Positions 1-64,000 of a stretch of DNA of 64,000 bases are shown in pieces; positions within the stretch are counted from its first letter, which is position 1; each line of letters begins with the position of its first letter. Origin of the DNA: Planctomycetes bacterium syqfu (GTDB lineage Bacteria > Planctomycetota > Phycisphaerae > Phycisphaerales > Phycisphaeraceae); contig CP087563.1 of the NCBI GenBank assembly GCA_020974905.1, positions 3,348,001 through 3,412,000 of the forward strand, written 5' to 3'. The position numbers and the translations under genes are program-made. A model generated the notes under the pieces. That model made no database searches. It saw only the letters and a list, made by a program, of their open reading frames with translations, and was not told where the DNA came from.

Positions 1-1536
1 GATCGTGTGGTGCTACCGGTGATCGAAGGCAGTCTGTCGTCGGGCATTGTTATTTCATCCAGTGGCATGAAGGGTAGTGATATCCGTGGGCAGAACTATG
101 CCCGGGCCGATGGGCAGGTGGTGCGTCCACAATTGGTGTTGGTCGACGATCCGCAGACGACCGAGTCCGCATGGTCACCCTCACAATCACAACGACGTGA
201 AGCCATCCTGGCAGGCGATGTGTTGGGCATGGCCGGGCCGGGGAAGAAGATCGCAGGGCTGATGGCCTGCACGGTAATCCGGCCTGGGGATATGGCTGAC
301 AACATTCTGGATCGTGACAAACATCCCGAGTGGCAAGGTGAACGCACGAAGATGGTCTACTCTTTTCCCGATGCCAATGCGGAGAAGCTCTGGGCCAAGT
401 ATGCTGAGATTCGTGCTGACAGTTTGAGGAACGATGGGGACGGTTCACAGGCCACCGAGTTTTATCGCGATAACAGAGACGCCATGAACACTGGCAGTAT
501 CGTCGCATGGCCTGAGCGTTACAACGAAGATGAACTATCAGCCTTGCAGCACGCGATGAATCTGCGTCTGCGTGATGAAGCAGCGTTCTTTGCTGAATAT
601 CAGAATGAACCGATCATCGAATCCGTCGGTGAAGAGATGCTGACTGCCGATGCCATTGCCGCCAAAACCAATGGCCACCTTCGGAATGTGATCCCCCAAG
701 CGTGCAACCACCTAACGATGTTCATCGACGTACAGCAAAAAGTTCTGTTCTGGATGCTCTGCGGCTGGGAGGAGAATTTTACCGGCTACATCGTGGATTA
801 CGGCACATGGCCAGAGCAGAAACGAGCCTACTACACGCTACGTGATATCCGATCAACGATCAGTCGTGCTGCACCAGGCGCTGGGCTTGAAGGCCAGATC
901 TATGCGGGACTCGACATCCTTACCGCTGAAAAACTTGCCGCAACGTATCACAGGGACGACGGTGCCGAGATGCGCATCGACCGATGCTTGATCGATGCCA
1001 ACTGGGGCCAGTCCACCGACGTGGTGTATCAGTTCTGCCGACAAAGCCAACATGCAGGATTTCTCTTGCCTAGTCACGGTCGCTATGTCGGCGCATCCAG
1101 CATTCCGTTTAGCGAATACAAACGCAAGCGTGGAGATCGCGTCGGTCTACATTGGCGCATCCCTAACACCGTAGGCAAGCGTCAGGTGCGTCATGCCTTG
1201 ATTGATACTAATTACTGGAAGACCTTCGTGCATGCACGTCTATCAGTATCGATGGGTGATCCAGGTTGCTTGTCCCTATACGGGCATGATGAAAAATCGC
1301 ATCGACTCATCGCTGATCATCTGACAGCAGAATACCGCGTTAAATCTCAAGCCCAAGGCCGTACCGTTGATGAGTGGAAACTCCGTGCCACGCGCCCTGA
1401 CAACCACTGGCTGGACTGTCTCGTCGGTTGTGCAGTAGCAGCATCGATTCAAGGCGTCTCGCTTCCAGGTCTTGAATCGCGTACCACTCAATCCCGCCCA
1501 CGCATGAAACTTTCAGAAATACAAAGGGGACGATGA
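1..1536 (+). CDS. Phage terminase large subunit (5' end cut by window)
   Basis: Packaging motor and nuclease that cuts and pumps phage DNA into proheads. The reading frame is already open at base 1, so the true start and the Walker A part of the ATPase lie outside the window. A Walker B-like LVLVDDPQT is visible near bases 133-160. The C-terminal half looks like the RNase H-fold nuclease, with acidic residues in MFIDVQ (about 720), LIDANWG (about 988) and DNHWLD (about 1400). It is followed by small phage genes and a lambda-type portal, the expected order. The stop overlaps the next small gene (ATGA). The family call rests on motifs and context; GpA-like versus another terminase family was not resolved. 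Confidence 0.8.
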   Translation, partial: DRVVLPVIEGSLSSGIVISSSGMKGSDIRGQNYARADGQVVRPQLVLVDDPQTTESAWSPSQSQRREAILAGDVLGMAGPGKKIAGLMACTVIRPGDMADNILDRDKHPEWQGERTKMVYSFPDANAEKLWAKYAEIRADSLRNDGDGSQATEFYRDNRDAMNTGSIVAWPERYNEDELSALQHAMNLRLRDEAAFFAEYQNEPIIESVGEEMLTADAIAAKTNGHLRNVIPQACNHLTMFIDVQQKVLFWMLCGWEENFTGYIVDYGTWPEQKRAYYTLRDIRSTISRAAPGAGLEGQIYAGLDILTAEKLAATYHRDDGAEMRIDRCLIDANWGQSTDVVYQFCRQSQHAGFLLPSHGRYVGASSIPFSEYKRKRGDRVGLHWRIPNTVGKRQVRHALIDTNYWKTFVHARLSVSMGDPGCLSLYGHDEKSHRLIADHLTAEYRVKSQAQGRTVDEWKLRATRPDNHWLDCLVGCAVAASIQGVSLPGLESRTTQSRPRMKLSEIQRGR

Positions 1537-1709
1537 TAAACACTGTCGTTAAAACTACCGAACGCCAAACCGGCCTATCCTGCCCCAAGTGTGGCTGTCG
1601 TGATTTACGGGCTTATTACACCCGCGCCAAGATCAATTACATCTTGCGTAAAAGGATTTGCAGGCATTGCAACCACGAAATTCTGACGCGTGAACGTATC
1701 GAAAACTAA
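1533..1709 (+). CDS. Small zinc-ribbon protein, 58 residues
   Basis: The ATG overlaps the terminase stop (ATGA), which suggests translational coupling. The product has CPKCGC near residue 17 and CRHC near residue 43, a plausible four-cysteine zinc ribbon with basic residues between the pairs (ILRKRICRHC). Small zinc-finger genes of this kind are common between phage terminase and portal genes, and are usually thought to bind nucleic acid or help packaging. No specific function can be given. Confidence comes from the tight overlap, intact frame and paired cysteines. Confidence 0.6.
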   Translation: MINTVVKTTERQTGLSCPKCGCRDLRAYYTRAKINYILRKRICRHCNHEILTRERIEN

Positions 1710-1712
1710 ATT

Positions 1713-1728
1713 GTTCCAGTATTGGAAC
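1713..1728. repeat. Short perfect inverted repeat after the zinc-ribbon gene
   Basis: GTTCCA-GTAT-TGGAAC is a 6-bp stem with a 4-base loop, placed 4 bases after the zinc-ribbon stop and about 100 bases before the next gene. There is no T-run, so it is not a classical terminator. It could be an RNA hairpin or a dyad operator. Confidence 0.4.
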
Positions 1729-1828
1729 GAACTTCATTTTCTCCTGTAAGGACTGTCCAAAAACAACGCTCTGCGGCAAATAACTGTTATGGAGGCGATG
1801 CGAATGACAGCATCGAAGTCGCAGAACA

Positions 1829-2026
1829 ATGACAGACTCACTTGAAAACAACATCGAAGAAAACGCATCTGCACCGGCCGAAGTGTCGGTTGACGGTCAG
1901 CACGTCAAGCAGCATTCACTCAAAGACCAGATTGCAGTGGATCGTTACCTGGCATCGAAGAAGGCTGCTCAGTCTAAGGGACTGGGCGTGAAGATTTTCA
2001 AGATCAATCCCGGAGGTTCGGTTTAA
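1829..2026 (+). CDS. Small phage protein between terminase and portal
   Basis: Encodes 65 residues, acidic at the N-terminus and basic and helical later (DRYLASKKAAQSKGLGVKIF). The slot between terminase and lambda-type portal is where gpW-like head-tail joining proteins usually sit, and the length fits, but I see no diagnostic motif. Its stop overlaps the portal start (TAATG), and a GGAGG Shine-Dalgarno for the portal lies inside its last codons. A short frame with a GGAGG site starts upstream near 1790-1804 and runs into this gene, perhaps for coupling. Confidence 0.6.
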   Translation: MTDSLENNIEENASAPAEVSVDGQHVKQHSLKDQIAVDRYLASKKAAQSKGLGVKIFKINPGGSV

Positions 2027-3537
2027 TGCGTTTACGTAATTGGTTCAACAAATCCAAACCGCAGACGCATCGCCAACAGCAGACGCGCAGTGTGCATCCA
2101 ACGGCCAACATGCTGCGGGCGCGTTACGACGCGGCGCAGACCACAGCGGAAAACGCCCGGCATTGGGCGATGGCCGATGCAATGTCCGCAGACTGTGCAG
2201 CTTCAGCGGACATCCGTAAAAAGCTGCGTGAACGTGCTCGGTACGAGGTGGCCAACAACAGCTATGCCAAGGGCATCGTGCTGACCATGGCCAACGACTG
2301 CATCGGCACCGGCCCGCGTCTGCAACTGCTCTCCAACAACGACACACTCAATCGCCAGATTGAAGATGCGTTTGCCCAGTGGAGTAAAGCTGTCAGCCTG
2401 GCCTCCAAGCTCCGTACCATGCGGATGGCCAAGAGCACGGATGGTGAAGCGTTCGGCGTGCTCAGCTTCAATCCCAATGTCGATTCGCCAGTGGCCCTAG
2501 ATCTGCAACTCATTGAAGCGGATCGCATCACGTCACCTTCGTCGGTGATGTTACCCACACGCAACGATGTCGACGGTGTGATCCTCGACAGCTTTGGCAA
2601 CCCACAGTTTTACTCGATTTTGCGTCAGCACCCGGGTGGACTGGGCAACTACAGCACGTGGATGTCGCAGTTTGACGAAGTGCCTGCCAGTTCGGTGATC
2701 CACTGGTATCGTGCGGATCGGCCAGAACAACATCGCGGTATCCCAGAGATCACCCCGGCACTACCGCTGTTTGCCCAACTGCGTCGCTACACCTTGGCCG
2801 TGATCGCAGCAGCAGAAACCGCCGCAGATTTTGCTGCGGTGCTGTACACCGATTCGCCTGCCAATGGCGAAGCCCAACCGCTTGACCCGATGGACATCGT
2901 CAATCTTGAGAAACGCATGGCTACGGTGCTCCCCGATGGTTGGCGCTTGGGGCAGATCGATTCGCAGCAACCCGCCACCACGTACGCCGAATTCAAACGC
3001 GAGATTCTCAACGAGATCGCACGCTGTTTGAATCTTCCATACAACATCGCCGCCTGCAACTCGTCAGGCTACAACTACGCCTCTGGTCGGCTTGACCATC
3101 AGACCTACTACAAATCTATTCGCGTGGAGCAGATGCATCTAGCAGAAATCGTGCTGGATCAAATCTTCAATGCATGGATTCGTGAGGCCATGTTGACACC
3201 GGAGTTTTCAATGCTCCGCACAGTTCGTCCTGCTGGCCTGCTTAACTTCCGGGGGTGGTTTTTTGATGGGACAGAGCATGTTGATCCAGCCAAAGAAGCC
3301 AATGCTCAGGCCAAACGATTGACCAGTCACACCACCACGTTGGCCGCTGAATATGCCCGGCAAGGCAAGGACTGGGAAACCGAACTCCACCAGCGTGCCA
3401 AGGAAACCAAACTCATGGTCCAACTCGGGCTGACCGTTTCGGAGAGTCAACCCAATCAATCTTCTTCTTCATCTTCACCTTCACAGGAGCCTTCTGCCAA
3501 TGACGATGACACTGTCGCCAACCCAACAACTGCCTGA
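2026..3537 (+). CDS. Phage portal protein, lambda type
   Basis: Forms the dodecameric ring at the head vertex through which DNA enters and leaves. The 503-residue length and N-terminal region (ARHWAMADAMSAD, then RERARYEVANNSYAKGIV and CIGTGPRLQL) are typical of the lambda gpB-type portal family. Starts at the TAATG overlap with the preceding gene, with GGAGG ten bases upstream. The C-terminal tail is serine-rich and low in complexity (SSSSSSPSQEPS), normal for portals. It overlaps the protease-capsid gene by 38 bases. One CTTCCGGGGG copy lies inside it at 3246-3255. Confidence 0.88.
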   Translation: MRLRNWFNKSKPQTHRQQQTRSVHPTANMLRARYDAAQTTAENARHWAMADAMSADCAASADIRKKLRERARYEVANNSYAKGIVLTMANDCIGTGPRLQLLSNNDTLNRQIEDAFAQWSKAVSLASKLRTMRMAKSTDGEAFGVLSFNPNVDSPVALDLQLIEADRITSPSSVMLPTRNDVDGVILDSFGNPQFYSILRQHPGGLGNYSTWMSQFDEVPASSVIHWYRADRPEQHRGIPEITPALPLFAQLRRYTLAVIAAAETAADFAAVLYTDSPANGEAQPLDPMDIVNLEKRMATVLPDGWRLGQIDSQQPATTYAEFKREILNEIARCLNLPYNIAACNSSGYNYASGRLDHQTYYKSIRVEQMHLAEIVLDQIFNAWIREAMLTPEFSMLRTVRPAGLLNFRGWFFDGTEHVDPAKEANAQAKRLTSHTTTLAAEYARQGKDWETELHQRAKETKLMVQLGLTVSESQPNQSSSSSSPSQEPSANDDDTVANPTTA

Positions 3538-5590
3538 TCAACTCTCGTTCATCTGCCCGCTGACCATCGAGGCTGCAGGGGATAAATCTGCTTCCGGGGG
3601 AACCCCCGGAAGTGCGCCGCAGTTCAAGATGATTGCTTACACCGGTGGCCTGATGTGGATTGAAGGCTTTCCACATCCCGTCGTGGTGGACCTGGAAGGT
3701 CTGGCCATTGACCGCCAGGATATTCCGGTTCGCCTGGATCACCAATCGCGTCAGGGCGTGGGCCATACGCAGCGTGTCGCCGTCGAAAACGGATCGTTGG
3801 TGGCCGAAGGCCTGGTCAGCCGCGACACCAGCTGGGCGCGGGATGTGATCCGCAGTGGCCAGAATGGTTTTCCCTGGCAGGCGAGTATCGGCGCAGCCGT
3901 GATCGATGCCCAGTTCATCCCCAACGGTCAGAACGTCACCGTCAATGGTCGAACCTTTGACGGCCCGATTCACGTCGTTCGCAAAGCAACCCTCAAAGAA
4001 ATTTCATTCGTTGATAACGGGGCAGACTCGTCTACGTCTGCCCGCATCGCAGCCAACAGCAAGGAGCAATCGTCTATGACCCCCGGAAGCCAATCCATCA
4101 CCCATGAGCAGCAGCCTGCCACAACTGTCACCAATCCCAAACCGGCCACACCTCCGACCACCGAAGACCCGAAGCCGACCCCGGAACCTTCGTCGCCCAC
4201 ACGTCCTACCACCATCGCCGCGCGTGCAACGCAGGATGTCTCGGATGCCCCTCGCCCGGATGATCAGAACCCGATGATGCAGATGCGCAAGCAGATGGCA
4301 GAGGAAACCCGGCGAATCCAAGCTATCCGCAGTACCTGTGATGGCAAACATCCGGACATTGAGGCTCAGGCCATCGAAGATGGTTGGGACGTCACGAAGA
4401 CCGAACTGCACGTGCTTCGCGCATCGCGTCCGCAGGTGCCGGTGGCCATTCAAGGAGCCGGCCAGTCGTCCCGTCCCAGTAACCCGCAGGTGTTCGAGGC
4501 CGTCGCATTGATGGCAAGCGGCCTGCCCAGCAGTCGGGTGCAGGCACTGTATGCCGAACCGGTGCTGGAAGCCGCCGACAAGTTGCGTGGCATCGGCGTG
4601 CAGGAGTTCTGCGAAATGGCCTGTGGGCAACAGCTTCCCCGCTTCCGTCGTGATGCCACCGGCTGGTTGCAGGCAGCCTTCAGCAGTGCATCTTTGCCCG
4701 GTGTTCTTTCCAACATCGCCAACAAGATGCTGCTCGAGGGCTACAACTACGTGGAGGATGCCTGGCGTCGCATCGCCAAGATTGCCAGCGTCAACGATTT
4801 CAAGGAGCACACCCGTTACCGCATGACGGGTTCCTTCAAGTTCCAGCAGGTGGGCCCCGACGGTGAAATCAAGCATGGGCAACTCGATGAGCAGCAGTTC
4901 GGGCAAAAGGCTGACACCCACGGCATCATGTTCGCACTCACCCGGCAGATGATCATCAACGATGACCTGGGTGCCTTCACCGACATCCCACGTCAGATCG
5001 GCATGGGTGCTGCTGAGTCAATCGCCGAAGCAGTGTGGAGTCTGTGGTTGCGCAATCCCACACAGGCGGATGGCAAAGCCTTCTTCCATGCCGATCACAA
5101 CAACTACGGCGAGGGTGCCGATACCGCTTTGTCCATCGACGGTCTCACTGCAGCGGAAATCCTCTTTGCACAGCAGGTCAAACCCAATGGCAAGCCCCTT
5201 GGCATCATGCCTTCGTTGCTACTGGTGCCGCCGGGCTTGAAGGTGGCCGCTGAGATGCTCATGAAGAGCCTCCAGCTCAACGAGACCACCACGACCAACA
5301 AGGCCAAGCCTGCAACGAATCCGCATGCAGGAAAATTCGACGTGGTGTCCAGCGTGTATCTCTCCAACACCAGCTTCACCAACGCATCCAACAAGGCGTG
5401 GTATCTGCTGGCTGATCCGAATCGACTGTCTGCAATCGAGGTGGCTTTCCTCAACGGCGTGGACCGTCCGACCGTCGAAAAAACCGACGCTGATTTTTCA
5501 ACACTCGGGGTGCAGTTTAGGGGGTATATCGACTTCGGTGTGCGTGAACAGGACCACCGCGGTGCTGTGAAACTCAAGGGCGAGGCCTAA
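3500..5590 (+). CDS. Prohead protease fused to Mu gpT-like major capsid protein
   Basis: One 696-residue frame carries three parts. Residues 1-190 look like a prohead protease (VRLDHQSRQGVGH, then ATLKEISFVDNGAD, typical of the family's end). Residues 193-340 are a Pro/Thr-rich then helical linker that could act as scaffold. Residues about 340-696 resemble Mu-like major head subunit gpT (FKEHTRYRMTGSFKFQ, LTRQMIINDDLGAF, KAFFHADHNNYG). Protease-capsid fusions are known in phages; cleavage would release the capsid subunit. An internal Shine-Dalgarno and ATG at 4061-4078 could also make the scaffold-capsid part separately. The start at 3500 has AGGAG ten bases upstream and overlaps the portal gene. 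Confidence 0.85.
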   Translation: MTMTLSPTQQLPDQLSFICPLTIEAAGDKSASGGTPGSAPQFKMIAYTGGLMWIEGFPHPVVVDLEGLAIDRQDIPVRLDHQSRQGVGHTQRVAVENGSLVAEGLVSRDTSWARDVIRSGQNGFPWQASIGAAVIDAQFIPNGQNVTVNGRTFDGPIHVVRKATLKEISFVDNGADSSTSARIAANSKEQSSMTPGSQSITHEQQPATTVTNPKPATPPTTEDPKPTPEPSSPTRPTTIAARATQDVSDAPRPDDQNPMMQMRKQMAEETRRIQAIRSTCDGKHPDIEAQAIEDGWDVTKTELHVLRASRPQVPVAIQGAGQSSRPSNPQVFEAVALMASGLPSSRVQALYAEPVLEAADKLRGIGVQEFCEMACGQQLPRFRRDATGWLQAAFSSASLPGVLSNIANKMLLEGYNYVEDAWRRIAKIASVNDFKEHTRYRMTGSFKFQQVGPDGEIKHGQLDEQQFGQKADTHGIMFALTRQMIINDDLGAFTDIPRQIGMGAAESIAEAVWSLWLRNPTQADGKAFFHADHNNYGEGADTALSIDGLTAAEILFAQQVKPNGKPLGIMPSLLLVPPGLKVAAEMLMKSLQLNETTTTNKAKPATNPHAGKFDVVSSVYLSNTSFTNASNKAWYLLADPNRLSAIEVAFLNGVDRPTVEKTDADFSTLGVQFRGYIDFGVREQDHRGAVKLKGEA
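4061..4078 (+). promoter_or_regulatory. Internal ribosome binding site and in-frame start
   Basis: AAGGAG at 4061-4066 is followed after nine bases by an in-frame ATG at 4076-4078, exactly where the protease domain ends (codon 193). This is a near-ideal translation start inside the fusion gene, and would give a scaffold-capsid product of about 504 residues alongside the full fusion. A CCCCCGGAAG copy begins two bases after the ATG. Confidence 0.55.
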
Positions 5591-5694
5591 CCCCCGGAAG
5601 TTTTCTTCTGATGAAGTCATTGGAAGTATCCGTATTTTTTCCCTTGAAAACAAGCTATTTTTAATCTTTTTCTTCTCGCAGGAGCATTTTTTAC

Positions 5695-6027
5695 ATGATC
5701 GCAACATTCGTTCACAAAGGTGAGAGTATCGATTACACCCCAGCCGCTGATGTCTCGGCAGGTGACGTCGTTGTCCAGGAAGATCTGGTGGGCATTGCCA
5801 AACTCGACATTGCTGCAAACACGTTGGGCAGCTTAAGTGTCACAGGCATTTTCGATGTGCCCAAGATCGGTGGCCCAGGCATGGCCATTACCACGGGCAC
5901 CAAGCTCTACTGGGACTCGGCCAACAAATACGTGACGCCCACTGAAATCGAAGGCAAGTACATGGGCAAGGCTGTGGCTGATGCCGGTGACAACGATGCC
6001 ACCGTTCGTATCAAACTCACTGCCTAA
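5695..6027 (+). CDS. Capsid decoration protein, DUF2190-like
   Basis: 110-residue beta-rich protein directly after the capsid gene. Features such as GESIDYTPAADVSAGDVVV, the small TTGTKLYWDSANKY segment and a final ATVRIKL strand fit the DUF2190 family, found beside gpT-like capsid genes and considered a head-stabilising cement protein. Preceded by a 104-bp gap that begins with CCCCCGGAAG and ends in a GCAGGAGC Shine-Dalgarno. Confidence 0.72.
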   Translation: MIATFVHKGESIDYTPAADVSAGDVVVQEDLVGIAKLDIAANTLGSLSVTGIFDVPKIGGPGMAITTGTKLYWDSANKYVTPTEIEGKYMGKAVADAGDNDATVRIKLTA

Positions 6028-6055
6028 ACTCCCGGCCCCCGGAAAGAAAGACAGA

Positions 6056-6421
6056 ATGGCCAGAGACTACATGAAAGAAGGCATGCAGTGGCTCGCCAGG
6101 GTGAGGGCAGGATGGTGTACGCAGGAAGTCGCCTATCAACAAGGTGACACCTCGTACACCGTCCATGCCTCGCCGGGCATCAGTAAGTACGAAAAATCTA
6201 CAGTCGGTGGTGTGACCATCGAATCGAGCATGTGGGATTTTCTCATCAATGCGGATGACTTCCCGGCAGAATTTGAACCCACGCCCGGCGATGTTCTGAC
6301 GATGGATGGCAAGCAATACGAAATCACCAACTTCGGTGATGACGGTTGTTACCGCTACTGCGACCCGTACCACACCACGCTTCGTATCCACACCCGATTA
6401 TTGGGAGACACAAGTACATGA
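6056..6421 (+). CDS. Putative phage head-tail connector protein
   Basis: 121 residues, starting MARDYMKEGMQWLARV at the ATG after GGAAAGAAAG. The core (TVGGVTIESSMWDFLINADDF, then PTPGDVLTMDGKQYEI) resembles small head-tail adaptor or stopper proteins that follow the capsid in siphovirus modules. The family call is by order and general pattern. The frame is also open further upstream, but that start lies inside the decoration gene. Its stop overlaps the next start (ATGA). Confidence 0.6.
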   Translation: MARDYMKEGMQWLARVRAGWCTQEVAYQQGDTSYTVHASPGISKYEKSTVGGVTIESSMWDFLINADDFPAEFEPTPGDVLTMDGKQYEITNFGDDGCYRYCDPYHTTLRIHTRLLGDTST

Positions 6422-6648
6422 GTCAATGTGCTCAAAATGAAAATGGTAGTTGCAGTCAGTTTGATGAACTGCACAACAAGCTTGACCGGCTCGATCATGC
6501 CATCCGTGGCAATGGTGAACCGGGCATCAACATTCGTCTGGATCGCCTGGAACAAAATGCGATCCGCCATGCACGTTGGATGTGGCTGATTGCCGGTGCC
6601 GGTGTGACGAGTCTGGTGAATATTCTTTTTACTTTGATCCGGGGGTAA
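6418..6648 (+). CDS. Small coiled-coil membrane protein
   Basis: 76 residues: a helical N-terminal half (FDELHNKLDRLDHAI, then IRLDRLEQNAIRHARW) followed by one membrane segment (MWLIAGAGVTSLVNILFTLI). This layout resembles XhlA or holin-like phage proteins, but the gene sits among neck genes rather than in a lysis cassette, so the role is open. Both ends overlap neighbours (ATGA, TAATG), so it belongs to the phage operon. Confidence 0.6.
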   Translation: MSQCAQNENGSCSQFDELHNKLDRLDHAIRGNGEPGINIRLDRLEQNAIRHARWMWLIAGAGVTSLVNILFTLIRG

Positions 6649-7082
6649 TGATGCAAATGACCATTGACTTGGCTGATGCTGTAACCAGTCAGATGAACCA
6701 ATCCGGCATCGTCACCAATGCCAAACGCATGGTATTGCCTATTCACGACCTCTCGCAACTGCGGGAACTGACCATCAGCGTTGTACCACGTGGCGTGCAG
6801 GTTCAAAGCATCACTCGCAAACTCAGTCAGTATGACTGTCAGGTGGATATCGGCATTCAGAAAAAACTTACTGTCCCACAGGATGAAATCGAGACTGCCG
6901 TTAAGGAGTTGAGTGGATTGGTTGAGCAAATCGCCGACTACCTGCAACGCCAGTCTCTGACGGACATGCCGTATGCGATCTGGATTAAGGTAGAGAATGT
7001 TCCCATCTACGATCCGGATCACCTGGCCAATCAACGGGTGTTCACATCTGTATTGACGTTGACGTATCGCATCACGAAGTGA
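6648..7082 (+). CDS. Putative tail terminator or tail-completion protein
   Basis: 144 residues, starting at the TAATG overlap (ATG 6648; a second ATG follows at 6651). It lies just before a gp10-like neck gene and the tail tube gene, where tail terminators are encoded. Alternating strands and helices (LTISVVPRGVQVQ, CQVDIGIQKKL, then VFTSVLTLTYRI at the C-terminus) fit that fold, but there is no signature motif. Confidence 0.55.
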   Translation: MMQMTIDLADAVTSQMNQSGIVTNAKRMVLPIHDLSQLRELTISVVPRGVQVQSITRKLSQYDCQVDIGIQKKLTVPQDEIETAVKELSGLVEQIADYLQRQSLTDMPYAIWIKVENVPIYDPDHLANQRVFTSVLTLTYRITK

Positions 7083-7089
7083 GCTTCAA

Positions 7090-7485
7090 ATGCTGCGTGT
7101 GCAATTCAAACCTTCCGGGGGACTGAACCGAAAACTGCTCCGACAGAAAATGGCCCAGGCGAGTTTCCAAAGTCTGGGCCATGCCGGGGCAGCGATTCGG
7201 CTAACAGCACGACGTAGCATTCGAAGGAGTAAACGCTATGCACCACCCGGTTCGCCACCGCGTACGCGACAGGGCCAACTGCGGCGTGCCATCGTCTATG
7301 CCAGAGAAGCCAACGACCGTGTGTTGATTGGCCCAGGATTCGCCCACGTTGGCCCGTCGGCCATGGCTCACGAATTCGGTGGCCGCTACCGTGGACATCG
7401 TTACCCAAAACGTGCGTTGATGGGGCCAGCACTGAATAAAAACTTACCGCGTCTGCCCCGGTTCTGGGCAGGCTCGATTCGATAA
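7090..7485 (+). CDS. HK97 gp10-like / virion morphogenesis neck protein
   Basis: 131 very basic residues. The pattern RSIRRSKRYAPPGSPPRTRQGQLRRAI fits HK97 gp10-like and Mu gpG-like neck proteins, which commonly carry an APPGxPPxxxTGxLRRSI-type stretch followed by MAHEFGG. These proteins help join head and tail. The length is normal. A CTTCCGGGGG copy (7112-7121) sits in the N-terminal coding part and encodes PSGG. Confidence 0.75.
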   Translation: MLRVQFKPSGGLNRKLLRQKMAQASFQSLGHAGAAIRLTARRSIRRSKRYAPPGSPPRTRQGQLRRAIVYAREANDRVLIGPGFAHVGPSAMAHEFGGRYRGHRYPKRALMGPALNKNLPRLPRFWAGSIR

Positions 7486-7521
7486 ACCACACGAATAACC
7501 CTTCAAAACAGGAGATTTTTT

Positions 7522-7950
7522 ATGTCCATCCGTTTAGGGATGCAGGCCAAGCTATACTACGGCGCGGCAGGCACAACTGCAACAAGCGAGCTGACAAACA
7601 CCAAGGATGTCACGCTCAACCTCGAGACCAACGAGGCAGACGTAACGACGCGCGCTAGCCAAGGTTGGCGTGCCACCATCGCCACACTCAAGAATGGCAG
7701 TGTAGAGTTCACAATGAACTGGGATTCTGCCGACGAAGGCTTCGGTGCGATCAAGGATGCCTACTTTAACAACACACCCATCGCTATGGCAGTACTCGAC
7801 GGTGAAGGTGGCAGCGGCCTGGATGCTGACTTCTCGGTGACCAACTTCACGCGCAACGAACCGCTCGAAGAAGCAATCACCGTCAACGTGACTGTTAAGC
7901 CGACGTATGTCACCCGCGCACCGACTTGGGTGGATGGAGGTGGCAGCTAA
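7522..7950 (+). CDS. Phage tail tube protein
   Basis: 142 residues. The N-terminus MSIRLGMQAKLYYG, then TNTKDVTLNLETNEADVTTR and FTMNWDSADEGF, match the pattern of tail tube proteins that polymerise to form the tail lumen. It is preceded by an AGGAG Shine-Dalgarno and followed by two overlapping small genes and a tape measure gene, the standard order. Confidence 0.78.
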   Translation: MSIRLGMQAKLYYGAAGTTATSELTNTKDVTLNLETNEADVTTRASQGWRATIATLKNGSVEFTMNWDSADEGFGAIKDAYFNNTPIAMAVLDGEGGSGLDADFSVTNFTRNEPLEEAITVNVTVKPTYVTRAPTWVDGGGS

Positions 7951-8393
7951 TGCAGACTTTCACAGACCAATCCAATAATGTATGGACCGTGCAGATCACT
8001 GTCGCCACCATCAAGCGTGTGCAAGCACTCGTCGGTGTCAATCTGCTGGATGTGTTGGACAGTAAGTCCCATTTGCTGGAAAAACTCTCCACTGATCCGA
8101 TCCTGCTCTGCGATGTGCTCTTTGCGATCTGCCAGCAGCAGGCCGAGAGTGCCAACGTCAGCGATGAACAGTTCGGCCAGGCACTGGCAGGTGACGTGAT
8201 CGATCATGCCACCACAGCACTGCTCCAGGAGTTGGCAGATTTTTTCCCCGCAGCGAAGCGAACCGTGCTCAAGAAAGCACTGGCAAAGCTTCGCCAGGTC
8301 GAGGAAAAAGCACTGGAAATCGCCAGTGCCCAGCTGGACAGCCCGGAACTCCAACAACAGCTCGAACACCTTCTGCAACCTGCCAAGACATGA
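7950..8393 (+). CDS. Tail assembly chaperone (gpG-like)
   Basis: 147 residues, overlapping the tail tube stop (TAATG) and the next gene (ATGA). The sequence is helical and acidic (LLDVLDSKSHLLEKL, then a long EEKALEIASAQL helix). It lies between tail tube and tape measure, the position of tail assembly chaperones that coat the tape measure before tube polymerisation. Assignment is mainly by position. Confidence 0.65.
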   Translation: MQTFTDQSNNVWTVQITVATIKRVQALVGVNLLDVLDSKSHLLEKLSTDPILLCDVLFAICQQQAESANVSDEQFGQALAGDVIDHATTALLQELADFFPAAKRTVLKKALAKLRQVEEKALEIASAQLDSPELQQQLEHLLQPAKT

Positions 8394-8677
8394 TCTGGCA
8401 ACTGGCGGGTGTCCTCGGCGTCCATCCCGATCCGTTCACCATGCGTGAACTATATGAGATGGCCCAGTCCCGCCAAAAACAGGATTGGCAACACACATCG
8501 AACCTGATGGCCTTGCTTGCCAACCTACTCACGTTCAATCGTTCCCACACGTTCAAAGCAGCGGACTTTAATCCGTTCGCCCAAAGCCAGACATCACAGG
8601 TGATCCCGTTGGACACTGACGATGCGATGGCCTTACTCAAAAGAAGCTTTATCCCCTCAAGGAAACCATCATTATGA
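8390..8677 (+). CDS. Second tail assembly chaperone-like protein (gpT-like partner)
   Basis: 95 residues starting MIWQLAGVLGVHPDPFTMREL, followed by YEMAQSRQKQDW and ANLLTFNRSHTFKAADFNPF. This start (small domain, then tryptophan-containing helix) matches the second chaperone usually encoded after gpG, made as a frameshift product in lambda or as an overlapping gene as here. The ATGA overlap with the gene before supports coupled translation. I see no evident slippery site, so separate initiation is more likely. Confidence 0.65.
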   Translation: MIWQLAGVLGVHPDPFTMRELYEMAQSRQKQDWQHTSNLMALLANLLTFNRSHTFKAADFNPFAQSQTSQVIPLDTDDAMALLKRSFIPSRKPSL

Positions 8678-9138
8678 AAACCAATCACCTGATCTTTCTG
8701 TTCATCCTAACTTTTCTCATCCTCGGCTTGCTGAGTTTTGCGGGCTGCGACATGGGCGACATGATTCACGTCAAAACGCCCAACACGATTCAGCAGCAGA
8801 CTGGGCTGGCCAGCACCATCTCCCTCAACGAGGCCGAAAGCGAATATCAACTCTGGTATCAACATATGCAAACGGCGGGTAGTCAATGGAAGTCCAACAT
8901 CGAACACGCCAACGAAATCCGCAACATGGTGAATCAACTCTCGCTGTCGGCCTTGGATGAGATCGGCCCCACCGTTGCGGGTGTCCCCGTCCTCGGTCCC
9001 ATGTTACCTGCTGCTTCCGGTTTACTCGGGTTATTCCTCGGTAGTAGCAAACTCCGTAAGGAAAAAGAAGATTCCTTCAACAAGGGCTTGGACGAAGGCC
9101 GCAAGACGACTCCGGCTTCGACAGCAGTTCCTGCATAA
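8674..9138 (+). CDS. Phage-encoded lipoprotein
   Basis: 154 residues with a type II signal peptide: MKTNHLIFLF start, hydrophobic core, lipobox LLSFAGC. The mature part has a helical region and a glycine-rich hydrophobic patch (VPVLGPMLPAASGLLGLFLG) that could contact membrane. It overlaps the preceding chaperone gene (ATGA). A lipoprotein between tail chaperones and tape measure is not standard. It could be a lysis spanin-like, superinfection exclusion or surface protein; nothing in the sequence decides. Confidence 0.65.
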   Translation: MKTNHLIFLFILTFLILGLLSFAGCDMGDMIHVKTPNTIQQQTGLASTISLNEAESEYQLWYQHMQTAGSQWKSNIEHANEIRNMVNQLSLSALDEIGPTVAGVPVLGPMLPAASGLLGLFLGSSKLRKEKEDSFNKGLDEGRKTTPASTAVPA

Positions 9139-9150
9139 AGACATTTTTTG

Positions 9151-9244
9151 CCACAGATGAACACAGATAAACACAGATGTTTTTTGATGTGTTGCTGTGC
9201 AGCGGGTTCGATCCCTATCTGTGTTCATCTGTGTTTATCTGTGG
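9151..9244. repeat. Inverted pair of ACACAGAT-type repeats
   Basis: Two 28-bp arms (9151-9178 and 9217-9244) are inverted relative to each other with two mismatches. Each arm is built of 10-bp steps of the form ACACAGAT(A/G)A. The 38-bp middle contains GGTTCGATCCC. The element fills the only sizeable gap between the lipoprotein and tape measure genes. Similar CCACAGATxAACACAG repeats recur in many environmental bacterial genomes, from general knowledge. Confidence 0.8.
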
Positions 9245-9270
9245 TTAATTGCCTTTGAACGGGAGTCGCC

Positions 9271-11640
9271 ATGGCAGGTATCGCCAACAGTCGAAACATT
9301 CGTGCCGGGGCTGCGTATATTGAGTTGACCACGCAGGATAGCAAGTTGGTGCGTGGACTCGACAATGCTCAAAAGCGTGTCAAAGCCTTCGGTAAATCTG
9401 TGGGCGAGATCGGTAAGCGACTGACTGCAGTATCTGCTGTGGCGGCGGTGCCTCTGCTCTCTGGTCTGAAAATCTACGCGGATTTTCAGCAGCAGATGGC
9501 CACCGTCGCCACCATGCTCTCGGACGCAGATAGCACGAAATACATGGACAGCTTCACCAAGGGCATCCACAAGATGGCGGTGAGTTTTGGTGAATCCACC
9601 GAGGCATTGTCTGGTGGTTTGTATGACATCCTCTCAGCATCCATTGCCCCGGCCAAGGCGCTGGATGTGTTGGGGGTTGCAGCCAAGTCAGCCAAGGCCG
9701 GGCTCACCGATACCCGCACCGCAGCCGACGCCATCACCACGGTGCTTAACAGTTATGGCCTGGCTGCCGAACAGGCTGGCGATGTTTCCGACTGGTTGTT
9801 TGGCATCGTGCAGCGTGGTAAAACGACGTTTGCCGAACTGGCACCGCAGATTGGCATGGTGGCCTCGACTGCTGCCAGTGCGGGCCTGCCGTTGGATGAA
9901 CTGGGGGCGATGATCGCTACGCTGACCCGCAACGGCCTGCGCACCACCACGGCCATCGATTCGGTCAATGGCATTCTCCGCAGCTTCCTTAAGCCCAGCG
10001 CTGAAGCCACCAAGTTGGCTCACGAGCTTGGCTTTGAAATGAACACCACGACGCTCAAGACCGAGGGGCTGCACGGCGTCATGGAAAAACTCGCCAAGCT
10101 CCCGCCTGATGTCCTGGCAAAGTTGTTCCCCGATTCGGCTGCTTTGCGTGGTATCGTGCCCGCGCTAAACAACCTCAAGGGTTTTGAATCGGACATGCAG
10201 GCCATGCAGAGTCGCGCGGGCCTGGCCGACAAGGCTTATGCCAAACTCAGCAAGACGCTGACGCATGCATTCAACCGCATCAAGCAGGCCGGGATCATCG
10301 TGCTGGGCATTATGGGCGAAGCGCTCAGTGAACCTGTCGCCAAGGCCGCAGCCATCGTGTCCCAGTATGCGGGAATTGTCATTGATCTGTTGTCCAAGAA
10401 TCAATCGCTTGTGCGCTCGGTTGCTCTGGTGATTGCAGGCATCGCCGCAGTCGGTGTGATCCTGATGACCACCGGCGTCGCTGCACAGGCCATGGCGTTC
10501 ATCTTCAGTGGACTGTCGGGCATCATCACCGGCAGCGTTGGTGTCATCGGCACATTACTCACGGTGTTGGGCGCATTGATCTCGCCCATGGGCCTGGTCA
10601 TTGTGGCTGCTGCTGGGATTGGCATTGCCATCCTGAGCATGACGGACATTGCATCCAAGACACTGCGCTGGTTAAGCGATCAGTTCGGTGAACTGAAGGA
10701 TCGTGCCCTGGTCGCATGGCAAGGCATCCGCGACGCGCTGGCTGCCGGGGATTTAAGCCTTGCCGCCAAAATCCTCTGGCAAGCCTTGAAAGTTGAATGG
10801 CAACGCGGCATCTATCAGGTCGAGTCGCTCTGGTACAGCTTCAAGTACACCATTGTCAATGTGGCCAGTCAAGCCTTCTATAAGGTGACCACGGTACTTG
10901 TCGATGCTTGGCATGGCCTGCGCATCCTGTGGGTGCAAACCACAACGTTCCTATCGGATGCCTGGACGACGATGACCGCAGGCTTACAATCGACGTTCCG
11001 ATCCGTCCAGCTCAAGGTTGAGGAAGGGATGCATCACCTCATCGGCCTGTTCGACAAGGACTACAACGTCGACATGGCCATCAACATCGCTCGCACCAAT
11101 GCCAACGCGGACAAAGCCAACATCAGCAGGCAACGCGATGCTGCGTTGGCTGAGAACAAACAACAATATGATTCGGACTTGGCACGCATCGATCACGAAC
11201 GTCAAACCCAACAGAACCTCATCGATCAGGAACAAACAGCCGGTAATAAGAGTCGCCAAACTCAGTACGAAAAACAGATGGCCACGGCGATCGACGATTT
11301 GGAAAAGACGCGTGCTGAATACCAGCAGTTACTTCAACAGGCTGCCAAGAACAAACCCGCTGCGGAGAATCAATCTAGTGATCAACCACCATCGCCCGAC
11401 AACTTGATCGACACCCTCAAGAAAAAACTCGCCGAACTCGGTGGACAAATTGGTTCACTGAGTCCCAACCAACAATCACGCGGCACGTTCAATTCCGCAG
11501 CCTTGCAGGGGCTCATGACGAATCAGTCGATTGCCCAACGTACCGCAACCGCCAGCGAAGACACTGCCCGTTACGTCAAAAAGCTATACAACGAAGTACA
11601 GAACGGTGGCGGTGGATCATCGTCGCTCTCATTTGCTTAA
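9271..11640 (+). CDS. Phage tail tape measure protein
   Basis: 789 residues; sets tail length and is ejected with the DNA. The N-terminal 350 residues match the TP901-type tape measure core (FQQQMATVATMLSDADS, SGGLYDILSAS, TTFAELAPQIGMVASTAA). A hydrophobic section follows at about 370-465 with several membrane-like stretches (LVIAGIAAVGVILM, LVIVAAAGIGIAIL). The C-terminal 200 residues are a charged coiled coil (ISRQRDAALAENKQQYDSDL) ending in a serine-rich tail. A tape measure of this size implies a moderate tail, since length scales with residues. Confidence 0.88.
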   Translation: MAGIANSRNIRAGAAYIELTTQDSKLVRGLDNAQKRVKAFGKSVGEIGKRLTAVSAVAAVPLLSGLKIYADFQQQMATVATMLSDADSTKYMDSFTKGIHKMAVSFGESTEALSGGLYDILSASIAPAKALDVLGVAAKSAKAGLTDTRTAADAITTVLNSYGLAAEQAGDVSDWLFGIVQRGKTTFAELAPQIGMVASTAASAGLPLDELGAMIATLTRNGLRTTTAIDSVNGILRSFLKPSAEATKLAHELGFEMNTTTLKTEGLHGVMEKLAKLPPDVLAKLFPDSAALRGIVPALNNLKGFESDMQAMQSRAGLADKAYAKLSKTLTHAFNRIKQAGIIVLGIMGEALSEPVAKAAAIVSQYAGIVIDLLSKNQSLVRSVALVIAGIAAVGVILMTTGVAAQAMAFIFSGLSGIITGSVGVIGTLLTVLGALISPMGLVIVAAAGIGIAILSMTDIASKTLRWLSDQFGELKDRALVAWQGIRDALAAGDLSLAAKILWQALKVEWQRGIYQVESLWYSFKYTIVNVASQAFYKVTTVLVDAWHGLRILWVQTTTFLSDAWTTMTAGLQSTFRSVQLKVEEGMHHLIGLFDKDYNVDMAINIARTNANADKANISRQRDAALAENKQQYDSDLARIDHERQTQQNLIDQEQTAGNKSRQTQYEKQMATAIDDLEKTRAEYQQLLQQAAKNKPAAENQSSDQPPSPDNLIDTLKKKLAELGGQIGSLSPNQQSRGTFNSAALQGLMTNQSIAQRTATASEDTARYVKKLYNEVQNGGGGSSSLSFA

Positions 11641-11663
11641 TCCCCCCGGAAGTTGAAAACCTT

Positions 11664-12527
11664 ATGCCCATCACCGTTGCAGAAAAATATGACAGTCGGC
11701 AAAGCACAACGGGTAGCAATGCCCAGGTGACGTTGACTTACATTGCCAGTGGCAGTGATGATGATCTTGCGATCAAGTCTGCTGTCGAAAACTTTGCTCC
11801 TGAAACCTATGACGGTCTGCCCAGACAATCCGTGCAGATCGAACCGATCAGCGAAGAGTACTGGGACGCCAGTGTGCGTTATGCTGAAACCACAACTTCC
11901 GGGGGCGGGACTTCCGGGGGACCTGAGCCCGGCAGTGGCGAGTACACCTACAGCTTCGACACCATGGGTGGTACGCAACACATCACTCAGTCGTTGGAGA
12001 CCATCGGTTCCTATGCGGATTCATCGATTCCGTCCGCGCCCAACTTCAATGGTGCGATCGGTGTGTCCAACACCAATGGCAATGCCGAAGTTCAGGGCGT
12101 CGACATCACGGTGCCCATCTACAACTTCAGCGAAACCCATTACCTCACCACCGAACAGGTAACACCCGAATACAAGGGCACGCTTTTTCAACTCACTGGC
12201 AAAGTCAACAACGCAACATTCCGGGGGCTGGCAGCGGGTGAGTGTTTGTTCCTCGGCGCATCCGGCACGTTGCACGGTACTGAGACTGACACGGAAACGA
12301 CTGGCGACTGGGAGATTACTTACAGGTTCGCTGCATCGCCCAACAAAACCGGCATCACCATCGGCAGCATCAGTGGTATTGCCAAGAAAGGTTGGGAGTA
12401 CCTGTGGGTGCGATATGCGGATGTTGAAGATATGGATGCGATGGCCATGGTCAAACGTCCGGTGGCTGCCTACGTCGAACAAGTCTATGAAGATGCCGAC
12501 TTCAGTTTGTTGGACATCGGAACCTAA
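11664..12527 (+). CDS. Phage late structural protein, unknown
   Basis: 287 residues, directly downstream of the tape measure gene and starting MPITVAEKYDSRQST. The opening segment (VTLTYIASGSDDDLAIKSAV) suggests a tail-tip or baseplate-type protein, but no family is recognised. A glycine linker near residues 76-88 (TTSGGGTSGGPEP) is encoded by two tandem CTTCCGGGGG copies, so the repeat has entered the coding frame as a flexible hinge. The gap before it begins with another copy. Confidence 0.6.
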   Translation: MPITVAEKYDSRQSTTGSNAQVTLTYIASGSDDDLAIKSAVENFAPETYDGLPRQSVQIEPISEEYWDASVRYAETTTSGGGTSGGPEPGSGEYTYSFDTMGGTQHITQSLETIGSYADSSIPSAPNFNGAIGVSNTNGNAEVQGVDITVPIYNFSETHYLTTEQVTPEYKGTLFQLTGKVNNATFRGLAAGECLFLGASGTLHGTETDTETTGDWEITYRFAASPNKTGITIGSISGIAKKGWEYLWVRYADVEDMDAMAMVKRPVAAYVEQVYEDADFSLLDIGT

Positions 12528-12545
12528 CCCCCCGGAACCTTAATC

Positions 12546-13454
12546 ATGACATTGAAAAAAGTCAGTACCGGCGATCCACTTGTGATCCCAGCCAATACAT
12601 ACAACGCGTTCATCGATGCGGCGACGGATTTTCAGCAGCGCATCAAGCCACGCCAAAAGCTTGAACAATCCATGCAATCTTCCGGTGCTTCCGGGGGCCG
12701 GGGGCAAGGTGGGGTGATCTGGGTGAAGAACGATTCGCCCATTGACTGTTGGCGGTACTTCATCCTCGGCATCGAAGACTCGGTGCATGAGCCGCAAACC
12801 ATCATGGATATGGAAGGCAGCTTTGTCGATCAAATCGTCTTCAGTGGTGTGTTCCCTGAACTCGACACTCATGTTGCGATGGACAAACATGCCATCCTGC
12901 TCGAACCCATTCGTGCGGGGCAAGTTGGTCGTGCGATGATTCAGGGCGTGTGTCAGGTTCGCATCATCATCACCGATGAAACCCATCAATTTGCCAAAGC
13001 ACCCGTGGGATTCCCCGCAATTATGGCATCCTCTGCCACGGGCAGCACGCAGATTCTTTGGAGCCAACCTGATGTCCCCATCGGTGAACCGTGCTGGGCA
13101 ATCGTCAAACTCGGTGTCCCTAGCCTGGTCGATACAACGACACTGATTCCCTGCAAAGTCTGGCAGGATGGTGGCAGTACCGATGGCGATGCCACGACGC
13201 AATGTGACCGCACCTACTTCGTCAAAACCATCGATGCCTACGACGAAGAAGAGGATGGCACGATTCTCGGTGAAGAGATGACACCGCTCAAGCAACGTCC
13301 CGCAGCAGGCAAGCTCGTCACCGCACCAGCCACCGGTGATGGCATCATCGGCACCGGTTACTACGTCACCAATCCCTATGGCGGGTCACGTGAATTCATT
13401 CTGTATGACGCCAATGAAACACTAGCCGTGGAGGTATGCGACGATGGGGAGTAA
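12546..13454 (+). CDS. Phage late structural protein, unknown
   Basis: 302 residues, beginning MTLKKVSTGDPLVIPANTYN, an opening that resembles tail-associated proteins of phage-like modules. It has a short Gly-rich linker (SSGASGGRGQGG) at about residues 47-58 that includes a CTTCCGGGGG copy. No catalytic motif is visible. It overlaps the next gene by 11 bases, which ties it to the same transcript. Confidence 0.55.
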   Translation: MTLKKVSTGDPLVIPANTYNAFIDAATDFQQRIKPRQKLEQSMQSSGASGGRGQGGVIWVKNDSPIDCWRYFILGIEDSVHEPQTIMDMEGSFVDQIVFSGVFPELDTHVAMDKHAILLEPIRAGQVGRAMIQGVCQVRIIITDETHQFAKAPVGFPAIMASSATGSTQILWSQPDVPIGEPCWAIVKLGVPSLVDTTTLIPCKVWQDGGSTDGDATTQCDRTYFVKTIDAYDEEEDGTILGEEMTPLKQRPAAGKLVTAPATGDGIIGTGYYVTNPYGGSREFILYDANETLAVEVCDDGE

Positions 13455-14211
13455 TGGCGAATTCGACATTGCCCCCCGGAAGGTTGAGACAGGAGAGTTT
13501 GGCCTTACGGACGGGGGTTTGTTCATGATCTGTGGCAAATGCTGTGGCCAGGAACCCGTGTTGGCTAATGCGTGCGCCTGTGGTCCATGCTGCTTCACCA
13601 ATCAATCGCGCATCCGCATCACCTGGCAACTGATCGACTACGGCAACACCCACGAACGTTGCTGCTGTACCGATCCAGCCTTCATGGGCAACACCATTGA
13701 GATTCCATTTAGCTGTGGTGCATGGAATCCGCCGTATTGTCCTGGCTGTGGTCACTCCGGCATGATCGGTGGCCACCCACAACCCAACTGCGAAAGCGAC
13801 ACGATCAGCGGCCCGCGCTGGCAAGGTTACGGCATCGTCCCAGAAGGTGCAGCGTGTGGCAGTTACGTCGATGCCATGGTAATTGCCGGTTGCGATGGCG
13901 ACGGGACAACGCGTTGGTATGTCACCGTCGACGGTTATGCCAACGAGGATTCGGAAGACAGCTGCGGTCGTATCTTCGCCGCCTGCATCCCATCCGTACC
14001 CGGAACCTGCCGCAGCGCATCGATCCTCAGCGACGAACTGCACAATCACAGCATCTGCACCAACATCTGGGATGTGTATTCCAATCCCGCCCGTGTCCAA
14101 CTGCAAATCGAAGTCCTAGATGAAACGAGTTGTATAGACGAACAAGGCAACTGCATCGTCGGCGATGCCAATGGCGACGGATCATGCGTAGACCCAACAC
14201 CTGGAATCTAG
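13444..14211 (+). CDS. Cysteine-rich late protein with dockerin-like tail
   Basis: 255 residues with about 25 cysteines, many in close pairs (CGKCCG, CACGPCC, CCCTDP, CPGCGH). Such spacing suggests several metal-binding or disulfide knots. The extreme C-terminus (VGDANGDGSCVDPT) looks like the start of a dockerin or EF-hand-like calcium loop, a sequence often seen in planctomycete secreted proteins. It lies at the end of the phage structural block, so it may be a tail-tip or host-contact protein. No family recognised. Confidence 0.55.
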   Translation: MGSNGEFDIAPRKVETGEFGLTDGGLFMICGKCCGQEPVLANACACGPCCFTNQSRIRITWQLIDYGNTHERCCCTDPAFMGNTIEIPFSCGAWNPPYCPGCGHSGMIGGHPQPNCESDTISGPRWQGYGIVPEGAACGSYVDAMVIAGCDGDGTTRWYVTVDGYANEDSEDSCGRIFAACIPSVPGTCRSASILSDELHNHSICTNIWDVYSNPARVQLQIEVLDETSCIDEQGNCIVGDANGDGSCVDPTPGI

Positions 14212-14220
14212 GAGAAAATC

Positions 14221-14577
14221 ATGCCCATCGACTTCATCACCACACGCCGATCCATCTGCCGTCAATGCGAACACGCCGTTGCCTGCCTGTCCCATCCAGA
14301 TCGTAAATGCAACTGCGCCATCGACGGTGTCGATCTTAAATCCCGTACACAGTTGCCTGCATCCCAATGTCCGTTAGATAAGTGGACTGATGTTCCCGCA
14401 CCCAAGCCCAGCCGCATCTTGCCGCCCGGCACATGGCTATCCATGTTCATCCAAGTCACCACCTTGGGAATCGTGCGTCCCTGCACCTCGTGCAAATCTC
14501 GCATGGCCACGATGAACCGCGCCGGTTGGCGTGGCCTGCCACGCGTCTGGTGGCGATGGTTGCTGCAAGCCCTGTGA
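14221..14577 (+). CDS. Small cysteine-rich phage-end protein
   Basis: 118 residues with two cysteine clusters: CRQCEHAVAC...KCNC near the N-terminus and PCTSCKSRMATMNRAGW near the C-terminus. The second resembles short zinc-binding tails of phage late proteins. A strong AGGAG lies seven bases before the ATG. The TGA stop is followed in the same frame by integrase-like sequence, so the natural C-terminus may have been changed by a deletion at this junction. Confidence 0.5.
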   Translation: MPIDFITTRRSICRQCEHAVACLSHPDRKCNCAIDGVDLKSRTQLPASQCPLDKWTDVPAPKPSRILPPGTWLSMFIQVTTLGIVRPCTSCKSRMATMNRAGWRGLPRVWWRWLLQAL

Positions 14578-15279
14578 ATCTATCACCCGTATGCCAGATA
14601 CACCGATCATGCCGGCAACGACAAACGCATCTCCACCGGCTGCCGCGATGAGCAGGCTGCCCAACGCGTCCTCTCTGATGTCCTTGCCGAACAGGAAAAG
14701 ATACGTGCCGGCTTCATCACACCGCAGGAAATCGAAGTCGCCGAACACAGCAAGGCAGCCATCGCCGATCACATCGAAAAGTATCTCGAGCATCTGAAGA
14801 TCAATCGTGTGCGTGGGCGCAAAGTCTCGGAGAACTACCGCAAGAATGTCAGGAGTCGACTGAATATTCTGGTTCAAGATTTGAAGATCAAGAAGCTTGC
14901 CGACATCACCAGCGATGCGATGAACCGTTGGCTGAGCAAAGCCGAAGACAAAGACATGGCCGCAGCCACGCGCAACGAATATCTGATCTCGATGCACGCC
15001 TTTTGCAATTGGCTTGTACGGGAACAGCGCATCGTTACCAATCCACTGACCATAGTGCAGAAGGCCGATCGCGCCAGTGATCGTCGTCACATCCGTAGAG
15101 CATTAACGATTGAGGAAGTCGGGAACCTTCTCCGTGCTGCGACGCTGCGTCCCATCGCTGAATGGGGCCGACGGTCAGAAGCACGACGAAATGCAGCGAT
15201 TATATTTTTTATAGATTTGGCCCTTTTTACTTTTATCGCCATAAGGATTTTTCTACTTATTTCTCGATATCAAGGCTAA
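14578..15279 (+). pseudogene. Tyrosine integrase remnant
   Basis: In frame from 14578, the sequence shows an integrase arm-binding domain (YARYTDHAGNDKRISTGC) and a SAM-like core-binding domain (YRKNVRSRLNILVQDLKIKK, ATRNEYLISMHAFCNWLV). It reaches only the start of the catalytic domain (RALTIEEVGNLLRAA). It then runs into unrelated AT-rich sequence near 15200 and stops without the catalytic Arg, HxxR or Tyr. No usable start exists before GTG 14809. It is therefore broken at both ends, and the prophage cannot excise with it. Confidence 0.75.
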
Positions 15280-15368
15280 GTAATAAATGTGACATTCAAA
15301 ATTAAATCGTTAATCGTGATAATTCATGGTACATTTTCGGGGTCTGCGGCCTTCTTATTTTCTTTATG

Positions 15369-15638
15369 TCACTTATGTCCCATGCGCAGCAACCAATCAC
15401 CCAAGGAGAACTTACATGAAGACGGCTTAAGCCGAGCGTTCTCTTTCTCCAATTCCTTGAGCCGCCTGGCTTGTTCGGTTTTCATCCCACCGTACTCCTT
15501 ACGCCAGCGGTAATACGTTTGCTCTGTCACTTCCAGCCGCTTGCAAACATCTGCAACCGACTGCCCTTGACCGAGCAGCACCTTCGCTTCGCGGAGCTTG
15601 CCAATGATCTGTTCTGAAGAATGTCGAATTCGGGCCAT
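15369..15638 (-). pseudogene. IS3 transposase OrfA fragment
   Basis: Encodes a helix-turn-helix OrfA (HSSEQIIGKLREAKVLLGQG, EVTEQTYYRWRKEYGGM, then the leucine-zipper start LKELEKENARLK). After ENARLK the sequence diverges and soon stops, so the zipper and frameshift region for OrfAB are gone. It is one of two IS3 pieces around the 15.7-20.2 kb island; the other, on the opposite strand near 20.2-21.0 kb, holds OrfB. The gene it cut into may be the small start codon at 15416 (ATGAAGACGGC) that follows a good AAGGAG. Confidence 0.7.
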
Positions 15639-15718
15639 GATGACCTGCCTTTCTAAAGTGCGTCCAAATCAATGAGATTCTCTCATAATTCTTGGACTAG
15701 GTTTGAGGGGGCAGGTCA
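15425..15718 (-). mobile_element. IS3-family element end (truncated copy)
   Basis: The outer end reads TGACCTGCCCCCTCAAACC on the minus strand from 15718, a typical IS3-group terminus, with the transposase OrfA start just inside. The element is cut at about 15425, where OrfA stops matching. Only about 290 bp remain. Confidence 0.6.
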
Positions 15719-15824
15719 CCAGGAATAAGTCTTGACAGCCTTTGCTAAGCATTGTAACAATTCAGGTGTGATTGTATGAACACTGAACCGAAAAGAACCA
15801 TAGATCAAAGCAAAGGAGACTAAC

Positions 15825-16097
15825 ATGGTGTCTGCTCAACAGGTTGTATATAATACGCTTATACAGTATGCAAGCGTTTCATCGGGTAAAATCTCAGACG
15901 AAAGTACGCTTGATGATGAATTGGGAATGGACGAGCTGGATATGGTTGAGGCGTTGATGGAGATTTCCAGCAATCTTGGTTTCGAGATCGAAGAAAGCAT
16001 TTGGCTACAATACGGGCTTTCAAGGTGGGCAGTCAGCACTGGAGTGAAGATGGATACTGTTGGTGACTGGGTCGCATACGTCAAGTCAAAAGCCTGA
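15825..16097 (+). CDS. Acyl carrier-like protein without the carrier serine
   Basis: 90 residues with an ACP-type fold pattern: STLDDELGMDELDMVEALME, then an FEIEES acidic helix. The usual DSL phosphopantetheine site reads DEL (Glu37), so it cannot carry a 4'-phosphopantetheine arm. The segment after helix II has an added stretch (IWLQYGLSRWAV). AAGGAG lies eight bases before the ATG. ACP-like proteins lacking the serine are known as structural or regulatory partners; the partner here is not in the window. It follows an IS3 end, so it may have arrived with the island. Confidence 0.6.
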   Translation: MVSAQQVVYNTLIQYASVSSGKISDESTLDDELGMDELDMVEALMEISSNLGFEIEESIWLQYGLSRWAVSTGVKMDTVGDWVAYVKSKA

Positions 16098-16241
16098 ATA
16101 TCCAATAGAACAAATCGTTGTTTGGAGCGTCTCAACGAAGAATCTGTCTGACTTAACCAGATTTCTCAGTCGAGGTTCATCAGTTGCCGTCGATTTCGCA
16201 ATAGTGATTGATGCGTATACAGTGGAAGATTTGGGCTAAGT

Positions 16242-16892
16242 ATGAAAATCTATAATTTAATTGCTATGATTACTGTTTTATTGCTTTTCGCTGGTTGCGC
16301 GTCAAGTGGAATTTACATTTCGCCAACTGCAAGAAATCTTCCCGCCAGCCAGGTTGTCGCCATTGCTGGCTGGTCTGGTTATAGGGTGTCTGAAAGCATC
16401 AGGTCGATCGATGGCCATAAAGTTCGTATTGGCTGGAGTAGCATAGGCGTACATGATAAGTGGATCATCTCACCGGGGGAACATGTTGTGACTATTGGCG
16501 TATCGAATGATACTATGTATGACATTTTTGTGACGACCAAATGGGGAACTAGAGTGGACCCGACCGTGATTATGAGTTTTGAGGCTGGTAGATACTACGA
16601 TTATCAAGCGTTTCTGGAGAAGGCGCGTGCGGCAGAGCTATCAGAAAGATCTCGTTTTACTGACGGCCAGCATGTTGTGCTGAAGGCTGATCGATGGATA
16701 TTAACGGGGCATTGGCTCAACGGCTCGGAGCGAATCAAAGGTGGTACGCCTGGAGTTATCCAAGGCTATTCAGGAAACGCGATGTGGCAGGTCTCCTTCA
16801 AGGGGTATGAAGATCGGCGACTTATTTTCATGTCAAAAAGCGGCGTGGCCGAAGTGATGGGAAATGCCTTGGCACCGGCACCATCGCAGTAG
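16242..16892 (+). CDS. Lipoprotein, unknown
   Basis: 216 residues with a clear type II signal peptide (MKIYNLIAMITVLLLFAGC), so probably anchored in the outer membrane. The mature part contains short beta-rich stretches (GHKVRIGWSSIGV, then SPGEHVVTIGV) of the kind seen in PEGA-like surface domains. It is convergent with the ankyrin lipoprotein gene downstream. No specific family is recognised. Confidence 0.7.
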   Translation: MKIYNLIAMITVLLLFAGCASSGIYISPTARNLPASQVVAIAGWSGYRVSESIRSIDGHKVRIGWSSIGVHDKWIISPGEHVVTIGVSNDTMYDIFVTTKWGTRVDPTVIMSFEAGRYYDYQAFLEKARAAELSERSRFTDGQHVVLKADRWILTGHWLNGSERIKGGTPGVIQGYSGNAMWQVSFKGYEDRRLIFMSKSGVAEVMGNALAPAPSQ

Positions 16893-16949
16893 AGGACAAT
16901 GTCGTCTGTGATCTGTTCATTGCAGATTTTGGTGTGATGGATCAGTCAA

Positions 16950-17726
16950 TCAGAAATGTCCCCAGGAAGCTCTGTGACTACCTAATCCGGTCGTAACATT
17001 GTATCCATGACTATTCGCCCAGGCACTCCCCGCAGCGGAAAGTTCATAGGATCCTGAGTTAAGAAAATCCTCAGCCATATATTTGGTTCCATAAGTCATG
17101 AGGACATAACGGAGTTTCTCCTCAGATTTTGGAATACCAAGTTTAATGGCAAGAATGAGCGTCTGGAGCCGCAGGTTCGAATCATCAATAATATCCAACA
17201 CGATGGCATTAACGACCACATCACCTTCAAGTGCTTTTAATTTATTGTATAGTTCTTGTCCTTTGACTCGATCTAACCAACTCCCACTCTGGGACAACAA
17301 GCCCGCTGCAGCACGCACTGTCAACTGCACTTTGGGGACATCGGCCATCTCTGACGCTCGAAGTCCATACCGATTCAGCACTGATTCATCGGCTCCATGG
17401 TCTCGAAGCATATCTCCAATTGCTTGGGCATTCTCGTATGTGCTGAGATGCAAAGGCGTGTTGTCATGCCCGCCTTTAGCGTTGACATCCGCGCCGCGTT
17501 GGACAAGGAGCGTTGCGGTGTCTAGGTGATTGTTTTTAACTGCTAGGTGTAAGGCGGTGTCCCCATAATAATTGCGTGAACCAATCAAGGCGCCTGAGTT
17601 CAATAGCTTCTTCACTTGGACCGTATTGCCTGCAATCGCATTCTTGAGCAACTGAGTGTTCTTTTCAGACTGTGTTGTGCAACCAAGAAGAACCAATAAG
17701 CAACAGATGCAACCCAATTTTTTCAT
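16950..17726 (-). CDS. Ankyrin-repeat lipoprotein with C-terminal GSHRASWG module
   Basis: The start at 17726 gives a type II signal peptide (KKLGCICCLLVLLGC). About three ankyrin units follow (YYGDTALHLAVKNNHLDTA, GHDNTPLHLSTYENAQAIG), then a helical region. The last 60 residues (YGTKYMAEDFLNSG, then GSAWANSHGYNV, ending GLGSHRASWGHF) closely match the end of the HEAT protein at 23070. The frame is open a further 88 codons upstream, but that part lacks the signal peptide and is not counted. 258 residues in all. Likely a periplasmic or surface binding protein. Confidence 0.75.
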   Translation of the reverse strand: MKKLGCICCLLVLLGCTTQSEKNTQLLKNAIAGNTVQVKKLLNSGALIGSRNYYGDTALHLAVKNNHLDTATLLVQRGADVNAKGGHDNTPLHLSTYENAQAIGDMLRDHGADESVLNRYGLRASEMADVPKVQLTVRAAAGLLSQSGSWLDRVKGQELYNKLKALEGDVVVNAIVLDIIDDSNLRLQTLILAIKLGIPKSEEKLRYVLMTYGTKYMAEDFLNSGSYELSAAGSAWANSHGYNVTTGLGSHRASWGHF

Positions 17727-18002
17727 GATGTATTTCCTTACAGGGCTAACTTTTTCGCATGGATTATCTAGCCGTGTCAACTTGGTGCGTAGTGAAAGAC
17801 CAGTCGCATTTTGTTGGGTACCAACATTCGATGTACCAAAAATCTGGAAGGCCAGGTGGACCGGCACAGCGGTTGGATCGTCGACAACTGTGTCAAGCGC
17901 TAAGTGCAATTCTTCTGCGTGCGGCTGTATGCCATCGATCCAGTTTTTCAACTGTTCCAACATGCCGTTAAAAAAAGCTGCCAACACCAAACGATACGCC
18001 AG

Positions 18003-18188
18003 TTATAAATGCCCAGAATAACCATTAAAGCGCGTCCAATTCTCCATGCGGCCTTGTTTCTTTAGCACACAGGTGGAGTTGGAGTAGCCGCAGCGTGAGC
18101 AAAGCACTCCCATTCCACCCATAGACAAAGCCACAGTTTGGGCATTTTGCATCTTGCACAAATCCTGAATCTGTTTCTCCTCAGTCAA
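18003..18188 (-). pseudogene. Possible frameshifted double zinc-ribbon fragment
   Basis: In one minus-strand frame the region shows KCPNCGFVYGW; in another it shows LCSRCGYSNSTC a few residues further on. A single indel would join them into a plausible CxxC-CxxC zinc ribbon. The only start is TTG at 18188. It may be a decayed small gene. The rest of 17727-18397 shows no other gene I can support. Confidence 0.3.
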
Positions 18189-18397
18189 GATTCTGAACGA
18201 CTGGTGCCACCGTCTTGCGGCATGAGAACCCGATCAAAATCCTCATATCAAATGAACAAAGCATGGAGATGTGAATGCTATCGCATGCGCGTCAATCATT
18301 TAGTGAACTGAATCAAGGAAAATCAGGCAACTGAAAGATGTAGAGATCGGCTTGGACCATCGCAACAGTCTGCTGCGCCGCTACATAGGTACTCTCT

Positions 18398-19084
18398 TCA
18401 TTTTGTTTCCGCTTTGACTATACGAAGGACTTTCATGGTTGTAGCATCAAAATCTCCAACTGAGGCTTCAAACGAACTGACATCAAAATTCTTACTCCTT
18501 AATATTAGCTCGATCATAGATTGATACATTGAGTATTTCGCGACTCCCTTAAGTGGTGGCCCAATAGTCTCTGGAATATCTAAGAACCTGCCTATATAGA
18601 CGGTTCCCTTATCAATTTTCACTATGCCAATCATGCCACCTGCTAGTTCCGTCTTACTCCAGCCGTCAGAAAGTAATTGTTCAATAGATATTGGATCCTC
18701 TCCGTAGGACTCGAGTAGACTTACGGCCTTTAAGTTCCAGTGACGAACTTGATCTATGAAATCGGCAATTATCTTTTCTGAAGCAATCGCCTCATCGTTT
18801 CTCTTAGAATCTGGATATTGGCTGCGAAAGGATCTGAATGACTGAATTGAATTCTCTTTTTTAGCTTTCCACCAATCTTGATCTTCTCTCAATTCAGTTA
18901 TGCGAATTCTTGCCTTCTTTGCCTGAATCTCATCTGGATAGGCTTTTATAAACCTTTCATAAGATTCTATTGAATCCTCATTCCTTGCCACCCTCCAGTT
19001 TTCTGCGGGAGTGTTCATGCAACCTGATTGTGTAAAAACTGAGATGCTGATCGCAATAATCATGAGGAGCTTAAAAACTTTCAT
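18398..19084 (-). CDS. Lipoprotein with two short helical repeats
   Basis: 228 residues; signal peptide with lipobox TQSGC after a hydrophobic MIIAISISVF stretch. Two tandem units of about 40 residues follow (WRVARNEDSIESYERFIKAY and WWKAKKENSIQSFRSFRSQY), TPR-like and reminiscent of YfiO-type helices. The C-terminal half has a beta-rich region (GGMIGIVKIDKGTVYIGRF). Function unknown; likely an envelope protein. No neighbour within 300 bp suggests an operon. Confidence 0.7.
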   Translation of the reverse strand: MKVFKLLMIIAISISVFTQSGCMNTPAENWRVARNEDSIESYERFIKAYPDEIQAKKARIRITELREDQDWWKAKKENSIQSFRSFRSQYPDSKRNDEAIASEKIIADFIDQVRHWNLKAVSLLESYGEDPISIEQLLSDGWSKTELAGGMIGIVKIDKGTVYIGRFLDIPETIGPPLKGVAKYSMYQSMIELILRSKNFDVSSFEASVGDFDATTMKVLRIVKAETK

Positions 19085-19394
19085 ATGTAGTATTCCTTTT
19101 ATAGTTTTGGCGTTGCTGCAGAATGCGGGGTGGGTTTCGGATTTGAAACAGCCAGAATGTCCCCTTTTTCCCTCTAGTTTACATGCTGAAATAATTTATC
19201 CTAAAGAATTACTTGCTACCGCACAGGACCATCGACTACTGACACCCTCAAGCCCAATGTATATCATATCACTATTCACGACAGCATCTCCTCCATATTG
19301 TAAATAAAAAAATTCACACCCCATAGAGTTACCCTACAAATGATTGTGTCATGCTCATTTCATCTTGTTGATTTTAATGATGCATCTAACTCTT

Positions 19395-19429
19395 GGAAGT
19401 GCGCAAGAGAATTTTGCGTGCGCACTTCC
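19395..19429. other. Strong hairpin in the 19.1-19.5 kb gap
   Basis: GGAAGTGCGC and its exact reverse complement GCGCACTTCC flank 15 bases, a 10-bp GC-rich stem. It lies about 85 bases beyond the stop of the lipoprotein at 19512 on the minus strand and has no T-run, so it could be a transcript end-protecting hairpin rather than an intrinsic terminator. Apart from this hairpin the gap 19085-19511 shows nothing. Confidence 0.5.
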
Positions 19430-19511
19430 ATTCTCATTGATGCAAGCTTGATGGCAAATGTCTATTTTTTCAGACTCGTTATCTGTGTAGCCGTTATATC
19501 TGTGGTTAGAA

Positions 19512-19949
19512 TTATTTTTCCTTCCCGAAACGCTCGAAGTATGAAACCTTCATCTGAATGTTTGGCTTCCTTCCAACCACTGTGCGTCCTGGTTGGGATG
19601 GAATGGGCTTCCCTTTAGCCAAATGTGTTTCTCCTAAGCTAAGCAACACATTACTTCCATCTTTGGAAGATGAGACATTGACGAATTTCGTATTTTCAGT
19701 CAAGATCAGAATGTACAGTGCGTCGTCAGTTTCTATGCAAGGGCCAAGTCCAAACAAACTCGACAGCTTGCCGGTAACAGAAATCTCTCCAGTTTGCACC
19801 GAAACGGAATTTGTCATCTGTTGCGGCGATTCTGTCTCCCCCATACTACTTATCCGTTCAGGCGAGTTCTCCTTATCACAGCCATTCGCCATCAATAGCA
19901 ACAGCAGTAATGCCAATTTCATGGCTACACGTCTCAATACGTCGTTCAC
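19512..19949 (-). CDS. Small lipoprotein, unknown
   Basis: 145 residues from a GTG start with AGGAG nine bases before it; an ATG nine codons later (19922) is the alternative. A hydrophobic leucine-rich core ends in a lipobox LMANGC. The mature part has beta segments (VSVQTGEISVTGKLSSLFGL, then DALYILILTENTKFVNV). No family recognised. Another single-gene lipoprotein in the same island. Confidence 0.65.
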   Translation of the reverse strand: MNDVLRRVAMKLALLLLLLMANGCDKENSPERISSMGETESPQQMTNSVSVQTGEISVTGKLSSLFGLGPCIETDDALYILILTENTKFVNVSSSKDGSNVLLSLGETHLAKGKPIPSQPGRTVVGRKPNIQMKVSYFERFGKEK

Positions 19950-20239
19950 AGCCTTGCTCTCCTGTTGAATTTGGCTTCTACTGCTCTCTGTCCCAGTTGT
20001 AAAAAAGAAGACTATACTGGGGGCATGATATGAAGAGTCAAGAATCGTTGTTACTCACTTGATGCAGAGAGAACCCAAATGTCGTTTTTTATTTTGGGTT
20101 GGCCCATTGTTTTTACCTATCCCCAGCGTACCCCCCAAACCCTATATCCCCTGATTTGAATCACGTTTGATTTTGAAACAGTCTTAGATTTATCATACTG
20201 ACTGACTGGCTGATTTCCAGTGATTTACGGCTTGGGGTA

Positions 20240-21027
20240 GTGAAATGTTTCTTTTTTAGGAATAAATGTAGAAGCCAAAGAATTTTCACACTGGTCGATG
20301 CGGTTCGTCGTCGCTTGGGGCCTGATCAAGTCAGTGAACGCCGTGTCTGTCGAACGCTGGAGCAGCCGCGTTCGACGCAGCGTTATCGTTGCCAAAAGCC
20401 GGATGCGGATCGGCAGTTGATGACTCAGATGCGTCGGTTGGTCGAGTCGTATCCACGGTGTGGCAGCGAACGTGTTCACCAGTTGCTGTTGCAGTCTCGA
20501 TCGTTCACCGCCCGAGACGTGATCCTGACGCTGCAATACCTTTTTGCGGTGCGTGGTGCTCCCGAGCACATCCGCAGCGATAACGGTCCGGAGTTCGTGG
20601 CTCATGCGATTCAACCTGGTTGAATCAGGCGTCGGTGCGTACACTTTACATCAACAAGGCCAGTCCCTGGGAGAACGGTTACGTGGAATCCTTCAACGGC
20701 AAATTGCGTGACGAGCTTCTCAACCGTGAGTTGTTCCTGGGGCTTGATGAAGCAAGATATGTTTTGGATGAATGGCGATTGGATTACAACCACCATCGCC
20801 CGCATAGTGGCATTCACTGGCAGACGCCGGCTTCGTATGCGGCCAGTCTGTCCCAAGTTGCCGACGGGGTGTTCCCGCTGGCTTTGCCTGCTGACCCTCC
20901 GCTCGGGGCTGCGCCCCCTTCCCTCCGGCTCAGCAGGCAACCAACAACCCGATTCTCTCACACTAACTGGTACAAAGATCGGGAGGGGCTCAAGTTGGGC
21001 AGGGGGCATCATCTATTTTGTGGTTAA
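20240..21027 (+). pseudogene. IS3 transposase OrfB remnant with deletion and frameshift
   Basis: The N-terminal part (RRRLGPDQVSERRVCRTLEQ, RSTQRY) runs to SERVHQLLLQ, then jumps to the catalytic core (RDVILTLQYLFAVRGAPEHI, RSDNGPEF). Roughly 100 residues, including the first catalytic Asp, are missing. After AHAIQPG a stop is met, and a second frame continues (SPWENGYVESFNGKLRDELL, then NHHRPHSGIHWQTPASYAA). It matches the same IS3 type as the OrfA piece at 15.4 kb. The 3' end near 20990-21011 shows a degenerate GGGCAGGGGGCA terminus. Not functional. Confidence 0.75.
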
Positions 21028-21162
21028 TGATAGTTGTGATTTTCCCTGTGGCGTACCGGGTATGCTTAATGCCGACTTTGAAAAATTGATGAATGTTTCG
21101 ATGGGTACAATACGTACAAGAGCTGCACGTGTTCGTGATGTGGTGATATTTTGACCAGATAT

Positions 21163-22014
21163 CTAATCCTCTGGCGATGTTTGATCATAGGGTATTCCCA
21201 TTTTTTGCATATCTTTTTCTTCATATTCATTGGGTATAATTACATACTTTTCATTTTTACATTTACATCGGATCTTTCGACCATCCATAAAAGTAATGTC
21301 TAGAAATCGCACAACTCCACCAACTTTCCGTCGGGTCATTTCAATCATCATCAATTCTTGCGATGCTATTGGTATGACTTTTACATGCTTATTATTGAGT
21401 ATTCGTTTGTGATCATTTATAATACGCTCTTGCTCCGCACCTTCTTGCACAAATGCTTCAACTAAATCATCATCATTATTGTCAAATGCCAAAAACAATG
21501 GTGTCCAACCTAAAGCATCAACAGGATCCGGATCCGCACCATGTTCTAAAAACCATTTCACAACAGACTTACGTCTAAAGTTTGTTGCCCAGTGCAACGG
21601 CGTAGAACTTTGTAAACCACAAATATTTAAGTTCGCCCCTTCAGAATATAATTTTTCAATAACATTTATATGTCCATTCTTGGCGGCAAAATGCAATGGA
21701 CTCATACCATTCTTTTCAACACAGTTCGGATTTGCACCAAGTTGAATTAAAGTAGTAACCATCTCACATTTTCCTGTCATTGCAACCAATGTCAAAGCTG
21801 ATGCACCATCCATAGTAGTTGCATTAACATCGGCGCCACTGGCAACCAAACGTCTTATATGATCCTCCTCTTCATTGACTGCGGCATAATGCAGCGGCAG
21901 CCAACCCTTCTTGTCTGGAAGGGCAATTTTCTTAACATTTATTTTTTTGCATCGACAACAAATATACTCATTCCATTTGTGAAACCCGAGCAGGCAAATA
22001 ATCTTACCCCACAT
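21163..22014 (-). CDS. Ankyrin-repeat protein with N-terminal zinc motif
   Basis: 283 residues. The N-terminus (LLGFHKWNEYICCRCKK) looks like a short Cys/His zinc element. Ankyrin units follow: GWLPLHYAAVNEEEDHIRRL, GASALTLVAMTGKCEMV, GMSPLHFAAKNGHINVIEKL, SSTPLHWATNFRRKSVV, GWTPLFLAFDNNDDDLVEAF, about five in all. The C-terminal 85 residues form a separate domain (VGGVVRFLDITFMDGRKIRC). No signal peptide, so probably cytoplasmic. Base composition is AT-rich compared with the phage block, consistent with recent acquisition. Confidence 0.75.
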   Translation of the reverse strand: MWGKIICLLGFHKWNEYICCRCKKINVKKIALPDKKGWLPLHYAAVNEEEDHIRRLVASGADVNATTMDGASALTLVAMTGKCEMVTTLIQLGANPNCVEKNGMSPLHFAAKNGHINVIEKLYSEGANLNICGLQSSTPLHWATNFRRKSVVKWFLEHGADPDPVDALGWTPLFLAFDNNDDDLVEAFVQEGAEQERIINDHKRILNNKHVKVIPIASQELMMIEMTRRKVGGVVRFLDITFMDGRKIRCKCKNEKYVIIPNEYEEKDMQKMGIPYDQTSPED

Positions 22015-22248
22015 GCTTTACGCCTTTCATTCAACACTCATACCCGCAAATCTCTATGCCTATTACAATGGAGCCTGCTTCGTCACAACGGCATTGCCAC
22101 AGACTTGGCAAGGCCCCAGATGACAATGCTGATTAAGAAAATTACCAATAATGACTAAGAAAAAGTTATAAACAGCTTTCCTTTTTCAGCATTTGACCTG
22201 GAATTGAACATTCCGCACACCTTTTTAATCTATGTATGTATAATTTTG

Positions 22249-23064
22249 TCACAACAAGGCACGAACTATCAGTATTATTAAAGTAAATATTGTGCAAATC
22301 GCTGCTAAAGAAGACACAATCATTATCAGAAACAGATATCTATATTCTTTCAACAATAAAAGCCATGTCTTTCGCAAATCGTACCCTCCGCAAAAAACAA
22401 AAACTGGAGCTAAAGGGATGCCAAAAAACCAAATAAGAGTCCCAACAAGCTTAAGCGAGGCCATCGCATCACTATCTCCCTTCCAGTTAAACATATCCCG
22501 CCATCTATCACTGGTCCATGTTTCAATCATCACAATCACAGGGGTATAAATAACCATGCTAACAATTGATATAATTGTCATTATCCATGCTGTCTCTTGA
22601 TAATTTAGTTCATTTTTTGATGACGTAGTATCACCACTGCATTCGTCGCTACCACCATCCGCAATACTGGATCTACTTAAAGGCTTGCAATTTTCTTGAA
22701 GAGATGATTCGGAATGATTGCACAATGGATCGTTGGATTCAGGAAACTCGCCTGGATCAAATGACTTGTAATCCATGATAGCTTGCGATAAAAGTATCGC
22801 TTCCGTTGTCATATCAGCACCGTGATCTCGCATTTTCCTAGCGATTTCTTTTGCATAACATTCTTTAAAAGAAGCCACCCGTTCGGGATTTAAAAATGAT
22901 CCCCCATTAGAATTTATATCAAGATAATAATATTTACCAGACATATAGTATCTAATAACCCACATATTCTCATTGTCATCCGGCATATTATGACACCCAG
23001 TGAAAAGCAAAAATATGTCAAAAATATTAATTCGTATTTGATCCCATTGTTCAGAACAAACCAA
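22249..23064 (-). CDS. Membrane protein with three C-terminal helices
   Basis: The frame is open from TTG 23064, just after the HEAT gene stop. An ATG at 22986 is the alternative start, and no ribosome site decides. From the TTG start the N-terminus ends in LLFTGC, lipobox-like. A soluble part with MRDHGADMTTEAILLSQAIM follows. Three hydrophobic segments close the protein (TIISIVSMVIYTPVIVMI, LVGTLIWFFGIPLAPVFVF, LFLIMIVSSLAAICTIFTLI). Function unknown. Possibly coupled to the HEAT gene. Confidence 0.6.
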   Translation of the reverse strand: MVCSEQWDQIRINIFDIFLLFTGCHNMPDDNENMWVIRYYMSGKYYYLDINSNGGSFLNPERVASFKECYAKEIARKMRDHGADMTTEAILLSQAIMDYKSFDPGEFPESNDPLCNHSESSLQENCKPLSRSSIADGGSDECSGDTTSSKNELNYQETAWIMTIISIVSMVIYTPVIVMIETWTSDRWRDMFNWKGDSDAMASLKLVGTLIWFFGIPLAPVFVFCGGYDLRKTWLLLLKEYRYLFLIMIVSSLAAICTIFTLIILIVRALL

Positions 23065-23069
23065 TCATA

Positions 23070-26000
23070 TCATCTCCCTGATCCCCAGCTTGCACGGTGT
23101 GATCCGGATCCTTTTCCTACGTTATACCCTCGTTTGTGTGCCCAGACACGTCCTGCATTGTCAAGATCGGGTTGGCCACAATTCAGATAGTCTTCAGCGA
23201 GTTGCTTGCTGCCGTAGCCTTCGAGCAAGTCCACCATTTCAGGGATGCGCGATTCATCTCCACGCCGGATCATGGTAAGACAGGCGGATTCCACCGCTGC
23301 TTTGGCATCCTCCTGCACGTTTTCGAACATCGACACGGCGGCCACTGCATCACCCAGCATCTTGGGATTGCCTTCTGCTACTCGGAAAATGTCGTTCCAC
23401 GCCACCTTACCCGTCCTGCGTCTCGCAGCAAGACTTACTGCGGGATCAATCTCCTGATTATCGGCAATATTTGCCAGCATGTCCGTGTCTGTTAATTTAC
23501 CTAAAGCGATTCGGACTATCTCACGATCCGTTGATTGAAGCACCACACGTTTTAGGCCGTCCTGATCGGCTAACCTTAAAACAGCTGCATGGCTCACCGT
23601 GTCAAATTCACCATGAATCGCCGTTTCCGCCAGGCTGAAGGTATCTGCATTGGCGACTACTTGTGTCTTTTGCTCGATCTCACTTTGTATGGCGTCTGCT
23701 AATTTGAGCCTGTGTTCGTCGTTTTGGGCTTCGAGACGCTTACGCGCGGCTTGCCGAACGGCAGCGTAGTAAGCTCTGGATGCAGCGAGAATGGAGTCAG
23801 GATGTGTTAACCCACGCACGGTGGCCAGACGCACTGTTGCTGAAGAGTCCTCCCTGGCTCGACGCAGCAAGAGAGCATCATCATCAAGTCCAACCACGGC
23901 TGCTTCACGCACGATTGCCATGGGGTCTTCCAATGCCAACTGCTTTAACGCCTGTTGATCGGTTAACAAGAGAATTGCGGTGGTTCGGACCGTCAAGTTC
24001 GGTTCATTGCGTGCCAATTCAAGCATCAGATGTGCGTTCGAAAAGCCCAGCAAAGCGATTGCACGAACAGTTGGGTCATTACCCTCAATAGCCACTTTGA
24101 CTTTGACCAAAGCTGCGCGATCGGTCAACTTCTCCACGGCAGCAAGGCGGACATCATCATCCTCAGCCTCGACCGCCACCTTCGCCAACACAGTTTGGTC
24201 GGTCAGCTTCTCCACGGCAGCAAGGCGGACATCATCATCCTTGTCCTCGACTGCCACCTTGGCCAACACAGTCTGGTCGGTCAGCTTCTCCACAGCAGCA
24301 AGGCGGACATCCTTATCCTTGTCCTCGATTACCACCTTGGCCAACGCAGTTTGGTCAGTCAGTTTCTTCACGGCAGCGCTGCGGATATTCCAACCCTTGT
24401 CCTCGATTGCCACCTTGGCCAATGCAGTTTGGTCGGTCAGTTTCTCCACGGCAGCAAGGCGGACATCATCATCCTCAGCCTCGACCGCCACCTTGGCCAA
24501 CACAGTTTGGTCGGTTATGTTTACTAATTTGACCTTCGCCCTTGCAAGTGCACGGACATGCCTATCCTTGGCCTCGACCGCCACCTTGGCCAACGCAATT
24601 TGGTCGGTCAGTTTCTCCACGGCAGCAAGGCGGACATGCCAATCCTTGTCCACGACCACCACCTTGGCCAAAACAGTTTGGTCAGTCAGTTTCTCCACGG
24701 CAGCAAGGCGGACATGCCAATCCTTGTCCACGACCGCCACCTTGGCCAACACAGTTTGGTCGGTCAGCTTCTCCACAGCAGCAAGGCGGACATCCTTATC
24801 CTTGTCCTCGATTACCACCTTGGCCAACGCAGTTTGGTCAGTCAGTTTCTTCACGGCAGCGCTGCGGATATTCCAACCCTTGTCCTCGATTGCCACCTTG
24901 GCCAATGCAGTTGGGTCGGTCAGTTTCTCCACGGCAGCAAGGCGGACATGCCAATCCTTGTCCACGACCGCCACCTTGGCCAACACAGTTTGGTCGGCCA
25001 GCTTCTCCACAGCAGCAAGGCGGACATCATCATCCTCAGCCTCGACCGCCACCTTGGCTAACGCAGTTTGGTCGGTTATGTTTACTAATTTGATCTTCGC
25101 CCTTGCAAGTGCACGGACATGCCTATCCTTGGCCTCGATTGCCACCTTGGCCAACGCAGTTTGGTCGGTCAGTTTCTCCACGGCAGCAAGGCGGACATCA
25201 TCATCCTTGGCCTCGACCGCCACTTTGGCCAACGCAGTTTGGTCGGTTATGCTTACTAATTTGACCTTCGCCCTTGCAAGTGCACGGATATACCTATTTT
25301 TATCCTCGACCGCCACCTTTGCCAACGCAATTTGGTCGGTCAGCTTCACCACAGCAGCAAGGCGGACATCATCATCCTTGTCCTCGACCGCCACCTTGGC
25401 CAACACAGTTTGGTCGGTCAGTTTCTCCACGGCAGCAAGGCGGACATCATTAAACTTGTCCTCGACCGCCACCTTGGCCAACGCAGTTTGGTCAGTCAGT
25501 TTCTCCACGGCAGCTCGGCGGACATGCCAATCCTTGTCCTCGATTGCCACCTTGGCCAATGCAGTTTGGTCGGTCAGTTTCTCCACGGCAGCAAGGCGGA
25601 CATCATCATCCTTGTCCTCGACTGCCACCTTGGCCAATGCAGTTTGGTCAGTCAACTTCTCCACGGCAGCAAGGCGGACATCCTTATCCTTGTCCTCGAT
25701 TACCACCTTGGCCAACGCAGTTTGGTCGGTCAGTTTCTCCACGGCAGCGCGGCGGATATCCCTATCCTTGTCCTCGACCGCCACCTTGGCCAACACAGTT
25801 TGGTCGGTCAACTTCTCCACAGCAGCAAGGCGGATATCATCATCCTCAGCCTCGACTGCCACCTTGGCCAACGCAGTTTGGTCGGTCAGTTTCTCCACAG
25901 CAGTAAGGCGGATATCCATAGCCTTGGCCTCGACCGCCACCTTGGCCAACACAGTTTGGTCGGTCAACTTCTCCACAGCAGCAAGGCGGACATCATCATC

Positions 26001-26651
26001 CTCAGCCTCGACTGCCACCTTGGCCAACGCAGTTTGGTCGGTCAGTTTCTCCATAGCAGCGCGGCGGATATCCCTATCCTTGTCTTCGACCGCCACCTTG
26101 GCCAACACAGTTTGGTCGGTCAACTTCTCCACAGCAGCAAGGCGGACATCATCATCCTCAGCCTCGACTGCCACCTTGGCCAACGCAGTTTGGTCGGTCA
26201 GTTTCTCCATAGCAGCAAGGCGGACATCATCATCCTCAGCCTCGACTGCCACCTTGGCCAACGCAGTTTGGTCGGTCAGTTTCTCCATAGCAGCAAGGCG
26301 GACATCATCATCCTCAGCCTCGACTGCCACCTTGGCCAACGCAGTTTGGTCGGTCAGTTTCACCATAGCAGCAAGGCGGACATCATCATCCTCAGCCTCG
26401 ACTGCCACCTTGGCCAACGCAGTTTGGTTGGTCAGCTTTTCTATAGCGGCGCAGCGGACGTCCGGATCGCTGTCATTTACCGCGACAAGGCCCAACGCCA
26501 CCGCGTCGTTTACGTTGGCTAGTGCTCGATAGCGTTCGAATGCCATGAAGCTATCCAAACGGGGAGCCAGTACGATTTGCATGGCCCACGAACCCAGTAT
26601 CATGACGATCGTTGCAGCTACGATTATTTTCCAAGTAAAAAATCGTCTCAT
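23070..26651 (-). CDS. Giant HEAT-repeat membrane-anchored protein
   Basis: 1193 residues. An N-terminal membrane anchor (IIVAATIVMILGSWAMQIVL) is followed from residue 73 by about 30 near-identical 26-residue units starting LTDQTALAKVAVE and ending VRLAAVEK. Three of them carry a 5-residue insertion (for example ALARAKVKLVN). About 300 residues of more diverged HEAT units follow. It ends with a 60-residue module (YGSKQLAEDYLNCG, then RVWAHKRGYNV, ending GSGSHRASWGSGR). HEAT arrays form flexible protein-binding solenoids, here probably facing the periplasm. The unit period of 78 bp makes a copy-number-variable DNA tract. Confidence 0.82.
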   Translation of the reverse strand: MRRFFTWKIIVAATIVMILGSWAMQIVLAPRLDSFMAFERYRALANVNDAVALGLVAVNDSDPDVRCAAIEKLTNQTALAKVAVEAEDDDVRLAAMVKLTDQTALAKVAVEAEDDDVRLAAMEKLTDQTALAKVAVEAEDDDVRLAAMEKLTDQTALAKVAVEAEDDDVRLAAVEKLTDQTVLAKVAVEDKDRDIRRAAMEKLTDQTALAKVAVEAEDDDVRLAAVEKLTDQTVLAKVAVEAKAMDIRLTAVEKLTDQTALAKVAVEAEDDDIRLAAVEKLTDQTVLAKVAVEDKDRDIRRAAVEKLTDQTALAKVVIEDKDKDVRLAAVEKLTDQTALAKVAVEDKDDDVRLAAVEKLTDQTALAKVAIEDKDWHVRRAAVEKLTDQTALAKVAVEDKFNDVRLAAVEKLTDQTVLAKVAVEDKDDDVRLAAVVKLTDQIALAKVAVEDKNRYIRALARAKVKLVSITDQTALAKVAVEAKDDDVRLAAVEKLTDQTALAKVAIEAKDRHVRALARAKIKLVNITDQTALAKVAVEAEDDDVRLAAVEKLADQTVLAKVAVVDKDWHVRLAAVEKLTDPTALAKVAIEDKGWNIRSAAVKKLTDQTALAKVVIEDKDKDVRLAAVEKLTDQTVLAKVAVVDKDWHVRLAAVEKLTDQTVLAKVVVVDKDWHVRLAAVEKLTDQIALAKVAVEAKDRHVRALARAKVKLVNITDQTVLAKVAVEAEDDDVRLAAVEKLTDQTALAKVAIEDKGWNIRSAAVKKLTDQTALAKVVIEDKDKDVRLAAVEKLTDQTVLAKVAVEDKDDDVRLAAVEKLTDQTVLAKVAVEAEDDDVRLAAVEKLTDRAALVKVKVAIEGNDPTVRAIALLGFSNAHLMLELARNEPNLTVRTTAILLLTDQQALKQLALEDPMAIVREAAVVGLDDDALLLRRAREDSSATVRLATVRGLTHPDSILAASRAYYAAVRQAARKRLEAQNDEHRLKLADAIQSEIEQKTQVVANADTFSLAETAIHGEFDTVSHAAVLRLADQDGLKRVVLQSTDREIVRIALGKLTDTDMLANIADNQEIDPAVSLAARRRTGKVAWNDIFRVAEGNPKMLGDAVAAVSMFENVQEDAKAAVESACLTMIRRGDESRIPEMVDLLEGYGSKQLAEDYLNCGQPDLDNAGRVWAHKRGYNVGKGSGSHRASWGSGR
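24050..26435. repeat. Tandem 78-bp repeat tract within the HEAT gene
   Basis: About 30 units of 78 bp encode the 26-residue HEAT units; three are extended by 15 bp. Many units are almost identical at the DNA level, with block-wise shared variants, suggesting recent unequal exchange. The tract also produces a long open frame on the opposite strand, which is an artefact of the periodicity. Confidence 0.85.
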
Positions 26652-26845
26652 AATTGCAGAATCCTTGTCTGATTGGAATTTATATTATAGATCAACCTAT
26701 ATCATAAGCGTGCTTAGACTTTATACGAAACGGTTGAGAGTAAAGCAATACGAAAAATTCTTACCAATGCGTTACTTTGCCAGTAAATATTCCTGAGGAC
26801 AATGGCTGCCGAACGTAGCCTGGATAACGCTGATAATTATATTTT

Positions 26846-27958
26846 CTACTTAAATTCGATATTTGAAAAAATAGGGCCATAGAATCTACTGTTTGCCTGC
26901 TCATAACGATTTTGAGCTGTCGCACATGTAAACGAAAATGCTCGCCTTTTGTGGATAAACACAACCTGTCGGACTGTACCTGACATGTTACCCTTCATCG
27001 TAAAGACATGTTCAACAGCCAGTTTGTCAATTTGTCTTCCGATCTTTATGAACTTAACCGATATTTTTTTATACCCAGGCAGTGATGCTGTTGGAGGATT
27101 AGTATCCATCAATTTCTTAAAATTGCTGAGATCTTTTTCTGTGACACCAGATGAGAATGTTGCTCCGATATTCTCATCGTGAAAATCAGGATTGACGAGA
27201 TAGATAAATTGTCCTGGAGTAAAGAGAGATGACAGTGGCCCAGGATTGTCCGGCGTATATAAAACCAATCCCTTGGGAACAGGGAAGGACACCCCTAACT
27301 CGGCGTTGGAATAGTTTTTAGTTTTTGTTGCAGATGATTGTGCCTCTTTATCAGCATCAAAACTAACCGACCTCTCATATTCTGCAATCTTTCTTTCAAT
27401 GTGGATTGCGTATTCCGAATGCCCCTGGCCTTGCTGTCGCATTAACTGAAGTGCGGTTTTGTAGTCCTGCAATGCATTGTTACGATCATTTTGCACGTCA
27501 TGAAGCTGCGCTCGAGAGAAGTACGCTTGTGCATAAGATGGTGAAAGTTCGATGGCTTTATCCAGATCCTCTTTTGCCTCTGTATAATGCTTCATTTTTG
27601 CTCGAATAAAACCTCTATTCTGGTATGCAACAGGATTTCCCGGGTTCTGCTCTAAAGCAGATGTAAAATCCTGCTCTGCTTGTTGAAAATCTGCCATTTC
27701 TGCAAACGCCATTCCTCGATTCACATAAGCTGCAGACTCATTGAAATACTGTCCTTTTTCTTCAGGAGATTCATTGATTGCTAGTGTGAAATACTTGACA
27801 GCCCTTTGATGTTCTCTGGCTTTAAGTGCATCGACGCCATTTGCATAGTGAATCTCAGCCATCGAGCCTTTGTGCATTGCGCATCCAATCAGAGATATAG
27901 AAAGTATTACACTGACGATCACCACCATAGCCAAGCTTGTTACAATCGCATTTTTCAT
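26846..27958 (-). CDS. TPR lipoprotein with C-terminal PsbP/DUF1795-like domain
   Basis: Start ATG 27958 with an AAAGAGAGTG Shine-Dalgarno region; 370 residues. Signal peptide ends at lipobox LIGC. Tetratricopeptide units span about residues 25-185 (AREHQRAVKYFTLAINESP, DFQQAEQDFTSALEQNPGN, HYTEAKEDLDKAIELSPS). The last 150 residues look like a PsbP/DUF1795-type surface domain (VSFPVPKGLVLYTPDN, TVRQVVFIHKRRAFSFTCAT). Likely a periplasmic adaptor protein; partner unknown. It lies on the same strand as the kinase-chaperone cluster. Confidence 0.75.
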   Translation of the reverse strand: MKNAIVTSLAMVVIVSVILSISLIGCAMHKGSMAEIHYANGVDALKAREHQRAVKYFTLAINESPEEKGQYFNESAAYVNRGMAFAEMADFQQAEQDFTSALEQNPGNPVAYQNRGFIRAKMKHYTEAKEDLDKAIELSPSYAQAYFSRAQLHDVQNDRNNALQDYKTALQLMRQQGQGHSEYAIHIERKIAEYERSVSFDADKEAQSSATKTKNYSNAELGVSFPVPKGLVLYTPDNPGPLSSLFTPGQFIYLVNPDFHDENIGATFSSGVTEKDLSNFKKLMDTNPPTASLPGYKKISVKFIKIGRQIDKLAVEHVFTMKGNMSGTVRQVVFIHKRRAFSFTCATAQNRYEQANSRFYGPIFSNIEFK

Positions 27959-28092
27959 ATTTTCACTCTCTTTGATTAAATAGCTCAAGTTCATCGTAAA
28001 ACTGTTTTCTGCTTATTATGCAACAACTGAAAATCTTCTCGCAACATATTTTTGAATATTTAATTCAACGAATGAGCAAATCAAAAAATGTG

Positions 28093-28656
28093 TTAATTTT
28101 CAGGCTTGTAATTCAATGCTTTGGAATGGTCAACAGGTTCAAAAACATCTGATCCTGTGATAAATGGCAAGATAGCCCCAGCAGTTCCCTTAGCTGGTAC
28201 TGGGCGATATCCTGCCAATACTTCAAGAGTCTCATTATCTTGAATCCAAACAAATCGATCACAAGCAAATGGATTGAGCGATTCTAGCCCTTTCTTTTTA
28301 ATTAATTGAAACCCCAGCCCATAGTTTCGTCCTCCTTTAAGATCAAGGGTATATTCCACTGTATCTTTTATCAGAGGCGTAGTTATAGCTGTAATACGCA
28401 AATGATGACTGCCCGCCAAAACCTCTACGGGAGAATAAGGCTTCTTGACATTCACACCGTCTACAGCAATGAGCTGACATTTGCCTGTAGGAACAACGAC
28501 TGCTACTTCTGATGGCTGGGCATCAATTTTGGAATGTAGCTTTGCCGGAGCGGAAGAGCATCCAACCCCAAATACACTCAAACAGACAATACAAAAATGA
28601 AAAGCAGATGCTTTTGACTGTTTCTTAATATTGACATATAATTTCAAATATTTCAT
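28093..28656 (-). CDS. Lipoprotein, unknown
   Basis: 187 residues. Long signal peptide with positive start (KYLKLYVNIKKQSK), hydrophobic core and lipobox VFGVGC. The mature part contains beta-rich VVVPTGKCQLIAVDGVNV and GSHHLRITAITT segments, a PEGA-like arrangement (surface carbohydrate- or protein-binding fold). No catalytic residues are visible. It lies between the TPR lipoprotein and the cluster at 28.8-41 kb, same strand. Confidence 0.65.
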   Translation of the reverse strand: MKYLKLYVNIKKQSKASAFHFCIVCLSVFGVGCSSAPAKLHSKIDAQPSEVAVVVPTGKCQLIAVDGVNVKKPYSPVEVLAGSHHLRITAITTPLIKDTVEYTLDLKGGRNYGLGFQLIKKKGLESLNPFACDRFVWIQDNETLEVLAGYRPVPAKGTAGAILPFITGSDVFEPVDHSKALNYKPEN

Positions 28657-28758
28657 TATTTACCTTTCATAGTTTAATATTTCACTACCAAATAACAATT
28701 AACGAAGCTATTTAGAACGTAATAATTTTGAATATACGTATTTATTAACATGTTCAAA

Positions 28759-29481
28759 TTATATTTCCAATAAATCAAGAATTTTATTTTTTACCATTTC
28801 ATCATTAATTCTTCCCCCTTCAGGAAGATCATGGTAGACAGCAAACAATATGTTCTCAACACCCTTGTAAACATGAATAAGCATTTCCTCGACAACAAGC
28901 ATTGTCTTTTTTTCATCTTCAATTGATTTTGACATATCAGTAAAAAACGGAACAAGGAAGACAAATGTAGCCAATGGCCATTTGACATACTTCTCAATCA
29001 AACGCATGACCAATACTTCAGGCCGATCGTTGGATAACTCTCTTGTAGGCCAAACTGTGATGAGAAACATATCGATTGCAGGATTCGATCCTCGGCCAAT
29101 CTGGCCATCTACAATTTGATAATTGGGACGCGGCGGATTATCCATTGACTGCAACATAGGAATTGGATATGGCCCATCAATGTGTTCCCGAATACGGAAA
29201 ATCAGCTCTTGCCAATTCACACTTTTGAACGCAGCTGGATCAAGTTCACTCGGCCAATTATCAGTAACGGCCATCAAACGACCTGCAGCATCTTCATTCA
29301 TCACACCTAACGAGAGAAATGTTTGCCATTGAAGCCAATCATCGGCAACGTCTTTTATTGCCTTACCATCGTTTTTACGTTCATCCGAATTAGAATGCAT
29401 GTTATTTCTATTTTGACCATTGGTATTAATATTTATTTCTTGATTTTTTTTCTTTCTAAATAAGAAATTCCATATATTCAT
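28759..29481 (-). CDS. Uncharacterised protein in the kinase-chaperone neighbourhood
   Basis: 240 residues. Polar, Asn-rich N-terminal 40 residues with a basic patch (FLFRKKKNQ), then a folded part with tryptophans (DDWLQWQTFLSL, then AAFKSVNWQELIFRIREHI, VKWPLATFVFLVPFFTDM). No signal peptide or membrane segment. No family recognised. It follows the coiled-coil gene after 130 bases, same strand, so it may be the last gene of the cluster. Confidence 0.6.
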   Translation of the reverse strand: MNIWNFLFRKKKNQEININTNGQNRNNMHSNSDERKNDGKAIKDVADDWLQWQTFLSLGVMNEDAAGRLMAVTDNWPSELDPAAFKSVNWQELIFRIREHIDGPYPIPMLQSMDNPPRPNYQIVDGQIGRGSNPAIDMFLITVWPTRELSNDRPEVLVMRLIEKYVKWPLATFVFLVPFFTDMSKSIEDEKKTMLVVEEMLIHVYKGVENILFAVYHDLPEGGRINDEMVKNKILDLLEI

Positions 29482-29613
29482 ATCTCAACCTTTCTAAACA
29501 ATGCTTCGTAAGTGCATATAAATCTAGATTTTTAATCAAAATTTAAAAACAACATGCTACTTAAAATATCACCACAACTTATTTTACACACTTGGGTGCA
29601 TGAGGTTAATCAC

Positions 29614-30777
29614 TCATGGATCAACCACCGAGGCATTTTCCTGTCGATCGATTTGGTTATCATTCTGTTTGGCTGGTTTAACAAATTGAGTCTCAGTCGG
29701 AATTACCTTGGCATGATTCTGCTTGATGTCCGCCAAATCATTTTTAACAGAAACCAACTGTTCTTTTAATTGTTTAACTTGTACATCAAGAGATGTGAAT
29801 AATGTTGTGCTGGGGAGTTTATCAATACGGCTTTTGATATCAACAATCGAATCTGTGATTTTTTTTGAAATGTTTGAATTGCTGCTATCGATCTGTTTTT
29901 CAAGATGGCTTTCGAGTGATTTTAACGACTCGGTCAATTGAGATACTGTCATTGCATTGCGAGATATGTTTGTCTGGTTTTTCACATCTCTTTCTTTTGC
30001 ATTCATGGCAATTGACGTTTGCTCAGTTTGAAGAATATTGACTGCATCATGAAGTTCACCTAGTAAATCTTCCAGATTCTGAGTTTGTTTAGCCTGCTGT
30101 ATGCTGACAATCATCGTGTCATCAAGAATATTTTTAATTTTTACCATACCAGTTTGAATTGTGGTGATGTTCTGATCTGTTTTTGCCAACTGTGTGTGAA
30201 TTTCATCCAGCTTCTGAGTCTGTAATGTTGTGATGTTTTTTGTTGTATTCGAAAATTGAGTCAGTAACCTTTCATGAGCCAACAACGTATCTGAAAGGCG
30301 CGATTCTGCTGCTGTTATACGTGCGTCAAGATCATAAGCGAGTTTGGCATCTGCTTCGCGTGTTGTGATGAGCTCGTTTTTTAACAAAAATGCATAAGCA
30401 ATCAGTATGAGCACTATGCAAAAAGCAGCACAGGCTAAAAAAATTCTTTTTAATCGCCAAAGTGGTGCTCTTTCACGCCGTAACCTGTGCAATCCCTGTT
30501 GGGCTGCGACATTTCCAGGATCCAGTTTCAGAATGCGAGTCCATGCTGCTTCTGAATCCAGATATCGACCTTGTTGAGCAAAAATGCGAGCTTGTAAATC
30601 CAGAGCCTCGACGGTCGAACACTGCCGAGTTTGAACAGCGGCTTCCAGGCATTTAAGAGCGGCAGTAAATTGTCGTTTCCTTGCATTCTCTACAGATTCG
30701 GCAAAATAGGAAGAAAAATCCGAACTATCCTGAGCGTCATTGCAACTGTTATTGATATCTGTCAAACTGGATTCCAT
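29614..30777 (-). CDS. TPR plus coiled-coil inner-membrane protein
   Basis: 387 residues from ATG 30777, which has AGGAAG six bases upstream; ATG 30822 gives 15 more residues but no ribosome site. Residues 25-95 are TPR-like helices (AALKCLEAAVQTR, YLDSEAAWTRILKLDPGN). Residues 112-132 form one membrane helix (IFLACAAFCIVLILIAYAFL). The rest is a long periplasmic-type coiled coil with repeated Q/T-rich heptads (TKNITTLQTQKLDEIHTQLA). The TPR end faces the cytosol and could dock the Hsp70. It lies about 50 bases after the Hsp70 stop. Confidence 0.75.
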   Translation of the reverse strand: MESSLTDINNSCNDAQDSSDFSSYFAESVENARKRQFTAALKCLEAAVQTRQCSTVEALDLQARIFAQQGRYLDSEAAWTRILKLDPGNVAAQQGLHRLRRERAPLWRLKRIFLACAAFCIVLILIAYAFLLKNELITTREADAKLAYDLDARITAAESRLSDTLLAHERLLTQFSNTTKNITTLQTQKLDEIHTQLAKTDQNITTIQTGMVKIKNILDDTMIVSIQQAKQTQNLEDLLGELHDAVNILQTEQTSIAMNAKERDVKNQTNISRNAMTVSQLTESLKSLESHLEKQIDSSNSNISKKITDSIVDIKSRIDKLPSTTLFTSLDVQVKQLKEQLVSVKNDLADIKQNHAKVIPTETQFVKPAKQNDNQIDRQENASVVDP

Positions 30778-30825
30778 CACAATCTTCCTGTCAATTGATG
30801 CCATTTTTACAATTAGCGACACATA

Positions 30826-33345
30826 TTATCTGTATGCTTGTACATCACTCTTCTTTTCTTCATCACCGCCTTTATCATGAAGCAAACAAACTAATTGCCA
30901 AACAGTCGGTCTCAAAGCTTCCTTATCACCATTTTGCTGAGCGCGATGGACCTGAGCGATCAATTGATCTGCACGGTTTTCGTCCTTGAATTGGCCACGA
31001 TAATTTTTATCCAAGTCATTCAAAGCTCCAGAAAGCCATCCCATGTTTCCGTACCTTGCGTCATGATCAATCTGGTATAACTGATTTATGATTGCTGTTA
31101 ACAGCATCGCGTCGTTTGTACTTTTGGCACGTGATAGTTCATCTTCAACCATATCGAGGCGTCGTCGATCATCGCTTGCCCCCCAATTTCTCACTGAATC
31201 ACGAGCTTCTAAGAGTGCTTTATCTGCTTCCTTGAGCTTTCGGGGCCAACTCAAGGCTGTATCAAGATCGTCCATTTGTGTAGCCAATTGAAGCAGCTTT
31301 CGGTCGAGATTGGTGCGGCTCTCGGGATCTTCTTTAATCAGGCTTACGAGACGGCTACACTCAGGTACGATCGCTTCAGTATCGATGCGAGTAAGAACAT
31401 TGCGAGCTTCCGGACATTCAACCGCTTCGGATCTGGCCAAAGAAAGCTCCTTCTTAAGCGTATCGAATCGCTCAATCAGAATCTCCGGGTCGTCATGTAT
31501 CATCTGTATGTCCACATCTAATTCACGCATGAGACCAATCTGCTTAAATTCCGCTTCCATACGGACCTGTTGCGACTCGTCCATGTGAACTCGTATCTCG
31601 ACATCAGCGCCTTCTGGCAGATCCCGAGTGAGTTCCTCCCCAGTGATAATCATGGTTCCAATCAGATGATTGCGATCTGCTCGTATACTTTCACCTTCAC
31701 GTAATGGGATTCGAATGGCATCATTTGACCCCGCACGCAGAGACTTATTCGTACGGACGTCGAATGTATTTTCCATTGGAAGCGTATCACTTCTGCAAAT
31801 GAAGCCCAACATTGTCTCATCACTCTGTTCGATACCAATGGAGTGCGGAGCAATGATGGCACGATCACCGATTTGCATACCATATGTATAGTCACACACA
31901 GGGGTATCAACGGAAAGTGGTGATCCGGTTGGATCACAGAGTTCGAGTCGGTACTCGCAGCGGCGTCCTTCCTCGGCAAAGAGTTCTGTACTGAAGAAAC
32001 CACTTTGATCGAGTTTGATTTTGCCGGAACGCCAGGCGGACACAGAATCGATGAACTCAAGTGTATTACCTTCGGTTGAGTGACTGTAATTTTTGGGGGG
32101 TTGAACAGTGCCGGATATCAGAGGATGAAGATCGCGGCCGGTATTTTCGTAATCCAAACTGACGCGCCAAATTTCGCTTTCCCCAGAATCCCCCACACCC
32201 CCTTTTTTTTTCAGTGTGCTGGCCTGGATTGCTGCTCCCTGGGCAACAACCGTTACAGGATCAATACTGAACTCCAATGGTGCCTTAAGTTCTTCAGCCA
32301 CCTGTTCTCTCACCCAAGGATTGAGCGTACTACCACCCACCATAATGATCTTTGTCATGTCTTTGCCAGCCAATCCTTTTTCCGAGAGTGTTTGTTGGCA
32401 AAGACGAATTGACTTGAGAATGTAGGGTTCACAGACTTTTTTGATGTGTTCCGGAGTTAATTGAAATTCGAAATCCACTTTTTTGCCATCAGAAGTTTGA
32501 TAGAGATTCTCGATATAGATTTCAGCTGGTTTCTGTGTCCGGCAGACTTCAATCTTGGCAAGTTCAGTATAAAATTTGAGCTTGAGCATCGTACCCTTCC
32601 AGATAACTGAATCCACACCCCGTTGGAAATCCACACCCCGTTGGAAGTCACTAAGCCCACCTTGCCGCGCCACTTCAGGCGCGATTACCTCCGTCACGAG
32701 ATCCCAGTCCAGGTGCTTGCCGCCGAGGTTGTTGTCACCAGCATGGTTGTAGACGTTGATCTGCCCATGGCGAATCTGCATGATCGCGGCATCGAAAGTT
32801 CCTCCTCCAAAATCATACACCATCCAGTATTCATTCTTGGCCTGCGACTGAAACCCATACGCCAAAGAAGCAGCGACAGGTTCGAGCATCAACGGGGCGT
32901 AACTGAATCCCGCCAGTTCCGCAGCCTTTTGGGTGGCCTTGGATTGGGGCAGTTCGAAGTTAGCTGGCACCGTGATGAGCACCTCATTGATGTCCTCTCC
33001 GGTCTCCGTCCGTATGTCTCGTTTAAGTTCTTTGAGTACCTCCGCTGACAATTCCTCGGGCCGCATGGCCCGGCCACTGCGAAGGAACTGTTTGGCCCCA
33101 TCCTGCCCCATCCCCATACGCAGCTTGAATTCCACATCCGCGTTGGCTTCTTCATCCTTTTCGAATGCCCGTTCTTTTGGTAACTGTCCCACGCGAATCT
33201 GGTCGCGTTTGTCCATCCAGACTGCTGATGGCGTCACGGATGACCGCAACTGGTTGAGGATCACTTTGGCTTTGACGCCGTCGATCACTGCCGCTGTGCT
33301 GTTAGTCGTTCCCAAGTCAATACCGAAATCAATGGTCGTTCTCAT
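30826..33345 (-). CDS. Hsp70-family chaperone with extended C-terminus
   Basis: 839 residues, versus about 640 for DnaK. The ATPase domain is intact: GIDLGTTNS at residue 8, VPANF and YDFGGGTFD in the middle, MVGGSTLNPWV before residue 370. The substrate-binding part is diverged, and the C-terminal 250 residues are helical and end without a DnaK-type acidic tail (EEKKSDVQAYR). A perfect 18-bp tandem duplication repeats DFQRGV in the ATPase domain. It lies six bases after the GrpE-like gene, a co-transcribed chaperone pair. A dedicated Hsp70 rather than the housekeeping one. Confidence 0.88.
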   Translation of the reverse strand: MRTTIDFGIDLGTTNSTAAVIDGVKAKVILNQLRSSVTPSAVWMDKRDQIRVGQLPKERAFEKDEEANADVEFKLRMGMGQDGAKQFLRSGRAMRPEELSAEVLKELKRDIRTETGEDINEVLITVPANFELPQSKATQKAAELAGFSYAPLMLEPVAASLAYGFQSQAKNEYWMVYDFGGGTFDAAIMQIRHGQINVYNHAGDNNLGGKHLDWDLVTEVIAPEVARQGGLSDFQRGVDFQRGVDSVIWKGTMLKLKFYTELAKIEVCRTQKPAEIYIENLYQTSDGKKVDFEFQLTPEHIKKVCEPYILKSIRLCQQTLSEKGLAGKDMTKIIMVGGSTLNPWVREQVAEELKAPLEFSIDPVTVVAQGAAIQASTLKKKGGVGDSGESEIWRVSLDYENTGRDLHPLISGTVQPPKNYSHSTEGNTLEFIDSVSAWRSGKIKLDQSGFFSTELFAEEGRRCEYRLELCDPTGSPLSVDTPVCDYTYGMQIGDRAIIAPHSIGIEQSDETMLGFICRSDTLPMENTFDVRTNKSLRAGSNDAIRIPLREGESIRADRNHLIGTMIITGEELTRDLPEGADVEIRVHMDESQQVRMEAEFKQIGLMRELDVDIQMIHDDPEILIERFDTLKKELSLARSEAVECPEARNVLTRIDTEAIVPECSRLVSLIKEDPESRTNLDRKLLQLATQMDDLDTALSWPRKLKEADKALLEARDSVRNWGASDDRRRLDMVEDELSRAKSTNDAMLLTAIINQLYQIDHDARYGNMGWLSGALNDLDKNYRGQFKDENRADQLIAQVHRAQQNGDKEALRPTVWQLVCLLHDKGGDEEKKSDVQAYR

Positions 33346-33351
33346 TTTGAA

Positions 33352-34158
33352 TTAATCCTTCTGATTTTCTTGATTTTCATTTTCTTTGCACGGATCACAT
33401 TCGCAGGCATCCTGCTGATCATTGTCTGCGTTTGAAGTTGAATGAGGTTGGTTGGTAACGTTGGAAGGCATCGTTTTCGGAGTAGATGTTTTCTGAGTTG
33501 TTGATGAATCAAACTCATCGGATGTTAACGGTGCTTCGCCTGATGGCGAACTGCTTGTGTGAACTGGAATAGTTTCTGCTGGCACATCATCTGAACTTGA
33601 CGATTCGTCAGCAGACATCGGGGTGGCTACCCAGACTTCCCCCACCTGGATGTGCTGTCCCTTGAAACGGATGGTTGGGTACACTGTTTCGGTTATAATT
33701 TCCACGGTTGTTTCGGGTGTCGGTTGAAGATGAACTTTCAGATGCATGCCATCGACAAACCGCTGACCGGTGAGATCGATGATTTCCATACCCGCCTGCT
33801 TGAGTTTGGCAAGACCACGCTGGGCTCGGCGGTGTGCCACCTTATGCTTCATGTCGATCTGGCTGCCAGCTTCGGGGCGTATTTTTTGCTCAATATCCCA
33901 AAGGCAGGTTCCCACCTCAGCCAAGACGCCTAATAGCTCTTTACCCAGGGCCGTTGCGTCGTCAGATTGTGGAGGTTTTTTCGGATCGACTTCCGGCTCT
34001 TGAGGCTTTGGCATCTTCTCCTGGGACACGATACGAAACTCTGAACACTCGAGCATTTGCATGAGGTCGGGAACAAGGTTTGCCAGTTTCTTACCAATGC
34101 GTTGACGATTACGCGTCTCTTGGCTTTTCTTCTTGGTTTTGGGTTTCTTTTTTGGCAT
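33352..34158 (-). CDS. GrpE-like nucleotide exchange factor
   Basis: 268 residues from ATG 34158. The basic N-terminus MPKKKPKTKKKSQE is followed by a helical dimer-like region, then a compact domain (QRFVDGMHLKVHL, then IRFKGQHIQVGEVWVATP). The last segment resembles the GrpE beta-domain, where PxxxxKGxxxxxGEVxV recurs. The C-terminal 90 residues are Ser/Thr-rich, ending in a cysteine pair (CECDPCKEN). Position directly before the Hsp70 gene supports the role: it would speed ADP release from that Hsp70. Confidence 0.72.
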   Translation of the reverse strand: MPKKKPKTKKKSQETRNRQRIGKKLANLVPDLMQMLECSEFRIVSQEKMPKPQEPEVDPKKPPQSDDATALGKELLGVLAEVGTCLWDIEQKIRPEAGSQIDMKHKVAHRRAQRGLAKLKQAGMEIIDLTGQRFVDGMHLKVHLQPTPETTVEIITETVYPTIRFKGQHIQVGEVWVATPMSADESSSSDDVPAETIPVHTSSSPSGEAPLTSDEFDSSTTQKTSTPKTMPSNVTNQPHSTSNADNDQQDACECDPCKENENQENQKD

Positions 34159-34324
34159 ACTCAACGTCTTTCCAGAATGAAATATCATTGTTGTTCGAAT
34201 GCTTATCCGTTCGTTCCACACTTACTACTGGATAGTAAGGAAAAGGTTGCGCCGACAATTCACTACTTTTAGACCAATAGGTAAAAGCCAAAGGGCAAAG
34301 GGAAAAAGGACAAAGAGAAAAGTG

Positions 34325-36109
34325 TTAATCGGAAGGTCCAGGACCGAGAGAAACGGAACACGACACACGAAACCCGATGATGTAGCTCGAGCTCGGAGGA
34401 TTGATCCAGAGGCGGACGGCCGAGCGGCAGAAGCCAGGATTGATGTCCCACGAACCCCCGCGGCAAACCCGGGCGCTGCCATCTGACGCACCCGTCGGAT
34501 CGGTCACATTACCGCTAGGGTAATCACCATACCAGTCGCTGCACCACTCCCAGACATTCCCGTGCATGTCGTACAAACCCCATGCGTTCGCCGGAAAGCT
34601 GCCAACGGCAACTGTCTTTCCTCGATAGGTGCCCTTGACTCCTGAACCGTATACAAAATTACCATTATAATTCGCCTGATTTGTACTGAGCGTATGGCCA
34701 AAGCTAAACGGAGTTGTCGTACCAGCTCGGCATGCATACTCCCATTGAGCTTCCGTAGGCAAGCGATAAGTCCGGCCATCACGCTGGCTTAACTTCTCAC
34801 AAAAAGCAACCGCATCGCTCCAACTCACCTTCTCAACAGGTAAATTCGAATCACCCTTGAAAACACTCGGATTGTTGCCCATAACAGATTGCCACTGGCT
34901 TTGAGTCACCTCAGTTGTCTGCATCAAAAAAGGCTGGCTGATACGGACACGGTGCTGCGTTTCATCACTCATTCTGTTAGCTTCATTCGACGGACTGCCC
35001 ATCATGAACTCACCAGCTGGAATGTACGTCAGCTTCATCCCGATGCTGTTGATCAGTACCTGACCTACAGTTGTTGGGAATGTTTCTCGCTTCTGGTTTT
35101 GGTGGGATACAGAACTCTTAGGTTTAAATGCCCTTAGTTGCAATGCAGCAAGCGCCTCTTGTGCATGATGTCCTTTCGGGTACTCTTTCAAATATTGATG
35201 CAATGGTTCTACATGTTCATACGCTAACGCCAACACAGCCTTCGCATATGTTCTGTGATCCAATAAACTTTGAACGTCCCATATGTAAGGCCCATACGGA
35301 AATTGTTTCAGATATTGTCTGGCTTCTGCCAAATCTCCATGATTTGATATCCACTGAAATAACGCATTATGTGCTTCTTTGACATGGCGACCTTCGGGGT
35401 AAGACTGAAGGTAACTGTAGAGTTCGCTTGCATCGCCTTGGTCCTTTGCCGACAAAGCCTGATTAAAGTGGCAATCATCAATCAGACTGTGCACAGCTGA
35501 TGCATTTGTGCTATTTGAATATTGATGGATATATTTCTTCGCTGCATACAAACCTTCCGGTTTACCAACCCATTCAATTAACGCAGTGTATGCTTCTTTG
35601 GCATGCTGGCCCGTAAGATGGCTAAACAATTTACTGCCATCTCCATTGTGTAGTGCCGAAAGAGCCTGCTCGAAGCTGTAGTTCTCCAGTAGCTTTGCTC
35701 CTCGTTGCCGCAGAGATTTTCCGCTACTGGATCCCAACGAAGCCAATGTCTCCTCTAGACCTGCAGCGTCCTGAGACTGCAACTGACGTTCACCACGCAC
35801 TAAGGGTAACTGTGCCTTGGCCGGACCATCTCGCGGTACGACTTGCACATAACGTTCAAGTCCCGCCTCGATCACCTTCAGATCAACATTTGAACCATAA
35901 TTTTCCGGTGAAGTGTCGCACAAGCGATTAACAATCGCCTGAGCATGACGACCATCAGGAAAGGCAGACAGGTATTCACCCATAAAGCCAAGATCGTTCT
36001 GCTTGGAGGCACGATACCACGATAACTCCCGTCGCGGCCCTTCGGACAACGCAATATAGGTTGATTCAACACACACAATCAATCCCAATGCAAAGATCAG
36101 CTTCCACAT
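34325..36109 (-). CDS. Membrane-anchored FGE/SUMF1-like protein
   Basis: 594 residues; start 36109 has AGGAGA six bases upstream. Residues 3-20 are a signal anchor (LIFALGLIVCVESTYIAL). Residues 30-330 hold repeated helical units (LYSYLQSYPEGRHVKEAHN, LHQYLKEYPKGHHAQEALA). Residues about 365-590 form the formylglycine-generating-type domain (GMKLTYIPAGEFMMGSPSNE, RLPTEAQWEYACRAG, DMHGNVWEWCSDWYG, RVCRGGSWDIN). In bacteria this fold is often a non-enzymatic binding module next to kinases. Its N-terminal half is a paralogue of the next gene upstream. Confidence 0.85.
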   Translation of the reverse strand: MWKLIFALGLIVCVESTYIALSEGPRRELSWYRASKQNDLGFMGEYLSAFPDGRHAQAIVNRLCDTSPENYGSNVDLKVIEAGLERYVQVVPRDGPAKAQLPLVRGERQLQSQDAAGLEETLASLGSSSGKSLRQRGAKLLENYSFEQALSALHNGDGSKLFSHLTGQHAKEAYTALIEWVGKPEGLYAAKKYIHQYSNSTNASAVHSLIDDCHFNQALSAKDQGDASELYSYLQSYPEGRHVKEAHNALFQWISNHGDLAEARQYLKQFPYGPYIWDVQSLLDHRTYAKAVLALAYEHVEPLHQYLKEYPKGHHAQEALAALQLRAFKPKSSVSHQNQKRETFPTTVGQVLINSIGMKLTYIPAGEFMMGSPSNEANRMSDETQHRVRISQPFLMQTTEVTQSQWQSVMGNNPSVFKGDSNLPVEKVSWSDAVAFCEKLSQRDGRTYRLPTEAQWEYACRAGTTTPFSFGHTLSTNQANYNGNFVYGSGVKGTYRGKTVAVGSFPANAWGLYDMHGNVWEWCSDWYGDYPSGNVTDPTGASDGSARVCRGGSWDINPGFCRSAVRLWINPPSSSYIIGFRVSCSVSLGPGPSD

Positions 36110-36126
36110 GACGTTTCTCCTGGCTA

Positions 36127-39100
36127 TCAAGGCTGCATAGTGCTGAAAATAAACCAACCTAACAGCACCGAAGCCGCAGACAATACACCCACCAAACCAA
36201 CCTTCAATTTGAAGATACGTCGAATAGACGCTGCCTTTGCTTCCAGAGGTTTCAAAGCTTTTTTCGCAGATGCTGCGGCAGATGTCTCTCCAGCAATTGA
36301 AACGACCGACTCGAGGAATTGGACATGTTCTATCAGATTCACCTGACTCCATTGAACTGCGGCATCAAGCGTCAGAAGTGCCTCGACAGCTGCAACACGA
36401 ACTTGGGCTCCATAGGTCTCCATCTGTCCAGTTTGGGCCAATTGCTTTAAGCAATGCTCAAACTCTTTGCATGCATATGCGTGAAGGTCTTGAGGTGGTT
36501 CTGCAATCTGGCTTCGGATGCGTTCACAGAGACGTGTGACTTGATCACGTATCTCCTTAGCTTGGGTAAGCTGTTGACGTGCCTTGGCCTGTGCGCGTTT
36601 CCATTTTTCTTGTAACGTTGGCGGAGCAACTCGCAACTTCAGTGCCTTGGTCGCCTTTTCAAGATGAGGTATCGCAACACCAAGCTTCGTTGCGCCTTGC
36701 TTGCTTTTTTCCAAGTCATTGCTGATCCCCTTATCATTAGGATCAAAGTCGTTTGCAACTACTGCATAAGGAAGTGTTTCCCGAAATGCATGTTTTCTGG
36801 CTTGTTCTGCACAGTTCTGTGCGGCATCCAGTTTTGCGCCACATGTACTGCAAAACATCATTGGGATATCACGGTAGGTGTATCGCACCAAACTAGCTCC
36901 CACCCGATGCCCACAGCCAAAACATTCCTGGTGAGCGTGCCTTCCCATCCGTAACGACTCACGTGCCCTCTCAATGCCATTGATGCGATCGATGATCTCA
37001 TCGTGACTGAGCGACATCAGCTTGTCAAAGGCTGCGTCTAGTAGTACCTGCAGTGCTTTCTCACCTGTGTCTGTTATGGATTTCCATAGGTCGATACCCT
37101 TAAGGCACAAGCAGAGCCCAATGCAGTGATGAACAACAGCCAACATATCCTGCGAAAGGTCATCTCCATGGGTAAGAATGACATCCTCAAGAGCTGGGAT
37201 TGCCTTGTCCCAATTCCGTGCCTCCCTATCAACACGAATATTCTCAAGAGCCTCGAGAATCGAAACGGGAAGATGCCAGTAGCCCTTTTTGCACCAGTCA
37301 AATCCACTGTTTGCGTTCTCTTTAAAATTTTCCCCTACTGAAGTAGCACGTTCTTTGACCACATCCCCCGTGGCAAGTGACGAAATCAGGCTGACTAATT
37401 GCTGTGCTCCCTGCCAGTCTTCTGTCTTCCTGGCAAAGGGAAGAACACAATCAAGCAATGTGTCCGCCGCGAGATCATGTAGTCCTGCGCGTGTTACATT
37501 GTTTTGAGGTAGGAAAGTATCAATGACTGCCAGGTGCTTGGATATTTCTGTATGGAGTCGGCGGATAAGATGACCGGCATGCTGTGGATCGGCCTTGGCC
37601 TGCTGTTCAGCGGTCCTACAGATCCTCTTGATTTCCTGACCGGCGATGTCAGCACCTTTCTCGACTGCCGCATCTTTCTGGTGTTTATCGAACGGTGATT
37701 TGTGAAGCTGAGCGATATACCGTTTGGCTTGCTGCGTCTGATTGCGCTTCAGCGATTCGGCTGCGAGCGTCACGTTGATTTGAAGCAGACAGTTGGGCAG
37801 ATCAGAAATAACGGACCGTACAGCATGATCCGTCAATGTCGGATCATCCAGCTCTTTTGCCCGGTGTCTGAGATACTCCAACATCCCGTCAGTTGAAAGG
37901 GCGATGTGCCAGTAACGTAGAGCTTGATGCCAATCTTCATCTTGACTTTTGGGTAGCTGTTGACTGTCATTGGCTGCATGAAACTCTGCATCTAAGGCAC
38001 GCGTATGATGCCAAATAGCTAGATTGTGTGCAGCTATGCAGTTCTGCCGTTTATGAGCAGCCTTGCCACCTAACTGGCCCTGCCACGTTTGAACCGCCTG
38101 CTTTAACTCAGGTCCACAAAGCATCCGACCATCATGCTCCGGGGTAGGCCAAAACCAGAACAACTCATTGACAAATTGTTCCGTAGGATTTGTCAGAAGC
38201 CGATCCAAGGCCTTCTTACGCTGCTCGACATCAGGTGTTGGGGCCAATGCCAGAGGAAAACCATCCAACTCATTGAGGAGCTGGCCTGCCGCAATGCGAA
38301 TCGCGCGTTGTTTCTCACGATTGCGGACAACGTTGGGCTCAACGTCTACTGCCACGTTCAGGATTCGAAACATATTTGCCCGGTATCTGCCATACCAATC
38401 ACTACACCACTCCTTCACATTCCCATGCATGTCGTACAGGCCCCAGGCATTGGCCTGCTTCTGACCCACAGGATGCGTCTTTTTATCACTGTTTGCATCG
38501 TACCATCCCATATCATCCAAGCGACCCGTTCCTCCATACGTGCCCGTTCTTCCCGCGCGGCATGCGTACTCCCATTCGGCTTCTGTTGGCAAACGATATG
38601 TCAAGCCATCACGTTGGCTTAACTTCTGACAAAATGCAATAGCATCATTCCAACTAACATTTTCTACTGGAAGATTCGCTTCGCCCTTAAAATGGCTCGG
38701 ATTGTTTCCCATGACAGCTTCCCACTGCTCCTGCGTTACCTCTGTCGTCTGCATCAAAAACGCATGGCTGAGCCGAACTTGGCATTGAGACTCCATATCA
38801 TTATCATGCCCAAATTCATTTGACGGGCTACCCATTTTAAAATTGCCAGAAGGAATATAAGTAAATTTCATCTCGAAGCTATTGATGAGTACCTGCCCCA
38901 CATCCGTGGGAAGCAATTCACGCTTCAGCTTCCGATAAAGTGCCAAACCGTCCTGCTGCCCTGGGTTTAACTTCAACATTGTGGCCAGTGGATTTAACGC
39001 TTTAATTTTCACATGATGATCGCGTTTCGGCTGGGATTGCGAAAACAGAATGGCCGACATTAGATCACAACAATCCTTGATGTGACGGCCATTCGGGTAG

Positions 39101-39597
39101 GATTTGAGGTAATTAAAGAGCTTGCTATGGTCCCCTGTGTTCATTGCCAATAGGGATTGATCATAGCGATAGTCCTCAAGCAGGTTTGCCCCTCGCTGCC
39201 GAAGGGATTGGCTACTAGATCCCAGTGAAGCTAAAGTCTCCTCTAGACCGGCTGCATCTTTGGACTGCAACTGACGTTCACCACGCACCAGCAATAACTG
39301 CGTCTTGGCCAAACCATCTTTCGATACGACTTGCACATATCGCTCAAGCCCCGTCTCAATCAAGTTCAGATCAACATGTGAACCATAATTTTCTGGTAAA
39401 GTGCCACACAAGCGATGCACAATCGTCTGTGTATGACGACCTCTTGGATAGGCAGACAGGTATTTACCCATGAAATCAAGGTCGTTCTGCTTGGATGCAC
39501 GATACCACGACAACTCTCGGCGTGGACCTTCAGACAATGCAATGTAGGCCGTTTCCATACACACCAACAAGCCCAAAGCAACGACCAGTTTCCACAT
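36127..39597 (-). CDS. Chimera: truncated FGE-like domain fused to zinc-ribbon co-chaperone protein
   Basis: 1156 residues. Residues 1-403 are paralogous to the next gene: same signal anchor, then an FGE-like domain up to GNVKEWCSDWYG. The domain then breaks off before its RVxRGGSW end. From M409 (38373) a different protein begins: MFRILNVAVDVEPNVVRNRE, ending FVNELFWFWPTPE, a start I associate with Hsp70-linked co-chaperone proteins. Long helical repeats follow, a four-cysteine zinc ribbon near residues 887-925 (ECFGCG, then MMFCSTCG) and a C-terminal membrane helix (KVGLVGVLSAASVLLGWFIF). Likely a gene fusion caused by recombination. Confidence 0.75.
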   Translation of the reverse strand: MWKLVVALGLLVCMETAYIALSEGPRRELSWYRASKQNDLDFMGKYLSAYPRGRHTQTIVHRLCGTLPENYGSHVDLNLIETGLERYVQVVSKDGLAKTQLLLVRGERQLQSKDAAGLEETLASLGSSSQSLRQRGANLLEDYRYDQSLLAMNTGDHSKLFNYLKSYPNGRHIKDCCDLMSAILFSQSQPKRDHHVKIKALNPLATMLKLNPGQQDGLALYRKLKRELLPTDVGQVLINSFEMKFTYIPSGNFKMGSPSNEFGHDNDMESQCQVRLSHAFLMQTTEVTQEQWEAVMGNNPSHFKGEANLPVENVSWNDAIAFCQKLSQRDGLTYRLPTEAEWEYACRAGRTGTYGGTGRLDDMGWYDANSDKKTHPVGQKQANAWGLYDMHGNVKEWCSDWYGRYRANMFRILNVAVDVEPNVVRNREKQRAIRIAAGQLLNELDGFPLALAPTPDVEQRKKALDRLLTNPTEQFVNELFWFWPTPEHDGRMLCGPELKQAVQTWQGQLGGKAAHKRQNCIAAHNLAIWHHTRALDAEFHAANDSQQLPKSQDEDWHQALRYWHIALSTDGMLEYLRHRAKELDDPTLTDHAVRSVISDLPNCLLQINVTLAAESLKRNQTQQAKRYIAQLHKSPFDKHQKDAAVEKGADIAGQEIKRICRTAEQQAKADPQHAGHLIRRLHTEISKHLAVIDTFLPQNNVTRAGLHDLAADTLLDCVLPFARKTEDWQGAQQLVSLISSLATGDVVKERATSVGENFKENANSGFDWCKKGYWHLPVSILEALENIRVDREARNWDKAIPALEDVILTHGDDLSQDMLAVVHHCIGLCLCLKGIDLWKSITDTGEKALQVLLDAAFDKLMSLSHDEIIDRINGIERARESLRMGRHAHQECFGCGHRVGASLVRYTYRDIPMMFCSTCGAKLDAAQNCAEQARKHAFRETLPYAVVANDFDPNDKGISNDLEKSKQGATKLGVAIPHLEKATKALKLRVAPPTLQEKWKRAQAKARQQLTQAKEIRDQVTRLCERIRSQIAEPPQDLHAYACKEFEHCLKQLAQTGQMETYGAQVRVAAVEALLTLDAAVQWSQVNLIEHVQFLESVVSIAGETSAAASAKKALKPLEAKAASIRRIFKLKVGLVGVLSAASVLLGWFIFSTMQP

Positions 39598-39618
39598 GGC
39601 AAAAGCCCCGCTTTCATT

Positions 39619-40845
39619 CTACAAAGTAGAACTTAGGTGGTCACCACCAGCAACTGATGGCGGGATTTGGACGCCCCCATAACTGATTCCGCGGCGCCAC
39701 CAGTGCAGTTGTGACTCAAATGCCCCACGCAATGACGGATCCTTACTGATAGCTTCCTCAAGAAGATCAGCAGCAGTCGAGAGGCCTGCCTGTGACTGGG
39801 CCTGCTTCAAAGCCTGAGTCAAAGCCACTTTCGCTTCGGCCTTAAAATCATGCGGTGATATGGCAGGAACAACAGTCTTAGGTCTGTTTGTGGAACTGCT
39901 TTTGCTCAACATGAACCTGTCGCCATCTGGGCTGGGAACCCAACGATCCAGATCCGTCAAAAGTTCGGTGGCATTGGAATATCGATCTTCCGGACGAGTC
40001 GCTAGACAGCGATGAATGATGGATTCCAGTCCAGGATCCACATTTGAGTTATAGCGGCTGGGTGGGCTGAGGGGCCGCATGAAACGCTCGGGTTTTTCAA
40101 AGTCACGCTCATTCAGGCCCGGAAAAGGCATGCGATCAGTCAACAGTAAGTAGAGGGTTGTCCCAACTGCCCATATGTCGCTGGCTGGTGAATCGTTGCT
40201 CATAGAGAACGCCTCGGGTGCTTTGAAACCAAGAGTGCCACGGCAACTTACAAGAAGCGTCATCGGATTAACGCGTTTGGCCAAACCAAAGTCACTGAGA
40301 CGGGCCTGAATGCCATGTGGCTGGTAGTGAATGAGGATATTGGCTGGTTTGATGTCGCGGTGTACGATTGGCGGTTGCATTTCATGTGCAACAGCCAAAG
40401 CACGGCAAACCTGGCGAATGATATCGACTGCTTCCGTAACGGGCATCAGTTGGACATCAAAAGAACGCCAACGGCGATCAAGGGTTCCGCCAGCGGCGTA
40501 TTCCATCGTAAAATAGCCTGTTAAACCGTGCTTCCCTGGAACAGCATCTGCATCATAAACCCGAACAATATTGGGGTGCTCTAGTTCAGAAAGAGTTCTG
40601 GCTTCATCCAGCCAACCGTGAACTTCTTCGATACTATCAGCCGGAGCTTTAAAGATCTTCATCGCCTGCCCGCGCTTCTCTGGCTTGACGGTCGGACATT
40701 CCATCTCAAACGGATTAGACGGTATCAGGTTGTGCTTGAGTGTACCTTTCTTTTTGCCGAACATGCTGCCGAGCTTGACCATGCGCTTGGCGACAGTAGT
40801 CTGCATCATCAAGCCATTGCCGAAAGCTTGCTTTTCGAGCCACAC
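39619..40845 (-). CDS. Ser/Thr protein kinase (STPK), possibly 5'-interrupted
   Basis: 408 residues from GTG 40845. Catalytic residues are present: K63 in AMKIF, E81, HRD at 162-164 (VHRDIKPANIL), DFG at 185-187 (SDFGLAK), a GTLGFKAPEAF activation segment and SDIWAVG. No glycine-rich GxGxxG loop is recognisable before K63. A TGA lies directly before the GTG in the same frame, and coding-like sequence continues upstream, so the native protein may be longer. The C-terminal 80 residues are helical. First gene of the chaperone cluster; it would phosphorylate cluster proteins or respond to stress. Confidence 0.8.
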   Translation of the reverse strand: MWLEKQAFGNGLMMQTTVAKRMVKLGSMFGKKKGTLKHNLIPSNPFEMECPTVKPEKRGQAMKIFKAPADSIEEVHGWLDEARTLSELEHPNIVRVYDADAVPGKHGLTGYFTMEYAAGGTLDRRWRSFDVQLMPVTEAVDIIRQVCRALAVAHEMQPPIVHRDIKPANILIHYQPHGIQARLSDFGLAKRVNPMTLLVSCRGTLGFKAPEAFSMSNDSPASDIWAVGTTLYLLLTDRMPFPGLNERDFEKPERFMRPLSPPSRYNSNVDPGLESIIHRCLATRPEDRYSNATELLTDLDRWVPSPDGDRFMLSKSSSTNRPKTVVPAISPHDFKAEAKVALTQALKQAQSQAGLSTAADLLEEAISKDPSLRGAFESQLHWWRRGISYGGVQIPPSVAGGDHLSSTL

Positions 40846-41001
40846 TCAAAACGGTGCAACATCCAGACTGGTGATCCTGGTTTGATCGCCCTGCTTTTCA
40901 TCTTCCAGCCATCGGTCAAAATAAGCATAGACTTGGTTAATCAAGTCGATCGTTCCTTGAGCGATATCTGTCCGCATTTCCTTGAACTGATCTCGCCATG
41001 C
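40846..41001 (-). pseudogene. In-frame upstream extension of the kinase gene
   Basis: In the same frame as the kinase, and separated from it only by TGA (40848-40846), the sequence reads [19 protein letters not shown] and YAYFDRWLEDEKQGDQ. A possible ATG at 40977 has AAGGA nearby. This is either the true N-terminus of the kinase interrupted by a nonsense change, or the end of another truncated gene with TGA-GTG coupling. It is cut by LamG-like sequence at about 41000. Confidence 0.5.
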
Positions 41002-41330
41002 TCACCGTCACCCCACCTGCCAACCTCAACGACGGACTCGTTGCCCACCGGACTTTTGACAGTGATCACTATCACACAGCAGTCGACAATACCGGCAATG
41101 GACACGACGGATACATCCATCATGCTGACCACGAAGAAGGATACATTGATCAATCCCTTGAGTTTGATGGCTGGGATGATTATGTCAGCGTTGCCCCGAT
41201 GGACATTCTTGCAGATGATGGTTTACGTACCGATGAACTGACGATTTCAGCCTGGATCAATGCCGATGATTTCGGCACCAGCGATGCACACCTCATCTCC
41301 AAAGCGGATGGCACATCTTCGGATGATCGT
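40998..41330 (+). pseudogene. LamG-domain gene fragment
   Basis: Encodes an N-terminal piece of a concanavalin-like LamG domain: [65 protein letters not shown]. At about 41330 it switches in frame to IS3 transposase sequence, so the domain is truncated. There is no signal peptide at this end. It is a leftover of a secreted or surface gene disrupted by IS activity, pointing away from the kinase gene. Confidence 0.65.
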
Positions 41331-41594
41331 GGCGTGCAATATGCCTGTGGTGATTATCAGCAATTGCTCGATCAACATCAGATCACCTGTAGCATGAGTC
41401 GCAAAGGTAACTGTTTGGACAATGCGGTGACAGAGAGTTTTTGCAACGCTCAAGACGGAGTTGATCCATCGTGAGCATTACACCACCCGTCAGGAAGCAC
41501 GCAATGCGGTGTTCGAATACATCGAAGTGTTTTATGGCTACACAGTTCATTGAACTACCAAACCCCAGAAGCCTACGCAAAAAGTCTCAATTAA
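41331..41594 (+). pseudogene. IS3-family OrfB C-terminal remnant
   Basis: [36 protein letters not shown], then after a frameshift [27 protein letters not shown] and, after a second shift, SLNYQTPEAYAKSLN before TAA at 41592-41594. It is the C-terminal third of an IS3-type transposase with two frameshifts. A TGTCCACCATGCATGGGG stretch at about 41604-41621 may be the element end. It differs in sequence from the IS3 pieces at 15 and 20 kb. Confidence 0.7.
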
Positions 41595-41654
41595 TCCACA
41601 GCAGTGTCCACCATGCATGGGGAAGACCAAATCTTAAATTCGCCAAGCACAACA

Positions 41655-44600
41655 GTTTCAATCCGCGCTCCCGTGTAGGGAGCGACTTGCCTGCCGAGCT
41701 GAAAGGTTGGCAGGGACAAGTTTCAATCCGCGCTCCCGTGTAGGGAGCGACAGTATGGCGGCAATCCCAATACCTATCGTCCAGGGGTTTCAATCCGCGC
41801 TCCCGTGTAGGGAGCGACCATCATGTGCGGGTGTAACATAGACATGTCAAAGTTTCAATCCGCGCTCCCGTGTAGGGAGCGACGACAGGTGGCTGTAGTT
41901 CTACGCGGCAAGATGGGTTTCAATCCGCGCTCCCGTGTAGGGAGCGACGAAGTCCAGACGGAAACGCTGATTTGTCAAGAATGTTTCAATCCGCGCTCCC
42001 GTGTAGGGAGCGACCAGTTACACGGCGTTCAGATGACACGCCGAGAATGTTTCAATCCGCGCTCCCGTGTAGGGAGCGACGTGAGAATGCCAAACCCACA
42101 ACCGCCGAGAAAGTTTCAATCCGCGCTCCCGTGTAGGGAGCGACATATCGGGCGTGAGCCCGGGGACTTGCTGACATTGTTTCAATCCGCGCTCCCGTGT
42201 AGGGAGCGACCAGCAGGAAGGGCGCGATCTGGCGCACCTGGTGTTTCAATCCGCGCTCCCGTGTAGGGAGCGACCTGATGGCATCCTTGGTGATCATGCC
42301 CTTGGTCTGTTTCAATCCGCGCTCCCGTGTAGGGAGCGACATGACGAACGCCCAACACAAACAGGCCCACACCCAGTTTCAATCCGCGCTCCCGTGTAGG
42401 GAGCGACCCAGCAGGCCCAGCCATCCGTAGTCATCTTCCTGTTTCAATCCGCGCTCCCGTGTAGGGAGCGACCAAGCAACGCGCCCATTATCTGGTACGC
42501 AAGCGGTTTCAATCCGCGCTCCCGTGTAGGGAGCGACACCCGGGCCATGATGCTGCGGCATTCCTGGCCTTGTTTCAATCCGCGCTCCCGTGTAGGGAGC
42601 GACTTCTGGCCGCAAGACTGCCACCATCACAGTGACAGTTTCAATCCGCGCTCCCGTGTAGGGAGCGACGCCAAATATCAGCTTGCCAAACCGGGCGTCA
42701 ATGTTTCAATCCGCGCTCCCGTGTAGGGAGCGACGATGGCACAGTCACCAGTCTGTGCGTCCACTTTGGTTTCAATCCGCGCTCCCGTGTAGGGAGCGAC
42801 CCTGGACAGCTTGAGCCAGGGCGTTGGTGCCTTGTTTCAATCCGCGCTCCCGTGTAGGGAGCGACCACGGCCACTTCCAGCAAGTCTGACGCAACCGAGT
42901 TTCAATCCGCGCTCCCGTGTAGGGAGCGACGGCTTTAATTGCCCGTTGAATATCCTTTGACGCGTTTCAATCCGCGCTCCCGTGTAGGGAGCGACCAACG
43001 ACTGGGATGATGAGTGCGTTACCACCATTGTTTCAATCCGCGCTCCCGTGTAGGGAGCGACCAAAGGCATGGGCAAAGACGCAGCGTTCATCCTGGTTTC
43101 AATCCGCGCTCCCGTGTAGGGAGCGACGTAGATATCTCGTTTGTTATGTCGAAAGAAATTGTTTCAATCCGCGCTCCCGTGTAGGGAGCGACTCCCACCC
43201 ACCGAACAAAGATTATCGTTTTGCATGTTTCAATCCGCGCTCCCGTGTAGGGAGCGACTACTCCCCGCTACGTCATGGTGGACGGATACCTTGTTTCAAT
43301 CCGCGCTCCCGTGTAGGGAGCGACCCAGTCGGTTCGGTACTTTCGTCGCCGGGTTCTTGTTTCAATCCGCGCTCCCGTGTAGGGAGCGACCAGGCTGCGA
43401 ATGGACGTGTTTGTGCTATCAACGGTTTCAATCCGCGCTCCCGTGTAGGGAGCGACAGCTGGATGCTTGTTTCATCAATGTGCCGGTGATGTTTCAATCC
43501 GCGCTCCCGTGTAGGGAGCGACGCGATGGAAGCGACAATGCCAAGGCCGTGTGCATGTTTCAATCCGCGCTCCCGTGTAGGGAGCGACCAATAACAACAA
43601 AAACGGCTCTGCGAATGTTGGTTTCAATCCGCGCTCCCGTGTAGGGAGCGACGGCCAGTTCTGTAAACGGCAACAATGACGCACAGGTTTCAATCCGCGC
43701 TCCCGTGTAGGGAGCGACGAAACAAGACCTAGCCATTAACCCAATTTGAAAGGTTTCAATCCGCGCTCCCGTGTAGGGAGCGACTGGTCCAGTATGCCGG
43801 TATTCCAGTCTCTTGCGTGTTTCAATCCGCGCTCCCGTGTAGGGAGCGACGTGAAAACCCGTCAAACGATGGATTTCTTCGACAGTTTCAATCCGCGCTC
43901 CCGTGTAGGGAGCGACGTTTATGTTTGTCAAATATATACAACAATCAATGTTTCAATCCGCGCTCCCGTGTAGGGAGCGACCCCGTCACGGTAAAATGCT
44001 TTGGACGAATGAATTGTTTCAATCCGCGCTCCCGTGTAGGGAGCGACACCAAACGCCTTGGCAAAGCGGATCATGCGGTTGTTTCAATCCGCGCTCCCGT
44101 GTAGGGAGCGACGATCATGTCGATGGCTTGTGTGTTTTCCGGGCTGTTTCAATCCGCGCTCCCGTGTAGGGAGCGACGTTTTTCGTTATTGGACTAGACA
44201 TTAATTTTAGAGTTTCAATCCGCGCTCCCGTGTAGGGAGCGACTACGGTGTTCTACGGACAACACCACCGTAAGACAGGTTTCAATCCGCGCTCCCGTGT
44301 AGGGAGCGACGTTTTCAGGCCGGTGGTGTTTTCAGCAGTCATGGTGTTTCAATCCGCGCTCCCGTGTAGGGAGCGACTAGTGTTCTCAATTAAACTACAT
44401 CTTTATACCAATGTTTCAATCCGCGCTCCCGTGTAGGGAGCGACGCACTGCGTCACACCTTTGCTACACGTGCTGTAGTTTCAATCCGCGCTCCCGTGTA
44501 GGGAGCGACCATGGTCAGGTAGTCACAAAAAACCTTAATGGCTGTTTCAATCCGCGCTCCCGTGTAGGGAGCGACGTTTCATTTCTGGAACTCCTTCCAC

Positions 44601-45825
44601 ACCAGGGTGTTTCAATCCGCGCTCCCGTGTAGGGAGCGACAGGTTGGCGTTCGCTACGTTGCCAAGACCTGCAAGTTTCAATCCGCGCTCCCGTGTAGGG
44701 AGCGACCAAGCATGCCTATGACTGCTTAATCGACTCCATGTTTCAATCCGCGCTCCCGTGTAGGGAGCGACGAAGCGTTGACCGCAAAAACCGTTGGCCG
44801 TGGACTTGTTTCAATCCGCGCTCCCGTGTAGGGAGCGACATCGGTCATGGCCGTCATGCTGGTTATGCTGATGTTTCAATCCGCGCTCCCGTGTAGGGAG
44901 CGACACATGTATATGAAGCATTGTTCTGGTTGTGGTGGTTTCAATCCGCGCTCCCGTGTAGGGAGCGACATGTTTTCAGCTGCGTTGACTTGTGCCATTA
45001 TTTGTTTCAATCCGCGCTCCCGTGTAGGGAGCGACCCCATCTCTGCGGTGGTCATGTTGATCGGCAACGTGTTTCAATCCGCGCTCCCGTGTAGGGAGCG
45101 ACTGCCCTTGGCGGTCTGCTCTGCTGTCGTGATGGTGTTTCAATCCGCGCTCCCGTGTAGGGAGCGACCAGTTCGGCTCTTTTCACTCTCACTGACCGAA
45201 GGTTTCAATCCGCGCTCCCGTGTAGGGAGCGACAACGAGGTGGTTGAGATGACGCACGAGCCGCGTGTTTCAATCCGCGCTCCCGTGTAGGGAGCGACAC
45301 CAGAAAATGCAATATCAAATGCATCTGGAGAAGTTTCAATCCGCGCTCCCGTGTAGGGAGCGACTCGCATCCCCACTGATCTGCACCGTGTTTGCTTGTT
45401 TCAATCCGCGCTCCCGTGTAGGGAGCGACGGTCAGTAACGTGGCGCGTGGTAGTGGGATTCATTGTTTCAATCCGCGCTCCCGTGTAGGGAGCGACAGCA
45501 CAATCCATCAACAACAACTTTGCTTCCTGGTTTCAATCCGCGCTCCCGTGTAGGGAGCGACGCCAGTGCCTGGGCCGTTGAACGATGCCAGCCTGTTTCA
45601 ATCCGCGCTCCCGTGTAGGGAGCGACCTGCGTCATCAACATCAACGACCATGCCAGGCTGTTTCAATCCGCGCTCCCGTGTAGGGAGCGACGCACAAGTT
45701 GATTGGATGCTTCTGGCCTGGTAACTGGTTTCAATCCGCGCTCCCGTGTAGGGAGCGACGCAATGTCTTGAAAGTCTTCACCGACAATACCAAGTTTCAA
45801 TCCGCGCTCCCGTGTAGGGAGCGAC
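41655..45825 (-). CRISPR. CRISPR array, type I-C repeats, about 64 repeats / 63 spacers
   Basis: A 32-bp repeat (on + strand GTTTCAATCCGCGCTCCC then GTGTAGGGAGCGAC) recurs every 64-68 bp. By hand count there are 64 copies, first at 41655 and last at 45794, with 63 spacers of 32-36 bp. Read on the minus strand the repeat ends ATTGAAAC, the usual type I-C crRNA orientation; a 7-bp stem CGCTCCC/GGGAGCG with loop GTGTA is the Cas5c cleavage hairpin. Transcription is therefore leftward, with the leader next to cas2. I saw no degenerate repeat at either end. Confidence 0.97.
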
Positions 45826-46030
45826 GCCTTTACTTTAAGTACTGAAAAGCACAGAAGCAAAAGTCAATACATCGCGAACCAGACCGACATAATGGCCCAA
45901 ATGACATAAATTGCTTTCAAGAACAATCTATTCACTTTTCAAAGAGCATGTTAAAACAAACGCGAACCTACCAGGAAAATCATGCGCGCTGGACATTCGC
46001 ATGACTTCACATCAAAACGTGGAAGGTGCA
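45826..46030 (-). promoter_or_regulatory. CRISPR leader region
   Basis: The 205 bp between the last repeat and cas2 are AT-rich and hold no credible gene. Given array orientation and cas position, this is the leader: promoter of the pre-crRNA and the site of new spacer integration. Specific promoter boxes could not be fixed with confidence. Confidence 0.7.
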
Positions 46031-46321
46031 TCACACGATCAATGGCCCCTCAAAATCAACAGCTGGTTTGACACCCACATGTTCAACACGGCGTTTCCAG
46101 TTGGCACCAAGATAGTAATACCGTAGGCTGTCCTTGGATGGATCTATCGTCTGTTCCAACTCATGTTTGAGCGTAGCCCATTGTGCTGGATCAATCGTAC
46201 ACTCAAAAACGGAAAACTGTACACGTTGTCCGTAGTCCAAGCAGGCTTTGGCAACTTTGCGCAGGCGTCGTTTGCCAGCGGGTGTTGTGGTTGCCACATC
46301 GTATGTAATTAACACGAGCAT
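46031..46321 (-). CDS. cas2: CRISPR adaptation endonuclease Cas2
   Basis: 96 residues of normal Cas2 length. The N-terminus [20 protein letters not shown] has the conserved strand-end Asp (YDV), followed by [14 protein letters not shown]. Cas2 dimers bridge two Cas1 dimers in the integrase that captures spacers. It is the last cas gene, beside the leader. The C-terminus ends [13 protein letters not shown] as in type I-C loci. Confidence 0.95.
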
Positions 46322-46376
46322 GATGCATCCCCATGGTTGATCTACTTATTTCATGTCACAGGCCAATCATGGCACT

Positions 46377-47408
46377 TCATCGCCATATAAATTCGGGATA
46401 AAGGTCGTGATCGCCGCGTAACGTTCTGGCCAGTAAACGTGCTTGAATGTGGGGTACGAGTCCCAATGTCATCATCTCATCGACAAAGGGATGTTTGAGT
46501 TGATCGAGTTTACGCTGTTGATAGGCCACAAGAACAGCTTTGCGTGTTTCGTCGGACATGAGGACAGCGCCACTTTCCTGGATGTTGAAACCAGTAGGTT
46601 TGACCTGCTGCCGATTGATCAGTGACAGGACCAGGCGATCTGCAAGGACAGGTCGAAAGGCTTCCATGAGGTCCAAGGCAAGCGATGGCCTGCCGGGGCG
46701 ATCACAATGCAGAAAACCACACTGGCTATCGAGCCCCACCGATTCACAGGCGGAGCGATAGTCATGCGCGAGCAACGTGTATACGAAAGAAAGCAGTGCA
46801 TTGACTGCATCCAACGGCGGGCGACGACTTCGTCTGGCGAATGCAAAACTTGGATGATGATGAGTGATCAGGGCATTGAATGCGCCAAAGTAGATTGCTG
46901 CCGCTTCACCTTCCAGGCCTCGGATGGTATCAATATCATTGCAGTTCATCACAATTTGTGCCTGGTCCGTGAGACGTTGCGCAGCCTGTTTAATCTCGGA
47001 CACATCAGCATGATTGGGACGATCACGCAAAGCACGCATGAGGACCGTGCGGCAGTTGGCCACCTTGGCTGCCACAATGGGACGCACGATGGGCAGGCTA
47101 GCTTGCTCATCATCAGCTACGCGATATTGCTGACGGCGAAGCAGCACATTGCCGGAGGTGAAGCCCACCACCGCCGCAAGCAAACGACCATACTCAGAAA
47201 GCAACGACACACTCACGCCCGATGATGCACAAGCTGCCAATAGCTGCGGGCTGGCCCAGACGCGGCCAAAGCAGGCGATGGAATCCAATTGATGCAGCGG
47301 CACGCGCAGCTTCGTCTGCTTTTCGACACGCACCACGACGGCCTGACCTTCCTTGCGAAGTGATGCGCCCTGCGTGGTGATAAACAAACTGTTGAGATGT
47401 TGTTTCAT
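46377..47408 (-). CDS. cas1: CRISPR integrase Cas1 (type I-C)
   Basis: 343 residues. The catalytic metal-binding pattern is intact: Glu in IRGLEGEAAAIYF, His in CGFLHCDRPGRPSLALDLME, and a following Asp in EAFRPVLADRLV. The N-terminal domain is beta-rich (LNSLFITTQGASLRKEG). Works with Cas2 and Cas4 to acquire spacers. Its ATG overlaps the cas4 stop (ATGA), so the two are translationally coupled. Confidence 0.96.
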   Translation of the reverse strand: MKQHLNSLFITTQGASLRKEGQAVVVRVEKQTKLRVPLHQLDSIACFGRVWASPQLLAACASSGVSVSLLSEYGRLLAAVVGFTSGNVLLRRQQYRVADDEQASLPIVRPIVAAKVANCRTVLMRALRDRPNHADVSEIKQAAQRLTDQAQIVMNCNDIDTIRGLEGEAAAIYFGAFNALITHHHPSFAFARRSRRPPLDAVNALLSFVYTLLAHDYRSACESVGLDSQCGFLHCDRPGRPSLALDLMEAFRPVLADRLVLSLINRQQVKPTGFNIQESGAVLMSDETRKAVLVAYQQRKLDQLKHPFVDEMMTLGLVPHIQARLLARTLRGDHDLYPEFIWR

Positions 47409-48085
47409 ATGGCCTCTTCCCCTGTCAATTGCTCATCCGTTACGCTGGCCTGCAGGATGGTGGCAAAACGTGCTGAAGTCTGACGACGTGGCTTGAGCAA
47501 TTCGGGCTGACAGAGATTCAGCAGGGAGCAACGCTCGCAACGTGCCTTGTCGTAAGTCATCTTCGGCGTCACGCGACTATCGAACATCTCGTGCAACTCA
47601 GCAGCAACCTGCTGGACGCGCTGTCGCACGGCATGGTCCAGCGTTACTTCGAGTCTTCGTCGTGTTTTGCCGTAAAACAAGCGTATTTCTGCAACCTGTC
47701 CCTTGGTGACATCCAGCTTGAGCATTTCTTCAAGACACATTGCCTGCGCCGCCACCTGCACAATATCCGAATCATTGCTTTTGGGTTTACCACGCTTGTA
47801 CTCGATGACGATGGGCAGACCCGTTTGCTCGGGGAACTCCACCACATCGCAGACGCCCGATATGCCAAGCCGTAACGAACACACGGCCAGGCTTCGAACG
47901 ATGCGAATACCTGACCGTGTTTCAGTTCGTTTGGAATCATGGGCACGTTGATGTAGCTGCTGGCCCTGTACCGTCAGTTTGTTTTCCGACCACTGACGTT
48001 CAAGGTGAATCAGCGCGCACTGCCGCGGGCAGAACACCATGTGCTGCAAAGCGCTGATTGGCAAACACTGCGCTTCGGTAAACAT
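47405..48085 (-). CDS. cas4: CRISPR-associated nuclease Cas4
   Basis: 226 residues from ATG 48085. This start was preferred over an upstream frame that overlaps cas7. First cysteine in HMVFCPRQCALIHLERQW; RecB-like nuclease motifs in VCDVVEF and IVIEYKRGKPK; C-terminal iron-sulfur cysteines in CERCSLLNLC. Cas4 trims prespacers and enforces PAM choice and orientation in type I-C. Confidence 0.93.
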   Translation of the reverse strand: MFTEAQCLPISALQHMVFCPRQCALIHLERQWSENKLTVQGQQLHQRAHDSKRTETRSGIRIVRSLAVCSLRLGISGVCDVVEFPEQTGLPIVIEYKRGKPKSNDSDIVQVAAQAMCLEEMLKLDVTKGQVAEIRLFYGKTRRRLEVTLDHAVRQRVQQVAAELHEMFDSRVTPKMTYDKARCERCSLLNLCQPELLKPRRQTSARFATILQASVTDEQLTGEEAI

Positions 48086-48104
48086 CAAGCCCCCTATCCA
48101 GTTT

Positions 48105-48992
48105 TCAGACAACCCAATCTTCCACGGTGATGCCATCGGGCAGTTGGTCCTCATCGACCGTCACGGTGTAATCGGTGAACTGGCGCGGGGGCTTACCCTG
48201 CTCGTTAAGTTGCACGGTGACACGATCAAACAGTTGATCCGCCCGGGCATTACCGAGTTTGCTGTCATGCTTGAATGCGATGCATTTGCGGGGCACCATC
48301 TGGCCACGAGCTGCGGAACGATCAAACTCAAACATCTGATTGAGTGCCTGCTTGAAAAGTTCCAGATCACTCTGCGAAAAACCGGTTTGCCCTGCAAGGA
48401 ATGGATTGATGAACCCATGCACACGATACAGGCCATAAGGCACGGTAAACTTGCGGCCCATTGTGCGGTTATCCCCCTGCTGAGCTTCGGCTTCACGCTC
48501 CGTCGTCACGGCACAACGCGTCACCGCATGTTCCTGTGAGAAGATCGGATCAAGACTGCGGCCAAAGGCAAACTGGATCGGCCCGCGAACCTGACCACAA
48601 TTCACTTCCGTCGTCATCACCGCACCAAACGCGCGAATGTCAAAAAAGTTCTGACACATCCAGCCGGTGATTTCACGCGCCTTGGCGACATCCTTGGGCA
48701 TCTTCTTGTCCGGCTTGAGTTCCAGGGCAGTGTAGGCCCGTTCATTCTGTTTATTGAGCACGGCTTTTTCTTTGACATAGATATCAAAACCAGGCTTGTC
48801 TTCATGTGTGAGGCTCACGAAATTGCGCACCTTGCGTTTGATGCATACATCAGTGACAAGCCCCTGCCCGGTTTCAGGATCGACACGCGGCAGATTGCCC
48901 GCATCAGGATCGCCATTGGGATTGCCGTCGGTCACATCAAAGAGGTAGACGAAGTCATAGCGGTGTTCAAGACTGTTGTTGGTTTCGGACAT
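48105..48992 (-). CDS. cas7: Cascade backbone protein Cas7 (Csd2, type I-C)
   Basis: 295 residues, typical for Csd2. N-terminal signature [20 protein letters not shown], then [20 protein letters not shown] and later [20 protein letters not shown]. Several copies coat the crRNA spacer in the interference complex. GGAG precedes the ATG. Only 46 bases separate it from cas8c, same transcript. Confidence 0.95.
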
Positions 48993-49038
48993 GTTTTATC
49001 TCCGGAAGTGTGATTGTTAAATGGATTAAATCGAAACG

Positions 49039-50844
49039 TTAAACGGCAGCAGCTTCGGCCGCTTCACGATCAGCCTTGCTGGTGTAAAAGTCCTGCAACT
49101 GGTGGTAGTAGCCAATGGCAAAGACACCTTGTTCGTGATGCGAAAGGTGATTGGGGAATTCCTCGAATCGGCCATACAGATCGGCAAGCAGTTTTTCCCG
49201 ATTGATACGCAGACCGGGGAATTCAATCTTGGCCAGATGATGCTGGCTGAGTTTGAATAGTCGTGGGAATACCGCAGAGGGTGTCGATGAAGCACTGCTT
49301 AAAAAACTATCCTTGATGGTGCGGTTGAGTTTTTCACCCAGGCCGTCCTTCTGGATTTTTTCATAACAGGCAAACAGGCGACCGAGCACATAAGGCACGT
49401 CGGAGCGTTGCGTATCTAGAGCCACAGGGAGTTCCTCCATTGTTGTGTGGGAGATGCGATGATGACGATTGATGCAGGCTTTGAGTATGGCCATGCGACG
49501 GGCTGAGATGCGACCATCGGTCATGATGCGTCGCAGGACAGCCAGGTAAAAGGATTCGGGATAACGATTGCCGGTGAGGATGGCGGACATGAGACTGCCG
49601 GCCAGCAGCGGTGGGATGTCCTTGGGATCACGGGCAGTTTCGAGCAGCAATTCACGCACCATCGGTGGTGGCGCTGCATCGTTGTTGTAGGTGTGATCCA
49701 GCCCGATGATATTCAGGTCCTGCAAATGCTGTTGCACACGCTGGAGCAGTTGTCCCAGATGGCCGGTGAACCAGTAACGCACACTGATGCGGGCGGCATT
49801 GGGAGACAAGCCAAGCACGTAAAACCGTGTGTCCGGTTCGCCCAATGCGTTGCGTGGCGCTTTGCCGTTTGCAATGAGTCGCAGCAGGTCTTGAGCTTCC
49901 TGCAAGGTCTTTTCATCCTCAGCACGAGAATCATGCATCGGCCCCCAGTAGCTTTCAATCGGTGTCGGCTTGTCGGTCCAGAAGACCGTGGTGGCATCAC
50001 CGATGATGACGCGTCGACTGCGTTGAGCCAACAGACTGTTCAAGGCAGTGCAGTAGCGGAATGCAGCTTCTTCGGAAACAGGCGCGTTATTGGATTGAAT
50101 GTATCCAAAGGATTCGTAGGCTTTGTCGTTGAAGGACACCAACGAGCCGCCAACACTCTGGCCACCGACAATACCTTTGATTTTGGGCTCGTGCAATCGG
50201 GCGATGGGAACTTGTTCTTTGCCGGTGACAAGGCATTGCCCGATCATCGGCGCGTCTTTGGCATCTTCTGCGGGTGTATCCAGTGTGGTGCGCCAGTAGT
50301 CCAACACCTTTGGGCGGTCCTGCACATAGCCGGCCTGCCCGCGAATCTGGAAGATGCCGTTGTGATTGGGAGCATCAAGCAGATCATCACGACCTGCCGC
50401 CTGGCTTGCATCCCATTTTTCAAGGAAACGACAGACTGAAGAGTATGCTGGATCATCAATCTGCTTTTCTTTTGCCAAATGTTCATCACGCAGTTTTTCA
50501 AAGGCTGCCTTGGCGCGATCCTGTTCTTTAGCCAGCGCCTTACCCGTCTTACCCTTGGCTTTCTGCACCGGCACCATGCCCAACAGGTAAGCCGCATTGT
50601 CCCACAAAAAACAGGGATTCAAGCCTGCCCCGGAAGGTTTGGTCTGCCCCGGCACCGTTATTGGCACGGGTTTGGGTTTGCCCTTGTCGTCATAGCCCAT
50701 GATTTCCACAGCATGCAGTTTGCCATCGGGTTCGATCACCACGCGAAAGCCGATCTGTTGCACACTGAACCCAAAGGGCGCGATCTCGGCGAATGGGTCA
50801 TCGACGAGCCGTTGATAGTAGTCATACAGTGCGTTGAGAATCAT
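49039..50844 (-). CDS. cas8c: Cascade large subunit Cas8c (Csd1)
   Basis: 601 residues, in the usual Csd1 size range. Starts [17 protein letters not shown]; contains [20 protein letters not shown] and [20 protein letters not shown], characteristic of Csd1, and a C-terminal helical region (the small-subunit part, expressed internally in some I-C systems). Recognises the PAM and starts DNA unwinding. Its ATG overlaps the cas5 stop (ATGA). Confidence 0.95.
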
Positions 50845-51548
50845 GCGTGCACCTGCTTTCGGGCATCACGCAGATCGATCACGCCGCCGCGCATCACGGC
50901 ACGGAAAAAGGTGGGTTGCGGGTTGATGCGTTTACCCGTATGCCCATCGATAACCGCCCCCTTCTTGTCCGGCGTGTAGTCCAGATCGTAAAGCATGAAT
51001 CCCAGATCGCGGTCCTGTTCTTCGACAGGCAATTCACTGGCTGGTAAAGGTTCGTCGGATTCAATCAAACGGAAATCGACCGGGCATTCGCGCGTGCCAA
51101 AATACGGATGGTGGAAGTATTGCCCCTGCCTTGCCCGGCGTGAGAACATCGCAAAATGTTTTTCGTCACCCTCACTGGGATCAAGCACCTCAAAGTGCGC
51201 TTCGATGACATAGGCCACATCTCGCAAGAGCAAAGACGCGCGTTGCTGGCGGTCCTCTTCGACGAGTAAGCCCAGATTGCCGCGCCCATTTTTCATGGCC
51301 GTCTTGGCTTTGCTGGCCGAAGCTTTGTTGGCCACCTCATTGCGTCGGATGTTGATCCACTGGATCGGCTTGAGTACATGAATCGCATCAATCACCCAGC
51401 GAATCTGCGGCTTCCAGTAAATTGCCTCCAACACCCCCCGTGCAGCAGACGGCGTGATCACATCGTAGCTGACACGTTCTGCCTTCATTTCTGGCCTGGT
51501 GAACAATGCTTGCTCACCCCAGACGTGTAAACGGATACCAAAACTCAT
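50841..51548 (-). CDS. cas5: crRNA-processing endonuclease Cas5c (Cas5d)
   Basis: 235 residues from ATG 51548, which has a strong GGAGGTG six bases upstream; an in-frame start further up would overlap cas3 and is not used. RAMP fold start [20 protein letters not shown], then [20 protein letters not shown] and [20 protein letters not shown]. In type I-C it replaces Cas6, cuts the repeat hairpin and caps the crRNA 5' handle. Confidence 0.95.
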
Positions 51549-51571
51549 AGGCCACCTCCTTCGAAAAGTTA

Positions 51572-53869
51572 TTAAATCACAGACGATTCGCCCATCACTG
51601 TCACATCCCCCAGACACAGTCCTAACTCCGCGTCATAACGCGCACTGTTGCTCAACACGGCCAACTGATCGTTAACCAATTCAATCTCACCAGCCTGCAG
51701 CAACGCTTCCCAATGCCAGCATGGAATCTGCACCGTGTATCGTTGGGCAAAGCGGTAGAGATCGCGGTTGGGTTTTTCACGATGCAATTGTGAGATCAAT
51801 TCGTGCCCCACCTTCCCGTACGACACCACGACAGGCTTTTGCGTTTGTTGAATAAACTCAAATCGCCTGGCAGCATCGGCATAATCGAACAGCACATTGT
51901 CCATATCTTTAAAGCAGCACATAACAGCATGCTCATCCCATTTATTCTTTTGCTTCCAATAGTGCATCTCGAAATACCGCTGCACGGCGGCCAGGCTCAG
52001 TAAATCCTCCGCATGGAAGGGCATGATCTCCCGTGTCATCTGAGCAGCATGTTGCATCGAGCCTTTGGGAATTCCAGTAATGCCATTCTCCGGCTCGAAC
52101 ACGTACACCTCCCCTTGCGATCGCTTGCCTTCGCGGTTGCATCGGCCGGCGGCCTGGGCGATGGAATCCAAACCTGCCAGACTGCGATACACCACAGGAA
52201 AATCCACATCCACGCCAGCTTCAATTAATTGTGTGCTGACCACATGACAGGGCGTGTCGTCTACGTGAGACTGCTGCAAACATTCCTTGATTTTGTCCAG
52301 ACAGACACTGCGATGAGTTGGGCACATGGCGGCACTGAGATGGTAAACGCCCTCAAGATGTCGGATCGCCCGGTACAGATCGACAGCACGCTGACGGGTA
52401 TCCACGATGGTCAATACCTGCTTATGTTGAGCGATGCGTTGGGCAAGTTGATCCTGTGTCTGCCTGTCGATGAATTGAACACGCACCCGCTTCATCTGCT
52501 CAAATAACTGCTGGGGCTCTTGGATGATTTCGTGAACATTTTCAAGACCGATGGCAAAGTCCGCACGTTGGTGTACAGCCGGTTGCGTAGCGGTGCAGAG
52601 AACAATTGTGCAGCCGTAGTTTTGCACCAGTTCATTCAGTGCTGCTAAACAGGGCTTGAGCAAATCCACCGGGATCGCCTGTGCTTCGTCCAACACGATC
52701 ACGCTCTGGGCGATGCGATGGAGCTTGCGACACCGTGAAGTTTTGTTGGCAAACAGGGACTCAAAGAATTGTACATTGGTCGTCACCACCACCGGTGCAT
52801 CCCAGTTCTCCGCAGCAAGCCTCGACCACGTCGTCTGATTCTCCGGCTTGTTTGGATCAAGGTTGCTGTGATGTTCCAGGACATCGGCATCCTGTAAGAC
52901 ATCGCGAATCACCTGGACATTCTGCTCGATGATGCTGGTAAACGGCAAGGCATAAATCACGCGGCGGAGATGCTGTTGATGAGCATGGCTGGTGGCAAAC
53001 GCCAGACTCGCCAGTGTCTTGCCGCCACCGGTGGGGACGGTGAGACTGAAAAAGCCGGGCTTGAGCTTGGCTGCCCGAAGGCACTGCTGATACACCGCAT
53101 CACGACAACGCCCGACGGTGGTGGTCAGGTTACGTTTGCCTGCCACGCAATCATCAACCCGCTTGGCCCAACAGTCCCACGTGGGTTTAATTGTGCTGCG
53201 TTGTTCGTGTTGATCGGTGTTGTAATGCAGTTCCGTGGCCAGAAAGTCCGCATCCACCAGGCAGGAAAACATCATCCGTCCCCAGAATGCCACCGCAAAG
53301 GCAGTATCCTCCGGCGTCTGTTTAAACGTCAATGCCGGCCTGGGGATCGTCGGCCGCACCTGTAATTCAGGTAATGTGATTGCAACCGGGTGTACCTTCT
53401 TGGCCAATCGATGTGCCAACGTGCCTGGTTGATCCTCAATGGCAATTGAACCGCTATTGAGCAGGCCACCGTGATGACCGGCAATGCAATATGCAGCAAT
53501 GCGACCCAATGGAGCATCCGGCCCATCGAGCATATTCATTGCATATTGTGCACCAAACGAGCTGTGGTCCACTTTACCAATCGCATCAGCATCCGAATCA
53601 TCGCGTGTCTCAACGGATCGGTGCAGATACTGCTGCCAGGCATCGGAAAGTTTGCCCAGGTCATGCCACAAAGCAAGAGATTGTAAGAATGTTTCAGCTT
53701 GAAATGGCTGAGCAAATGCAGTGGCCAAAGCAGCCACACGATTGATGTGTAATGTCCAAAGCTCCCAATTCTTATATAGCTCATCAGGCCCATGAGCCCA
53801 AACACCCGGCAATTCTGACAAAACCGATGATGTGTATTTATCGGATATTTTTGAATCTGGTTGAGACAT
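51572..53869 (-). CDS. cas3: CRISPR helicase-nuclease Cas3
   Basis: 765 residues with fused HD nuclease and SF2 helicase. HD motif [11 protein letters not shown] (residues 68-78), later [12 protein letters not shown] and AGHHGG. Walker [16 protein letters not shown] near residue 280, DEAQ box [11 protein letters not shown] near 393, motif [12 protein letters not shown]. All key residues are present, so target degradation should be functional. It is the first gene of the cas operon. The 580 bp upstream hold only a recombinase scrap and the edge of an IS982 element, so its promoter must lie there. Confidence 0.96.
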
Positions 53870-53990
53870 TGTGCCCCCAAAATGTTACCCATAAAACCTT
53901 ATCAACCGATACGTTGTTCTACAAGTGATGTATCCATTGAATACAATGATTCTTTCACAACAATGCCTGTTGTGAGCCAATCTTTCAACG

Positions 53991-54184
53991 TTAAGCGATC
54001 TTTATCACAGTCGCTGACCTTGGTACGGTCCAGATCGTCGATGCTGGTGTATTGACTTGGCGAATGTGGTTATAGGTTCGAGCGATCACGTCGGGGTGGC
54101 GTAACGGGACCCGCAGTTGGTCGACGACCGTGGCTTCGATCTGGCCAACAGGTAGTGATGGCCTCCAACGATTGGCACTGAACG
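53991..54184 (-). pseudogene. Possible serine recombinase C-terminal fragment
   Basis: In one minus-strand frame the stretch reads QIEATVVDQLRVPLRHPDVI then ARTYNHIRQ, which resembles the segment after the zinc ribbon of large serine recombinases (IExxVVxQL, then DPxLIAxT). It stops at 53993-53991 and has no start. No other gene is visible in 53870-54452. The identification rests on a short similarity. Confidence 0.35.
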
Positions 54185-54453
54185 GAACAGCTATTTCATT
54201 AACAGTCTTCGTAATAATCGTTCAACAATGCGAGTTAATTTACAGGGACAATGCGGGGACATCGCGCGGGGACTTTACAGGGGCTTATCAACAATTGCTC
54301 CTGCATGAAATAGTCTTGTCCCTGCCAAGTCCATCCCCTGCGGTCGCCCGCTTTACGGTGCTCCTGCTTAAAACAAAATTCCAATCCCAGAATAACTGTA
54401 TGTCAAAACATTTCTCTATTGCAGGGCAACTTATCACTTGCATGTACGTCTAA

Positions 54454-55438
54454 ACCTGAGTTTTGCTTAAGCGATGCTCAATTGGCTTGAACCCGTTGCC
54501 TCGTCAAATCTGAGCGATGGCTTCTTGGGTTGCTTTGCATAGGCTGCTAACCCTGCCATCAAGTGCACCAGGAAGTTGGCGGGACTGCGGTGTTGGGTGT
54601 GCTCAATCTGGCACACATTCTTGAGTTGGTCGTTGATCGTTTCAATCAGTGATCGCTTGCGCAGCAGAATCTTCTCCTGCAAGTCCATGAGCTTATTTGC
54701 CATGTTTTTCCGTACATTGGTGACCAATTTCAAGCCATGAGCATAAAGTTTGTCGAAGAGATTCTGGCTGATGTAGCCTTTGTCGCCAAAGAGTTTGCCC
54801 CATAGACCCGTCGTCATTGCATCAACGGGCTTGCGGTCGTCGACATTGCCGGGCGTGAGTGTGAAGGCTAACAGTTCGCCGCATTCGTTGATGACCAAGT
54901 GGAGTTTGAAGCCGAAGAACCAGCCCATGGTGGACTTGCCCATCGTGGCGAGGCCGTCGAAGACGCGATGGCGGCCAGTGCGTTTGTTGGAGCATACTTT
55001 CAGCGGCGTCGAGTCGATGAAACTGATGCCGGTGACGGTGCCGCGGCAGTGGGACAGGAGGTAGGCAAACAGCGGGATGGTGACGCAACCGATGCGTTGG
55101 ACGAAGCGGTTGTAGCTGGTGAGTTGGGGGAAATCGCCGCGGTGGTGCGTTAGCAGATGAAGGTAGAAGTGCTTGAATGTGCGGTAATTGCTGGTTTGGA
55201 AGGCAATGAGGATGGTGATCATTTCACTGACGGACAGTTGTGCGGCACGGTGGCGGTGGCGTTTACCATCGGTGAGCAGGTGTTGGTGATAAGTGTTTTG
55301 AAAGTTGAGCCAGAAGTCGTCGACGTCAACGAAAAGCGCGGTAAAATCCATTCGTGGCCTCCTTGCCAAAGTGGGTGTCGTGATAACTTCCACGTCGGCT
55401 GGAGGCCGCTTTTTTCTTCGCTTATCCAAAACTCAGGT
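54454..55438 (-). mobile_element. Intact IS982-family insertion sequence
   Basis: 985 bp bounded by perfect inverted ends ACCTGAGTTTTG (54454-54465) and CAAAACTCAGGT (55427-55438). These are flanked by a 5-bp direct repeat TCTAA at 54449-54453 and 55439-55443, read as the target duplication. It carries one full transposase gene. Perfect ends and duplication point to recent insertion. Confidence 0.88.
54467..55351 (-). CDS. IS982-family transposase
   Basis: 294 residues from ATG 55351, chosen because AAGGAGG lies upstream; a TTG at 55429 lies in the terminal repeat. DDE transposase core: GISFIDSTPLKVC (first Asp), GWFFGFKLHLVINECG, TPGNVDDRK, GDKGYIS (second Asp), then an SLIETINDQLKNVCQIEHT helix with the Glu. 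Length is normal for IS982. The only intact transposase in the window. Confidence 0.9.
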   Translation of the reverse strand: MDFTALFVDVDDFWLNFQNTYHQHLLTDGKRHRHRAAQLSVSEMITILIAFQTSNYRTFKHFYLHLLTHHRGDFPQLTSYNRFVQRIGCVTIPLFAYLLSHCRGTVTGISFIDSTPLKVCSNKRTGRHRVFDGLATMGKSTMGWFFGFKLHLVINECGELLAFTLTPGNVDDRKPVDAMTTGLWGKLFGDKGYISQNLFDKLYAHGLKLVTNVRKNMANKLMDLQEKILLRKRSLIETINDQLKNVCQIEHTQHRSPANFLVHLMAGLAAYAKQPKKPSLRFDEATGSSQLSIA

Positions 55439-55479
55439 TCTAAGCCTTTACACACGACACATCCTGCCGGGAGGTTCTC

Positions 55480-56556
55480 ATGAACATGTGGGTGACAATC
55501 GCGTTGGCAATTCTGCTGGTGATACTGACCGTACCTGTTGGTGCTCAGACAAATACGTTATCTGATGCGGACATTCTGGATCGTCGGTTGCCCAACCTGC
55601 TTGAGCATGGATCGGGGCTGACGCTGAGTATCACCTACTTGCCATCTGAAAATGAAAGTAACCCACGACTGCCTTCGCTTATTGTCGACGGCAATAAATT
55701 CATCCCTGTCAAAGATCCTGATTCGCATCGTCTTGAAACGGGACATGCGCAGATGAAACAGATTGCTCAAGGTCTGAATAAGCATGGTTGGTTAAAGCAA
55801 GCGATTTGCACGCGTTTTCCCCTGGGGCATCTTCCGATGGACATGGATGCACAACGCCCTGCCTATGTGATCAGTTTGCGCAATGCCGGTTGGTGTTATC
55901 AGCAGACGCTTGCCTGCAATGCCCAGGTCTATCGGCAAATCCAATTGTTACAGAACATCTGCCCGCCAGCCGTTTCCCAAGCACTCGCCGGCCATTTGCT
56001 CATACCCCTGTCACAGCGATTTCCACAATGGGAAGTGGATGCCAATCGCGTTTGGCTGTCCACCATGCCCAATCCCAAACCGCGTGACCCCATTGAATAT
56101 CGCACCGACCATTGGAACCCCCAACGGTTCTGGCAAGCTTTGTACGGCTTGGATGGCAAGCTGGAAATCATCAAAGCCGACATCGTCAATCTCGGCGTAA
56201 TTGACGGTGATATCCAATACCAATTCACCACCAAACCCAAAGCTGATGGCTATTACACGTTTATCTTTGTTTTGATAAGCCAACCTGTAACACGACAGAT
56301 CCGATTTGTAACTATCCGGGCACATCAAAACAATAAGGTCACCACCAAAGCCGTCAGGATAACACCTCAAACGGCTAACTCACCGAATCCAGTTACCCTC
56401 GTCAAAACTGATTTTCCCTTTGACATCGGATGGCGTTTTTACCCCGGCGGAGAAGGTCGCGTTGGCGGTTGGCATCTGGCTGCGATTCATTACGCTGACA
56501 TGACCCCCCCCGACATGAAGACATGTCTTGAATTGCTGCTCCGGGATAATCAGTAA
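55480..56556 (+). CDS. Secreted protein, unknown
   Basis: 358 residues with a cleavable signal peptide (WVTIALAILLVILTVPVGAQ). The mature part has SLIVDGNKFIPVKDPDS, a region rich in aromatic residues and paired cysteines (GWCYQQTLACNAQ), and a C-terminal beta-rich portion (GDIQYQFTTKPKADGYYTF, then DIGWRFYPGG). GGGAGG seven bases before the ATG. Only 41 bp separate it from the IS982 end, so its native promoter was probably replaced or displaced. No family recognised. Confidence 0.65.
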   Translation: MNMWVTIALAILLVILTVPVGAQTNTLSDADILDRRLPNLLEHGSGLTLSITYLPSENESNPRLPSLIVDGNKFIPVKDPDSHRLETGHAQMKQIAQGLNKHGWLKQAICTRFPLGHLPMDMDAQRPAYVISLRNAGWCYQQTLACNAQVYRQIQLLQNICPPAVSQALAGHLLIPLSQRFPQWEVDANRVWLSTMPNPKPRDPIEYRTDHWNPQRFWQALYGLDGKLEIIKADIVNLGVIDGDIQYQFTTKPKADGYYTFIFVLISQPVTRQIRFVTIRAHQNNKVTTKAVRITPQTANSPNPVTLVKTDFPFDIGWRFYPGGEGRVGGWHLAAIHYADMTPPDMKTCLELLLRDNQ

Positions 56557-56607
56557 CATTGCCAACAGGCATCTTTCCTTGCTGATTGTCATGGATACGA
56601 CCGATCC

Positions 56608-57420
56608 ATGGGTGTTGTTTATACTGTTGAGATGTCAGACAAACGTATCAGTGTGCATGCTGACCCGGTGACGGATGAGCAGTTGGTTTGCAGAGCGAAA
56701 GCTTTGGCTCAACGGTTATCGCTTGGTTATGCCACGCCGAGCTTGATGATGTTGACATTGACGGCAGATCGACTGGAGATGCGACTGCGGGGTGACAAGG
56801 GTAAGCCGGTGAGTTGTGATCTGCTTAAGCTCGATACGCAGTCACCTGCAGGACGGTCTCTGAAACAGCCGTTGACCAAGGCGTTGGGGATCAAGAAACG
56901 CAGTGATTTGCCGTTGCGGGTTCTGGATGCGACTGCCGGCTGGGGCGAGGACACCTGGCTGATGCATGCCCAGGGGTGTTACGTCCATGCGCTGGAGCGT
57001 AATCCGGTGGTCGCTGCCTTGCTGGAGGATGCGTTGGGGCGGGCGATGGGGGATGCGACTTTGCCCACGGATGAATTGTGCGTCAAACAGGGTTGTGCAC
57101 TGGATTGGCTGAGTCATTGGCATGCGCGTTATCCAGCAGAGTCAGCGTGGTCCAAAATCGATGTGGTGTATCTGGACCCGATGTTCCCGCCCGGTCGCAA
57201 GACGGCGCAGCGTAAACCCATGCTGGTGCTTCATGACCTGGTGGGTGAGGATTTGGACGCAGCAGCATTGGTGCCTCTGGCATTGCAGGTGGCAACCAAG
57301 CGCGTCGTCGTCAAGCGTCCGCCCAAGAACCCCGCCCTGCTGCCGGATCCGGTGGTCAGTCACGGAGGCAAAGGCGTCCGCTACGATGTGTACATCCCCG
57401 GCATTTCAAAGTCCGAATAA
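56608..57420 (+). CDS. rsmJ: 16S rRNA (guanine-1516-N2)-methyltransferase RsmJ
   Basis: 270 residues. Class I methyltransferase: SAM motif VLDATAGWGEDTWLM, acidic HALERNPVVAALLEDAL and catalytic-type motif VVYLDPMFPPGRKTAQRKPM, then LVGEDLDAAALVPLALQVAT and KRVVVKRPP. This closely follows E. coli RsmJ, which methylates G1516 of 16S rRNA. An ATG eight codons downstream (56632) is an alternative start; neither has a strong ribosome site. Stand-alone housekeeping gene. Confidence 0.88.
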   Translation: MGVVYTVEMSDKRISVHADPVTDEQLVCRAKALAQRLSLGYATPSLMMLTLTADRLEMRLRGDKGKPVSCDLLKLDTQSPAGRSLKQPLTKALGIKKRSDLPLRVLDATAGWGEDTWLMHAQGCYVHALERNPVVAALLEDALGRAMGDATLPTDELCVKQGCALDWLSHWHARYPAESAWSKIDVVYLDPMFPPGRKTAQRKPMLVLHDLVGEDLDAAALVPLALQVATKRVVVKRPPKNPALLPDPVVSHGGKGVRYDVYIPGISKSE

Positions 57421-57597
57421 CCGGCCATTTCCCAATCACATCAAAACAACCTGCATGATCGTTTCAGACTTCTGTAACGCCTGTAGGAAATCGCATCACT
57501 GACATATCCATCTTTACAGCATTCTCATGTCATTATTTCCCAAATACAGTCGATATATTTTGTATTCAAAGTCGTTGACGATGACAGGCAAAGGCAT

Positions 57598-58647
57598 ATG
57601 GGCAACAGGTCAATCAACATTCCGGTGATGCTGAGCATGGCAGCAGCCATGGTATTGGGGATCACAAGCAGCGCAAAATGCGAGTATCGCATTCTCGTGG
57701 TACACAGTTATCATCAGGGCTATGACTGGGTCGATCATGTCAACCTGGGGATCAAACGCGCGTTGCCCGACACCGGGGTGAACGTCAAATATCTGTACAT
57801 GGACACCAAGCGTCGCACGGACGAAAACTGGAAAATCCAGGCAGGCCAAAAAGCCCTTGCTGTCAGCCAGGAATTCAAACCCGACTTGATCATCGCGTCG
57901 GATGACAATGCCCAAGCCTACTTTGCCAGCCAACTGTCCAAGAAGCCCGAAAGTCCGCGTATCGTCTTTTGTGGGGTCAACGGCAAACTCTCAGACTACG
58001 GCTATCCCAACGATCATGTCACCGGCATCCTCGAACGCCCGCATATCACCAACACGCTGCGGTTGGCCAAATCCCTAAGTCCTAAAATTCAGCGCGTGAG
58101 CATCCTCACCGATGAAAGTCTGACGTCCAAACAAATCGTTGCCTACGCCAAAACACTGAACATGCCCGTTGAAATCGTGCGCTACGCCAAAGCGGAAAAT
58201 CTCCAGCAGTGGTTATTGCACGTTCAGCAAGCCAACCTTGATTCCGATGCGCTGATGGTGCTGACGTATCACACGATCAAGTCCACCAGTTTGGATCAGC
58301 AAAGCATGTCACCAGCGGAAGTGATGGCTGCGACGAACAAAGTCAGCCGATTGCCTATCCTGGGGATCTATCCATTTGCAGTGGATGACGGTGCGGTTCT
58401 GGCGATCAGTGCATCGCCCATGGAACACGGGTACATGGCTGCCCGCATTGCCTTGGATTTGCTGCGTTCGGGGATCAAGCCTTCACAGATTCAGATCAAC
58501 AATGCCATCGAAGGCATGATTCTGTTTAACCTCCCTGCCGCCAGACAACACAACATCAAAATTCCAGCACATTTGCTGAAAATGGCCAAAGGTATCATCA
58601 ATCAACCGGGGCAACAGGCATACAAATCCAAAGCAAAATCCAACTAA
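57598..58647 (+). CDS. ABC-type substrate-binding-like protein (first paralogue)
   Basis: 349 residues with a signal peptide (VMLSMAAAMVLGITSSAKC). Matches the ABC_sub_bind family, a type I periplasmic-binding fold: EYRILVVHSYHQGYDWVDHV, FKPDLIIASDDNAQAYFASQ, RIVFCGVNGKLSDYGYPNDH, AVLAISASPMEHGYMAARIA. No permease or ATPase gene is nearby. Such orphan binding proteins often feed sensor kinases; one lies downstream at 60726. Ligand unknown. Confidence 0.8.
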   Translation: MGNRSINIPVMLSMAAAMVLGITSSAKCEYRILVVHSYHQGYDWVDHVNLGIKRALPDTGVNVKYLYMDTKRRTDENWKIQAGQKALAVSQEFKPDLIIASDDNAQAYFASQLSKKPESPRIVFCGVNGKLSDYGYPNDHVTGILERPHITNTLRLAKSLSPKIQRVSILTDESLTSKQIVAYAKTLNMPVEIVRYAKAENLQQWLLHVQQANLDSDALMVLTYHTIKSTSLDQQSMSPAEVMAATNKVSRLPILGIYPFAVDDGAVLAISASPMEHGYMAARIALDLLRSGIKPSQIQINNAIEGMILFNLPAARQHNIKIPAHLLKMAKGIINQPGQQAYKSKAKSN

Positions 58648-58841
58648 AAATAGCTTGGCAGGCTAGATGACTTGATCGTTCCGTTTCAACGGTTTTGCGG
58701 TCTATGACGATTGCATGCCTTCGTGGACGTGGTTACTCCAGATTAACTGTCAATCACACCAGTCTCAGTGACGTTTTCTTCCGATGTTACAGGCAGCGGG
58801 TATGTACTGTTTGTCTGTCATCCCAGACCGCACGAGGAAGT

Positions 58842-59870
58842 ATGCGTCAATCGTTGTTACATCAAATCTGCCTGGTCGTCCTGTTTGGAGCCAGCACGGT
58901 TCAAGCCCAGAATCGGATTCTGGTGGTGCACAGTTACCACGAAGGTTATTCATGGACCGATTCGATTCAAACCGGGATCAACCGCGCGATCAACAATCAA
59001 CACTACGATGTCAAAGTCATCTATATGGACACCAAGCGGCGAACCGATGAGCATTGGAAAATCCAGTCCGGTCGCAATGCCATGCAGGTCGTCGCCCAAT
59101 TCAAACCGGATGTGGTGATCGCTTCGGATGACAATGCCCAGTTGTACTTTGCCAGCGAACTGTCAACCCGCCAAGACAGTCCGCGAATTGTTTTCTGTGG
59201 GATCAATGGTGCGACCAGCGATTATGGTTACCCGAATAAAAATGCCACCGGCATGGTCAGTCGATCCCATACCACCAAGACGTTGAAACTTGCCCAGGCC
59301 TTGGCACCATCGATCCGGCGTGTCACGTTTCTCAGTGATGACAGCCTGACAAGCACACGTGCCTATACCGATTACCGAAAAGAAAAATTCCCGGTTGAAG
59401 TCGATGGATTCTATCAGATCTCCAATTTCTCTCAGTGGAAGGCAATGGTCTTCCGTGCCAACCTGACTTCGGATGCGATTCTGGTCACGCTGTATCACAC
59501 CGTCAAATGGACCAGCCAGGATGATCAAAGCATGCCTCCGGAAGAAGTCATGAAATGGACGATGCAAAACAGCAAGGTACCGGTGCTGGGTGTGTATCCG
59601 TTTACGGTTCGAGATGGTGCCGTCATGGGAATTTGCTCCAGTGGCAAAGAACATGGTTACCTGGCTGCCATCACTGCCATGGACATGATCAAAACCGGGC
59701 GATCGGCTTTACGGTATCCGGTCAATTCCTCCGTGGAAGGCAAGATCATGTTCAACCTGCAGAGCGCACGGCAATATCAAATCAAGATCCCAGATCACCT
59801 GCAGCAGATGGCCATTCTCATCAACTCCATCAACAAAGCCAGTATCTCCGCCAAAGCGCAACCGGAGTAA
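58842..59870 (+). CDS. ABC-type substrate-binding-like protein (second paralogue)
   Basis: 342 residues from ATG 58842, which follows GAGGAAG and directly begins a signal peptide (MRQSLLHQICLVVLFGASTV); the longer upstream frame lacks one. It closely resembles the preceding gene (RILVVHSYHEGYSWTDSIQT, VVIASDDNAQLYFASELS, RIVFCGINGATSDYGYPNKN), so the pair arose by duplication. It diverges at the ligand-cleft segments, suggesting different or shifted specificity. Confidence 0.8.
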   Translation: MRQSLLHQICLVVLFGASTVQAQNRILVVHSYHEGYSWTDSIQTGINRAINNQHYDVKVIYMDTKRRTDEHWKIQSGRNAMQVVAQFKPDVVIASDDNAQLYFASELSTRQDSPRIVFCGINGATSDYGYPNKNATGMVSRSHTTKTLKLAQALAPSIRRVTFLSDDSLTSTRAYTDYRKEKFPVEVDGFYQISNFSQWKAMVFRANLTSDAILVTLYHTVKWTSQDDQSMPPEEVMKWTMQNSKVPVLGVYPFTVRDGAVMGICSSGKEHGYLAAITAMDMIKTGRSALRYPVNSSVEGKIMFNLQSARQYQIKIPDHLQQMAILINSINKASISAKAQPE

Positions 59871-59933
59871 TATGCGTGGCAAAACGCACAGCAACTATGG
59901 CAATGGTGTCATGCAATACAACTGAAGTTCGAC

Positions 59934-60419
59934 TCAATCGTGTACATCGACAATCTGGGCGGTCATCGTATCCAGATCCAACACGGCCACCGTGCATCGA
60001 TCCGTCACCCAACCGCAACATTCGCCAGGATTCAGGAACAGCTTCCCGCCTTTGAGTTCATTGACGATTTGATGGGTGTGACCGGAGATGACAATGTCGG
60101 CCCACTCGATTTCCTCAGGGCTCAACCAATCAATAAAGTGATTCATGGCAATTTTGCGTCCGCCCAATTCCACGCAAACGGTCCCATCGACGATATCCGG
60201 CAAAACGTTTTTCAGACCGGCTTTCTCACCGTCGTTATTGCCATAGCAGCAGTACAGGGGAATCGTGAGGGATTGCGGTGCAATGACTTTGGCGGCAAAT
60301 GGCGCGATAAAATCGCCAGCATGAAAGATCGCTTCAATCTTCATACGCTCAAACATAGCCACCGCCCGTCGAAAAGTGGGCAGTCGATCATGGGTATCTG
60401 AAATCACCCCAATCTTCAT
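59934..60419 (-). CDS. YfcE/MJ0936-family metallophosphoesterase
   Basis: 161 residues with the full metal-binding set: KIGVISDTHDRLP, FHAGDF, CYGNNDGEK, AMNHFIDWLS and ISGHTHQIV. The C-terminus FLNPGECCGWVTDRCTVAVL fits the family, which hydrolyses phosphodiesters with Mn or Ni. The second metal His (usually GHD) is changed to NHF, a conservative variant in position. Transcribed opposite to its neighbours. Confidence 0.82.
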   Translation of the reverse strand: MKIGVISDTHDRLPTFRRAVAMFERMKIEAIFHAGDFIAPFAAKVIAPQSLTIPLYCCYGNNDGEKAGLKNVLPDIVDGTVCVELGGRKIAMNHFIDWLSPEEIEWADIVISGHTHQIVNELKGGKLFLNPGECCGWVTDRCTVAVLDLDTMTAQIVDVHD

Positions 60420-60684
60420 AAGTGCTTTAAATGATAACGACTTTTTAACCGACTGCTAGCTCCAGAGACAAAAAAGTGAACAAAATTCTCCACAGCTTCT
60501 CCACCCCGGGAACACAGCCGGACGTTGCTATCTGCATCAATCAGTCCAATGCACACAATCCACACTTGATCAGAACAAACACGCAAACGCAGACACATGC
60601 CCCAAAGTCGCCTGCCGAATCTTCCGAAATATGGAATGTTGTGTTCCAGTAATTGTGTTTTCGGAGTTTGGCACAGGAAGTATG

Positions 60685-60699
60685 CCGATCAGTGATCGG
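60685..60699. promoter_or_regulatory. Perfect dyad upstream of the CHASE kinase
   Basis: CCGATCA-G-TGATCGG, 7-bp arms around one base, 26 bp before the kinase ATG and just before its ribosome site (AGGTAG). It may be an operator or a short RNA hairpin affecting initiation. The rest of the 306-bp gap (60420-60725) shows no supportable gene. Confidence 0.4.
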
Positions 60700-60725
60700 T
60701 CCAATCACCCAACAGGTAGACATCA

Positions 60726-63254
60726 ATGGCTCATGAGTGTGGCAACCAACGGGTCGATCTGACGATTGATCCAGCGATCAAGGTGGATGTGAATCCACCG
60801 GCTGATGCATTGCCCAATCTGGAACCCAGATGCCGCGTCCCGTACGACCGAACTCAAAAGCGGGTCGAAAAGTATGCTGTGGTCGGACTGGTTACGGTGA
60901 TCATCCTGATTCTCACCTGCGTTGTCGTGATGACGATGCTAAAGCATAATCGCAAAGTCGAACATAACCATTTCGCCCTGCTCAAATCCCAACTCCAAGC
61001 TGAGATCATTCGCCGTGTTGGTGTGTATCGGTATGGCTTGATGGGGACCCGCAGCGTCTTTGCTGCCAGCGAACATGTCAATCGTGCCGAGTTCCGCAAT
61101 CTGGTCATGTCCCGTGAACTGGCAATTGAATTCCCTGCTGCCACAGGCATCGGCTACATCAAGTATGTCCCCAACTCAAAATTGGATGCGTTCCTTGAGC
61201 GTACGCGTCAGGATGGTTTCCCGGATTACAAGGTCCGACAACTTGATCCGGTAACCAAGCATGCAGACTACATGCTCATCAAGTACATCGAACCGGTTGA
61301 AGTCAATCGGCCGGCAGTGGGTCTGGACATCGGTTCGGAAACCAATCGTCGTGAAGCCGCCACCCGTGCCATGCTCTCCGGGGAAGTCAGCATCACACGT
61401 CATATCACCCTCGTCCAGGCCATGACCGAGGGCGCGGGCTTTCTGATTCTCCTACCGGTCTATGATTCGGATACCATTCCCCAATCCGTTGTCGAGCGAC
61501 GCCATCACATTCGGGGATGGGTGTACATGACCATTCTGGCTGAACGCCTGTTTTCCGGTGTCACCCAAAGCTTCGACGGGGAACTGCAGTTTACAGTCTA
61601 CGATGACCAAACTTTAATGACATCTCAATTGCTCTACGATGGTCTGAAACAGCATTCCCATAACCACATCCACGATCCAGACAAATGGGAAACAGAACCG
61701 GGCAATCCAGAAACAGACGTGATCCATTCAGACATGTCAGGTGGTCAGAAAAAACCAGGTGCTCAAGGCCAACCAGACCGTATATCCCACGCTGACCATC
61801 ATATGTTTTCAGATCTGGAAACGGTCGAAATCGGCGGGCGCGAGTGGCATATCCGCATTGAACCCGGTGAAAAATTTGCCTACGTTTCCAATGCCAACGC
61901 ATGGTGGGCCGGGATCAGTGGTCTTGTTCTGGCATTACTCGTGGGGATGTTGCTCCATGTCCAAAGCAGTGCCACCGTCCGCGCCCGTGAGATGGCAGAT
62001 GACATGACCGAAGACCTGCACAAAAGCATGGAAAATCAAAAAGTTGCCATGCTCCATGCCCAGGACGCCATGCTCAGTGCCGAGAAAGCCAACCAACATA
62101 AAAGTGAATTCCTGGCCACCATGAGTCATGAAATCCGCACGCCTCTCAACGGTATTCTGGGGATGGCCAGTGTGCTGGGGCAATCTGAACTCTCACGTGA
62201 TCAGCGTAACCATTTGAACACCATCATCAACAGTTCCGACTCCCTCTTGACCATCATCAATGACATTCTCGACTTCTCGAAAATCGAGGCGGGCAAATTG
62301 GAACTCGAGGAGATCATCTGCTCGCCAAGGCAAATTGCTGAAGGTGTCATTGAGTTGATCAGACCGCTGGCTGAACAGAAAAATCTTCAGCTTGATCTTG
62401 AAGTGGATCACGACATTCCCAAATACATCATGAGTGACCCGGTGCGGTTGCGACAGGTGATGATGAACCTGCTTAACAATGCCACCAAGTTCACGGACAA
62501 GGGTGCTGTGAAACTGCAATTGAGTGTGCGAAAAATGGCAAATAGACGCACCACCCTGCTCTGCTGCGTCCGTGATACGGGCATGGGCATCGACGAACAG
62601 ACACGATTGAAACTCTTTGAAAAATTCAGCCAGGCCGACTCCTCCACCACGCGAAAACATGGTGGCACGGGATTGGGCTTAGCCATCTGCAAAAGTCTTG
62701 TTGAACTGATGAACGGCCAGATCGGCATTGAAAGCCAGATCGGTCTCGGATCGAACTTCTGGTTCACCGTGGATTGCCCGCTGCCTGATGCACAACAGGT
62801 CAAAGATGCTGACGAACAAATGCACACGCTCTATGCCATTCCCAAAGTTTCATTTGAGAATTGCAACATCCTGGTTGTCGATGACAACCCGATCAACCGT
62901 ATGGTAGCAGGCAAGATGCTTCAGATGCTCAAAGCCAATGTGACGTTGTCCGACGGCGCAAACGATGCATTCGACAAGACACGTTCGACAGAATTTCATC
63001 TGGTTCTCATGGACTGCCAGATGCCTGACATCGATGGTTTTGAAGCTACACGGATGCTCCGCAATGTATGTCCGCATCACGCCACACCCGGTGATGTCCC
63101 GATCATTGCCCTGACCGCCAACGCCATGCCACAGGATCGTCAGCGTTGTCTGGATGCGGGGATGAATGACTTCCTGACCAAACCGATCAAGCTGGACCTG
63201 CTACAGAAAACGCTAGAAAAATGGCTCGCCAAACCGAAAATTGAGGCAGCCTGA
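60726..63254 (+). CDS. CHASE-domain hybrid sensor histidine kinase
   Basis: 842 residues. First membrane helix at about 56-77 (VVGLVTVIILILTCVVVMTM), extracytoplasmic CHASE domain to about 390 (ELAIEFPAATGIGYIKYVPN, GSETNRREAATRAM, SITRHITLV), second helix at about 392-412. HisKA with phosphoacceptor His468 (SHEIRTPLNGILGM), HATPase with DTGMGI and KHGGTGLGLAICKSL, then a receiver domain (VVDDNPINRMVAGKML) with Asp763 in VLMDCQMPDIDG. A complete phosphorelay protein without its own output domain, so a separate phosphotransfer partner is needed. Senses a small extracellular ligand. Confidence 0.93.
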   Translation: MAHECGNQRVDLTIDPAIKVDVNPPADALPNLEPRCRVPYDRTQKRVEKYAVVGLVTVIILILTCVVVMTMLKHNRKVEHNHFALLKSQLQAEIIRRVGVYRYGLMGTRSVFAASEHVNRAEFRNLVMSRELAIEFPAATGIGYIKYVPNSKLDAFLERTRQDGFPDYKVRQLDPVTKHADYMLIKYIEPVEVNRPAVGLDIGSETNRREAATRAMLSGEVSITRHITLVQAMTEGAGFLILLPVYDSDTIPQSVVERRHHIRGWVYMTILAERLFSGVTQSFDGELQFTVYDDQTLMTSQLLYDGLKQHSHNHIHDPDKWETEPGNPETDVIHSDMSGGQKKPGAQGQPDRISHADHHMFSDLETVEIGGREWHIRIEPGEKFAYVSNANAWWAGISGLVLALLVGMLLHVQSSATVRAREMADDMTEDLHKSMENQKVAMLHAQDAMLSAEKANQHKSEFLATMSHEIRTPLNGILGMASVLGQSELSRDQRNHLNTIINSSDSLLTIINDILDFSKIEAGKLELEEIICSPRQIAEGVIELIRPLAEQKNLQLDLEVDHDIPKYIMSDPVRLRQVMMNLLNNATKFTDKGAVKLQLSVRKMANRRTTLLCCVRDTGMGIDEQTRLKLFEKFSQADSSTTRKHGGTGLGLAICKSLVELMNGQIGIESQIGLGSNFWFTVDCPLPDAQQVKDADEQMHTLYAIPKVSFENCNILVVDDNPINRMVAGKMLQMLKANVTLSDGANDAFDKTRSTEFHLVLMDCQMPDIDGFEATRMLRNVCPHHATPGDVPIIALTANAMPQDRQRCLDAGMNDFLTKPIKLDLLQKTLEKWLAKPKIEAA

Positions 63255-63333
63255 TCGCCTGTTGTATTTTCATTCACAATCACAGCGACTAGAATGATCC
63301 TCCTTGCACAACTTTCCAGGAGATCATTGGTCC

Positions 63334-64000
63334 ATGCAGCTCGAGAAGTGGAACGTCCCCATTACCGTCAACGGCGACCTCAAGTCCTTTGAATTGCAAA
63401 ACAATCTGCAATGTCTGGAACCGGGGCTCTGTTTCTACCACATCACGCTGCAATCACCGCAGGCCGACACCCCACCGGACATCTCGCTGAAATGGGATTG
63501 GCCCGGCGCACAAACGTTGGCACTATGGCATCCAACGCAAGGTCCAAAGCATAACCTTTCACCCATCTGGGGTGGTCCGCCGATGGAAAGTCGCTCGGCT
63601 TCCAGCGCGCCGGTCATGTCGGCCTATCACCTTGATGGCACCAATCGTCTGACCTTTGCATGCGATGACGCGCTGCATCCGGTGGGCATCAAAATCGGCG
63701 TCGTTGAAGAGACCGGATGCATGGCCTGCGAACTGCACCCCTTCCGTGGTCAGCGAAACGCGCAGGAACAATTCTCTTTCACACTCCGCCTGGATGTCCG
63801 TCAGATCACATTGACACAAGCCTTATCCGATACCGCCGAATGGTGGGAGTGCATGGATGGCTATCAGCCATTGGATGTGCCTGATGCGGGACTGCTGCCG
63901 ATGTATTCGACGTGGTACAGCTACCATCAATCCGTCGACAGCGCATCGATCGAAGCCGAATGCAAACTTGCTTATGACATGGGATGCCGCGCGGTCATCA
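63334..64000 (+). CDS. Alpha-galactosidase-like glycoside hydrolase (3' end cut by window)
   Basis: The frame runs off the window end, so only 222 residues are seen. Start ATG 63334 follows AGGAGA. A beta-sandwich-like N-terminal region with GAQTLALWHPTQGP precedes the beginning of the barrel (YSTWYSYHQSVDSASIEAE, then CKLAYDMGCRAVI). The PxYSTWYSxHQ and ExECxLAxxxGC pattern is typical of clan GH-D alpha-galactosidases (GH36-like). Catalytic aspartates lie beyond the window. No signal peptide at this start. Confidence 0.72.
   Translation, partial: MQLEKWNVPITVNGDLKSFELQNNLQCLEPGLCFYHITLQSPQADTPPDISLKWDWPGAQTLALWHPTQGPKHNLSPIWGGPPMESRSASSAPVMSAYHLDGTNRLTFACDDALHPVGIKIGVVEETGCMACELHPFRGQRNAQEQFSFTLRLDVRQITLTQALSDTAEWWECMDGYQPLDVPDAGLLPMYSTWYSYHQSVDSASIEAECKLAYDMGCRAVI

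Follow-up and report, generated by a model that had tools for sequence, protein, structure and literature searches.

An Hsp70 gene that sits in one operon with a kinase, a membrane protein and putative co-chaperones raises the question of whether these proteins form a dedicated machine and, if so, how such a machine would work and what it would serve. The operon lies in a stretch of 64,000 nucleotides from Planctomycetes bacterium syqfu (contig CP087563.1), referred to here as the window. The list of open reading frames agrees with the preliminary description, which proposed six genes on one strand with short gaps. From the kinase to the TPR protein the gaps measure 21, about 14, 103, 6 and 3 bp, confirming the 6 bp reported between the GrpE-like gene and the Hsp70 gene. 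The features are as follows.

39619 to 40845, minus strand: Ser/Thr kinase (K); Pfam Pkinase, 3.8e-41
36127 to 39597, minus strand: chimera of an FGE-like and a J-like protein (J); FGE-sulfatase, 5.5e-39, plus a J-like HMM
34325 to 36352 (longest open reading frame), minus strand: second FGE-like protein; FGE-sulfatase, 8.2e-49
33352 to 34221, minus strand: GrpE-like candidate nucleotide exchange factor (E); family profile match, hhalign and Foldseek
30826 to 33345, minus strand: Hsp70 (H); Pfam HSP70, 1.1e-69
29614 to 30822, minus strand: membrane protein with TPR, a single TM and a coiled-coil-like part (T); TPR_2, 6.7e-6, plus a hydrophobic segment
40998 to 41600, strand unassigned: debris upstream of the kinase, with a LamG-like open reading frame start (plus strand) and an IS3-type integrase fragment; recognised by eye

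The start of the second FGE-like gene is more likely to lie near 36112 than at the longest-frame start of 36352. A Pfam scan of nine window proteins upheld the identities read earlier from motifs for the kinase, the two FGE-sulfatase domains and Hsp70; at 26.3 bits the TPR match falls slightly short of the curated threshold of 27, and the GrpE-like protein has no Pfam match. Promoter and terminator scans of the cluster gave signals no higher than shuffled sequence. The operon end adjoins IS-type debris and a CRISPR array; CRISPR spacers gave a single 16-base match to the loci examined and no other.

A conserved and mobile gene set

The gene-neighbourhood search that had been proposed for the cluster was positive. 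This Hsp70 was found at 32 loci, in planctomycete-type genomes, an actinomycete, plasmids of Bacteroidota and Proteobacteria, viral contigs and a Methanobrevibacter MAG. The GrpE-like gene adjoins the Hsp70 gene in 29 of the 32 and a J-like gene is found in 24, whilst a kinase is present in 13 and a kinase-like protein, mostly fused to AAA+, in a further 8. No kinase or kinase-like gene lies beside Hsp70 in the remaining 11, some of which are cut by contig ends. The order K-J-E-H occurs in 10 of the 32 loci, the window having its second FGE gene between the J-like and GrpE-like genes, and a match to the T-protein profile lies downstream of Hsp70 in 8 of 32, window included. All 31 other loci have at least one profiled partner, and the same search around the genome's three other Hsp70 loci (4.8, 15 and 15 kb) returned none. 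The homologues are thus not scattered without conserved neighbours, and the suggested dedicated chaperone module with a kinase is conserved as a unit across loci.

The distribution of the family is sparse, with copies in 4 of 61 relatives, 9 of 400 members of the order and 12 of 397 of the class, the genome itself being counted each time. Of 14 plasmid records, the analysis covered seven, the others being H9 to H13, H15 and H17. In a tree of the nucleotide-binding domain (NBD) only, 30 family Hsp70s separate from the genome's three other Hsp70s with support of 100/100. Within the family a same-genus copy (L016) groups with a viral contig (L056), two further copies (L115 and L116) group with a Pseudomonas plasmid copy (L055), and the Methanobrevibacter copy is nested among otherwise mostly planctomycete copies. 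The genes of the module thus travel together, and do so among bacteria that are not related to each other and one archaeal genome bin.

Altered contacts between Hsp70 and its partners

The window Hsp70 matches the Pfam family best over residues 7–403, and its score against the NCBIfam DnaK equivalog TIGR02350 (232.2 bits) lies under the curated cut-off of 822.55. Motifs were counted in 30 unsplit family members, the split copies L061 and L063 being excluded and L058, L120 and L126 running off contig ends. The ATPase motifs are retained: phosphate-2 and the GG of the adenosine motif are found in all 30, and phosphate-1 in 29, the exception being L120, whose sequence is truncated at this point because its contig stops. 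The equivalents of DnaK R167 and N170 are lost in 30 of 30, E171 being kept in every one, and a DnaK-type linker motif occurs in none of the 30. Where the linker would stand, all 30 have an insertion-like stretch of roughly 105 residues, so that the spacing from VGG to the substrate-binding domain is 159–171, against 58 in the genome's own DnaK. In the window protein this extra stretch appears beta-rich by eye, and there is also a long C terminus. No single one of these traits defines the family, because the arginine is missing from the genome's Hsp70b too, where the aligned spacer is 150, and both Hsp70b and Hsp70c are without the strict linker motif. DnaK D481 was considered as a third lost residue and then set aside, the position being Asn in the DnaK of this very genome.

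The J-like proteins are altered too. A profile of 13 members, searched against the PDB, gave J-domain proteins for all of the first 16 matches (best E 0.0011), one of them being labelled mKIAA0962, a J protein. The HPD motif is absent from all 24 J-like domains. Judged by its helix list, an AlphaFold2 model resembles a J domain; of the 174 Foldseek matches to the model, the 50 listed include none. By the profile comparison these proteins are probably J-domain homologues that have no HPD. In DnaK, R167 can form a pair with either of two Asp residues, that of the linker or that of HPD (PMC7289447). The best reading of these sequences is a rewired J-Hsp70 interface: with a J-like protein that lacks HPD and an Hsp70 that lacks both the arginine and the linker, some other contact would be required. 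The operon family appears to have lost the usual activating contact of Hsp70, and the machine may therefore follow a rule of its own.

The GrpE-like protein was assigned by means other than Pfam. PF01025 is also absent from the L053 and L021 copies, and a PDB sequence search with the family profile gave no match. An hhalign comparison of the family with 12 GrpEs of relatives (the GrpE set omitting L088, whose motif was not matched, and L092) scored 37.4 at a probability of only 65%. Of 200 column shuffles, 199 scored 17.5 or less, the remaining one reaching 129.6 over an alignment of just 2 columns. With a low-confidence model (pLDDT 60), Foldseek placed GrpEL1 at ranks 1–4 (E 0.046–0.14). Together these results point to probable remote homology to GrpE over both the helix and the beta domain.

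Kinase, membrane segments and FGE domains

The window kinase keeps the VAIK-type Lys, HRD, DFG and APE in alignment. It has no canonical Gly-rich loop, which is present in the four relatives aligned, and its N-terminal 50 or so residues are unlike theirs; from residue 60 onward it shares 58% identity with the L013 kinase. The N-lobe of this copy therefore looks degenerate. FHA and phosphatase genes accompany some of the relatives' copies, the FHA domain being confirmed by Pfam in five of five candidates tested, and the two phosphatases comprise a PP2C and a metallophosphatase. These phospho-readers and phosphatases favour the link to phosphorylation that had been postulated.

A membrane link, also postulated earlier, is borne out in that, at each of the 10 loci examined for it, one or more proteins of the cluster or its neighbourhood carry a hydrophobic segment. 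In the window such segments occur in the T protein (129–147), at the N terminus of the second FGE-like protein and in the chimera (4–22 and 1128–1146, with a weaker one at 819–837). L053 has the segment in its GrpE-like protein, whilst that of L060 is confined to a neighbour of divergent orientation.

The chimera itself runs from its N-terminal hydrophobic segment through an FGE-like domain (approximately residues 1–405), truncated to profile positions 7–204 of 255 by Pfam, to the J-like domain, a helical part and the C-terminal hydrophobic segment. Its N terminus is 72% identical over 177 residues to the second FGE-like protein, which was the only match of a genome search with that N terminus. 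The second protein is, on this similarity, a paralogue of the chimera's FGE part, consistent with a local duplication in which one copy became fused to the J-like protein. FGE genes occur in one of the 32 loci, that of the window, and the FGE-like proteins are therefore rejected as the system component they had been supposed to be. They were also considered as targets of a diversity-generating retroelement and rejected: no template repeat was found near six RT genes (1.5 kb on each side, and 16 kb around one), and the FGE gene end matches FGE paralogues only and not the sequence around those genes, although a template might lie farther away.

Proposed working and likely setting

The J-like/helical protein, membrane-tethered in several copies, would capture a client and recruit its own Hsp70, which it may engage by a non-HPD contact, perhaps one made at the extra stretch. 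The Hsp70 would pass through ATP-dependent rounds of client binding and release, with the GrpE-like protein resetting it, and the rewired contact would therefore insulate the module from the housekeeping DnaJ/DnaK/GrpE. Gating of the machine may fall to the kinase, joined in some relatives by phosphatases and FHA readers, and its tie to the envelope would be the TPR/TM protein. The window copy is an altered one, with FGE genes added and duplicated, one of them joined to the J-like protein, and with its kinase N-lobe degenerate. Our tentative view, held at somewhat less than even confidence, is of a gated chaperone operon that spreads horizontally and comprises kinase, J-like, GrpE-like, Hsp70 and TPR membrane protein genes, for which conflict or defence is the most likely setting, where the chaperone might hold or assemble an effector.

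Sparse distribution, transfer and carriage on plasmids and Tn7-like elements suggest such a conflict or defence role, but the small control shows no enrichment of defence genes. Neighbours of family loci include type I-C cas, BREX, Zorya, Gabija with a type IIG RM, Gabija-like, Hma and type I MTase genes and a TIR-like gene (weak PADLOC matches, best 3.2e-6). By annotation names, defence genes lie in two of six plasmid Hsp70 stretches (BREX and Zorya; about 20 kb each) and in two of six control stretches of the same plasmids (type III-B CRISPR and type I RM; 50 kb each). Two more Hsp70 stretches are positive by PADLOC only, which was applied to the test stretches, the controls being judged by names. 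No conserved effector was seen among the loci, and the PADLOC families of 2023 include none convincing for the J-like or Hsp70 proteins. A known PADLOC system was rejected, as among seven scanned window proteins only the kinase domain matches (PD-T4-6, Mokosh MkoA and MADS mad6, best mad6 at 1.4e-53) and the other six are unconvincing; the likeness to those kinase-based defences is limited to that domain.

The same observations can be read in other ways. The module might be an accessory device for envelope proteostasis or secretion, in which a membrane-tethered, kinase-controlled Hsp70 helps envelope proteins to fold, insert or be exported and has no part in conflict. The hydrophobic segments at all ten loci fit this, as do the proteins annotated with PG-binding domains that accompany the copies of Vibrio, Shewanella and Aeromonas, and the OmpA-like C terminus seen by eye in the Actinocatenispora T protein; the sparse distribution and transfer are, however, unlike a housekeeping envelope function, and we consider the idea somewhat unlikely. 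A helper of the carrier plasmid, transposon or prophage, assembling for instance its replication, transfer or virion complexes, would explain why plasmids, Tn7-like elements and viral contigs carry copies. Prophage-type genes also end about 14 kb from the window cluster, and an open reading frame some 1.4 kb from the L014 cluster is related to one in the window's prophage region that has no PHROG match. Yet 50,697 phage records gave no match to the C-terminal half of the window Hsp70, which led to phage origin being rejected, the viral contigs gave none to the planctomycete-type profile, and carriers of such unrelated kinds better fit cargo than a core function, making a helper role improbable.

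A further reading, also unlikely, takes the window copy for a relic in decay that has ceased to work as a system even if its relatives do. The missing Gly-rich loop, the truncated FGE domain of the chimera, the debris and array beside the operon and an NBD end branch of 0.43, against 0.05–0.16 in the three nearest relatives, would all agree with decay, but the six frames are open and long, the Hsp70 motifs are present, and by positive-inside reasoning the chimera's two terminal hydrophobic segments are compatible with a J-like part in the cytosol.

Set beside known systems, the operon resembles housekeeping DnaK/DnaJ/GrpE in joining an Hsp70 that keeps its ATPase motifs with J-like and GrpE-like partners, and differs in being sparse and mobile, in the kinase attached in many copies, and in the loss of HPD, R167/N170 and linker together with the extra residues. 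Similar in content is the HSP70/GrpE theme of the GTPase-centred GAP1-N2 conflict systems, where HSP70, GrpE and a DnaJ- or TPR-bearing partner share a single neighbourhood, a separate theme pairs a kinase with PP2C, membrane-linked parts occur and some planctomycete systems carry FGS (FGE-type) effectors (Kaur et al. 2020, PMC7159879). The window operon likewise combines HSP70, GrpE-like, J-like, TPR and membrane parts; unlike there, its kinase lies inside the Hsp70 operon, and the Pfam matches of the nine window proteins include no GTPase or FNIII family. CoCoNuT CnuD proteins are Hsp70-like ATPases of defence-type operons, some with a TerY-P kinase and phosphatase, but they are parts of McrBC-type GTPase/nuclease systems and their Walker A-like motifs are degenerate (PMC11090510). 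The nine window proteins gave no Pfam match to an McrBC family, but one gene of the BREX stretch adjoining L053 bears the annotation of a 5-methylcytosine restriction component. A J protein in phage sensing has a precedent in bNACHT25, which relies on the host's own DnaJ, the abstract naming no dedicated Hsp70 operon (PMC12169576). Our literature search found no description of the present operon.

What appears to be new is the pairing of HPD loss (24 of 24) with R167 loss and extra residues (30 of 30) in an Hsp70 that keeps its ATPase motifs. Hsp70 machines are generally regarded as being switched by the HPD motif and the arginine with which it pairs, and with both missing in every copy examined an alternative J contact becomes testable. 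It is rather unlikely, though conceivable, that the operon represents a prokaryotic conflict or defence system of a new class, in the form of an Hsp70 machine that is self-contained and tethered to the membrane, has given up the HPD-Arg167-linker switch in its J-like partner and Hsp70 alike, is kinase-gated in many copies and has spread across phyla and to an archaeon. If the defence reading is true, dedicated Hsp70 machines would join the regulated immune devices of prokaryotes.

Gene order of the cluster and its relatives

The window genome (7.38 Mb, one contig) carries the cluster as a compact run of genes, as the ORF list and Pfam show:

29614-40845, minus strand: six long ORFs of the cluster

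These encode a Ser/Thr kinase without a recognisable Gly-rich loop, a chimera of an FGE-like domain and a J-like protein, a second FGE-like protein, a GrpE-like protein, an Hsp70 and a TPR/TM/coiled-coil-like protein, separated by gaps of 21, about 14, 103, 6 and 3 bp. The closely spaced, single-strand arrangement given in the preliminary description is borne out. The genome's own DnaK and GrpE are encoded elsewhere, outside the cluster.

The neighbourhood was compared across 32 independent loci, L014 and L020 being counted with L013 as the same place, with partner genes called by profiles built for this analysis. Some loci had also served to train these profiles; those outside model training were, for the J-like genes, L056, L057, L063, L113, L114, L118, L119, L121 and L123-L125 and, for the GrpE-like genes, L022, L053, L056, L057, L063 and those of the L113-L126 copies having one. 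The GrpE-like gene adjoins the Hsp70 gene in 29 of the 32 loci; the profile search found none in L125, and L058 and L120 end at contig ends. A J-like gene is present in 24 loci and a kinase in 13, with a kinase-like protein in eight more (AAA+-fused in seven, the eighth cut by a contig end). No kinase or kinase-like gene was found beside the Hsp70 in 11 loci; the kinase count excludes a kinase-type ORF that L122 has ~3 kb away on the opposite strand. The order kinase, J-like, GrpE-like, Hsp70 is found in 10 loci (the window, L013, L019, L021, L022, L113, L114, L118, L119 and L121), the window version having its second FGE gene interposed, and a TPR/TM gene lies downstream of the Hsp70 in eight, with one gene between in L014. 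Run on three further Hsp70 loci of the window genome, the same profiles found no partner genes.

Of the dedicated kinase-Hsp70-GrpE-FGE machine proposed earlier, a chaperone module with a kinase is supported as a conserved unit. FGE-like proteins as part of it are not supported; no FGE gene was found in the other 31 loci. The FGE domain of the chimera ends at profile position 204 of 255, the J-like domain beginning directly after, and the second FGE protein is 72% identical to the chimera N terminus over 177 residues; elsewhere in the genome that N terminus has no match. The FGE part may be read as a local gain and duplication with fusion, and the FGE link is, as far as sampled, local to the window genome. 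The usual FGE active-site cysteine pair is presumably incomplete in the second FGE protein.

FHA and phosphatase genes occur at some loci. All five FHA candidates were borne out by Pfam, and a profile match in L117 brings the FHA genes to six. The L121 Hsp70 is followed by a PP2C gene, and the L021 cluster has a metallophosphatase gene at its end. At least one hydrophobic segment per locus was found in all 10 loci examined of the 32, carried by the J-like, TPR/TM, PG-binding or GrpE-like protein or, in L060, by a divergent neighbour.

Other neighbours were also observed. Near the kinase in L013 (7642-8936) and L113 (3405-4763) there is a protein that is sigma-factor-like by eye, without a Pfam match in L113, and both loci share a conserved 179-aa protein also present in L019 (3169-3567). 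A sigma-54 activator and a neighbouring PLD-like gene occur close to the cluster both in L113 (13005-16003; a genome of the order), where the PLD-like gene was recognised by eye only, and in L054 (1-2488; a Vibrio plasmid).

The chaperone partners and the J-Hsp70 contact

A profile of 13 J-like domains searched against the PDB returned J-domain proteins as its best 16 matches (top E 0.0011), and 20 of the 25 matches at E up to 1 are J proteins, including mKIAA0962, which we take to be one. An AlphaFold2 model covering 261 residues (the window J-like domain and part of the helical region; pLDDT 83.5) shows helices that may be read as J-domain-like; no J domain is among the best 50 of its 174 Foldseek matches. 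The HPD motif of J domains is present in none of 24 J-like domains. A protein following another Hsp70 of the genome at 5.04 Mb (L017, 5170-6456) has a stretch, HYTLLGLP, that resembles the J-like start; the J profile does not match it.

The GrpE-like protein has no Pfam match. Aligned by hhalign with 12 GrpEs of relatives, it scored 37.4 (probability 65%), exceeding 199 of 200 column shuffles, the remaining shuffle having aligned two columns. Foldseek placed GrpEL1 at ranks 1-4, with weak E-values from a low-confidence model.

Hsp70 motifs were counted in the 30 copies that are not split, of which three are incomplete at contig ends. Phosphate-1 is present in 29, and phosphate-2 and the adenosine-motif GG in all 30. 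Equivalents of DnaK Arg167 and Asn170 are absent from every copy, Glu171 is retained throughout, none has the linker motif, and 159-171 residues separate the VGG motif from the substrate-binding domain (SBD), compared with 58 in the genome's own DnaK. Uniqueness is countered by two other Hsp70s of the genome: Hsp70b likewise lacks the Arg and has an aligned spacer of 150, and neither Hsp70b nor Hsp70c has the strict linker motif. PMC7289447 describes two possible pairing partners of Arg167 in DnaK: Asp393 in the linker and the Asp of HPD. That both partners show the loss in all copies examined suggests a rewired J-Hsp70 contact.

Distribution, transfer and defence context

The family Hsp70 is rare, occurring in 4 of 61 close-relative genomes, with three full-length matches among 392 phylum genomes; 36 further phylum genomes gave weak matches only, which among the matches listed fall in an SBD-like stretch. 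A wider profile found it in 9 of 400 genomes of the order and 12 of 397 of the class (own genome counted in all four figures). Further copies from the genome collection belong to a 'bacterium' MAG, a Methanobrevibacter MAG and Actinocatenispora, and others are on plasmids and in viral contigs.

Transfer of the family Hsp70 is shown by an NBD-only tree, its root drawn at the midpoint, in which the 30 family members and the three other Hsp70s of the genome fall on opposite sides of a 100/100 split. The same-genus copy L016 clusters with viral contig L056, and L115 and L116 with a Pseudomonas plasmid copy. The Methanobrevibacter copy falls within a set of otherwise planctomycete-type copies plus L019 (96/91); its contig belongs to a MAG and may have been binned wrongly. 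The window Hsp70 has the longest end branch in its group of four.

The surroundings in the window include:

41655-53869: CRISPR array and type I-C cas genes beside the cluster (Cas1, Cas4, Cas7, Cas8c, Cas5, Cas3)
7-15279: prophage-type genes (terminase, portal, capsid/protease, tape measure), with an integrase fragment at the end

The array has 64 repeats without mismatch and 63 different spacers. Known defence genes near other copies comprise BREX, Zorya, Gabija together with a type IIG enzyme, Gabija-like genes, Hma and a type I MTase; a TIR-like gene (weak matches) heads the L021 cluster, and Tn7-like elements carry two plasmid copies. The control comparison shows no enrichment: going by annotation names, a named defence system occurs in 2 of 6 plasmid stretches around the Hsp70 and in 2 of 6 longer control stretches of the same plasmids; PADLOC covered some test stretches, the controls being scored by annotation names alone.

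In the prophage-type region of the window, the ORF at 12546 gave no PHROG match; a related ORF lies close to the L014 cluster. Two reverse transcriptases of the genome, retron-like by eye, have 333 aa (L077, 11301-12302, ~11 kb past the right end of the window) and 345 aa (L076, 1285-2322). Otherwise different proteins at 16950-17990 and 23070-26651 share the terminal tail GxGSHRASWG, whose core SHRASW occurs at no other place in six frames of the window; the latter, of 1193 aa with many near-identical ~26-residue repeats, HEAT-like by eye, sits in a same-strand run of small genes.

No description of such an operon was found among the matches listed in open-access full texts, most subscription papers being outside this scope. 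The nearest described theme, in the passages concerned, is HSP70/GrpE/DnaJ-FNIII in GAP1-N2 GTPase systems (PMC7159879), followed by CoCoNuT CnuD (part of PMC11090510), and bNACHT25 is stated in part of PMC12169576 to require host DnaJ. The module could plausibly act in conflict or defence. The cluster itself is a real, conserved and mobile chaperone module, with an unusual and testable Hsp70/J interface.
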